39,027 nucleotides of DNA from Oscillospiraceae bacterium. Lineage in GTDB: Bacteria; Bacillota; Clostridia; Oscillospirales; CAG-272. The DNA lies in contig SVRH01000005.1 in NCBI GenBank assembly GCA_015064925.1, forward strand, positions 1 to 39,027, given 5' to 3'. Below the pieces are notes generated by a model, which was not told where the DNA came from, did not search any database, and saw only the letters and a program-made list of their open reading frames with translations. The translations under genes were made by a program, and so were the position numbers. This document shows positions 1 to 39,027 of this stretch, piece by piece. Every line of letters starts with the position of its first letter. Positions within the stretch are counted from its first letter, which is position 1.

Positions 1-78
1 ACCCTTATCATTTTGTAAGCTTCATTCTGCCACCGCCTTCCTTTGCTTCATTATATCACAAATCTGTGAACATTTCAA

Positions 79-268
79 GTGAAATATTCGGTTTGCGCCG
101 AATGTGAAATAATTTCCTTACGGAAATTGTGAAATATCTCCCGGCGCCTACGGCTTTGGTCGATGTGAAATGAAATAAATCCCCTCACGCGCCGCAGCGC
201 ATTTCACACGCGAAGCGTATTTCACGCACGAAGTGCATTTCACAAATCCCGCAAGGGATTTATTTCAC
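79..268. repeat. Array of short hairpins separated by GTGAAAT (x4) then ATTTCAC (x4)
   Basis: Read directly: gtgaaat ATTCGG..CCGAAT gtgaaat AATTTCC..GGAAATT gtgaaat ... ATTTCAC ACGCGAAGCGT ATTTCAC GCACGAAGTGC ATTTCAC AAATCCCGCAAGGGATTT ATTTCAC. Confidence 0.85.
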
Positions 269-270
269 TG

Positions 271-304
271 AAAAAAGCCATCCGCTTACGCGAATGGCTT
301 TTTT
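271..304. terminator. Bidirectional Rho-independent terminator-like hairpin
   Basis: AAAAAAGCCAT...ATGGCTTTTTT inverted repeat with A/T tracts on both sides. Confidence 0.75.
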
Positions 305-336
305 CTTGGCTAATAACCCTAATTTTGATACAAAAA

Positions 337-846
337 TTATTTACCTTTGAGTGTCGGAATTTTAGTTCCCTTGGCATTTACACCAAGGATAATAGCACCG
401 AGGAACAAAGCTCCGCCTATTATGGAGGTGCCATATTTAATAATGTTTCCTATGAATTCTTTGTTTTCGGTATCCTTGGCAGAAATCTTGTCCGCTACTA
501 AAATCATTTTATCGGTGATATCAGATCTTTCTTCGGGAGAGATGTCATCTTTTTTTAGTACTTCGCTTAAGCTACTAAGTATGAGTTTGTATGCCTCGAT
601 GGCTTCCTTTTGGCTTTCGCTGTTCTCTTTGAGTGCAGCGTCGCACATCGCATTTAACTGAACTACCATATTTGAAGCGAGTTCTGCATATGCCGGGAAT
701 TGATTTATTATGGCAATTGCCACATCTTTATCCATATTAGGAATCAAAGAGACAAATTCCATAATTTTATCTTTTGATAAATTTCTGAACGACTCAATAT
801 TCAGAGCTTTAAGTACTTGCTCCTGTGTAATAAGTTTCTGTGACAT
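337..846 (-). CDS. Hypothetical protein with C-terminal transmembrane segment; last gene of the TcmP operon
   Basis: 169-aa ORF; C-terminal hydrophobic stretch IIKYGTSIIGGALFLGAIILGV; 19-nt gap to the upstream rSAM gene. Confidence 0.7.
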   Translation of the reverse strand: MSQKLITQEQVLKALNIESFRNLSKDKIMEFVSLIPNMDKDVAIAIINQFPAYAELASNMVVQLNAMCDAALKENSESQKEAIEAYKLILSSLSEVLKKDDISPEERSDITDKMILVADKISAKDTENKEFIGNIIKYGTSIIGGALFLGAIILGVNAKGTKIPTLKGK

Positions 847-865
847 ATTTTCACCGTCCTTATTT

Positions 866-1633
866 TTATGTTTCTTCGGTTATAGTTCCGTCTTTGATAT
901 GGAATGCGATTCCGTGCCGTTGACAGAACGCCACTACTTCCGTTGCACACCGGTTATAAAAACTCTTGTGTTCTTTATACGCAGAAACATCTTTGCTATA
1001 GTTGGTTCTTCCGAAAATGATTTTATCGGCAAAAGACACAGTTTCTAGTATAGCAGACAAATCTTGCTCTATAAGGTTGGGAGTAGGATAAGGTTCTATG
1101 CTAACCCAAGTTTTGCATCCACGCTCGCTCAATGCTCGTAATGCTTGTATGCGCTCGGCATAAGGGGCGGCACCAGGCTCCATACGTTGTCTATATTCCT
1201 CATCTAAGGATATAAGTGTAATTCCATATTCATTCTCCATCGAGCAATCGGCAAGCTCAATTGGGAGAATGCCTTTCGTCAGTACTGTACATTTGATCCC
1301 CGAAGCATTGAGTTTATTTATGGCAGCAATACTCATTGTAGATATTTCTTCGTAGCCGTACATAAATGGGTCAGTCGTAAAACAAAGCTGAACCGACTTG
1401 ATTTTATCTTTTAAACGAGGTATTTCTTCATCCAATATCTCCAAGGTATTTGACACGATACGCGGTTCAAGCCAATCCTCATATGACGAAATCTCACCGA
1501 AACGTTTTTTCATCATATAGGCGTAACACGGATATTTACAACCGTGGGCGCAACCCAAGACGTGATTCATTGTATAATCGCCGTATTCCACTCCGGTTTT
1601 GTATAACATTGTTTTTCTTGTTATGCTTTTCAT
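866..1633 (-). CDS. Three-Cys-motif radical-SAM-like protein (Gp37/Gp68-like family, TcmP partner)
   Basis: GCAHGCKYPCYAY cysteine motif; ATG at 1633 preceded by GAGGTGGAACGG; start/stop overlap (ATGA) with the TcmP gene. Confidence 0.75.
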   Translation of the reverse strand: MKSITRKTMLYKTGVEYGDYTMNHVLGCAHGCKYPCYAYMMKKRFGEISSYEDWLEPRIVSNTLEILDEEIPRLKDKIKSVQLCFTTDPFMYGYEEISTMSIAAINKLNASGIKCTVLTKGILPIELADCSMENEYGITLISLDEEYRQRMEPGAAPYAERIQALRALSERGCKTWVSIEPYPTPNLIEQDLSAILETVSFADKIIFGRTNYSKDVSAYKEHKSFYNRCATEVVAFCQRHGIAFHIKDGTITEET

Positions 1634-2829
1634 CCGTTCCACCTCAATTCCGTGGTTTTACCCTTTTCGTCTGCAAAGAACGAGGAGGTGCGCCCTGTGT
1701 TTGTTTTGTCGGGAGTACGCCGAACTATGAGTTGTCCGCTTTTTTCCAAATCTTTGAATATTGCTTTCACAGTTTGAGTGCGACAAACAACACCGTAAGT
1801 ACTGTAAAAATCCGCCATAATTGGATTCATGCGCTTAAATGATGTGATGCCCGAAAGAAAGCCTGTTACCTTCTCCCGGATGTCTTCTTCGTCAATTGCT
1901 TGGTTTTCTACATTTTCTTCAAACAAGGACATTTGACCTCCGCGTTGAATGTCTTGCATAAACTCCCAACGTCCGAAAATGTTATCGACCATAAGCAACG
2001 CCCCATCGGCGTGATTGGTTGCGTGAATCATCCTATATTTAGGAACTTGTCCTTCTTTGATTCTTAAAGGCATATTCAGCACATAGGCATAACTTTGACG
2101 CATACGTCTGCAATATGCCTCGGCAAACTCTGCCTCTGCTTCGTAAGCGGTGATAGTACCTTTGCGCTTTTTCTCAATGATATCAACCCAATAATCTCCA
2201 CCGGCAATTTTATCGAGCGCAAGCTTGGATTTTTCGTCGGGAGATAATTGTGTACTGTCATACTCGACTAGGTCTTCCAAAATATCATCTTCAAACTTCA
2301 CGCCCAATACACGGCATCCTTCTCGGATGAATCCAAAAGAATTCATATTAATCAGCAACTCGATACTGTTGAATCCGTGAGTGGCAAAAGAATCAAACAA
2401 CGAATAATCGAGCGCCTTAATTCCATAAGGGTCAATATAAAGGAAAACATTGCAGCCGTTCTTGTTCTTCAAGATGCCTTCAATTTGCTCCTCATATTTA
2501 CCGGATATTATATTCACATCGGAATAATCTTTTAGATTTTCTGTGAGATCGTGAGCATAGTTCAAGTCGATAAAATAGGATTGGATATTGCTTTGCGTCA
2601 TTGTTGTCTGCCCCAAGCAATCCTCAATGGTGTGCAGAGCGATAAGTGGAGAACCCGGGTTGCCGTCTTCAAAGGCTCCTTTGCCAGCAAAACAATCAAC
2701 ATATACGATGGCTCGCCTTGTATGAAGTATTTTTTGGAAATAAGGTTTTAGGTAATGACCCAACAACGCATCCTTAACTTCTGACCACGGTTTCTTCACC
2801 TTGAAGAAATCATCATTTTTCTTTGCCAA
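1630..2829 (-). CDS. tcmP: Three-Cys-motif partner protein TcmP (methyltransferase-like)
   Basis: N-terminus VKKPWSEVKDALLGHYLKPYFQKIL, then VYVDCFAGKG (MTase motif I-like) and FLYIDPYG (motif IV-like); TTG start after AGGAGG. Confidence 0.75.
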   Translation of the reverse strand: MAKKNDDFFKVKKPWSEVKDALLGHYLKPYFQKILHTRRAIVYVDCFAGKGAFEDGNPGSPLIALHTIEDCLGQTTMTQSNIQSYFIDLNYAHDLTENLKDYSDVNIISGKYEEQIEGILKNKNGCNVFLYIDPYGIKALDYSLFDSFATHGFNSIELLINMNSFGFIREGCRVLGVKFEDDILEDLVEYDSTQLSPDEKSKLALDKIAGGDYWVDIIEKKRKGTITAYEAEAEFAEAYCRRMRQSYAYVLNMPLRIKEGQVPKYRMIHATNHADGALLMVDNIFGRWEFMQDIQRGGQMSLFEENVENQAIDEEDIREKVTGFLSGITSFKRMNPIMADFYSTYGVVCRTQTVKAIFKDLEKSGQLIVRRTPDKTNTGRTSSFFADEKGKTTELRWNG

Positions 2830-2846
2830 AGTGGTGCCTCCTATCG

Positions 2847-3287
2847 TTAGTTTTCGGACAAATTACCTTGGGTATTTTTAATTCTCAAAGTAACCTTAAA
2901 ATTCTCTTCCGGGAACAGCGAATCGTGTTCACGGCATCTTGCTGCCTCTGCTTTTATAACGCTTTCCACGGCGTGTTTGCCGTATTCGTCAAGACGTAGA
3001 TATGCCATAATCGTCTCGTAGAAACTCTCCTCGGCTTCCCATATGCCGAGTTGCTCTATATCCTCTTCCGTCATCTTAGGCGAAGAGGGGTCATTGGACG
3101 AGCCGAGAATATAATCTATCCTTCTATCAAATATGTCTGAAAGCGCATCGAGCGTTTCAAAGTTCGGCTCTCGTTTGCCGATCTCCCACATTGCAACCGT
3201 TCCCTTGGAAACGCCCAAAAGCTCCGCGAGCTGCACCTGGGTCATATTCTTTTCTTTTCGTAATTCTTTCAATCTGTGAGCAAACAT
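2847..3287 (-). CDS. XRE/CI-like helix-turn-helix transcriptional regulator
   Basis: MFAHRLKELRKEKNMTQVQLAELLGVSKGTVAMWEIGKREPNFETLDALSDIF; RBS GAGGTGATGAA. Confidence 0.9.
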   Translation of the reverse strand: MFAHRLKELRKEKNMTQVQLAELLGVSKGTVAMWEIGKREPNFETLDALSDIFDRRIDYILGSSNDPSSPKMTEEDIEQLGIWEAEESFYETIMAYLRLDEYGKHAVESVIKAEAARCREHDSLFPEENFKVTLRIKNTQGNLSEN

Positions 3288-3304
3288 TTCATCACCTCGC
3301 ATAA

Positions 3305-3340
3305 ATTATATCACGAATCGTGAGTATTGTCAAGTGTTTT
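3305..3340 (-). promoter_or_regulatory. Promoter of the HTH-TcmP operon with palindromic operator TCACGA-A-TCGTGA in its spacer
   Basis: Minus strand reads TTGACA-ATACTCACGATTCGTGA(17)-TATAAT; palindrome at 3311-3323. Confidence 0.8.
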
Positions 3341-3393
3341 CTAACACTTTGATGGTGCTTGCGATATTTTTTTGAAGAAAAAGATAACTTGCT

Positions 3394-3452
3394 GTGAGAT
3401 TTGCTATTGACAAAGATAACTAAATGTTGTATAATATACTTGTAAATCTCAC
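3394..3452 (+). promoter_or_regulatory. Rightward promoter TTGACA-N17-TATAAT flanked by GTGAGATTT/AAATCTCAC inverted repeats
   Basis: TTGACA 3407-3412, TATAAT 3430-3435; inverted repeats 3394-3402 and 3444-3452; direct repeat AAAGATAACT at 3380 and 3412. Confidence 0.8.
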
Positions 3453-3468
3453 GAAAGGAGAGAATTTT

Positions 3469-3657
3469 ATGAAAAACGAGACAAAACCGTCGATGATGAC
3501 CATCAAGCAGATAGCAAAAACGGGGCTGATGCCCGAAAATGCTCTCCGTCAACTTTTGAAGGAAGGCAAACTGCCTGTTGTCTATATCGGCAAAAAAGCT
3601 CTCGTCAACTATTCCAAGTTGTGCGAGCTTCTCAATCGGCTCGGCGATACCGAATGA
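3469..3657 (+). CDS. Small DNA-binding protein, excisionase/AlpA-like
   Basis: 62 aa MKNETKPSMMTIKQIAKTGLMPENALRQLLKEGKLPVVYIGKKALVNYSKLCELLNRL; RBS AAAGGAG. Confidence 0.7.
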   Translation: MKNETKPSMMTIKQIAKTGLMPENALRQLLKEGKLPVVYIGKKALVNYSKLCELLNRLGDTE

Positions 3658-3690
3658 CCGATAGAAAATTTAAAGAAAGGAGGAAACGGA

Positions 3691-5988
3691 ATGAAAACCC
3701 AATACGCCAATCTGCCGCCCCTGTTGAAGAAGGAAGGCTTGTTTTGCTTATGGCAATACGAAGTTCGTGACGGCAAAAAGACCAAGGTTCCGTATTGTGT
3801 CCGTGGTTATCGTGCTGATCCAGGTAACAAAAGTACATTTTCAAAGTTTGACCAAGTTATTAGCCTTGCCAACGGATATGACGGAATCGGCATCGGTGTT
3901 TTTGATGACATATGCGCCGTAGATATCGACCATTGTGTAGAAGACGGTGTGCTTTCAGAAATGGCTGACGATATCGTAAAAATGATGGACTCCTATACCG
4001 AGTATAGCCCCTCCGGTACGGGTGTGCGCATCTTTTTCAAGGCAAGCGGTCTGTCCTATGACAAAGAGCGTTACTACGTCAATAATCGCAAATTCGGTCT
4101 TGAAATCTATGTTTCCGGTTATACAAACAAATTTGTAACCGCTACCGGAAATGTACTTATCGACCGAGAAGTTGAAGACCGAACCGAGGCTCTTTTGCTC
4201 GTGCTTGAAAAGTATATGGTCAAGCCGACACAGTTATATACTCGCCGTGAGGATGTTCCCGGTAGCTTTCTTTCAGACGAGTCCGTAATTGCCAAGGCAA
4301 GTGCATCCAAGCAGGGTGAAAAGTTCTCGGCGCTTTGGTATGGGGACACATCTGCATACGGAAGTCAAAGCGAAGCCGATCTTGCCCTCTGCTCCATTCT
4401 TGCATTTTGGTGTGGCGGTGATATTGAGCAGATGGATAGACTCTTCCGCCAATCCGATCTTATGCGAGAAAAATGGGAGAGGGAGGATTATAGAATGAAC
4501 ACATTGAACCGAGCCGTGGCAATGACCAAGGAATTTTATAAGCCTCTCGGTCGAACCGCTCCGGCAGAGGATTTTAACGATATCTCTATTTTTCTTGAAG
4601 AAGCCACTCCTGAACGCAATGACCGTTACCCTTGGACGGACATTGGTGGCGGACGGCTGTTTGCGGATTGCTTTGAGAGCATTGCCAGGTATGTCCCCGA
4701 GAAGAAGAGCTGGTACTGTTACAAAGACGGCGTGTGGTCTCCCGACAGCGGTGCGCTCCGCACGATGGAGCTTTGTAAGGCGTTAGCGGATGCATTAATC
4801 GTATATGCGGTATCCATTCATGATGAACGCCAAAGACAAGAGTTTATGAAATACTGCACCAAATGGCAGACGCGACGTACGCGAGAAACGCTACTCAAAG
4901 ATGCCCAAGGCGTACACCCCATATCCCTCTCGGAATTTGATTGCGACCCGTATGCCTTCAACTGTAAGAACGGCACATTGCACCTTGATACGATGGAATT
5001 TACCGAACATCGCCCAGAAGACCGCTTGTCTAAGATCTCAAATGTGGCATATGACCCTTCCGCATATAGTTCTCGGTTTGAAAGCTTTGTATCTGAGATT
5101 ATGAGCGGAGATGTCGACAAAGCGAGATTTCTTCAAAAGTCTCTCGGTTACGGCATCAGCGGAGATACTCGCTACGAGTGTATGTTCATTATGTACGGAG
5201 CTACTACCCGTAACGGTAAAGGCACCTTATGTGAGAGCGTACTGAAGGTTCTCGGCAATTACGGTTGTACCGCAAGACCGGAAACTTTGAGTATCAACGC
5301 CAACAGCAACAGCCAGACCCCGAGCGAAGATATCGCAAGGCTTGCAGGGGTACGCTTTGCCAACATTTCCGAGCCTGGTAAGGGACTCCTTCTTAACGGA
5401 GCAAAGGTCAAAAATATGACGGGTAACGATACTATCAACGCTCGTTTCCTTCACGAAAACAGCTTTGACTTCGCTCCTCAATTCAAACTCTACATCAACA
5501 CCAACTACCTTCCCGTCATTAACGATATGACTCTTTTCAGCAGCGGACGTGTAGTCATTATTCCTTTTGAAAGGCACTTTGAAGAAGCCGAGCAAGACAA
5601 GACTTTGAAAACGGAATTCTCAAAGCCGGAAGTTCAAAGCGCAATCCTCAATTGGCTTGTAGGCGGCTATCGTATGCTGATGAAAGAAGGCTTGTCGCAA
5701 CCGCAAGCGGTAAAGGAAGCAACTGCTTCTTATGAACACGAAAGCGATAAGATTGCTATGTTTGCGGAGGACAATCTTATTGAGGACAAACGCTCCGAGG
5801 TTCGTACCGCCGAAGTCTATAGTCGATACAAGGAGTGGTGTATGGACAACGGACACCGTGCCGAAAGCATGAAGAACTTCAAGCAAGGACTCATGACACA
5901 AGGCTCGGTTGTCCGCAAGCGACCGAGGGGCGGTGGTAGCGAAACCACAATGCTCATCGGCTTCAAACTCGTCAGCGACTTCCTTTAA
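3691..5988 (+). CDS. Phage/plasmid PrimPol-SF3 helicase (P4-type primase, replication initiator)
   Basis: N-terminal AVDIDHC / YSPSGTGVRIF PrimPol-like motifs; C-terminal MYGATTRNGKGTLCESVL Walker A and NTNYLPV. Confidence 0.85.
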   Translation: MKTQYANLPPLLKKEGLFCLWQYEVRDGKKTKVPYCVRGYRADPGNKSTFSKFDQVISLANGYDGIGIGVFDDICAVDIDHCVEDGVLSEMADDIVKMMDSYTEYSPSGTGVRIFFKASGLSYDKERYYVNNRKFGLEIYVSGYTNKFVTATGNVLIDREVEDRTEALLLVLEKYMVKPTQLYTRREDVPGSFLSDESVIAKASASKQGEKFSALWYGDTSAYGSQSEADLALCSILAFWCGGDIEQMDRLFRQSDLMREKWEREDYRMNTLNRAVAMTKEFYKPLGRTAPAEDFNDISIFLEEATPERNDRYPWTDIGGGRLFADCFESIARYVPEKKSWYCYKDGVWSPDSGALRTMELCKALADALIVYAVSIHDERQRQEFMKYCTKWQTRRTRETLLKDAQGVHPISLSEFDCDPYAFNCKNGTLHLDTMEFTEHRPEDRLSKISNVAYDPSAYSSRFESFVSEIMSGDVDKARFLQKSLGYGISGDTRYECMFIMYGATTRNGKGTLCESVLKVLGNYGCTARPETLSINANSNSQTPSEDIARLAGVRFANISEPGKGLLLNGAKVKNMTGNDTINARFLHENSFDFAPQFKLYINTNYLPVINDMTLFSSGRVVIIPFERHFEEAEQDKTLKTEFSKPEVQSAILNWLVGGYRMLMKEGLSQPQAVKEATASYEHESDKIAMFAEDNLIEDKRSEVRTAEVYSRYKEWCMDNGHRAESMKNFKQGLMTQGSVVRKRPRGGGSETTMLIGFKLVSDFL

Positions 5989-5993
5989 CACAA

Positions 5994-6082
5994 TGTCGCA
6001 ACTTGTCGCAGGTTCTATAGGTTATTTTCAAAAAACGCTCTTTTATAGAAATGACATATTTTACTTGCGACAATCTGCGACA
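5994..6082. other. Candidate replication origin: paired TGTCGCA iterons flanking an AT-rich core
   Basis: TGTCGCA at 5994 and 6004; inverted TGCGACA at 6066 and 6076; 10-bp spacing on each side; AT-rich ~50 bp between; immediately 3' of the helicase gene. Confidence 0.6.
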
Positions 6083-6236
6083 GACGTCCTTTACAAGACA
6101 ATTGTGACCTAAGGGGCGGGTCAAATCTGTGGGCGAAAAATAGTGTCCAACGGGTGGGCAGCCCCGCGTACAAAAAGAAATATTCAAAGGGGGTATTACC
6201 CCTAAAACAAACAAATCAAAAAATGGAGGATTTTTT

Positions 6237-6518
6237 ATGAAATTTAGACCTATTTACAACAAAAAATTCCGTGTTACCGCATCTGATAGAGAGGCATTTA
6301 CCACTCAGGACTATACCTGTATGTTCATTTTGCAGACGATGAAGGGACAGCCCGTAGCGGTTTCCGTGTGCAACGATCTTGATTGCCACATTTGGAGGGT
6401 GCAGTACGGCTTCTCCACCGTCTACTTTGGTGAGTACGCCGAAGCGATGGATTTTTGCCGTGAGCATTTCTGCGACCTTACCGGAAACAAGCTGAAGAAG
6501 GCAAAGGAGAGAAAATAA
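6237..6518 (+). CDS. Hypothetical small protein
   Basis: 93-aa ORF preceded by TGGAGG; tail-to-head with next ORF. Confidence 0.65.
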   Translation: MKFRPIYNKKFRVTASDREAFTTQDYTCMFILQTMKGQPVAVSVCNDLDCHIWRVQYGFSTVYFGEYAEAMDFCREHFCDLTGNKLKKAKERK

Positions 6519-6808
6519 TGTTTCGGCTCTCAAATTATCTTCAGAAGCATTTGAAAGGTCATATCGATTTCGATACATTCGTGCTGATCGCTGTTATCCC
6601 TCGCAAAAAGAAGGATACCGTGGTTCTCTTGGCACCGAAGTATGAAACCGAATACACCTATTTCGCACTTCAAAACGGCAAAAATTACACATATCATTCT
6701 TGCCTCGACACCCTGCTGACGGCAGCACATAAATGCGGTATCAGCCGTTTCAAGCTGTGGCGTTGTCGCAAACGCTATGAAAATTTCAAAAGGAGAGGTC
6801 TTATATGA
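6518..6808 (+). CDS. Hypothetical small basic protein
   Basis: 96-aa ORF; 1-nt overlap with upstream and 4-nt overlap with downstream ORF. Confidence 0.65.
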   Translation: MFRLSNYLQKHLKGHIDFDTFVLIAVIPRKKKDTVVLLAPKYETEYTYFALQNGKNYTYHSCLDTLLTAAHKCGISRFKLWRCRKRYENFKRRGLI

Positions 6809-7086
6809 AAAAATATTATCCGCTCATTGATATGGACACAACCGGGACAATAAAAGTGCCGATGTTTCCTGCCTACGATTACAAAACAGCGTTGAGAACA
6901 AGCAATTTCGCACTCGGAGAAGTCTCTTCCCACCATTACCGCTTGATTGCCGTAACCCCTCACGCTATGAGAGATTATCTCTCTTATGACATCCGTTGTC
7001 CCAAGTGCGGTGCAACGATGGATATGACCGAACCGCACGAAGGTGAGTATGTTCTTGCAGAGTATACTTGCGAAAACTGTCAATAA
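6805..7086 (+). CDS. Hypothetical small protein with zinc-ribbon-like CPKC...CENC
   Basis: 93-aa ORF; IRCPKCGATMDM...EYTCENCQ. Confidence 0.65.
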   Translation: MKKYYPLIDMDTTGTIKVPMFPAYDYKTALRTSNFALGEVSSHHYRLIAVTPHAMRDYLSYDIRCPKCGATMDMTEPHEGEYVLAEYTCENCQ

Positions 7087-7106
7087 ATTTTTGGAGGTAT
7101 AAAACT

Positions 7107-8045
7107 ATGACTATTGACGCTATTAAAGAAAGAGATTACGCCGTGGCTATGCCCGAATACGATTATGCATTTTGGAATGCCGTAAAGCGTAAGCCCCACA
7201 ATGCAAAAGAGCTTGAAAAGGCTAGCAGTAACGAAGCCGGTACATATCTTCCTCTTCAGGCAAATTCCAAGATGAACGCTGCCCTCAAGAGAGAAAGCGT
7301 GTTCCGCTCACTTGCTACCATTGCTTATATGAGAGAACCCGGCGGTATCGTTCTTGCAAAGTATTGCGATTCGGAGAGTTGTTGGGTCCCCGAACACGGA
7401 ATGTATACTTTTTCGGAGAACCCCGGAGAATTCACCGAATACAACATCAAGGCACACAAGCTCGGAACGCTTCTCAAATATGACGAGGCATTTATGGTAG
7501 ATGTCGGTCTTAATATGGAAAACCACCTGATTGACAACATTGCCAAGAGCTTCGGTGCTATGGAAGATGCCGCCTATGTAAACGGAAATGGTGATATTCA
7601 GCCTACCGGAATTCTCCACAGCACTCGCGGAGCACAGGTCGGCACAACCACCGCGAATCTCACCTATGAGGACGTGGTCAAGCTCTACTTCTCGGTCAAG
7701 CCTGAATACCGCAAGAGAGGTGTTTGGATGATGAACGATGAGACCGCTTATTATCTCCGCACCCTCAAAGACGAAGGCGGTAACTACATTTGGAATCACG
7801 CCAACGATACCATCCTCGGCAAGCGTGTATACATCTGCAACGATATGCCGAGCATCGGTGCCGGAAACAAGCCTATCGCATTCGGTGACTTTTCCTACTA
7901 TTGGATTATTATCCGTGACGAGGTTAGCGTAAAGGTTCTCAAGGAGCTTTATTACGATGATATGCAGATCGGCTATATTGCTCGTGAGTATCTCGATGCA
8001 AAGCTCATCCGCCCCGAGGCAATCAAGGTCATTCAAATGAGCTAA
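7107..8045 (+). CDS. Phage major capsid protein, HK97 fold
   Basis: MEDAAYVNGNGDIQPTGIL, YRKRGVWMMNDETAYYLRTLKDEGGNYIWN, LGKRVYICNDMP, IAFGDFSYYWIIIRDEVSVKVLKELYYDDMQIGYIAREYLDAKLIRPEA; RBS TTTGGAGG, ATG at 7107. Confidence 0.88.
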   Translation: MTIDAIKERDYAVAMPEYDYAFWNAVKRKPHNAKELEKASSNEAGTYLPLQANSKMNAALKRESVFRSLATIAYMREPGGIVLAKYCDSESCWVPEHGMYTFSENPGEFTEYNIKAHKLGTLLKYDEAFMVDVGLNMENHLIDNIAKSFGAMEDAAYVNGNGDIQPTGILHSTRGAQVGTTTANLTYEDVVKLYFSVKPEYRKRGVWMMNDETAYYLRTLKDEGGNYIWNHANDTILGKRVYICNDMPSIGAGNKPIAFGDFSYYWIIIRDEVSVKVLKELYYDDMQIGYIAREYLDAKLIRPEAIKVIQMS

Positions 8046-8053
8046 AAAGCACA

Positions 8054-8094
8054 TCACCGCAAGGGTATATATTCCCTGTATGCTCTTGCGGTGA
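8054..8094. terminator. Hairpin downstream of capsid gene
   Basis: TCACCGCAAG ... CTTGCGGTGA, 10-bp stem; no clear T-tract. Confidence 0.5.
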
Positions 8095-8219
8095 CATTGT
8101 CATAACCCTAAAATTGATACAAAATACAGGCGCAATCTTTGTGTACTATATAATCGCAATAACCGTTGCAATTTAAGGGATATAGAGGTAATATGTATGC
8201 TACCAAAGGAGGTGAATAT

Positions 8220-9524
8220 ATGGAACGAATCATACGGCAAGTGCAATTCCCGATGCAATCGCAGCCGAAGGCAAAAAGGGTTGTAGCTTATGCCCGTGTG
8301 TCCACGGGAAAGGATGCAATGCTGCATTCACTTTCCGCACAAATCAGCTACTACAGTGATTTGATTCAAAAGCACAGCGGTTGGCAATATTGCGGAGTAT
8401 ATTCCGATGAAGCTACCACGGGAACGAAAGGTAACCGAAAAGGCTTTCAGGATATGATAAAACAATGCCAATCTGGAAACATCGACCTCATTATTACAAA
8501 GTCGATTTCACGCTTTGCCCGTAATACTGTTACGCTTTTGCAAACGGTGCGAGAGTTGAAGGAACTTGGCGTTGACGTTTATTTTGAAGAGCAGAACATC
8601 CATACGATGAGCGCAGACGGCGAATTGATGATGACCATCCTTGCATCGTATGCCCAAGAAGAAAGCCTATCCGCAAGCGAAAATCAAAAATGGCGTGTAC
8701 GGAAAGCGTTTGAAAACGGAGAGCTTATGAACCTACGCACGATGTTCGGTTATTCCATTTCCAAAAGTAGCATCACCATACACCCTGAAAATGCAGAAAT
8801 CGTAAGGGAGATATTTCGCAGATTCATAGATGGCGATAGTATGGGCGGTATTGCAAATAGCCTCAACGAGAGAGGCGTAATAGGAGCTTTAGGCGGTGTT
8901 TGGGATGCTCAACGCATACGGCAGATACTATCCAATGAAAAATACACGGGGAATGCACTTCTTCAGAAGCATTACCGAAACAACCACCTGGAAAAGAAGA
9001 AAACCAAGAATCAAGGTGAATTGCCGTTATATTATGCGGAAGGAACTCACGAAGCCATCATCGACCAAGCAACCTTCGACCGAGCCGGAAAAAGGCTACG
9101 AGAATTGGAGTACGAAAACTCAAAGCGCAAAAGACCTCAAAGCTCACCCTTTACAAGTCGTATTCGGTGTGGCATATGTGGTGCTAATTATAAGCATTGT
9201 GTGAACCTCGGCAAGCATTTTTGGCAATGCTCCACCTATATGAAAAAGGGCAAGCAGTTCTGTCACGCCAAGCGCATATCGGATGAAGTTATACATAGGC
9301 TTACGGCAGAGGTGCTTGGTACGGAAGAATACGATGTGGGTGTGCTTGACAGCCGTATAACGCTTATACAAGCGGAGGAAAACCACACCATAGTTTTCCG
9401 CACCGCCGAAGGAGAAGAAATCGTTAAACAATGGGAATTGCCCTCACGCTCTGAAAGTTGGACAGCGGAGATGCGAGAGGCAGCAAGCGAAAGAAAAAAG
9501 AAAGCGAGGAAAAGTAATGGCTAG
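8220..9524 (+). CDS. Large serine recombinase 1
   Basis: VVAYARVSTGKD catalytic motif, KSISRFARNT, CGICGANYKHC zinc ribbon; RBS AAAGGAGGTG. Confidence 0.92.
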   Translation: MERIIRQVQFPMQSQPKAKRVVAYARVSTGKDAMLHSLSAQISYYSDLIQKHSGWQYCGVYSDEATTGTKGNRKGFQDMIKQCQSGNIDLIITKSISRFARNTVTLLQTVRELKELGVDVYFEEQNIHTMSADGELMMTILASYAQEESLSASENQKWRVRKAFENGELMNLRTMFGYSISKSSITIHPENAEIVREIFRRFIDGDSMGGIANSLNERGVIGALGGVWDAQRIRQILSNEKYTGNALLQKHYRNNHLEKKKTKNQGELPLYYAEGTHEAIIDQATFDRAGKRLRELEYENSKRKRPQSSPFTSRIRCGICGANYKHCVNLGKHFWQCSTYMKKGKQFCHAKRISDEVIHRLTAEVLGTEEYDVGVLDSRITLIQAEENHTIVFRTAEGEEIVKQWELPSRSESWTAEMREAASERKKKARKSNG

Positions 9525-11097
9525 AGCGGTTACGGTCATACCACCTACTATAAATCCATTAACAAAGATGCCTACCGCCACAGTAAGCAAACGGCGTGTT
9601 GCAGGGTATGCTCGTGTGTCTACCGATAGCGACGAACAGTTCACCTCTTACGAGGCGCAAATCGATTATTACACTCAATTCATAATGCGCCATAGTGATT
9701 GGGAGTTCGTTAAGGTATATACGGACGAAGGTATCTCGGGCACGAACACCAAGCGCAGAGAGGGTTTCAATCAAATGATAACCGATGCTCTCGACGGCAA
9801 AATAGACCTGATCGTTACAAAGTCGGTCAGCAGATTCGCACGAAACACTGTAGATAGCCTTGTGACTGTAAGAAAGCTCAAAGATAAGGGTGTAGAGGTT
9901 TTCTTTGAAAAGGAGAACATTTATACGCTCGATAGCAAGGGAGAACTTCTCATAACGATTATGTCCTCTCTTGCCCAGGAGGAGAGCCGTTCCATTTCCG
10001 AGAATGTGACTTGGGGACAGCGCAAGCGCTTTGCAGACGGCAAGGTGATGCTTCCGTACAAACGATTCCTTGGCTACCGAAAAGGCGCAGATGGCTTTCC
10101 CGAGATTGTTCCCGAGGAGGCAGAAATCATAAAGCGGATATACCGCCGTTATATGAGTGGGCAGACCACTTGTGCCATTGCTGCGGAATTGACCGCAGAC
10201 GGAATCCCTACGCCTGGAGGCAAGGCAACCTGGCAAGCGAGTACAGTTGAGAGCATTCTTACGAACGAGAAATATAAGGGGGATGCACTCCTTCAGAAAT
10301 GCTTCACAACGGATTTTCTTACGAAAAAGAAGAAGGTCAACGAGGGCGAAGTTCCGCAATACTATGTTGAGCATAGCCACGAAGCTATTATTCCGCCGAA
10401 CGAGTGGGAAGATGTTCAGACCGAGATACAACGCAGAAAGCGAATAGGTCGCAAGTATAGCGGAAACGGCATCTTTGCTTCTCGCATTGTATGCGCCGAG
10501 TGCGGTTCGTTCTTCGGTGCCAAGGTGTGGCATTCCAACAACGAAAAATACCGCAAGACCATATGGCGGTGCAACCATAAATTCGCCGGAGAGCATCGTT
10601 GCCAAACGCCGTTTGTGGAAGAAAAGACGCTCAAAGATAAATTCGTTACGGCATTTAATACCTTATGGGATACGAGAGCGGAGATAATCGAGAGCCTTCA
10701 TTTTGCCCAAATGTTACTCACGGATAGCACCGCTATTGATACGGAGCTTGAAGAATTGACCGCCGAGCTTGAAATCATCGTTGAACTAACTCGCAAGTGC
10801 ATCGAGGAGAATTCCACCTTGGCACAAGATCAGAACGAATACACCGCTCGATACAACGGCTATGTGGAGCGGTACGAAAGTACCCAAGCAAGAATTCAAG
10901 AGCTTCAAAAGCAGAAAGCCGAACGGCAAGAAAAGTACGATGGCATTGAATCCTTTATCACCACTTTTGCAAGCCAAAACAAGTCATTGACGGAATTTGA
11001 TGAAGGAATATGGTGTCTGCTCTTGGAGACGGTGACGGTGCATACAAGCGGTACATTGGAGTTTCGGTTTAAGGATGGAAGCGCTTTTACAATATAA
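9517..11097 (+). CDS. Large serine recombinase 2
   Basis: RVAGYARVSTDSDEQ, KSVSRFARNT, CAECGSFFGAKV zinc ribbon, C-terminal coiled-coil region; 8-nt overlap with recombinase 1. Confidence 0.93.
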   Translation: MARAVTVIPPTINPLTKMPTATVSKRRVAGYARVSTDSDEQFTSYEAQIDYYTQFIMRHSDWEFVKVYTDEGISGTNTKRREGFNQMITDALDGKIDLIVTKSVSRFARNTVDSLVTVRKLKDKGVEVFFEKENIYTLDSKGELLITIMSSLAQEESRSISENVTWGQRKRFADGKVMLPYKRFLGYRKGADGFPEIVPEEAEIIKRIYRRYMSGQTTCAIAAELTADGIPTPGGKATWQASTVESILTNEKYKGDALLQKCFTTDFLTKKKKVNEGEVPQYYVEHSHEAIIPPNEWEDVQTEIQRRKRIGRKYSGNGIFASRIVCAECGSFFGAKVWHSNNEKYRKTIWRCNHKFAGEHRCQTPFVEEKTLKDKFVTAFNTLWDTRAEIIESLHFAQMLLTDSTAIDTELEELTAELEIIVELTRKCIEENSTLAQDQNEYTARYNGYVERYESTQARIQELQKQKAERQEKYDGIESFITTFASQNKSLTEFDEGIWCLLLETVTVHTSGTLEFRFKDGSAFTI

Positions 11098-11101
11098 AAA
11101 T

Positions 11102-11134
11102 ACAGCAGATAGGAACCAATAACCTATCTGCTGT
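11102..11134. terminator. Bidirectional terminator between convergent recombinase 2 and C5-MTase genes
   Basis: ACAGCAGATAGG...CCTATCTGCTGT perfect 12-bp stem. Confidence 0.75.
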
Positions 11135-11140
11135 TGTTTG

Positions 11141-12544
11141 TTAGTCTATAGGATCGAACAGGCTTAATTGTGTGCTGTCAATAGTTCTTGTGCGTTTGGG
11201 CTTTTCTTCTGCTACCGAAGAACTAAATCTACCGCGTTTTTGAACTCTAGAGCGTTTTTCAATGTCTTCTTCACTCCACTCGGAGGAAATGGAAAGCAAA
11301 ACCTCTTTGAGGCGTTCATTTATTGAAAGATTGCGCTCACGACTACGGCGTACAATACCAAAGCAACCTGTGGGCGATATGTAAATATCCTCAGGAGCTT
11401 CCGGAGAAACGATATCCATCATATTTCCAAATACACTTTCCTCGGGGGTTGCTGTACAATTGATTCTTACGCCGAATCCAATGTTCGCAATATCTTTGCC
11501 GAAATCAAAAAAACACCCTTCATCAGTTTTCCATTTGATAAAATAGCAACTTCCATCACCATCATCGATGATACTGGCTGTTTCATGCTGGGCATTTACT
11601 AGCCGTTCACCAATCCATCGAACAACCGGAACTGCCCATGAGTTGCCTATTGCTTGATATCGATTCGTTTTCTTTGCACCAGGCAAGTCGGTATAGTTGT
11701 CTGGAAATCCCATCAACCTTTCACATTCCAAGGGGGACAATCTTCTAATGCGCTTGTCTTGTACAACAAACAAAGAACCGTTATTTGCGGCTGCATTTCC
11801 GTTCCATTTTGTACCGTATGCGGAATACAAGCAATCGGTGTATTCTCTAAAGACTTCAAACTCGTGCCCATCCTTTACAAAGCGCAAAGGGTATTTAGGA
11901 TATTCCAATGCAAGATGCGTGTGTTTTTCAAACAAGATATTTTCGGGATAAAAATCCGTACCGCCTGCTAATAAATACAAACGGCGTCTCTGCTGGGGCA
12001 ACCCAAAATATTTCGCATCCAGTACACGCCAAGCAACATTTCTCTTGGGGCCTCTAACAATTCCGGCATTGGGCCATTTTCCGCATTCAATAACCTCGCT
12101 CAACCCAGCCAACGAGGACACGAGACAACCAAAAGCATTTGTTTTGTCGGTTAGGACACCCTCAACATTTTCCCAAAAAACCATGGTACGATTTTTATTT
12201 TGTTGTATGCGGATTTCGTCATTAGCTTCTATGATATCAACAAATCTTAATGTGAGATTTCCTCGATCATCATTTAAGCCGTTTTTCCAACCTGCAAGTG
12301 AAAATGCTTGGCAAGGAGTTCCTCCGCAAATCATATCCGGTGCAGAGATTGTATGTTGCAAAATCAAATCCGGTATAAGATTCATATCTCCCAGGTTCTT
12401 TATATTGGGATATTTTTTAGATAGTACAGTTGCCGGGAAAGCAGCTATCTCGGAAAACCATTGAAACTCAAAATCAAGCGGTTTCCAAGCGACTGATGCC
12501 GCCTCTATACCAGAGCAAATACTACCAACAGTTTTTATTGGCAT
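11141..12544 (-). CDS. DNA (cytosine-5) methyltransferase
   Basis: GSICSGIEAASVAW, GGTPCQAFSLAGW, FWENVEG, PQQRRRLYL, RLSPLECERLMGFPDNYT, YQAIGNSWAVPVV motifs. Confidence 0.93.
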   Translation of the reverse strand: MPIKTVGSICSGIEAASVAWKPLDFEFQWFSEIAAFPATVLSKKYPNIKNLGDMNLIPDLILQHTISAPDMICGGTPCQAFSLAGWKNGLNDDRGNLTLRFVDIIEANDEIRIQQNKNRTMVFWENVEGVLTDKTNAFGCLVSSLAGLSEVIECGKWPNAGIVRGPKRNVAWRVLDAKYFGLPQQRRRLYLLAGGTDFYPENILFEKHTHLALEYPKYPLRFVKDGHEFEVFREYTDCLYSAYGTKWNGNAAANNGSLFVVQDKRIRRLSPLECERLMGFPDNYTDLPGAKKTNRYQAIGNSWAVPVVRWIGERLVNAQHETASIIDDGDGSCYFIKWKTDEGCFFDFGKDIANIGFGVRINCTATPEESVFGNMMDIVSPEAPEDIYISPTGCFGIVRRSRERNLSINERLKEVLLSISSEWSEEDIEKRSRVQKRGRFSSSVAEEKPKRTRTIDSTQLSLFDPID

Positions 12545-12649
12545 AATTATCTCTCCAAGAGTTTTTCTTATATATTCGCTCTTTTTTTGCTTAAAGTCAA
12601 GTCAAATTCTGAAATTATTGCTTATTCTCCACAATGCACAAAAGAGCTT

Positions 12650-13582
12650 TTATTCTTCGTCTTTAAAATGCTCGAGTCGATATAACAGTTGTTTTCTCCA
12701 TTCGGCAATATCGTACCAACCACAACCGACACAACCGCATTCAGCTTTCTTTCCTTTTTGAGGAATGCTTGTGTCCCAATCCTCCGAGCCGGAATAATAA
12801 AATTTAATTCCAAACGGATATCCGCGCTTTCCCGTTTGAAAACAGGTTCGACACACCTCACGTTTTTGCTGATTACGTTGGTTAGTCAATAACTGAAATT
12901 TTTTACGAATTTCTTCGTCCGTCATCGAATCAAGATTTTCACTCTTAGTTTCATCATCCCAACGGATTTCAGAAAATTTGTGATCAGGCAAACAATGAGC
13001 ATTTGCGGTATCTTCGTATACATCGACACCACCCAAAACCTTGATGATTCTTTTTCTCAAAGCAGGAGACCACGTTTCGTAGCCATTTCCTTCAAGGCTG
13101 CCACGCTCAATAGGCAATAAAATAAGGTGCGTTTTATTGGCTTTGCAGTTAGGACAATAGTGTTTAGTGTCTGTTGCGATTGTATAGCCAAACTCTTTGA
13201 GGTCTTGAATTCTTCTTGCCCAGTTCGGATTTTGGGGAAGTGTACATTTTACGCACTGCCAACCGCCACGAATCAAACTATCATAGAAAGCCTTTGTGGT
13301 ATCTGCATTGGGTTTTTCTGCCGTCCAAAAAGCGTCTTGCTTTTTCTTCCAAGCGGTAAAATTTTCGGGGCGCATTTGCTCATATACGGCATTCAGGTGT
13401 TGAGTAACATCATCATCGGTTTTTAGTGATACACCCGTCCTTCTATATTCGACAGGTACCCAACCATCCCATACAAGTTCACCGTATGTAAATTGGACAT
13501 GAAGATATTCTTCGGATGCTTTAGAGTGTAGTTTTCGATTCTTATCTACAATTCTGATGTTTTCATTTAAAACGATTGCCAT
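12650..13582 (-). CDS. Putative restriction endonuclease (HNH-like, Cys-rich) paired with the C5-MTase
   Basis: Upstream of and co-directional with the MTase; WQCVKC...YCPNC, LPDHKFSEIRW...LTNQRNQQKREVCRTC; ATG at 13582 after GGAGGTGACG. Confidence 0.6.
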   Translation of the reverse strand: MAIVLNENIRIVDKNRKLHSKASEEYLHVQFTYGELVWDGWVPVEYRRTGVSLKTDDDVTQHLNAVYEQMRPENFTAWKKKQDAFWTAEKPNADTTKAFYDSLIRGGWQCVKCTLPQNPNWARRIQDLKEFGYTIATDTKHYCPNCKANKTHLILLPIERGSLEGNGYETWSPALRKRIIKVLGGVDVYEDTANAHCLPDHKFSEIRWDDETKSENLDSMTDEEIRKKFQLLTNQRNQQKREVCRTCFQTGKRGYPFGIKFYYSGSEDWDTSIPQKGKKAECGCVGCGWYDIAEWRKQLLYRLEHFKDEE

Positions 13583-13782
13583 ATCGTCACCTCCATCGAC
13601 TATAACTTCAAGGAACAAAATTTCATAATATTAAGATAATAATTAATTATATCACAACTCAAGAGTTTTTTCTATACCTTTTTGTAAAAAATCCTGATAA
13701 TCATGTTGTTTCGTTCACAAAAAGTTATCTGGACTATTTCCGCACCTTGTGGTATAGTGTTGTGCTACAAGGAGGTGCGCTT

Positions 13783-14058
13783 ATGAAAAGTATACTTGAA
13801 GAACTATGGTATGGCAATGTTTGCCCCAACACCGGATGCCGAGAAGCAACGAAAGAGGCAAAGGAACTGATGGGGTATATTGCCGATCACCATGATAACC
13901 TACAGGCAACGCTTACGGAGAAACAAAAGGATATCCTTGAAAAGTTCGATGATTGCTACGCCGAGCTGACGGATATAAACGAGCGTGAAATATTCGTGTA
14001 TGCGTTTCGGCTAGGAGCGAGGATTGCCATTGAAGTTATGAGCCTCGACATTGAATAA
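13783..14058 (+). CDS. Small DUF6809-like protein of Firmicutes mobile elements
   Basis: MKSILEELWYGNVCPNTGCREATKEAKELMGYIADH...; RBS AAGGAGG. Confidence 0.55.
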   Translation: MKSILEELWYGNVCPNTGCREATKEAKELMGYIADHHDNLQATLTEKQKDILEKFDDCYAELTDINEREIFVYAFRLGARIAIEVMSLDIE

Positions 14059-14094
14059 GCAAAAAAGGGGTGCAACGGATGCACCTCTTTTGCT
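14058..14094. terminator. Terminator-like hairpin
   Basis: GCAAAAAAGGGGTGCAacggaTGCACCTCTTTTGC. Confidence 0.65.
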
Positions 14095-14110
14095 CTCTTA
14101 TGATAAAAAC

Positions 14111-14151
14111 AAGAACCATAACTCGATACATTGTATCAAAATTATGGTTCT
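14111..14151 (-). terminator. Palindromic tRNA-Ser terminator that also contains the recurrent element-end motif
   Basis: AAGAACCATAA ... TTATGGTTCTT stem followed (minus strand) by GTTTTTAT; inner GATACA-T-TGTATC. Confidence 0.65.
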
Positions 14152-14155
14152 TATT

Positions 14156-14248
14156 TGGCGGAGTAGGAGAGATTTGAACTCTCGCGCCGTTATTCACGAC
14201 CTACACCCTTAGCAGGGGCGCCTCTTCGGCCAACTTGAGTACTACTCC
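14156..14248 (-). tRNA. tRNA-Ser (anticodon GCT)
   Basis: GGAGTAG...CTACTCCGCCA acceptor, CGCCC-CTGCTAA-GGGTG anticodon arm, long variable arm, GAGAG-TTCAAAT-CTCTC T arm, encoded CCA. Confidence 0.95.
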
Positions 14249-14396
14249 AGCGCCGTAGGTCATTATAGCATATCTTTTCGGGAAATGCAAGATGTTTTTC
14301 AAAAAATAATATTTATTTTTCCGAAAATATTGCGCATATTCGGCCTGCAGACCTTCATACAATGGCATCATGAAAAAAATATCGGAGGTACAAGAT

Positions 14397-15335
14397 ATGC
14401 CAAACGTTCACGCACCCGAAGGAATGCTCTTTGATACCAAGGAAAACAACGAATACGTAGGATCTCTGCAGGGGCTGGAGAGAGCCATGATGCAGGGAAA
14501 GATCCTGGAGGGCATTGCCCTTCTTTGCGACGCCGCCATGAACCTCAGCTTCAAATTCGGCAGCATCTACGGCCGCATGGATCGCAGTGAGGTAGCTTTC
14601 ACCCCCGACGGCTCACCGCCCAAGGACATCGCCGTGATCTCCCGCGTGGGAAAGGCGGTCTGCTTTAAGGTCATCGGCTTTGAAAGGGGCAAAAACGGCG
14701 ATCCCATCGCCCTGCTCTCACGCCGCGCCGCCCAAGAGGAATACATACGCTCGGTCTTTTCCACCCTTGTTCCGGGCGACATCCTGCCCTCTCGCGTGAC
14801 ACACCTTGAGCCCTTCGGCGCCTTTGTGGACATCGGCTGCGGCGTCATTTCCCTGCTTTCCATCGACTGCATTTCTGTCTCCCGCATCTCCCATCCCAAG
14901 GACCGCTTTACCGCGGGTCAGTACATCCGCACGGTGGTCAAATCGGTGGACTATGACGAGCAGCGCATTTTCGTTTCCCACAAGGAGCTGCTCGGAACGT
15001 GGGAGGAAAACGCCGCCAGATTCACCGCCGGTCAAACCGTCACGGGCATCGTGCGCAGCATCGAGGACTACGGCATTTTCGTGGAGCTGGCGCCCAATCT
15101 GGCAGGTCTTGCCGAGCTGAGAGAAGGCGTTTCGGTGGGTCAGCAGGTGGCAGTCTACATCAAAAGCATCCTGCCCGAGCGTATGAAGATAAAGCTGGTG
15201 CTCATCGACAGCTTCAAAGCGGAGCACCGCGCGACCATGCCCATCGAATACTACGTGCCCGATTCGGTTTCCCACATGGACCTCTGGCAATACTCCCCCG
15301 ACCGCTGTCACAAGCTGGTGGAGAGTGTGTTTTAG
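14397..15335 (+). CDS. S1 RNA-binding domain protein
   Basis: LVPGDILPSRVTHLEPFGAFVDIGCGVISLL and GQTVTGIVRSIEDYGIFVELAPNLAGLAEL S1 repeats; RBS CGGAGGT. Confidence 0.8.
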   Translation: MPNVHAPEGMLFDTKENNEYVGSLQGLERAMMQGKILEGIALLCDAAMNLSFKFGSIYGRMDRSEVAFTPDGSPPKDIAVISRVGKAVCFKVIGFERGKNGDPIALLSRRAAQEEYIRSVFSTLVPGDILPSRVTHLEPFGAFVDIGCGVISLLSIDCISVSRISHPKDRFTAGQYIRTVVKSVDYDEQRIFVSHKELLGTWEENAARFTAGQTVTGIVRSIEDYGIFVELAPNLAGLAELREGVSVGQQVAVYIKSILPERMKIKLVLIDSFKAEHRATMPIEYYVPDSVSHMDLWQYSPDRCHKLVESVF

Positions 15336-15356
15336 AATGTTATTTTTATAGCATCC

Positions 15357-15545
15357 GCTTTTTCTTTGCGTGCTGCAGGCACAAAGAAAAAAGCTTAGCA
15401 AAAAAGAAATGCCATAGGAAAATCGCTGTTGCGACAGCGACCAAGGCTCCGCCTTTGGAAACCGCAAACTTTTGAAAAAGTTTGATCAAAACTATAAATC
15501 AAAACAAAAGAACGCCTCTTGGGGCACCCTCAGTAAGGAAGGTGC
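15357..15545. repeat. Intergenic cluster of imperfect hairpins (REP/MITE-like)
   Basis: GCTTTTTCTTTGCGTGC/GGCACAAAGAAAAAAGC; TCGCTGTtgcgACAGCGA; CCAAGGCtccGCCTTTGG; AAACTTTTGAAAAAGTTT; TTGGGGCACC...GGTGCCCCAA. Confidence 0.6.
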
Positions 15546-15756
15546 CCCAAGGTGGCTCTTATATCAAAATTTAATAATTGATTTCGTTAAGCGGTATAGC
15601 TATTGGCTATGCCGTTTTTCGTTACAAACCATTTTCAATGTGTGTAACCCACTATGACACTTTCAGCGTAAAGATGTCATTGAGTTTTGCATACGATTTC
15701 GCATTTATTTAAACCATTCTCTAACAGAGCGCTTTTTATATTTTTAAAATTAATAA

Positions 15757-15798
15757 GAAAAAACAAAGCTCGTCGTTTTTTTGACGAGCTTTGTTTTA
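15757..15798. terminator. Terminator of the AlwI-family endonuclease gene
   Basis: AAACAAAGCTCGTC...GACGAGCTTTGTTT. Confidence 0.8.
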
Positions 15799-15822
15799 GG
15801 TCACACTATTTAAATACGAACA

Positions 15823-17511
15823 CTATGATGCTAACCACATATCAACACAAGCTTGAATACCACAACGCCAATTATTCTCATCAACTGCTTTTTCACATAA
15901 TTTCAAAGCGCAATCGAGAAAATGACGAATGTCAGTCGGTGTAGGTTGAGTTTTATAACTGTAGGAATTCTCAACAAGTTTCATAAACTGATCTAATTCA
16001 AGAGGTATTATCTTAGATTTTCCACCATAAAGAGCAATTGACAGATGGTTTAGTACGTAGAAATGAGCCAATGTTGCTGCATTAATTGTCGGTGCAATAA
16101 ATAAGCAATAAGTATCTTTGCCCGATTTTTTCTTTAACTGACCATAATGACGTGCGACGGGTTCTCCTTCAGCTTCATACTGACGCTGTCCGGACTGTAA
16201 TGTAACTTCAACAGCCAAAGAAAAATCATCATAATCACACTCAATATCCGGCATATTTCCAGATGCGGTGGATAGAGGCTGACCTATATCATCAAATTTG
16301 AAGTTGCCCTTGATATTGCCGCCATCAAGCATAGTCATTGCTCTCCAAGTATTATACTCAAACATAAGCGGAGCATCATAGTATTCATCCGAAACGATTT
16401 CGTTAAATGTATCAATAATTTCTGAATATAGAGCGTATGACTTGATTTCAGCAACTTGTTCGTGAATAACATTCTCTTTGTGTTGAGCGACAATGTCATC
16501 TCGCAAATCTTTTAATGCCTCAATATCGTAGTTCGCTAAATCACGTCTTGTAAACTCACTCATACGAAGAATAACATCTATAATGTTTTCGACATTATCT
16601 GTATATAGTTCGGGAGTGGCGGCATTAAATAAATGTGCTTTATAACTTTCCTCATCATCCACAAAAACAGGATTTCGATTAACATTAGTAAGGATAAATT
16701 CGACATCTCGCTTTTTGTCATTGAAAATTGAAATTGTCCTACTTTTGTGTGCAATGGATACAAGTCCGGTAAATCTTAAATATCTAAAACAAGCATCAGC
16801 ATAATCACGCATATTGCCTTTTTGAGTTTTCACAAAGGTATTTATGCTGGCATCTCTTGTTTCTCTTGTCCTTGTTCTACCTTCGGCAATTCTGTCATTA
16901 TGAATTTCTAACACGGCATTTGCCCATACATCATTTACAAATCGTTTGTACTGTCCACGATGCAACTCTTTATCTTTTCTGAAATTCAAGATTTTATCTT
17001 TAACTTCTTCGTACTTGTGATAGTCTGTGATTTGAACAGCAAAGATTTTCAACTCGTCAAAGGTTAAATATTCAAGATCATAGATTAATCGCAATACTTC
17101 CAAATATGGACGCACAAAAAATGTACCGCTTATTTTGACGTTCTCTGTGTGATAAGGCGAAGGCAACTGAAATTTGAGCAGTTGGCGCAGGAAAATCTCT
17201 TGTGGTCTTTTCCCCGAAATTAAAGCACGACCAGCATCAGTTAGTGCAATATTCGGTTTCAAGTCAACAAAACCTAGTGCTTTCGGCGCACGATTTATTC
17301 TGTCACGTGCACTAAATGCTTTATCAGAGGGAGAGCCTGTTCCCTCGAAAAAGCTACTTTCCGCAAGTTCATCAATAAATTGTTCTTGTGTAATTCTATT
17401 CCACGGTTTTCCTTCAAATTTATCACAAAGCAATCCAATTTCAGGGATCATCTTTGCAGGAGTTCGTGGTGAAGTTGTAAAAAACAAAACTTTATTGTCC
17501 AGTCTTGCCAT
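15823..17511 (-). CDS. AlwI-family type IIS restriction endonuclease
   Basis: N-terminus FFTTSPRTPAKMIPEIGLL; catalytic-like PDIECDYDDFSLAVEVTL; coupled to a Dam-type MTase; ATG 17511 after GAGGTGATAGGT. Confidence 0.8.
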   Translation of the reverse strand: MARLDNKVLFFTTSPRTPAKMIPEIGLLCDKFEGKPWNRITQEQFIDELAESSFFEGTGSPSDKAFSARDRINRAPKALGFVDLKPNIALTDAGRALISGKRPQEIFLRQLLKFQLPSPYHTENVKISGTFFVRPYLEVLRLIYDLEYLTFDELKIFAVQITDYHKYEEVKDKILNFRKDKELHRGQYKRFVNDVWANAVLEIHNDRIAEGRTRTRETRDASINTFVKTQKGNMRDYADACFRYLRFTGLVSIAHKSRTISIFNDKKRDVEFILTNVNRNPVFVDDEESYKAHLFNAATPELYTDNVENIIDVILRMSEFTRRDLANYDIEALKDLRDDIVAQHKENVIHEQVAEIKSYALYSEIIDTFNEIVSDEYYDAPLMFEYNTWRAMTMLDGGNIKGNFKFDDIGQPLSTASGNMPDIECDYDDFSLAVEVTLQSGQRQYEAEGEPVARHYGQLKKKSGKDTYCLFIAPTINAATLAHFYVLNHLSIALYGGKSKIIPLELDQFMKLVENSYSYKTQPTPTDIRHFLDCALKLCEKAVDENNWRCGIQACVDMWLAS

Positions 17512-17521
17512 ACCTATCACC

Positions 17522-18370
17522 TCAATAATTTTTTACTACGATATGCATTTTATCGTTTTTGAAACGATTTCTAATGTTTACTGCATAGTTTTTGTAATAC
17601 TCATCAAAAATGAAACCACCATATAATTCTTCTGTGAGAGGAGTTTTGCCAATAATCATCAACGCCCTACAAGGAAGATTTCTAAAATCAGCCGCTAAAC
17701 GTCTATGTTCCGCTTCATCAAAACCGTTCATCATATCGATGTTTCCATAGTCGTTGAAGACACAATCGTATGGCGGATCTAAAAAGATAAAATCATCTTC
17801 TTGTGCCATATCAAAAATGCGGCTATAATCACAGTTAAATAATTCTGCGCCTTGCAAAAGCTCACTATGTTGTTGTGTTACAAGTCGAGTGTTAAGATTT
17901 GGGTATCTGCCGAAAGGAACATTGTAATCACCGTTATTATTGTATCTAATCATTCCCGAATAGGCAGTCTTATTGATAAAGAAATACAAAACTCCATCTA
18001 AATATGTATCATCCGGATGATTAAATAGTTCTCTCATACGATAATAAAGTTCCTCATTTGCATTAGGAACTCTCTCATCAGGAGTCAAGGCTTTCAATCT
18101 CTTATATTCTGCCTGATTAAGTTCATACACACGCTGAAGGTCATCCAACTGCTGACGCATAAGAGGATACTGGTCTCGCAACTGAGAATAAAAGGTCATC
18201 AATCGCTCATTTGCATCGTTGATAATAGCGTTTTCAGGTTCAAGATGGAAATAAACTGCACCACCGCCAAAAAAAGGCTCGATATATCTGTTAAAGTCTT
18301 CTGGTATGTATTGAAGAAAACGGGGGATTTCACGAGATTTTCCGCCACGATATTTTAAAACTGGATTCAT
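17522..18370 (-). CDS. Dam-family DNA adenine (N6) methyltransferase
   Basis: MNPVLKYRGGKSREIPRFLQYIP, YIEPFFGGGAVYF, FIFLDPPYDCVF; ATG at 18370. Confidence 0.93.
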   Translation of the reverse strand: MNPVLKYRGGKSREIPRFLQYIPEDFNRYIEPFFGGGAVYFHLEPENAIINDANERLMTFYSQLRDQYPLMRQQLDDLQRVYELNQAEYKRLKALTPDERVPNANEELYYRMRELFNHPDDTYLDGVLYFFINKTAYSGMIRYNNNGDYNVPFGRYPNLNTRLVTQQHSELLQGAELFNCDYSRIFDMAQEDDFIFLDPPYDCVFNDYGNIDMMNGFDEAEHRRLAADFRNLPCRALMIIGKTPLTEELYGGFIFDEYYKNYAVNIRNRFKNDKMHIVVKNY

Positions 18371-18412
18371 AGGTTCAACCTCGCTTTCAACTAGACATAA
18401 TTGCACAAAAAT

Positions 18413-18441
18413 ATTATACCATACAACTCGAGATTTTTCAA
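18413..18441 (-). promoter_or_regulatory. Promoter of the AlwI-family R-M operon
   Basis: Minus strand TTGAAA-N17-TATAAT. Confidence 0.65.
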
Positions 18442-18480
18442 TGGATTTTCTGTGAAATTTGATTCTTGCTAAATGAAACA

Positions 18481-18514
18481 AAGGGAGACAGCATCCTTAC
18501 GGAGTGTCTCCCTT
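18481..18514 (-). terminator. Terminator-like hairpin after PFOR
   Basis: AAGGGAGACA...TGTCTCCCTT. Confidence 0.7.
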
Positions 18515-18537
18515 ACGAGACGTTCTTTTTATTGGAA

Positions 18538-21500
18538 TTATTCGTACAGCTTGCCCAGCTTCTGCAGTCTGTCGTACTTCGCAGCGGCGTGCTTAGCAGC
18601 CTTTGCGAACAGCTCTTCCGCTCTCTGGGGGAAGGACTGTGCCAGACGCGCGTAACGGGTCTCGCTCTTGATGAATTCAACGTAGTCAGCGGTGGGTGCC
18701 TTGGAGTCAACCACGAACTTGGTCTCAGCTGCGGGGTTGAAGCGGAACATATTCCAGTAGCCTGCTTCCACAGCCTTCTTCATTTCCAGCTGGCAGTTCT
18801 GCATACCGCCCTTGACACCGTGCATTTCGCAGGGTGCGTAACCGATGATGAGGGAGGGTCCGGGATATGCTTCTGCTTCGGTGATCGCCTTCAGAGTCTG
18901 ATTCATATCAGCGCCCATAGCAATCTGTGCAACGTATACGTAGCCGTAGGACATAGCAATTTCAGCCAGATTCTTCTTGCCGATCGCCTTACCTGCTGCT
19001 GCGAACTGTGCCACCTGACCGATGTTGGAGGACTTGGATGCCTGACCGCCGGTGTTGGAGTAAACTTCGGTATCGAATACCATTACGTTTACGTCCTCGC
19101 CCGATGCCAGCACGTGGTCCAGACCGCCGAAGCCGATGTCGTATGCCCAGCCGTCGCCGCCGAAGATCCATACGGACTTCTTGGACAGGTACTGCTTTTC
19201 AGCAAGGATCTCCTTAGCGGTCTCGCAGCCGCAAGCTTCCAGCGCTGCCACCAGCTTATCGGTAGCTGCACCGTTTGCCTTGCCGTCGTTATAGGTTGCC
19301 AGATACTCTGCAGCCGCTGCCTTTACGTCAGGATTGCCGTCTTCCTTAGCTACGATACCTTCGATCTTAGCCTTCAGCTTTTCGCGGATGGCCTTCTGAC
19401 CGAGGTTCATACCCAAACCGTGCTCGGCGTTGTCCTCGAACAGGGAGTTAGCCCATGCGGGACCCTTGCCGCTTTCGCGGTTTACGGTATAAGGAGTTGC
19501 AGGTGCGGAGCCGCCCCAGATGGAGGAACAACCGGTTGCATTGGAGATGAACATTCTTTCACCGAACAGCTGGGTGATCAGACGTGCATAAGAGGTCTCT
19601 GCACAGCCTGCGCAGGAGCCGGAGAACTCAAGCAGAGGCTGCTTGAACTGGCTGCCCTTCACGGTGGCATTGATCAGCTCGGGCTTTTCGGAAACGTTCG
19701 CCACGCAGTAGTCGAATGCTGCCTGCTGGTCAGCCTCGCCTGCCTGGGGAACCATGTAAATAGCGTAATCTTCCTTGGATGCCTTGGTGCCTGCAGCGGC
19801 TGCCTTCTTGTCGGCGCCTGCGTTGACGGGACAAGCCTTTACGCAGAGCGTACAGCCCATACAGTCAAGGGGAGATACTGCCATGGTGAACTTGTAGGTG
19901 GTCTTTACGATGGGCTTTGCCGCGATCTTGGTGGATGCGGGAGCCGCTGCTGCCTCTTCTTCGGTCAGCGCGTAAGGACGGATGGTCGCATGAGGACATA
20001 CGAATGCACAGCTGTTACACTGGATACACTTATCGGGATTCCAGGTGGGAACCATCACGGCTACGCCGCGCTTTTCGTAAGCGGCAGAGCCCTGAGGGAA
20101 GGTACCGTCCACGTAGTCAACGAATGCGGAAACGGGAAGGCTGTCGCCTGCCATTGCCTGCACGGGCTCTACGACGGTATTGACGAACTTCACAAGGTCT
20201 GCGCGTTCGCCGGTGACAGCTGCCTTGGCAGCGTCGGCACCGCAGGTCTTCCATGCTTCGGGAACGGTGATCTCCACGAATGCGTCAGCGCCTGCATCGA
20301 TGGCGGCATAGTTGAGGTCAACCATTGCCTGACCCTTCTTGATGTAGGACTTGTATGCCATCTTCTTCATGTATTCGATGGCTTCCTCTGCGGGCAGGAT
20401 CTTTGCCAGCGCAAAGAATGCGGACTGCAGAATGGTATTCTTAACCTTCGCATTACCGATCTTCTTGGTAGCAAGGCTGGTAGCGTCGATGGTGTAGAAC
20501 TTCACGTTGTTGTTTGCCAGATAGCTCTTTACCTTTGCGGGCAGGTGTGCGTCCAGCTCGTCGGCAGTCCACTGGCAGTCAAGTAAGAAGGTACCGCCGG
20601 GCTTTACGTCGGAAACCATATCGTACTTGGTCAGATATGCCTGGTTGTGGCAGGCAACGAAGTCTGCCTTATTGATGTAGTAGGGGCTCTTGATGGGCTT
20701 ATCACCGAAGCGCAGGTGGGAAATGGTGATACCGCCTGTCTTCTTGGAGTCATACTGGAAGTATGCCTGAATGTACTTATCGGTATGGTCACCGATGATC
20801 TTGATGGAGTTCTTGTTTGCACCAACGGTACCGTCGCCGCCCAGACCCCAGAACTTGCACGCGATGGTGCCTGCGGGAGCGGTATCGGGAGCAGCCTTTT
20901 CGGGCAGAGAGGTGCCGGTCACGTCGTCCACGATGCCTATGGTGAATCCGTTCTTGGGTTCAGCCTGTGCCAGGTTTTCGTATACGGCAAAGATGCTGGA
21001 GGGAGGCGTATCCTTGGAGCCCAGACCGTAACGTCCGCCTACCACGTTCGCCTTCACGCCTGCCTTGGCAAGAGCGGTGACAACGTCCAGATACAGAGGT
21101 TCACCAAGCGAACCGGGCTCCTTGGTTCTGTCGAGCACTGCGATCTGCTTTGCGGTGGCGGGAATAGCTTCGATCAGCTTTGCAGCACAGAAGGGTCTGT
21201 ACAGACGAACCTTGATCAGACCAACCTTTTCGCCGCTTGCGTTCATGTAGTCGATGACTTCTTCGATCACGTCGCAAACAGAGCCCATAGCCACGATCAC
21301 GCGATCGGCATCGGGTGCGCCGTAGTAGTTGAACAGCTTATAGTCGGTACCAAGCTCAGCATTGACCTTGTCCATGTATTCTTCCACGATGGCAGGCAGA
21401 GCGTCATAGTAGCTATTGCATGCCTCTCTGTGCTGGAAGAAGATATCGCCGTTTTCAGCGGAGCCGCGCAGTGCGGGATTTTCGGGGTTCAGAGAACGGG

Positions 21501-22113
21501 CGCGGAACGCCTTGACAGCATCCATGTCCACCATCTTTGCAAGAGTATCGTAGTCCCATACCTCGATCTTCTGGATCTCGTGAGAGGTACGGAAGCCGTC
21601 GAAGAAGTTGATGAAGGGAACTCTGCCCTTGATGGATGCCAGATGTGCAACGGCACCCAGGTCCATTACTTCCTGAGGATTGGTCTCAGCCATCATCGCA
21701 AAACCGGTCTGACGGCAAGCGTATACGTCGGAATGGTCACCGAAGATGTTCAGCGCGTGAGACGCTACGCAACGGGCGGATACGTGGAATACGCAGGGCA
21801 GCAGCTCGCCTGCGATCTTGTACATATTGGGGATCATCAGCAGCAGACCCTGAGAAGCGGTATAGGTAGTGGTGAGTGCACCGGTTGCCAGCGAACCGTG
21901 TACAGTACCCGCAGCACCTGCTTCGGACTGCATTTCAACAACCTTAACGGAGGTTCCGAAAATGTTTTTCAGACCCTGTGCCGACCACTGGTCCACATAG
22001 TCAGCCATAGGGCTGGAGGGAGTGATCGGGTAGATGCCGGCAACCTCGGTAAATGCGTAGCTCACGTGCGCCGCAGCCTGGTTACCGTCCATGGATAATT
22101 TCTTTCTTGCCAT
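18538..22113 (-). CDS. nifJ: Pyruvate:ferredoxin (flavodoxin) oxidoreductase
   Basis: 1191 aa; GNQAAAHVSYAFTEVAGIYPITPSSPMADYVDQW; CIQCNSCAFVCPH and CMGCTLCVKACP ferredoxin motifs; GGDGWAYDIGFGGLDHVLASGEDVNV TPP motif. Confidence 0.97.
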   Translation of the reverse strand: MARKKLSMDGNQAAAHVSYAFTEVAGIYPITPSSPMADYVDQWSAQGLKNIFGTSVKVVEMQSEAGAAGTVHGSLATGALTTTYTASQGLLLMIPNMYKIAGELLPCVFHVSARCVASHALNIFGDHSDVYACRQTGFAMMAETNPQEVMDLGAVAHLASIKGRVPFINFFDGFRTSHEIQKIEVWDYDTLAKMVDMDAVKAFRARSLNPENPALRGSAENGDIFFQHREACNSYYDALPAIVEEYMDKVNAELGTDYKLFNYYGAPDADRVIVAMGSVCDVIEEVIDYMNASGEKVGLIKVRLYRPFCAAKLIEAIPATAKQIAVLDRTKEPGSLGEPLYLDVVTALAKAGVKANVVGGRYGLGSKDTPPSSIFAVYENLAQAEPKNGFTIGIVDDVTGTSLPEKAAPDTAPAGTIACKFWGLGGDGTVGANKNSIKIIGDHTDKYIQAYFQYDSKKTGGITISHLRFGDKPIKSPYYINKADFVACHNQAYLTKYDMVSDVKPGGTFLLDCQWTADELDAHLPAKVKSYLANNNVKFYTIDATSLATKKIGNAKVKNTILQSAFFALAKILPAEEAIEYMKKMAYKSYIKKGQAMVDLNYAAIDAGADAFVEITVPEAWKTCGADAAKAAVTGERADLVKFVNTVVEPVQAMAGDSLPVSAFVDYVDGTFPQGSAAYEKRGVAVMVPTWNPDKCIQCNSCAFVCPHATIRPYALTEEEAAAAPASTKIAAKPIVKTTYKFTMAVSPLDCMGCTLCVKACPVNAGADKKAAAAGTKASKEDYAIYMVPQAGEADQQAAFDYCVANVSEKPELINATVKGSQFKQPLLEFSGSCAGCAETSYARLITQLFGERMFISNATGCSSIWGGSAPATPYTVNRESGKGPAWANSLFEDNAEHGLGMNLGQKAIREKLKAKIEGIVAKEDGNPDVKAAAAEYLATYNDGKANGAATDKLVAALEACGCETAKEILAEKQYLSKKSVWIFGGDGWAYDIGFGGLDHVLASGEDVNVMVFDTEVYSNTGGQASKSSNIGQVAQFAAAGKAIGKKNLAEIAMSYGYVYVAQIAMGADMNQTLKAITEAEAYPGPSLIIGYAPCEMHGVKGGMQNCQLEMKKAVEAGYWNMFRFNPAAETKFVVDSKAPTADYVEFIKSETRYARLAQSFPQRAEELFAKAAKHAAAKYDRLQKLGKLYE

Positions 22114-22315
22114 GTTTGCCTCCTAAAATTTATTCATACTCTGCTAAGGGAGCATTTTTTCCATCCTTTATTGTAGCACCGATTTTCCTTCTTGTAAAGG
22201 ATGTTTTCAAAACTTTTTTGAAAAATTCACGGAAATCTTGTCAAATACTGCAGAAAACACAAAAGCAGACCGCCCGATCAGCGGTCTGCTCTGTAAAGCA
22301 TGGTAGGACATCCGT

Positions 22316-23632
22316 TTATTTCTTTTCTAAAAGTGCGATAAAAAAGCCGTCGGTGCCGTGGGTATCGGGATACAGCTGCAGCATTCCCGAAGGGGCGTCC
22401 AGCCCTCCCACCGCAAAGGGCACCAAAACAAATTCGCAGTGCTCCGAGAGGAATTTTCGGATCAGCTCTTCGTTTTCGGCCTTTGCCAGCGTGCAGGTGG
22501 AGACCACCAAGCGTCCGCCCTTCTTCAGATAGCGCACACTGTTGTCCAAAATGGCGTACTGCACCGCGGGAAGCCGCTCGATATCTTCTACGTTTTTGAA
22601 CCGAAGATCCGGCTTTTTCGCCATGACCCCCAATCCCGAGCAGGGCAGATCCATGAGCATACGGTCAGCGGTTTCAGCAAGCTCGGGAAAATAGGTAGCA
22701 CCGCTGCGGCAGGCAGTTTCAATGATAGAGATCCCCAGTCGCAAAGCGCCCGAGCGCACCAGCGAAAGCTTGTTGGCGTGCAGATCGAAGCTGTACAGCT
22801 TTCCTTCATTCTGCATCTCCATTGCCAACGAAAAGCTCTTTCCGCCGGGGCAGGAGCAGGTGTCGATCACCGTTTCGCAGGGCTTTGCACCAAGCACCGT
22901 GGCACACAGCTGAGAAGCCTCGTCCTGCACGAAGCAAAGTCCGTCTGCCAGCTCAGAAAGCTCCGAAACGGCACATTTTACCTTCAGTCCATGGGGAGAA
23001 TAGGGCGTTTTTTCACTATGGATCCCTCTTTCCGCAAGACGCTGCGCCAGCTCTTCTCTTGTGATCCTCAGGGTATTCACCCGCAGAGTGGTGCCGTCGT
23101 TTCCCTCAAAGGCGGCAAACAAGGAAGCAGTGCGCTCTATGCCGTGATCGCGCACGAACAATTCGCACATCGGCATAGGGTAGCCGTACTTCACCGAAAG
23201 CCATGCGATCGGATCCTTTTCCTTTTCGGGATAGCGGATCCCCTCTTTGCCCTTGCAAAGTGAGCGAAGCACGCCGTTGACGTAGCCCGATGCCGATCTT
23301 CTCACGTCGTTTGCGATCTTTACACTTTCATTGACGGCGGCACTTTCGGGAATTCTGTCGCAAAACAGAATTTGATATGCCCCGAGGCGCAAAAGACAGC
23401 GCACCTCGGGGTCAAGATCATCGATCGGCTTGCTCGAAAATTGCCCTAAAACATAGTCCAGCGTCACTCTGCGCTCGATCACACCGTACACAAGCAGCGT
23501 GTACAATGCGCGATCCTTTTGGGACAGCTGTTCTTTTTTTAAGGTCAGATCGGTTTCCAGATTGGAGTACCGTCCCTCCTTTTCCAAGCGAAGCAGTGAA
23601 TTATATGCCGCTCTTCTGACCGTCAGTATCAT
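22316..23632 (-). CDS. rsmB: 16S rRNA (cytosine(967)-C(5))-methyltransferase RsmB
   Basis: NusB-like N-terminus; DTCSCPGGKSFSLA; MDLPCSGLGVMAKKPDLRF; STCTLAKAENEELI. Confidence 0.93.
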   Translation of the reverse strand: MILTVRRAAYNSLLRLEKEGRYSNLETDLTLKKEQLSQKDRALYTLLVYGVIERRVTLDYVLGQFSSKPIDDLDPEVRCLLRLGAYQILFCDRIPESAAVNESVKIANDVRRSASGYVNGVLRSLCKGKEGIRYPEKEKDPIAWLSVKYGYPMPMCELFVRDHGIERTASLFAAFEGNDGTTLRVNTLRITREELAQRLAERGIHSEKTPYSPHGLKVKCAVSELSELADGLCFVQDEASQLCATVLGAKPCETVIDTCSCPGGKSFSLAMEMQNEGKLYSFDLHANKLSLVRSGALRLGISIIETACRSGATYFPELAETADRMLMDLPCSGLGVMAKKPDLRFKNVEDIERLPAVQYAILDNSVRYLKKGGRLVVSTCTLAKAENEELIRKFLSEHCEFVLVPFAVGGLDAPSGMLQLYPDTHGTDGFFIALLEKK

Positions 23633-24318
23633 CTGTCGCTGCTTCTGGCAATGACCAAAAGACGAAGCAGCTGCAGAACCGCACTGACAAGGGCTGCTAC
23701 GTAGGTCAGCGCCGCTGCGGTCAGCACCTTATCCACACCGTCCAGCTCCTCTTCTCTGAACGCACCGCTGCCCTCCAGCGCCTTAATGGCACGGCGGCTG
23801 GCATTGAATTCCACAGGAAGGGTGATCAGCTGGAACAGTGCCACCACCGCAAACAGACCCACACCGAAGTAAGCCAGCAGCGGGTTGGCAAAAACAACGC
23901 CCAGAATGACAAACATCATCGAAAACAGAGAGCTGAAATTGGTAGCTCCCACCAGCGCACCGCGAATCTTCATAGGTGTGTAGCCCTTGGCGTACTGAAC
24001 CGCATGACCGCACTCATGGGCAGCAATGCCCACCGATGCCACCGATGCCTTGTCGTACACGTCAGCGGAAAGACGCACCACGTTGGCACGGGGGTCAAAA
24101 TGGTCGGTCATCTCGCCTGCGATCTTTTCGATACGCACGTCATACAGTCCGTTTGCATTCAGAATAGCTCTTGCAGCATCGTAGCCGGTGAGTCCTCTGG
24201 CAACGCGCACCTGCTTATATTTGTGATAAGCGGTGGTCACCTTGATCTGTGCCCAAATGCCAATCAGCATAGCGGGAACCATAAAAATCCAAAACGTGGG
24301 ATCAAAGAAAATAAACAT
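23629..24318 (-). CDS. Membrane zinc metallopeptidase (YugP-like)
   Basis: GIAAHECGHAVQYAKGY; multiple TM segments. Confidence 0.9.
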   Translation of the reverse strand: MFIFFDPTFWIFMVPAMLIGIWAQIKVTTAYHKYKQVRVARGLTGYDAARAILNANGLYDVRIEKIAGEMTDHFDPRANVVRLSADVYDKASVASVGIAAHECGHAVQYAKGYTPMKIRGALVGATNFSSLFSMMFVILGVVFANPLLAYFGVGLFAVVALFQLITLPVEFNASRRAIKALEGSGAFREEELDGVDKVLTAAALTYVAALVSAVLQLLRLLVIARSSDR

Positions 24319-24347
24319 ACTTGTACTCCTTTATTTCAATTAATTAT

Positions 24348-25286
24348 TCACTTAGTAAACGTATCCGAAAGAGAGATGCCTCTGCCCCTGATAAAATCGG
24401 CACCGGACATTCTCTTCTTTCCCTCGGGAAGCACGCCGTCAATGACAACGGCGCCCTCTCGGCACGCCACCGTGATCCTGCCGTCATCCAGCGCGATCAC
24501 CTGTCCGGGCGTTCCAAGCACTCCGTTCTCCGTCAAAAGCGAGAGCGAGGTGAACTTAACCGCTTTCCCGTTCAAGTACGCAAAAGGCAGCGGAACGGGA
24601 GTCAGCCCCCTTGCGTAAAAATGCACCTGTCTTGCGGGACGGTCAAAATCCAAAAGGCAATCCGCTTTTTCAATCTTGGCAGCGTGAGTGGCAAGCCTTT
24701 CGTCCTGGGGGTGTGCTTTCAGCGTTCCCGCCTCCAGCCCGTGAAGAGTATGCACCAAAAGCTGTGCGCCCATGTCGGCAAGACCGTCGTGCACCGATTC
24801 AAAATCGTCCTCCAAGGTCAGCGGCATTTCCGCCTTCAAATACATATCACCGGTATCCATGCCCTTTGCCATCTTCATGGTGGTCACTCCCACCGTTTCA
24901 TCTCCCGCCATGATGGATCTTTGCATGGGCGCCGCACCGCGATAGGCAGGCAGCAGCGAGCCGTGCACGTTGACGCATCCGTATTTCGGGTAGTTCAAAA
25001 CGTATTCGGGAAGCAGCTTTCCGTACGCCACCACAGCAATGGCATCGGGGACAAGCTCGTCGAGCAGCTCGGCAATGGCGCCATCCTTCAGCGTTGCGGG
25101 CTGCCACACGGGAATACCCTTTTCCAGCGCCATCACCTTTACGGGCGGCGGGGTCAGGGTCATGTGGCGACCCTTTGGTTTATCGGGTTGGGTCAAAACA
25201 CCCACCACGGTGAAATCCGGCTGATCAAGCAGATGCGCCAGCGACACCGCAGCGAAGTCGGGGGTACCCATAAACAGTATTTTCAT
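24348..25286 (-). CDS. fmt: Methionyl-tRNA formyltransferase
   Basis: MKILFMGTPDFAAVSL, NVHGSLLPAYRGAAPMQRSIMAGDETVGVTTM. Confidence 0.96.
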   Translation of the reverse strand: MKILFMGTPDFAAVSLAHLLDQPDFTVVGVLTQPDKPKGRHMTLTPPPVKVMALEKGIPVWQPATLKDGAIAELLDELVPDAIAVVAYGKLLPEYVLNYPKYGCVNVHGSLLPAYRGAAPMQRSIMAGDETVGVTTMKMAKGMDTGDMYLKAEMPLTLEDDFESVHDGLADMGAQLLVHTLHGLEAGTLKAHPQDERLATHAAKIEKADCLLDFDRPARQVHFYARGLTPVPLPFAYLNGKAVKFTSLSLLTENGVLGTPGQVIALDDGRITVACREGAVVIDGVLPEGKKRMSGADFIRGRGISLSDTFTK

Positions 25287-25299
25287 CGTTGTATCCTCA

Positions 25300-25776
25300 T
25301 CACTTGCGCCGTCTGATCTCTTCCGCAGGAAGCATTCTGCTCGCCTTATCCTTGAACAGCACTCCATCCAGGTGGTCGATCTCGTGGCAGAATGCTCTGG
25401 CAAGCAGCTCGCTGCCTGTATAGCAAACGGTCTCGCCTTTACGGTTCATGGCACGCACCGTCACGGTCATGGGACGGGTCACGATGCCGTAGTCTCCGGG
25501 GCTGGAAAGACAGCCCTCACTGCCGATCTGTTCCCCCTCTGTGAAAATGATCTCGGGATTGATCAGCTCGTATACCGTACCTGGCTCGGTCTCCACGATG
25601 GCGATCCTTCTCAAGATCCCCACCTGCGGTGCCGCCAGTCCCACGCCCTCTGCTTCGTGCATGGTCTGCAGCATATCGTCAAGCAATCGCTCAATCTTCG
25701 GCGTGATCTCGGTCACGGGTCGGCACACCTTGCGCAGGGTATCGTCTCCTTCTTTTACAATTGTCAGTTTAGCCAT
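25300..25776 (-). CDS. def: Peptide deformylase
   Basis: GVGLAAPQVG, EGCLSSPGDYG, ARAFCHEIDHLDGVLF. Confidence 0.97.
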   Translation of the reverse strand: MAKLTIVKEGDDTLRKVCRPVTEITPKIERLLDDMLQTMHEAEGVGLAAPQVGILRRIAIVETEPGTVYELINPEIIFTEGEQIGSEGCLSSPGDYGIVTRPMTVTVRAMNRKGETVCYTGSELLARAFCHEIDHLDGVLFKDKASRMLPAEEIRRRK

Positions 25777-25792
25777 TTTATCACATCTCTTT

Positions 25793-28255
25793 CTACAGTC
25801 CCGCAGGATTGATGTCCACCGAGACCTGCACCTTTTTTAGTATCCGCTCATCTAAAGCGTTCATAGCATCCCGCAAAAACTGCCTTAGACGCCGATTGTT
25901 TTTCACCTTCATCACAAACCGCATACGGTAGCGACCGTTCAATTTATAGATCGGCGCTTCAAAGGGTCCGAAAATGACCATCGCCAGATCTCCGTATTCT
26001 TCCTTGCGCAGTCGGGCAACGCAATCATGGTATGCCCGCACCGCACTTTGCAAATGCTGCTCGTCCTCTGACGAAAAGCTGACAAGGGCAATATCACAGA
26101 AGGGTGGGAACAGCAGCGACCGTCTCAGCGCGATCTCATTTTCGTAAAACGCTTCGTAATTCTGACTTGCCGCCTGCACCAGCGTGCGGTTGTCGGGATT
26201 CATGGTCTGGATGATCGCTCTGCCGGGCTTCTCTGCCCTGCCCGCTCTACCCACCACCTGCGTGATCAGCGAGAAGGTGCGCTCTGCCGCCCGATAATCG
26301 TCCATGTACAGTCCCGTATCCGCCATGGTAACGCCAACCAGCGTCACCGACGGAAAATTGTGTCCCTTGGTCACCATCTGGGTGCCAAGCATCACGTCGT
26401 ATTCTTTTTCTCTGAAATCGGAAAGCATTCGCTCGAATGCTTCTTTTTCTCCTGTTGTGTCGGCATCCACTCGCAAGATCCTTGCCGTGGGCAATCGACT
26501 CTGCAGCTCTTTTTCCACCGACTGCGTTCCGTATCCCGCAAAATGCATCGCCTGCGAGCCGCAAGAAGGGCATTGCTGCGGCACCGGTTGGCGTTTGCCG
26601 CAATAGTGGCAGACCATATACCCATATTTCGGCATATTTTCTCCCGTCAGCTCCACGCCCTTGGAACGTTTTCCGACGTGACAGGTCATGGAAACGCTGC
26701 ATCGGGGACAGATCACCGTATCTCCGCAGGAGGTACACTGAGCAAAATTGTGATACCCGCGCCGTCCCACGAACAGAATGCTCTGCTGGTCCTGCTCCAA
26801 ATTTCTTTGCAGCTCATCCTGCAGCAGCTCCCCAATGGCAGAGCTTGCCTCACCGCCACGCATATCGCACAGAATCGCACGGGGCATGGGTCCCTTATTA
26901 TATCTTGCCTTCAGCTCCACAAGAGAGTAAACGCCGCTTTTGGCCTTATAGTAGCTCTCCACCGACGGCGTTGCCGAAGCCAGCAGCATCACAGCTTCGT
27001 TCGCTGCGCAGCGGTATCGGGCAATGTCCCGCGCATGATAGCGAGGGGATTGCTCGGATTTGTAGGTGTGCTCCTGTTCCTCATCAATGAGGATCATACC
27101 CAGATCGGAAAAGGGAGCAAACACTGCCGAACGGGTACCGATACACACTCTCACCTGTCCGCTGCGAATCCGTTGCCAGGCATCCTGTCGCTGTCCCGCT
27201 GACAGTCCCGAATGGATCACCGCCACCTCGTCGCCATAGCTTTCACAGTAGAGACTTACCGTCTGAGGTGTCAGCGAGATCTCAGGCACCAAAATGATGA
27301 CCGATCTTCCCGAGCGCACCACCTGCTCCACCACAGCCTTCATGACCATGCTTTTTCCGCTTCCGGTCACGCCGTACAGCAGCGCCGCCTTGGCGCTTCC
27401 CGATCCGTAAAGATCAAGGATCGATTCCTTTGCCTTTTCCTGCTCCGGGGTCAAGCTCTCGCTCCAAGAGCAGCTTCTTTCCTTTTTTCCGCCGGGTCTT
27501 CCCACCGGCATTTGCACGCATGAAAGGGCGCCCAGCTCGGTAAGCCGTTTCAACTGTGCCGCACAGTTGCCAAACCGCTCCCGCAGCACCGAAGCCGACA
27601 TTTGTCCTTCGCGCAGGATCACCTCAAAGAGCTGCCTTTGCTTTTCGCTGCGCAGGCAGCCTGCCAAAAAATCGGAAGAGGCGGTATAATAGCTTTCGCA
27701 GCGCACCTTGACCGTGCGTTCGATTTCGTAGCGGCGCGCCAACACGCCGTCGCTCTCCATTTGCCGCAGAAGCTTTCGCACATCCTGTCCAAATCGGTGA
27801 CGCAGCTTGGAAAAGGTCACCTTCTTCTGGGACGCGATATAGCTCTGCACCTCAGCAGCCTTGCTGTTTTCCAAGTATTTCTTTTCCGAAAAGCACTCTC
27901 CCGGCAGATAGATCTCAAGCAGTCCCTCGGGAATGCCCGAAGGAAGGATGCAGTGCAGAGCATCGGCAACCGAGCAGAAATACTGCTCCTTCATATAAAG
28001 GACCAGTCCAATCATTTCTTCGCTGAGCGCGTAGCCCTCGTATACGTCAAGGACCGTTTTCAGATCCTTTCCGTCGCCGTCCTTGACCGCCAGAACAAGC
28101 GCCGGGGTGATGCGGTTGGCAGAGCCAAAGGGAACATAGACGAAGCCGCCTCTCGTTACCTTCTCCGCCATGCCGTCCGAAACGGCGTAATCAAACAGAT
28201 TATCCACGCGCTCCGGCAAGGAGTCGGAATATAAATATACACTGACGACCTTCAT
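25793..28255 (-). CDS. priA: Primosomal protein N' (replication restart helicase PriA)
   Basis: LLYGVTGSGKSMVM, LIDEEQEHTYKSEQSPRYHARDIA, zinc-binding Cys pairs CTSCGDTVICPRC, LGTQMVTKGHNFP. Confidence 0.96.
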   Translation of the reverse strand: MKVVSVYLYSDSLPERVDNLFDYAVSDGMAEKVTRGGFVYVPFGSANRITPALVLAVKDGDGKDLKTVLDVYEGYALSEEMIGLVLYMKEQYFCSVADALHCILPSGIPEGLLEIYLPGECFSEKKYLENSKAAEVQSYIASQKKVTFSKLRHRFGQDVRKLLRQMESDGVLARRYEIERTVKVRCESYYTASSDFLAGCLRSEKQRQLFEVILREGQMSASVLRERFGNCAAQLKRLTELGALSCVQMPVGRPGGKKERSCSWSESLTPEQEKAKESILDLYGSGSAKAALLYGVTGSGKSMVMKAVVEQVVRSGRSVIILVPEISLTPQTVSLYCESYGDEVAVIHSGLSAGQRQDAWQRIRSGQVRVCIGTRSAVFAPFSDLGMILIDEEQEHTYKSEQSPRYHARDIARYRCAANEAVMLLASATPSVESYYKAKSGVYSLVELKARYNKGPMPRAILCDMRGGEASSAIGELLQDELQRNLEQDQQSILFVGRRGYHNFAQCTSCGDTVICPRCSVSMTCHVGKRSKGVELTGENMPKYGYMVCHYCGKRQPVPQQCPSCGSQAMHFAGYGTQSVEKELQSRLPTARILRVDADTTGEKEAFERMLSDFREKEYDVMLGTQMVTKGHNFPSVTLVGVTMADTGLYMDDYRAAERTFSLITQVVGRAGRAEKPGRAIIQTMNPDNRTLVQAASQNYEAFYENEIALRRSLLFPPFCDIALVSFSSEDEQHLQSAVRAYHDCVARLRKEEYGDLAMVIFGPFEAPIYKLNGRYRMRFVMKVKNNRRLRQFLRDAMNALDERILKKVQVSVDINPAGL

Positions 28256-28320
28256 ATCCGCCCTCCTTTTGACAAAACGGGGACGCCTTACGACTGTCCC
28301 CGCTGCGTTTCTTCAATGTC

Positions 28321-28665
28321 TTACTCGTCGGCTTGCTCTGCGCCCTCGGCTTCTGCTTGCTTTGCCAGCTGTGCGCTCATCAAAATAGGCTTCAACTCAC
28401 CGTTTTCATCGGCTTCCAAAACCACAAGTTCACCCTCCATCATGCGATTGATGGCGGTCTTTACTGCCTTGTTGTCACGAATATCCTTGTCGATAAGAGC
28501 GAACACGGTCTTATCGGTTTCCTTCTGGGAAACCATTCTCTCAGCAGTCTCTCTCTGACGGCAATATTCATCGGTCACGATGCGCGCGCACTTGGCGGTA
28601 GCAACGGTCACTGCATAGCGGTCGCTTCCTGCGCCGCCGAACTGTTCAATGGTAGGATAAAGCAT
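28321..28665 (-). CDS. rpoZ: DNA-directed RNA polymerase omega subunit
   Basis: RYAVTVATAKCARIV...KAVKTAINRMMEGEL; between gmk and priA as is common in Firmicutes. Confidence 0.8.
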   Translation of the reverse strand: MLYPTIEQFGGAGSDRYAVTVATAKCARIVTDEYCRQRETAERMVSQKETDKTVFALIDKDIRDNKAVKTAINRMMEGELVVLEADENGELKPILMSAQLAKQAEAEGAEQADE

Positions 28666-28707
28666 ACTATAATCTCCTTCTTCTTGTTAGTTGTCAAAAA
28701 TATATTC

Positions 28708-29328
28708 TCATTTGCCGTAAAAATCCACGACAAATCCACTGTTGCGTTTTACACTGTCCTGCTCGACCTTGATGATGTCAAACACATCCTGCACAGCCTT
28801 ATCGAGCATATCGTCGTAGTTGATGACCAGGTAGTCATAGCTCGGAAGAGTAGATAATTCCTCCTTGGCCTTTGCCAGACGGTTTTGGATATCCTCCTCG
28901 GTGTTGGTGCCCCTGCCCCGCAGGCGTCTTTCCAGATTGGGATAGTCGGGGGGAGCGATCATCACTGCCACCGCCTCGGGCATACGGCGCTTAACGTTCA
29001 TGGCGCCCTGCACCTCGATCTCAAGGATCACGTGCACGCCGTTTGCCAGCTTTTCTTCGATCTCGCCCTTGGGCGTGCCGTAATAATTTCCGCAGTACTC
29101 GGCGTACTCCAGCATTCCGTCCTGTGCAATACGGCTTTCAAATTCTTCTCTTGTCAGAAAATAATAGTTCTCTCCGTGCCGCTCGCCCTCTCTTGCCGCT
29201 CTTGTGGTGGCAGAGACCGAGTAGGCAAAGAAGCCCTCGGGAGCTGTTGCACGCAGCCTTTTGACAAGCTCGCCCTTCCCCGCGCCCGAAGGACCGGAAA
29301 TGATCAGCAATAAACCTTTTTTCTTCAT
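28708..29328 (-). CDS. gmk: Guanylate kinase
   Basis: LLLIISGPSGAGKGELVKRL, SVSATTRAAREGERHGENYYFLTREEF. Confidence 0.96.
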   Translation of the reverse strand: MKKKGLLLIISGPSGAGKGELVKRLRATAPEGFFAYSVSATTRAAREGERHGENYYFLTREEFESRIAQDGMLEYAEYCGNYYGTPKGEIEEKLANGVHVILEIEVQGAMNVKRRMPEAVAVMIAPPDYPNLERRLRGRGTNTEEDIQNRLAKAKEELSTLPSYDYLVINYDDMLDKAVQDVFDIIKVEQDSVKRNSGFVVDFYGK

Positions 29329-29588
29329 TCTTCTTCCTCCCCGTGGGTCGGTTCTGCACCTGCCAGTCGGGTTGCCACGCTGTCCACCGTCAAAGCGGAA
29401 AGCACCACGTGACCGCTGTCCAATACCAGCACCGACCGACATTTTTTGCCGCAGCAAAGATCCACGGCTCTGCCGCTGTCCTTGGCGTCCTGGATCAGTC
29501 GCTTAATGGGGGCTGCATCGGGAGATGCCGCCGAAACGATGCGCTCGGCAGCCACCAGATTGCCAAACCCGCAATTGATAAATTTCAT
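29325..29588 (-). CDS. remA: Extracellular matrix regulator RemA/DUF370 family protein
   Basis: MKFINCGFGNLVAAERIVSAASPDAAPIKRLIQDAKDSGRAVDLCCGKKCRSVLVLDSGHVVLSAL; yicC-remA-gmk-rpoZ synteny. Confidence 0.88.
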   Translation of the reverse strand: MKFINCGFGNLVAAERIVSAASPDAAPIKRLIQDAKDSGRAVDLCCGKKCRSVLVLDSGHVVLSALTVDSVATRLAGAEPTHGEEEE

Positions 29589-29598
29589 CCGCAAGCCC

Positions 29599-30486
29599 TC
29601 ACTCGATATTTTGGATCTGCTCTCGGATCTTTTCCAGCAGGCACTTCATTTCCACCACCGTAGCCGAGGTCTCTTTGTCGCTGCACTTGGAGCCGATGGT
29701 GTTGGTCTCGCGGTTCATTTCCTGCAGCAGGAAATCCAGCTTGCGTCCGATGGGCTCTTCGGATGCGAAGATCTCGTCGTACGCCGCAAAGTGAGAACGC
29801 AGTCTGACCAGCTCCTCGTCCACTGCCGTTCTGTCGGCAAAGATGGCACATTCGGTCAGGATCCTTCCCTCGTCCGCACTGACGTCCAGCTCAGACAGCA
29901 CCGTTCTCAGCCTGTTTTCCAGCTTTGCGCGGTAGTTTGCGGTGTACTGCGCCGCAAAGCCCTCCACGCGCTCTGCCATTGCGACCAGCTCCGCCTTCTT
30001 GGCAAGCAGGTCCTTTTTCAGGTTCTCGCCTTCTCTTTCGCGCATCTCAATAAATCTGTCCAGCGCTGCATCGAACACGGGCAGCAGATCCTGCCACGCC
30101 TCGTTTTCATCCTCCTCAGGATGCTTTTCCGCAAAGATCGCGGTGTTACGCGCCACGCTCATCACCGAAATGTCATCTGCAAGGCCGAAATCGTCCCGCA
30201 GCTTGCGCAGCGCTTCGATGTAGCTCGCCGCAAACGCCTCATCCAGACAGATCTGCGCGCCCTTGTTGGTCAAAGGATTGATGCCGATGTACAGATCCAC
30301 CTTGCCGCGGGTGATACCCTTGGCAGACAGATACGCCTTGGCACGCTCTTCCAAATAGCCATACAGTCGGGAGATCTTCACACTGCAGTCCAGATAACGG
30401 CTGTTGACCGATTTGATCTCAACCAGTATTTCTTTTCCGTTTACGGTGTCGGTGGCTCTGCCGTACGCCGTCATGCTTTTTGCCAT
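29599..30486 (-). CDS. YicC family protein
   Basis: MAKSMTAYGRATDTVNGKEILVEIKSVNSRYLD...DFLLQEMNRETNTIGSKCSD. Confidence 0.93.
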   Translation of the reverse strand: MAKSMTAYGRATDTVNGKEILVEIKSVNSRYLDCSVKISRLYGYLEERAKAYLSAKGITRGKVDLYIGINPLTNKGAQICLDEAFAASYIEALRKLRDDFGLADDISVMSVARNTAIFAEKHPEEDENEAWQDLLPVFDAALDRFIEMREREGENLKKDLLAKKAELVAMAERVEGFAAQYTANYRAKLENRLRTVLSELDVSADEGRILTECAIFADRTAVDEELVRLRSHFAAYDEIFASEEPIGRKLDFLLQEMNRETNTIGSKCSDKETSATVVEMKCLLEKIREQIQNIE

Positions 30487-30603
30487 ATCGTTTTCCTGTC
30501 CTTTTTCGTTTTTGTCCTTCACAGGATATACACTATTATTGTAACCTATTTTTCCGCGTTTGTCAATAGCCGACGCATTCTTTTTAAAATACGCAAAAGG
30601 CTC

Positions 30604-30632
30604 TTGCAAAATGCGTCGGATTTGAGTATACT
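30604..30632 (+). promoter_or_regulatory. Promoter upstream of FkbM gene
   Basis: TTGCAA-N17-TATACT. Confidence 0.5.
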
Positions 30633-30662
30633 ATGTAGGTATATGAAAGGAAGGTAGTTTCT

Positions 30663-31712
30663 ATGGATCTGTGGCAAACGCTTGCAAATACAAACCGTCC
30701 CATCCTGCTCTACGGCATGGGCAACGGTGCCGACAAGATCGTGCAGCGGCTTGCGCAGCACGGGGCTTCGGTCGCCGATTTCTTTGCTTCCGACGGCTTC
30801 GTGCGCGGTCAGCTCTTCCACGGAAAGCCCGTCCTTTCACGCACCGAGGCGCTCTCCCGCTACCCCGACGCCATCGTTCTGCTGGCATTCGGCTCCGCCC
30901 GTGACGAGGTACTGGACGCCATCAACGAGATCCGCGCCACCCACACCCTACTGGTGCCCGACGTGCCGGTGTTCGGAGACAATCTCTTCACCAAAGAATT
31001 TTATACCGAAAACGAAGCGTCCTTCACCGCCGCCCGCGATCTGCTGGGCGATGAGCGGTCAAAGGTCCTGTTTGACGATCTTGTGCGCTTCAAGCTCAGC
31101 GGCGATCCCTCTCATCTGTGGGACACACAATCGCTTTCCGATACCATTACGGAATGTCTGCACCCCGCCGACTACCGCTTCTGTCTGGATCTGGGGGCCT
31201 ACGTGGGCGACACCGCAGAAATGATGCTGGGGCTCTGCCCGCAGGTCACCCGCATCGATGCGTGGGAGCCCGACCCCAAGACCTTTGTTAAGCTCACACG
31301 CTTTGCCGACAGCCATCCCACCGTGCACCCCATCCGCTCTGCTTCCCTTGACTACACAGGGCAGGTGGATTTTGCCGTTTCGGGCAACCGCAACGCAGGC
31401 ATCGACGCCCCCGGCAAGGTGGCGCCCGTTTCCTGCACTGCCATTGACGACCGTTATCTTGAGGACCCGCCCGATTTCATCAAGATCGACGTGGAGGGGG
31501 CGGAGCGTCCTACACTGATCGGAGCCGCCGAAACGCTGCGTTGCCATCGTCCCGATCTTCTGATCTCTCTGTACCACCGCAGCGAGGATCTTTACGATCT
31601 TCCGCTGCTGCTGCACTCGATCTGCCCCGACTACAAGCTGTCTCTGCGCCGCGACAAGGGACTGCCCGCATGGGATATCGTCCTTACTGCCACCTGCTGT
31701 GCAACCGAATAA
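30663..31712 (+). CDS. FkbM family methyltransferase
   Basis: FCLDLGAYVGDTAEMML, DAWEPDPKTFVKL, DFIKIDVEGAERPTLIGA. Confidence 0.88.
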   Translation: MDLWQTLANTNRPILLYGMGNGADKIVQRLAQHGASVADFFASDGFVRGQLFHGKPVLSRTEALSRYPDAIVLLAFGSARDEVLDAINEIRATHTLLVPDVPVFGDNLFTKEFYTENEASFTAARDLLGDERSKVLFDDLVRFKLSGDPSHLWDTQSLSDTITECLHPADYRFCLDLGAYVGDTAEMMLGLCPQVTRIDAWEPDPKTFVKLTRFADSHPTVHPIRSASLDYTGQVDFAVSGNRNAGIDAPGKVAPVSCTAIDDRYLEDPPDFIKIDVEGAERPTLIGAAETLRCHRPDLLISLYHRSEDLYDLPLLLHSICPDYKLSLRRDKGLPAWDIVLTATCCATE

Positions 31713-31742
31713 CAGACTATTATATAATAAGGAAGAATTACG

Positions 31743-32573
31743 ATGAACATTCCCTTTCGTTCCAACTGTCACACCCATACCGTTCTCTGCGACGGCAAAG
31801 CCACCGCCGAGGAAATGGTCAAAGCCGCACTGGCGCTTGGTTTCGTCAGCCTTGGCTTCTCCGCTCACTCCCCTCTGCCCTATGAAAACAACTGGGCTCT
31901 CCAAAACGAAGACCTGTCGCTCTATCTGAAAACGATCTCCGAGCTGTCGAAAGCCTACGCGGATCGCATCGAGATCGTAACAGGCATCGAATTGGACGCC
32001 GATTCCCGAATCGAGCTTTCCCCCTTTGCCTACACCATCGGATCGCTGCACACGCTACACAAGGACGGGCTGGGCTTTCCCGTGGATGCCGATCCTGCTC
32101 TGCTGCGTGAGTGCTGTCATGAGCTGTTCGGAGACGATTTTCATGCGCTGATGCGCTACTATTTCGAGGCGCTGTACGAATACGTCAAGTGCCAGCCGTT
32201 TACGGTACTGGGGCATTTCGATCTCCCCCTCAAATACAACAAAAATGGGGAATTCATAAACGAAGAGGATCCCGCGTATCAAAAAATGGCGCTGGAGGCG
32301 CTGGACGGTATCCTGGATCTGCGCCCCGAGCTGATCGTTGAGATCAACACTGGAGGCATACCGCGCGCGGGACGTCCCTACCCCTATCCCGCTCCCATCC
32401 TGCTGCGTCACCTGAAGGAGCGAGGTGCGCGTATGACCTTGACCTCGGACGCCCACCGCACAAATGGGCTTGCCGCCGCCTACCCGGAAAGCATCGCACT
32501 GCTGAAGAGCATCGGGATCGATACGCTGTACCGTTTGGAAAACGGCGCTTTCGCCCCTGTTTCTCTTTGTTAA
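31743..32573 (+). CDS. PHP-domain histidinol-phosphatase-like protein
   Basis: NCHTHTVLCDGKATAEEMVKAAL, GFSAHSPLP, VLGHFDLPLKYN, LTSDAHRTNGLAA. Confidence 0.85.
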   Translation: MNIPFRSNCHTHTVLCDGKATAEEMVKAALALGFVSLGFSAHSPLPYENNWALQNEDLSLYLKTISELSKAYADRIEIVTGIELDADSRIELSPFAYTIGSLHTLHKDGLGFPVDADPALLRECCHELFGDDFHALMRYYFEALYEYVKCQPFTVLGHFDLPLKYNKNGEFINEEDPAYQKMALEALDGILDLRPELIVEINTGGIPRAGRPYPYPAPILLRHLKERGARMTLTSDAHRTNGLAAAYPESIALLKSIGIDTLYRLENGAFAPVSLC

Positions 32574-32649
32574 TCGTGAATAATTTGTGTACACTTTGTA
32601 AATTCTCTTCAAAAGTAAAAAATCCGTCTTTTTTTCATCTCTGCAAGTA

Positions 32650-32678
32650 TTGACAAAAGCAAAAAAAACTGATATACT
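32650..32678 (+). promoter_or_regulatory. Promoter of lipoprotein 1
   Basis: TTGACA-N17-TATACT. Confidence 0.7.
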
Positions 32679-32711
32679 TTCTATACCAAAATCTATGGAG
32701 GTAATACCAAA

Positions 32712-34355
32712 ATGAAAAACGCAATCAGAATTTTGTCGTTATTGCTTGTGTTGGTTACCGTAGTGGCATGCTTTGCTGCTTGCGGCGGCTCTTCCGAAAA
32801 GGATAACGAAAAGAAACCTGAAACCAAGCCCCCTGTACAGGGTCCTGAAGGCAGTGGTGAAGGCTCCGAACAGGGCGTATGGGGTGTCGGCGGTGCAGAG
32901 CACAGCCTGCCCGACGGTCTTGATTTCGGCGGCAAGACCATCAAGTTCCTTGTTTGTAACGGTGACGAAGCTACCAAGGACCTTCCCGGTCGTTCCATCC
33001 TTCCCACCGAGGATTTGACCTTCGAGGTTAACTCCGCAGCAATCGACCGTAACACTGCTGTTGAGAACAACTTGAACGTTAAGATCGCTATGGATACCTG
33101 TGAACAGGGACAGACTCAGTCCAAGATCACCGACATCCTGGCAACCGGTCTGCATGAGTATGACGTAGTCGGCGCATATCAGTACTACGATATGGGTCTG
33201 ACCATCGGCGACAACGGCGGTTTCTTCGTAAACTTCGAAAGCGAAACTCTGCAGGACGAAATCTACATCGACGTAAACAAGCCCTACTGGGACAAGGAGA
33301 TCTATGATCTTCTGACCTACGGCGGATGCGCATTCTGGGTAACCGGCGATATCTCCCAGACCTGGGTGGCTTCCGTATTCGTATCCTTCGTAAACGGCGA
33401 CCTGTGGGAACAGTACTCTAGCGTAATCGCAACCTGCGAAGGCACCAAGGGCATCACCGATCCCTTCGAGCTGGTAGATAAGGGTCTGTGGACCATGGAT
33501 CTGTGGATCGAGATCTCTCAGAAGATCTGGGTTGACAAGAACGGTAACGAAGAAGTTGACCTCGGCACCAACCCCGACGTAGTTGGCTTCCTGACCTACC
33601 AGCCCGGTCTGAACAACATCATGGCTGACGGTCTGGCTGCAGGCGCAGGTGTAGTTTTCTCCACCAACGCTTCCGGCACTTGGGAAATGGACGTTAACAA
33701 CAGACAGAACAACCTGTTCGCTATGACTCTGTACAGCATGTACCAGCCCGAATCCAAGGCATGCAAGATCAGCATCGAAAACGAAAAGTACATCATGGAA
33801 GAATTTGCTGACGGCAGGGGTCTGATGACCGTTAACCTGATGCACATGTCTGAGCACTACCTGTCCAACATGAACAACTTCTACGTGCTGCCCGTTCCGA
33901 AGATGATCGCAGGCACTTCTACCTCTTACACCACCACTACTCACGACAATCTGACTCTGTTCGGTATTCCCGCAACTGCAATTGACGAGGGTAAGCTGGG
34001 TGCCATCACCGCTACTCTGGAAATGATGGCTTGCGAATCCTTCAACCTGGTTACTCCTGCATACTACACCAAGGCTCTGAAGACTCGTTTCAACCACGCT
34101 GATGACACCGCTTGGGAAAAGCAGGCTCACATGATCGATACCATCCGTGGCGCTATGACCCATGACTTTGCATCCATCTACGGTGCTCTGATCGGCGGTA
34201 AGACCGGCGCAGGTTCTCCCACTCACTTCTTCCGTACCGACTGTGAAAAGGCTCAGTTTGCTAACAGCATCAAGTCTAAGTACACTGTTTGGAACACCGG
34301 TCTGAAGGGCGTTCTGGAAGACATCGAAGCTGCATACTACATGGAACGCACCTAA
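32712..34355 (+). CDS. Solute-binding-protein-like lipoprotein 1
   Basis: Signal/lipobox MKNAIRILSLLLVLVTVVACFAACGGSSEK; DFGGKTIKFLV...AIDRNTAVENNLNVKI. Confidence 0.8.
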   Translation: MKNAIRILSLLLVLVTVVACFAACGGSSEKDNEKKPETKPPVQGPEGSGEGSEQGVWGVGGAEHSLPDGLDFGGKTIKFLVCNGDEATKDLPGRSILPTEDLTFEVNSAAIDRNTAVENNLNVKIAMDTCEQGQTQSKITDILATGLHEYDVVGAYQYYDMGLTIGDNGGFFVNFESETLQDEIYIDVNKPYWDKEIYDLLTYGGCAFWVTGDISQTWVASVFVSFVNGDLWEQYSSVIATCEGTKGITDPFELVDKGLWTMDLWIEISQKIWVDKNGNEEVDLGTNPDVVGFLTYQPGLNNIMADGLAAGAGVVFSTNASGTWEMDVNNRQNNLFAMTLYSMYQPESKACKISIENEKYIMEEFADGRGLMTVNLMHMSEHYLSNMNNFYVLPVPKMIAGTSTSYTTTTHDNLTLFGIPATAIDEGKLGAITATLEMMACESFNLVTPAYYTKALKTRFNHADDTAWEKQAHMIDTIRGAMTHDFASIYGALIGGKTGAGSPTHFFRTDCEKAQFANSIKSKYTVWNTGLKGVLEDIEAAYYMERT

Positions 34356-34393
34356 TGCATTTTGCATAATCAGTATCGTTTATAATCAAACCG

Positions 34394-34427
34394 GCAAGCT
34401 CTGCTTCGGCAGAGCTTGCTTTTTTTA
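34394..34427 (+). terminator. Rho-independent terminator
   Basis: GCAAGCTCTGC-TTCG-GCAGAGCTTGC TTTTTTT. Confidence 0.93.
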
Positions 34428-34490
34428 TAAAAAAGCAAATTTTTATTCAAATCGCACAAAAGATATACCAAATAATTGTGCATTTAGTAA

Positions 34491-34519
34491 TTGACAAACG
34501 GAATAAAATCGGGTATAAT
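34491..34519 (+). promoter_or_regulatory. Promoter of lipoprotein 2
   Basis: TTGACA-N17-TATAAT. Confidence 0.8.
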
Positions 34520-34550
34520 ATTGTTACAATAAATATTATAGGAGGCCCCT

Positions 34551-36176
34551 ATGAGTAAAACACTTAGACTTTTGTCTCTGTTGCTCGTGCTGATTACCGT
34601 AGTAGGATGTTTCGCTGCTTGCGGCGGTTCTTCCGAAAAGAAGAATAACAACACGAACAACAACACGAACAACAACAACAACAATAACAACAACAACGGC
34701 GGCAGCGTTGACGTTGAAGAAGGCGGTATCGACTTCATCGTTAAGGGTAACGTTACCGACAAGATCGGCAAGCAGGACTTTGGCGGCAAGACCATCAAGT
34801 TTGTTGTTACCGGTGCTGACTTTGCAGAGGAAGAAGGTTCCCTTCAGACTCGTTCCATCGCACTGATGGCAAAGGACGATACTTCTTACGAAGTAAACAG
34901 CGCAATCATCGACCGCAACAAGCAGGTTGAAACCGAACTGAACGTCAAGATCAAGCTGGAATACTCCGTAACCATGCAGGCACTGTCTGAGCACCTCACT
35001 CCCCTTCTGGCAACCCAGATGCACACCTATGACGTTGTAGCAGGCTACCAGTACTTTGATATCGGTCTGACCCTGGGCGACAACGTTGGCGCATTCCTTA
35101 ACTACGAAAGCCTGGATCCCGAAAAGAACTTCATCGACATGTCTGCTCCCTACTGGGATAGCTACATGTACGATACCATGATGTACAAGGATTGTGCATT
35201 CTGGATCACCGGTGACCTTAGCCTTTCTTGGGTAAGTGGCGTAACCGTATCCTTTGTAAACAAGACCCTGTGGGATCAGTACACCTCTGTCATCTCCGAA
35301 TGCACCGGCGGCATCACCGACCTGTATGAGCTGGTTGAAAAGAAGATGTGGACCATAGACCTGATCTCTGACATCTCCAAGAAGCTGTGGGTTGACAAGA
35401 ACTCCAACGAAATTGTTGACTATGATGACATCGTTGGCTTTATCAGCTACAAGAACACCCTGAACTGCATCATGACCGACGTTTTGGCTGCAGGCGCAGG
35501 CATCAGCTACTCCACCCGTAATGATGACGGCGTTCCCGAAATGAGCTTTGACAACCGCAGAACTCTCGGTTTTGCTACTAAGCTGTACACCCTGTACAAC
35601 AACTCCAACGCTCTTCTGGTTGACTGGGATGAAGAAAAGTACGTTGTTGAAATGTTCGCAGAAGGCAGAGTACTGTTCACTCCCAACTACCTGCATCAGG
35701 CAGAATCTTCTCTGCGTGAAATGACCGACACCTATCTGGTTCTTCCTCCTCCTCTTCTGTTCAAGGGCGAAGATTACACCACCTGTCTGGGTGATAACGT
35801 ATCTCAGTACGGTATTCCTTCTACCACTCTGAAGCAGGGCGACCTGGCTGCTACCACCGCCACTCTGGAGGCAATGGCATTCTACTCCAACCAGATGGTT
35901 ACTCCCGTATACTACGACAAGATGCTCAAGGGTAGATTTACTCACGTTGAATCCGGCGATAAGCAGGCTTCCATGATTTCCATGATCCGTAAGTCCACCT
36001 TCAGTGACTTCGCAATGGTATGGTCTAACCAGCTGGGCAACGTAACCTGGTTCTTCCGTCAGGAATGCTTGAACAGAAGAATTAGCGAAAAGATCGCCAG
36101 CCAGGAAGGCGCTTGGCGCAGCAACCTGACCAAGCTGCTCGAGGATATCGAAAGCTCGCTGTGGGTTGAACCCTAA
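34551..36176 (+). CDS. Solute-binding-protein-like lipoprotein 2, paralog of the upstream gene, with Asn-rich linker
   Basis: Lipobox VVGCFAACGGSSEKK then NNNTNNNTNNNNNNNNNN; shares DFGGKTIKF, NSAIIDRN, WDSYMYDTMMYKDCAFWITGD with gene 1. Confidence 0.8.
   Translation: MSKTLRLLSLLLVLITVVGCFAACGGSSEKKNNNTNNNTNNNNNNNNNNGGSVDVEEGGIDFIVKGNVTDKIGKQDFGGKTIKFVVTGADFAEEEGSLQTRSIALMAKDDTSYEVNSAIIDRNKQVETELNVKIKLEYSVTMQALSEHLTPLLATQMHTYDVVAGYQYFDIGLTLGDNVGAFLNYESLDPEKNFIDMSAPYWDSYMYDTMMYKDCAFWITGDLSLSWVSGVTVSFVNKTLWDQYTSVISECTGGITDLYELVEKKMWTIDLISDISKKLWVDKNSNEIVDYDDIVGFISYKNTLNCIMTDVLAAGAGISYSTRNDDGVPEMSFDNRRTLGFATKLYTLYNNSNALLVDWDEEKYVVEMFAEGRVLFTPNYLHQAESSLREMTDTYLVLPPPLLFKGEDYTTCLGDNVSQYGIPSTTLKQGDLAATTATLEAMAFYSNQMVTPVYYDKMLKGRFTHVESGDKQASMISMIRKSTFSDFAMVWSNQLGNVTWFFRQECLNRRISEKIASQEGAWRSNLTKLLEDIESSLWVEP
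34644..34697 (+). repeat. (AAC)n-type trinucleotide repeat in the lipoprotein linker
   Basis: 54-nt tract of 18 AAC/AAT/ACG codons. Confidence 0.9.
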
Positions 36177-36191
36177 TTAAATCACACAATT

Positions 36192-36226
36192 AAACGCAGA
36201 CAATGCAGCGCATTGTCTGCGTTTTT
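36192..36226 (+). terminator. Rho-independent terminator
   Basis: AAACGCAGACAATG-cagcg-CATTGTCTGCGTTTTT. Confidence 0.92.
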
Positions 36227-36227
36227 C

Positions 36228-36256
36228 TTGACAAAGCAGCTTTTCAGTGATATAAT
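36228..36256 (+). promoter_or_regulatory. Promoter upstream of psd
   Basis: TTGACA-N17-TATAAT. Confidence 0.75.
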
Positions 36257-36291
36257 AACAGTATATTTATCCAATTACCGTGAGGTTGACC

Positions 36292-37158
36292 ATGAGAAAG
36301 ACCAATCCCTTTGATCCAAAGTTGGACAGCGGCTTTTTGAAATTTGTATACATGCCCTACCTCGGCGCGCCACTGCGTTTTCTGATGACCCGCAAGTGGG
36401 TCACGAAGCTTGGCGGGGCCTATATGAATACCCACTTTTCCGCACGGCGTATTTCCAAATTCATCAAGGCAAACGCCATTGACATGAGCGACTACGAAAG
36501 CAGAGAGTTCACCTGCTTCAACGATTTTTTTACCCGCAAGATCCTGACCGGTAAGCGTCCATTTTCATCGGATCCTTTGGATCTCTGTTCTCCCGCCGAC
36601 AGTAAGCTGACCACCTATCCCTGTACAGAGGAGGAACTCTTCACCGTCAAGGGTACTCCCTATACGCTGACAGAATTGATCGGTGACGCAGCGACCGCCA
36701 AGGAGTTCGTGGGAGGAACCGTCTTGGTCTTCCGCCTTTGCGTGGACGATTATCACCGATATGCCTTTTTCGATAGCGGCAAAGTATCCGTAAAGCCCCG
36801 CTATATTAAGGGTGCCTTCCACACCGTGCGTCCCATTGCCTTCACGAATGAGCGCAGAGTCTTCTGCCGCAACGCCAGAGAGGTCACGGTGCTGGAAACC
36901 GAAAATTTCGGCAAGGCGCTGCAGATCGAGGTCGGCGCCATGATGGTGGGAAAGATCGTCAATCATGACGTCACCGCCTTCCGTCGCGGAGACGAAAAGG
37001 GCTACTTCGAATTCGGCGGCTCCACGGTGGTGCTCGTGCTGCAAAAGGACGCAGCAAGCCTTGAGCCCTGCTTCCTTGAGAATACCGCAAACGGTCTTGA
37101 AACCAAGGTCGCCTGCGGTGAGACCATCGGCAAATCTACAAAACAACAGGGAGTTTGA
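36292..37158 (+). CDS. psd: Phosphatidylserine decarboxylase family protein
   Basis: REFTCFNDFFTRKI; CSPADSKLT; LCVDDYHRYAF; C-terminal FGGSTVVLVLQ cleavage-type motif. Confidence 0.9.
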   Translation: MRKTNPFDPKLDSGFLKFVYMPYLGAPLRFLMTRKWVTKLGGAYMNTHFSARRISKFIKANAIDMSDYESREFTCFNDFFTRKILTGKRPFSSDPLDLCSPADSKLTTYPCTEEELFTVKGTPYTLTELIGDAATAKEFVGGTVLVFRLCVDDYHRYAFFDSGKVSVKPRYIKGAFHTVRPIAFTNERRVFCRNAREVTVLETENFGKALQIEVGAMMVGKIVNHDVTAFRRGDEKGYFEFGGSTVVLVLQKDAASLEPCFLENTANGLETKVACGETIGKSTKQQGV

Positions 37159-37160
37159 AT

Positions 37161-38366
37161 ATGAAAAAATACACGTTCCAGCCTGCTGATATCCTGCTTC
37201 CCAAGAAGGATTTTGAAAAATGGGCGGTGGTCGCCTGCGACCAGTACACCTCCGAACCCGAATACTGGGATAAGGTGCACGAGCTCGTCGGTGACAGCCC
37301 TTCTACCCTGCATATCATATTGCCCGAGATCGATCTGGAAAAGGAAGGTCTTTCCGACCGTATTGCCGCGATCAATGACAACATGAAGAAATATCTGGCC
37401 GACGGCACCTTCGCCGAGCACAAAAACGCCATGATCTACGTGGAGCGTACTCAGTGTGACGGAAGCATCCGTCACGGCATCATCGGTACCGTCGACCTAA
37501 ACGATTACGATTACCACAGAAACAGCAAACTGCTCATTCGTGCCACCGAGCGCACCGTCGTGGAGCGCATTCCTCCCAGAATGAATATCCGTAAAGATGC
37601 TTGTCTTGAGCTCCCGCACATCCTTCTTTTGGTGGATGACCCCGAGCTCAGCGTAATCGAGCCGCTGAAGAGCCGCAAATCGGAAATGAAGCCTGCCTAT
37701 AATTTTGATCTGATGCAGGGCGGCGGCCACATTGAAGGATACTTCCTTAGCAAAGATATGCAGATCGCCATTGGAGAAGCACTGGACGAATTGAGGAAGA
37801 AGAGCGACAACATGCTGTATGCCGTGGGCGACGGCAATCATTCGCTGGCGGCCGCCAAGGAGTGCTACCACTTAAGCGGCAATCCCAACGCTTCCCGCGC
37901 ATTGGTAGAGATCGTCAATATCCATGATCCCTCTATTCAGTTTGAGCCCATCTACCGCGTGATTTTCAACGTGGATCCCGAGGATCTGCTGGAGGAATTT
38001 CTGGAGGCATTGGGGGGTGAATACGACGGCGAGGACGCCCAGGAATTTGAATTTGTCACAAAGGGCATCACCCGCATCGTATCGGTCAAGCCCACCGCCA
38101 AGCTGCCCATCGGCACCCTTCAGCCCTTCCTTGACGAGTACGTCATGACCCGCCTTGCCGCCAAAGTGGACTACATCCACGGCGAGGACGTGGTGCACGA
38201 TCTTTGCATGGCGAGCGACACCACCTGCGGCTTCATTTTCAAGGGAATGGAAAAGAGCGACCTCTTCCCGGCAGTGCGAAAGGACGGCTCCCTGCCCCGC
38301 AAGACCTTTTCTATGGGTCACGCAAGCGACAAGCGCTTCTATCTGGAGGCAAGAAAGATCAAGTAA
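37161..38366 (+). CDS. DUF1015 family protein
   Basis: FQPADILLPKKDFEKWAVVACDQYTSEPEYWDKV; LYAVGDGNHSLAAAKECY. Confidence 0.85.
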   Translation: MKKYTFQPADILLPKKDFEKWAVVACDQYTSEPEYWDKVHELVGDSPSTLHIILPEIDLEKEGLSDRIAAINDNMKKYLADGTFAEHKNAMIYVERTQCDGSIRHGIIGTVDLNDYDYHRNSKLLIRATERTVVERIPPRMNIRKDACLELPHILLLVDDPELSVIEPLKSRKSEMKPAYNFDLMQGGGHIEGYFLSKDMQIAIGEALDELRKKSDNMLYAVGDGNHSLAAAKECYHLSGNPNASRALVEIVNIHDPSIQFEPIYRVIFNVDPEDLLEEFLEALGGEYDGEDAQEFEFVTKGITRIVSVKPTAKLPIGTLQPFLDEYVMTRLAAKVDYIHGEDVVHDLCMASDTTCGFIFKGMEKSDLFPAVRKDGSLPRKTFSMGHASDKRFYLEARKIK

Positions 38367-38371
38367 ACCCA

Positions 38372-38399
38372 AAATGGCTGACCGCGCGGTCAGCCATTT
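38372..38399. terminator. Hairpin after DUF1015 gene
   Basis: AAATGGCTGACCGCGCGGTCAGCCATTT perfect palindrome. Confidence 0.7.
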
Positions 38400-38428
38400 A
38401 CTGCTATTTGCATTGAAAGGAGAACAAG

Positions 38429-38809
38429 GTGACAAAGCAGGATTTTTTGAACTACTGCCGTGACACCTACGGCACCGAGCCCGACTGTCCCTTCACCGAG
38501 GATTTTGAAACGACGGTGCTGCGCCATCGGGACAACCAAAAATGGTATGCCCTTGTGATGCGTCTGCCCCGCAGCAAATTCGGCTTTGACAGCATGGAGT
38601 GCATACACGTTGTCAATTTGAAGCTTCCCACCGAGCTCTTCGGCAGCTTTACCCCCGCCGACGGCGTCTATCCCGCCTATCACATGAACAAGCTCCACTG
38701 GATCTCGGTGCTCCTTCCCGACGTCTGCGACGATACGCTGCAATTTCTCACCCACGCTAGCTTCAAGGCAACACAGACAAAGGCGAAGAGGAAAGCATCG
38801 GGGAAATAA
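38429..38809 (+). CDS. MmcQ/YjbR family protein
   Basis: GTG start; FLNYCRDTYGTEPDCPFTEDFETTVLRHRDNQKWYALVMRLP...YHMNKLHWISVLL. Confidence 0.88.
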   Translation: MTKQDFLNYCRDTYGTEPDCPFTEDFETTVLRHRDNQKWYALVMRLPRSKFGFDSMECIHVVNLKLPTELFGSFTPADGVYPAYHMNKLHWISVLLPDVCDDTLQFLTHASFKATQTKAKRKASGK

Positions 38810-38819
38810 TAGCATACGG

Positions 38820-38847
38820 AAATGGCTGAACGAATCGTTCAGCCATT
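38820..38847. terminator. Bidirectional hairpin
   Basis: AATGGCTGAACGAATCGTTCAGCCATT. Confidence 0.75.
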
Positions 38848-38869
38848 GTACTATTCAATAAATTGGGGT

Positions 38870-39027
38870 TCACTTGCCCTCTCTATCCTGTTTGGACACC
38901 AGAATGATTGAACCAACAAGCAAAGCAACGCCAAGGGCAAATAATACACATCCTACTACCGTATTCAACTGATTTGCAAAGAAACCAATCATTCCAGCAC
39001 CAGCAGCACAGCAAATTACTTGAAACA
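38870..39027 (-). CDS. Partial small membrane protein (5' end outside window)
   Basis: Minus-strand frame ...VICCAAGAGMIGFFANQLNTVVGCVLFALGVALLVGSIILVSKQDREGK*. Confidence 0.55.
   Translation of the reverse strand, partial: FQVICCAAGAGMIGFFANQLNTVVGCVLFALGVALLVGSIILVSKQDREGK

Follow-up and report, generated by a model that had tools for sequence, protein, structure and literature searches.

CX3CX2C is the usual, though not universal, cluster motif of radical SAM proteins, and cf-PICIs, which are capsid-forming phage satellites, are small integrative elements that carry a primase, their own HK97 capsid protein and a slot for accessory genes. TcmP and a three-Cys partner are a common gene pair, yet no paper on the biochemical function of either protein was found in the library that we searched. 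Two papers there were relevant, and in both TcmP was no more than an annotation; DUF5131 did not appear. One table of NolR-dependent expression names a tcmP gene together with hna (PMC12445080). Among PADLOC models, PDC-M30 and PDC-M41 are candidate defence systems for which we found no validation; of the 32 P. aeruginosa strains in which PDC-M30 was reported, 68.8% were phage-resistant, which is a correlation only (PMC10855318).

Here we describe an operon related to these candidates in a window of 39,027 nucleotides, the whole stretch of DNA analysed, from an Oscillospiraceae bacterium (contig SVRH01000005.1). According to the list of open reading frames (ORFs), the operon lies on the minus strand at 337–3287 and encodes, in this order, a helix-turn-helix (HTH) protein, TcmP, a radical SAM protein (rSAM) and a small membrane protein that we call p169. 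We consider it somewhat better than an even bet that this operon occupies, as its present cargo, an exchangeable defence slot in a small integrative element that encodes a capsid protein. A defence-cargo role of the operon is likely, nucleic-acid modification by TcmP and rSAM is plausible, and the data do not support a dedicated module of four genes.

Results

The HTH gene occupies 2847–3287 (minus strand; ORF to 3302), with a likely start at the ATG at 3287, GAGGTGATGA ahead of it as ribosome-binding site and a product of 146 residues; this start agrees with the end coordinate of 3287 given in the preliminary description. After 17 nt follows TcmP (1630–2829, minus strand; 399 residues), which has a TTG start with AGGAGG ahead, and whose stop overlaps the ATG of rSAM (866–1633, minus strand; ORF to 1642) by 4 nt as ATGA. 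A gap of 19 nt separates rSAM from p169 (337–846, minus strand; 169 residues), the last gene, and the arrangement first described, four genes in one direction with gaps or overlaps of 20 nt or less, is confirmed.

A leftward sigma-70 promoter at 3305–3333 (minus strand; TTGACA-17-TATAAT, 12/12, with an extended −10, TGn) precedes the operon, and between its −35 and −10 lies the 13-nt near-palindrome TCACGATTCGTGA (3311–3323), a putative repressor operator. A divergent rightward sigma-70 promoter at 3407–3435 (plus strand; 12/12, 17-nt spacer) serves the xis-like and primase genes of the element, while a strong terminator hairpin with 16-nt arms and T-runs on both sides lies 3′ of p169 at 270–305. 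Together, the divergent promoters, the near-palindrome and the downstream hairpin confirm the operon and make its control by a repressor likely. The operon spans the region from the divergent promoters of the element to its left edge, where a short-repeat array of TTTCAC/GTGAAA units about 18–25 nt apart lies at 100–270, past the terminator.

Window positions 3291–11140 belong, together with L129, L133 and L157–L164, to a family of integrative elements of about 10 kb. The core of the window element reads on the plus strand from an excisionase-like small DNA-binding protein (3472–3657; TIGR01764, E 8e-4, below cut-off) through a D5/NrS-1-type primase-helicase (3691–5988; PF22763, PF08706, TIGR01613) and a short HK97-fold major capsid protein (7068–8045; PF05065 198 bits, TIGR01554 222 bits) to two large serine recombinases (8166–11097; PF00239, PF07508, PF13408). 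The order of primase, capsid and serine recombinase is common to these ten related elements, and the capsid protein of the nearest relatives is likewise short (ORFs of 299–334 residues). No terminase or portal was found among the ORFs scanned, which were those outside three small ORFs at 6237–7086, and unassigned plus-strand ORFs of sufficient size are absent between 3.4 and 11.1 kb.

Left of this core, and divergent from it, lies a slot that holds other restriction-modification operons in the relatives, whose cargo operons stand in the equivalent position, divergent from the primase. The slot of L129 (primase 61%, capsid 49% identity) contains an Eco57I-type methylase and a ResIII-domain protein, and those of L157, L159–L162 and L164 contain Eco57I-type, type III-like Mod or type I Hsd operons; for L157 the assignment follows from protein starts that barely differ from the ones in L129. 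Of the ten related elements, at least seven carry restriction-modification cargo, and that of the other three (L133, L158 and L163) fell into no assignable class.

Two further observations concern the surroundings of these genes. An insertion-sequence-like gene pair lies between capsid and primase in L162 (7746–9769), so that this copy may be defective. To the right of the window element are a C5 DNA methylase (11141–12544) and an ICEA-like protein (12650–13618), followed further right by an AlwI-type endonuclease (15823–17520) and a D12 methylase (17522–18481); the restriction genes at 11141–18481 surround a tRNA-Ser at 14156.

The HTH protein is of the Cro/C1 type (HTH_3, 64.6 bits). Its homologues are confined to copies of its own element, beyond which generic XRE similarity alone was seen, and the idea that the gene would be conserved next to tcmP was not borne out; as no element-independent homologue was found beside TcmP, we rejected HTH as a partner of TcmP. 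In 14 of 28 other pair loci the gene upstream of TcmP–rSAM is a small XRE gene that differs from HTH; a small XRE gene also comes first in seven cargo operons of related elements, and in the window its position is occupied by the different, 146-residue HTH. The latter would act as the element's own repressor, coupling expression of the cargo to a lysogeny-like switch of the element.

The product of the last gene, p169, has a single hydrophobic segment at about 140–158, predicted to be transmembrane, and a short K-rich tail. A hydrophobic C-terminal segment recurs in 27 of 28 family members, in agreement with the C-terminal transmembrane segment noted at the outset. No family was found for p169 at a meaningful score in Pfam, NCBIfam or PHROG, and the AlphaFold model of this helical protein is poor (pLDDT 57.9), so structural support for any p169 mechanism is lacking. 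Purifying selection, with dN/dS of about 0.08–0.17 in five informative pairs, marks p169 as a real gene. Our scans recovered it at 21 loci of bacterial genomes, at 16 of viral contigs and, besides these, in five plasmids and one phage record; the gene is rare, the 392 genomes of the class giving two convincing matches with the window's copy included. Two candidate identities were discarded. A PADLOC match to GajB (E 6e-4, 16.8 bits) was dismissed as a chance resemblance between helices, and for other members of the family weak and scattered matches were all that appeared. We also dismissed the idea that p169 is the partner of a serine recombinase. Recombinases are neighbours of 10 of 35 p169 loci and of 0 of 21 chromosomal TcmP loci, but this control differs in mobility, and all that the count tells is that p169 travels on such elements.

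The neighbours of p169 change from locus to locus. Upstream of it stand GmrSD pairs (L011, L012, L033), PDC-M33A/B/C (tested in L014, E down to 3e-202; L013 is nearly identical), HEC-05 (tested in L037; L020 by sequence similarity) or a truncated type IIG enzyme (L010), and close homologues, with 60–72% identity, stand behind different, non-homologous systems. Within the window's element p169 is identical (100%) across three copies. Among the TcmP loci read it lies beside tcmP in this element alone, and the conservation of the 169-residue gene at tcmP, proposed earlier as a check, was not seen elsewhere; with its changing partners, this indicates that p169 is portable and not a TcmP component.

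Portability might also mean that p169 is a stand-alone superinfection-exclusion or abortive-infection moron that is found behind cassettes for no other reason than the pooling of such genes by mobile elements, a reading to which we give slightly less than an even chance. It is favoured by solitary copies on actinobacterial plasmids and by lone copies that run antisense in the head/terminase (late) region of four phages (L034, L036, L038, L043). All four of the latter have a promoter-like site 48–52 nt ahead of the p169 ATG (12/12 in L034, 10/12 in L038), clearly above shuffles in L034 and L038 only. Against it, p169 repeatedly starts within a very short distance of the cassette gene ahead of it (an overlap in L012, 18 nt in L013/L014, 9–12 nt in L037/L020), which suggests co-expression of p169 with the cassette and not mere pooling. 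If the operon is cargo of a defence slot, as we prefer, p169 may be a gene in its own right, with a membrane-anchored product that contributes an exclusion or abortive step of its own and can join many systems.

TcmP itself scores above the cut-off of TIGR04474 (110.9 bits, cut-off 53, residues 14–281) and carries the motif VDCFAGKG and an invariant D133-P134-Y135. Its AlphaFold model (pLDDT 83.5, pTM 0.84) has a Rossmann methyltransferase fold, and its Foldseek matches are nearly all SAM methyltransferases, with the best coverage for RlmJ (TM by target 0.48–0.55) and MnmM (TM by target 0.53–0.60), both RNA methyltransferases that match TcmP at the superfamily level with 9–11% identity. The methyltransferase character first suspected from motifs is thereby upheld, and TcmP is predicted to be a class I SAM methyltransferase; its C-terminal H-H-H-E-E region (about 314–397) is a putative winged helix by our own reading of the secondary structure, not by a tool's call. 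TcmP is present in 33 of 399 genomes sampled across the phylum of the window.

rSAM lies above the gathering cut-off of PF04055 (52.5 bits, cut-off 29.5) and below the cut-off of PF07505, DUF5131 (22.2 bits, cut-off 28.9). Its cysteines form a CX3CX3C motif (GCAHGCKYPC), not the canonical CX3CX2C, as do those of 28/28 parseable relatives of the window type, and the DUF5131-type partner beside other TcmPs has CX6CX2C. NifB was not accepted as a CX3CX3C precedent, since the review that prints it once in this form describes it elsewhere as CX3CX2C (PMC9692996). Relatives of rSAM in viral contigs share 60–76% identity.

TcmP and rSAM are a conserved, translationally coupled pair. A TcmP-like gene stands directly upstream in 39 of 39 rSAM loci, a set that excludes the window element's own copies and includes a few loci fetched twice and one DUF5131-type protein; conversely, a three-Cys protein adjoins TcmP in 19 of 21 sampled TcmP regions, and the co-occurrence stated in the preliminary description holds in both directions. 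The window-type rSAM pairs with several divergent TcmP subtypes (18–21% identity between subtypes), and many copies of the pair are located in phages and mobile elements, with some rSAM loci on plain chromosome (L124). Two different TcmP-like genes in tandem, followed by one CX3CX3C rSAM and a type III-like Mod, were seen in L062, L063, L064 and L066. Directly downstream of rSAM, 15 of the 26 loci with enough sequence have a restriction gene of one of four kinds (type III-like Mod, type I HsdM, GmrSD or a HindIII-like endonuclease), and in 11 the next gene is not a restriction gene. Such co-location is not proof of defence. TcmP and rSAM would jointly modify nucleic acid, most likely DNA, and the modification might act against phages or serve as a self mark in concert with restriction systems.

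Two other roles for the pair deserve weighing. rSAM is similar to two radical SAM families that are SplB-like, PA0069 and Rv2578c. Archaeal SplB-like proteins are neighbours of repair proteins (PMC4929162), and this likeness, along with the many copies in phages and mobile elements, would suit a DNA/RNA repair or anti-restriction pair that shields incoming mobile DNA and is not a defence; we think this unlikely, as the repeated position of the pair at the front of restriction operons and in defence slots better fits defence or a self mark. It is similarly doubtful that the pair modifies tRNA or rRNA and defends through altered translation: the best-coverage fold matches, RlmJ and MnmM, speak for such a target, but only at the superfamily level, and the putative winged helix of DNA-binding type and the restriction neighbours point to DNA.

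Discussion

That the four genes form a dedicated defence system, with TcmP–rSAM modifying or sensing phage nucleic acid, p169 as its specific abortive membrane effector and HTH as regulator, agrees with the tight operon, its single promoter and single terminator and the full conservation in three element copies of a p169 that stands last, a frequent effector position, but is very improbable given that p169 is missing from all other TcmP loci read despite its many homologues, that its close homologues follow different systems and that HTH is element-specific. The defence module proposed from the first inspection therefore survives in part: the slot holds defence cargo and the pair resembles PDC-M30/M41, but the four-gene unit does not stand.

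With the operon read as exchangeable slot cargo, what is new is a subfamily with CX3CX3C that is linked to restriction operons, p169 as a family whose partners change, and a family of elements that have this slot. The pair ahead of four kinds of restriction gene makes a hypothesis specific enough to be tested. p169, a family not described before, stays constant while its partners change, and its portability is a new point that can be tested. The element family provides a compact natural slot for defence cargo and a source for harvesting further systems. A bolder proposal, which we rate as a long shot, is that p169 is a swappable membrane effector or tether shared by GmrSD, PDC-M33, HEC-05, type IIG and TcmP–rSAM, and that TcmP with the CX3CX3C rSAM makes a new DNA modification, a self mark for several restriction systems. 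Were the shared p169 module real, one small gene would give unrelated sensors an identical output.

Compared with known systems, the window element is like a cf-PICI in being small and integrative and in having a primase, its own capsid protein and an accessory slot; it is unlike one in its short capsid protein, in using large serine recombinases as integrases and in having no detected terminase or portal. With GmrSD/DUF262 systems, including HEC-05, in which p169 homologues are the last gene (L012, L033/L011, L037/L020), the window shares p169 alone, as no DUF262 gene adjoins it here. TcmP/DUF5131 pairs (PF07505, phage Gp37/Gp68) have the same plan, a TcmP above the TIGR04474 cut-off with a three-Cys radical-SAM-like gene directly downstream, from which the window-type rSAM departs in falling below the PF07505 cut-off, in having CX3CX3C in place of CX6CX2C and in its several divergent TcmP subtypes. 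As for the PADLOC candidates, TcmP matches PDC-M30A (E 9.8e-18, residues 7–144) and the A component of PDC-M41 (E 1.2e-7), and rSAM matches PDC-M30B (E 7.5e-5, weak, over about 54 residues only) and the B component of PDC-M41 (E 2.9e-5), a weak and partial likeness within its first 90 or so residues. TcmP–rSAM is not a validated system but a variant of a known candidate, PDC-M30/M41.

Follow-up and report, generated by a model that had tools for sequence, protein, structure and literature searches.

A capsid homologue without a delta domain in a candidate family of cos-type phage satellites of Bacillota

An integrated element and its capsid gene

The window, a 39,027-nucleotide stretch of contig SVRH01000005.1 from an Oscillospiraceae bacterium (assembly GCA_015064925.1), contains an integrated element whose parts are listed in Table 1. 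The terminal inverted repeats of the element end in ..CCNTAATTTTGATACAA on both sides, and the element lies between a terminator hairpin (270–305) on its left and the 3' end of tRNA-Ser on its right. In the related genome G001 (L020), a hairpin directly adjoins TTGGCGGAG of the tRNA-Ser, and two related elements, L002 and L003 (the latter ~14.2 kb), have the same ends at other sites. Searches of viral contigs and of the source genome for the junction of an excised circle (attP) returned nothing. Just outside the element, the left flank carries a Gut-1 RNA (RF01706, E = 1e-11) at 196–270 on the minus strand, amid short inverted repeats. Just past the tRNA-Ser, an AlwI-type restriction endonuclease and a D12-class adenine methyltransferase (15823–18481) form a second restriction-modification (R-M) island at the same site.

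Table 1. Parts of the integrated element and its integration target, with positions in the window.
Feature	Position	Strand	Evidence or remark
Whole integrated element	307–14161		~13.85 kb; borders inferred, ± a few bases
Left end, terminal inverted repeat	306–333	+	GGCTAATAACCCTAATTTTGATACAA; identical in L002/L003
169-aa cargo protein	337–846	-	No confident family
Radical SAM/DUF5131-like cargo protein	866–1642	-	PF04055, E = 8e-14
Three-Cys-motif partner TcmP-like cargo protein	1630–2829	-	TIGR04474, E = 1e-31; PADLOC candidate PDC-M30A, E = 1e-17
XRE-type repressor-like regulator, divergent from replication genes	2847–3302	-	PF01381, E = 9e-18
Small excisionase/DNA-binding-like protein	3424–3657	+	PHROG DNA-binding/excisionase, weak, E = 3e-4 to 9e-4
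P4-family primase-helicase (D5_N)	3691–5988	+	PF08706, E = 3e-26; TIGR01613, E = 1e-67; phrog_1829, E = 3e-154
Candidate cos site	6159–6206	+	48-bp matrix, 45.2 bits; dyad GGGGGTATTACCCC at 6189–6202
Small cassette protein, 93 aa	6237–6518	+	Order upstream of capsid conserved; dN/dS ~0.1
Small conserved cassette protein, 96 aa	6518–6808	+	
Small zinc-ribbon protein, 93 aa	6805–7086	+	Invariant CPxC...C in alignment
Delta-less HK97-type capsid protein	7107–8045	+	PF05065, TIGR01554, AlphaFold2
Large serine recombinase 1	8220–9524	+	PF00239/PF07508
Large serine recombinase 2	9517–11097	+	PF00239/PF07508
C5-cytosine DNA methyltransferase, R-M cargo	11141–12544	-	PF00145, E = 4e-40; PADLOC MTase_II
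Type II restriction enzyme-like protein, R-M cargo	12650–13618	-	PF05315 (ICEA), E = 6.5e-6; PADLOC REase_II, E = 1e-31
DUF6809 protein at right end	13783–14058	+	PF20648, E = 4e-25; 96% conserved in L002/L003
Right end, terminal inverted repeat	14118–14161	-	Abuts tRNA-Ser 3' end
tRNA-Ser(GCT), integration target	14156–14248	-	ARAGORN; empty-site-like arrangement in L020

The capsid gene begins with an ATG at 7107, preceded by a GGAGG ribosome-binding site, and encodes a protein of 312 amino acids. The Pfam model Phage_capsid (PF05065) matches residues 51–310 (E = 1.9e-58), and the NCBIfam model TIGR01554 matches with E = 1.2e-65; both scores lie above the curated cut-offs (198.5 versus 24.2 bits and 222 versus 27.5 bits, respectively). 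The AlphaFold2 model adopts the HK97 fold (pLDDT 88, pTM 0.84), and the protein thus belongs to the HK97-fold phage major capsid family, confirming the initial annotation of this gene as an orphan HK97-fold capsid. That annotation also judged that the gene looks intact, and named frameshifts or relaxed selection as evidence against its reading. The reading frame is complete, and between copies that are 81–91% identical the gene has a dN/dS of 0.09–0.15, which indicates that the protein is kept by purifying selection.

The N-terminal delta/scaffold domain of its nearest phage relatives is absent, as had been proposed. The match to TIGR01554 covers model positions 85–385 of 385, and because it begins at position 85 the first ~84 positions, which correspond to this domain, are missing. 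In alignments, full phage capsid proteins carry ~90 extra N-terminal residues that end where the window protein begins. An alternative upstream start that would restore the domain was ruled out, since the frames are closed; many relatives have a stop codon in frame, 13–60 codons ahead of the conserved FW motif, which makes a hidden delta domain impossible. Genes for portal, protease, TerL, and TerS were all absent from the window element in scans with Pfam, PHROGs, and NCBIfam, in agreement with the reported lack of a neighboring portal and protease.

The delta-less clade and its elements

Loci drawn from GTDB genomes, IMG/VR, and phage and plasmid collections yielded about 45 delta-less relatives of 299–319 amino acids, hosted by gut and soil Bacillota (Clostridia, Bacilli, and Erysipelotrichia). 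The delta-less capsids included in a tree fall on one side of a branch (SH-aLRT 99) that separates them from 23 delta-bearing phage capsids. With head genes as queries, tblastn detected neither TerL nor portal nor protease next to any of the delta-less capsids. A full head module beside homologs had been named as evidence against an orphan capsid, and only the delta-bearing relatives of the sister clade sit in such TerL-portal-protease-capsid modules.

A five-residue deletion in the tip loop of the A-domain (WNHA-----NDTILG) is found in all 37 satellite capsids tested and in none of the 23 phage capsids; the RcGTA and cfPICI EcCI2 capsids also keep these residues. In an alignment in which the numbering of the phage phi12 capsid protein (CP) reproduces published residues exactly, the deletion aligns with A-loop position T323 of phi12 CP, the site of a mutation that gives resistance to Ccm-driven size redirection (PMC8569155). 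The phi12 CP is itself also short at the A-loop, so the deletion is a marker of the clade and not proof of altered geometry.

The satellites share the gene order regulator – (xis) – P4-type primase – (small genes) – capsid – (TnpW) – serine recombinase(s), and a primase and a serine recombinase are present wherever contig sequence suffices. The elements examined carry R-M or other defense cargo, the R-M systems being of type I, II, IIG, or III and swappable. In L005, the three small genes and the capsid gene are 77–89% identical to those of the window while the primase and recombinase are only ~25% alike, so the capsid cassette is exchanged and kept as a module and selected as a unit; L012 and L004 show other breakpoints. 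The small genes are inessential to the role of the capsid, since elements of the Bacilli/Clostridia type mostly lack them between primase and capsid. The zinc-ribbon protein, related copies of which are present twice in some elements (L013, L053), gave a confident AlphaFold2 model (pLDDT 90.7) and no match to it in the PDB. Two decaying copies were noted: the capsid gene of L104 has an in-frame stop, and the second G650 copy (L116/L129) carries IS21-like and IS256-like insertions.

Related elements insert into rho-independent terminators, the insertion lying inside the stem-loop in L114, L115, L120, L121, L051, L071, L072, and L128. The right ends of one terminator-inserting subfamily share GGAATTATAAATCCCTATCTGAC(C/A)GCTCC and the left ends GAAGCGTTCACTTAGGGATT. 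Across about ten elements, lengths range from 12.6 to 14.5 kb and cluster at 13.3–13.4 kb despite unrelated cargo. End-to-end lengths are 13,383 bp with a type I R-M system, 13,363 bp with type IIG, and 13,375 and 13,329 bp with type III. An element of a remote lineage (G362), its left end assigned by partial match, measures 13,368 bp, and the second G650 copy measures ~13.28 kb after subtraction of its two IS insertions. The spread is widened by L071 (12,601 bp) and L128 (14.5 kb), and the length for G408 is ~14.55 kb. Over their left ~7.3 kb, almost no DNA can be aligned among L114, L115, and L124, and totals that are nearly equal in spite of this suggest a physical constraint, for example that of a capsid.

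A site shared with the HNH-TerS gap of phages

When elements were compared with prophages residing in the same genomes, common 16-mers emerged next to the capsid gene; these belong to a conserved site of ~48 bp, roughly ACGCGtAAAAAAACGCGgtTTCAAACGGGGTATtaACCCC. A 48-bp matrix was trained on 17 distinct satellite sites, with phages excluded from training. It scores 45.2 bits at 6159–6206 of the window, and its best score on the other strand is 0.4. Scores of at least 19.9 bits were obtained in 35 of 45 satellite loci; the other ten have no strong site, and some of these are truncated contigs or divergent. In phages, the matrix finds one strong match each, at 37–50 bits in six of eight (NatCom_34063, phi1605, and the prophages of G567, G408, G570, and G256), with other matches at 13 bits or below; in NatCom_11578 and phi1207.3 the match has the same position but is weaker (16 and 11 bits). 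This position is the gap between the HNH endonuclease (PF01844) and the small terminase (Terminase_4, PF05119), the flanking genes having been checked. When the 19-base core alone was scanned over 2.9 million viral contigs, 74 sites were found in 73 contigs. HNH or TerS lies beside 68 of them, and where both genes are visible the site falls exactly between them (60/60); the remaining six lie beside a capsid gene, five of these also beside a primase.

Cos phages classically have their cos between HNH and TerS, and by position and conservation the site is a candidate cos. In satellites it lies on either side of the capsid gene and in either orientation. This variation, together with the HNH-TerS position in phages, led to a promoter or operator being dropped as the main reading.

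As an integrative element with its own replication and integration genes, incomplete virion genes, and a site in common with the HNH/TerS gap of helper-type phages, the window element conforms to the general description of a phage satellite. The suggestion that the protein is a satellite capsid gains strong support from the conserved architecture, the shared site, and the uniform length. The 88%-complete source MAG contains no portal gene (PF04860) that would mark a resident helper. For co-residence of satellite capsids with phage capsids of the same family, the counts are 4 of 10 versus 40 of 381 genomes (Fisher p = 0.018), which is weak support only, because the phage-type capsid of G650 has no TerL or portal beside it.

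Role of the capsid homolog and relation to known satellites

SaPIbov5 is an element of ~14 kb that carries the cos site of its helper and, when enlarged, shrinks back to size on passage; its protein Ccm, a capsid homolog, sits in the pentamers and turns the heads of the helper into small ones (PMC5052747, PMC8569155). From the sequence features above and by analogy with SaPIbov5, the element is probably a cos-type phage satellite whose capsid homolog builds small heads. Upon infection or induction of a helper, the element would excise and replicate with its own primase. The helper terminase (TerS/TerL, with HNH) would recognize its cos and cut unit-length molecules of ~13.4–14 kb, the packaged DNA ending at GGGGTATTACCCC, and the helper would supply portal, protease, and tail. 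The satellite capsid protein would be incorporated as the shell assembles, most likely in specific places, for example the pentamers that Ccm occupies, and would force a head that fits the element and is too small for the genome of the helper. The R-M genes would shield the host from other phages. Size redirection through co-assembly with a helper, raised by the initial annotation, is thus retained as the most likely mechanism, by analogy with Ccm. What chiefly sets the protein apart from Ccm, and makes this mechanism most uncertain, is its lack of a delta domain; Ccm keeps one of 87 amino acids, which its authors think matters for assembly (PMC8569155).

It is conceivable, if unlikely, that the delta-less protein makes the whole small shell alone, with portal, terminase, and tail from the helper, much as in a cfPICI reduced to one head gene that needs neither delta domain nor protease cleavage. 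The protein equals a pre-matured capsid protein in which all elements of the shell core are conserved, the three small conserved proteins of some element families might act as scaffold, and element length is uniform. Against this, there is no universal scaffold, given the elements without small proteins, and the elements encode neither protease nor portal. Furthermore, Ccm alone forms no shells (PMC8569155), which favors a mosaic shell. That a single gene without any scaffold yields a head of ~13.4-kb capacity, which a borrowed portal and terminase would fill from the shared cos site, is likewise improbable; if true, such a shell would be a naturally minimized HK97 shell, intermediate between encapsulins and phage capsids in its design, and would underlie a satellite family spanning Bacillota.

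There is a slight chance that the protein serves interference only: as part of a defense island, it would act as a decoy or dominant-negative subunit and poison the assembly of helper heads, and the element would spread by other means. The defense cargo and the loss of the assembly (delta) domain from a capsid homolog fit this role, which however leaves the cos-position site beside the capsid gene and the uniform length unexplained. Slimmer still is the likelihood that the shared site is a signal for regulation or replication to which a phage protein binds, in which case satellite status would stand and packaging would follow another route. The site adjoins primase and capsid genes in satellites and contains dyads, which are also typical of operators and origins, yet its strict confinement to the HNH-TerS gap in phages, its varying orientation in satellites, and its place in L151 (16–5525), where the order is primase, site, small terminase, and two serine recombinases, speak against such a signal. 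L151 itself represents a satellite type with TerS in place of the capsid gene.

A cellular role as an encapsulin-like compartment, entertained initially, or as a domesticated shell is now hardly credible. The delta domain is absent, as in encapsulins, and a Foldseek search with the capsid model, for which RcGTA is closest, also aligns encapsulins (TM ~0.60). Nevertheless, phage capsid models alone match the protein and an encapsulin family HMM does not, its best PDB sequence matches are the RcGTA and cf-PICI EcCI2 capsids, no cargo-enzyme gene lies beside it, and the gene travels on mobile elements with primase, recombinase, and cos-like site. A decaying prophage remnant, suggested by the few broken copies, is dismissed in view of strong purifying selection, an architecture conserved across Bacillota, and recurrent cassette exchange.

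The preferred reading, a cos-type satellite with a head-forming capsid homolog, places the family beside several known systems. As in SaPIbov5-type cos SaPIs, an island of ~14 kb appears to combine a helper cos with one capsid homolog as head gene, here judged from sequence, and a size limit on packaging is likewise suggested by the element lengths. Unlike SaPIbov5, with its delta-bearing Ccm, the window family has serine recombinases, a P4-family primase, R-M instead of virulence cargo, and a predicted helper of the Heliusvirales type; its capsid lineage is distant, the window protein being 15% identical to phi12 CP, the protein used for this comparison. Divergence of a repressor from an xis-primase block is a PICI feature (PMC6092414), and the window has it (2847–3302, minus strand, against 3424–5988, plus strand). 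In PICIs, however, int lies left of the repressor and is transcribed with it, while the serine recombinases here lie on the other side (8220–11097). cfPICIs similarly encode their own HK97-fold capsid (EcCI2, PDB 9gyi, E = 1e-33), of which the EcCI2 protein has a longer N-terminal region and a longer loop than the window protein; they encode all proteins for making and packaging small capsids, whereas the window element and its relatives have the capsid gene only, with no portal, protease, or terminase. The family would therefore act like a cos SaPI yet, on the features tested, falls outside the PICI and cfPICI definitions, because the type and place of the integrase differ and these head genes are missing.

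P4-like satellites share the P4-family primase, a cos site, and defense cargo. They differ in that psu, sid, and delta families were absent among the element proteins in Pfam and PHROGs scans, a capsid homolog replaces the external scaffold, the hosts are Bacillota, and the recombinases are serine recombinases. The nearest full-length capsids, at 35–38% identity, belong to Heliusvirales-type phages (NatCom_34063, phi1605, phi1207.3), which have the same cos-position site but, unlike the window element, complete head, tail, and terminase modules and a delta-bearing capsid of ~400 amino acids. The closest solved structure by sequence and fold is the RcGTA major capsid (6tb9), which differs in belonging to an alphaproteobacterial GTA cluster, in having the N-terminal region present in its sequence, and in its longer loop. 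A literature search, with most subscription papers and bioRxiv preprints outside its scope, returned SaPIbov5/Ccm, PmCI172, and cfPICIs and no prior description of the family.

These comparisons suggest that the strategy of SaPIbov5, a cos site with a capsid homolog, known from one staphylococcal subfamily, also underlies a large and separate satellite family of Bacillota, for which the shared packaging site predicts Heliusvirales-type helpers. Consistent loss of the delta domain turns its role, and whether a delta-less subunit can enter or build a shell, into a testable question. The diverse R-M cargo points to a possible route by which defense genes spread in phage particles.

Related arrangements occur beyond the clade. 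In a Heliusvirales-type prophage of G408 (L135, 8537–10568), a satellite-like TnpW and serine recombinase lie directly beside the cos-like site and TerS, in the place expected for HNH, and this prophage may be a phage-satellite recombinant. In a second lineage (L173, L169, L207, L213), the order primase, cos-like site, capsid recurs with full-length, delta-bearing capsids of ~430–440 amino acids (~23% identity), and in L173 two similar copies stand in tandem, their sites (867 and 8377) separated by 7,510 bp.
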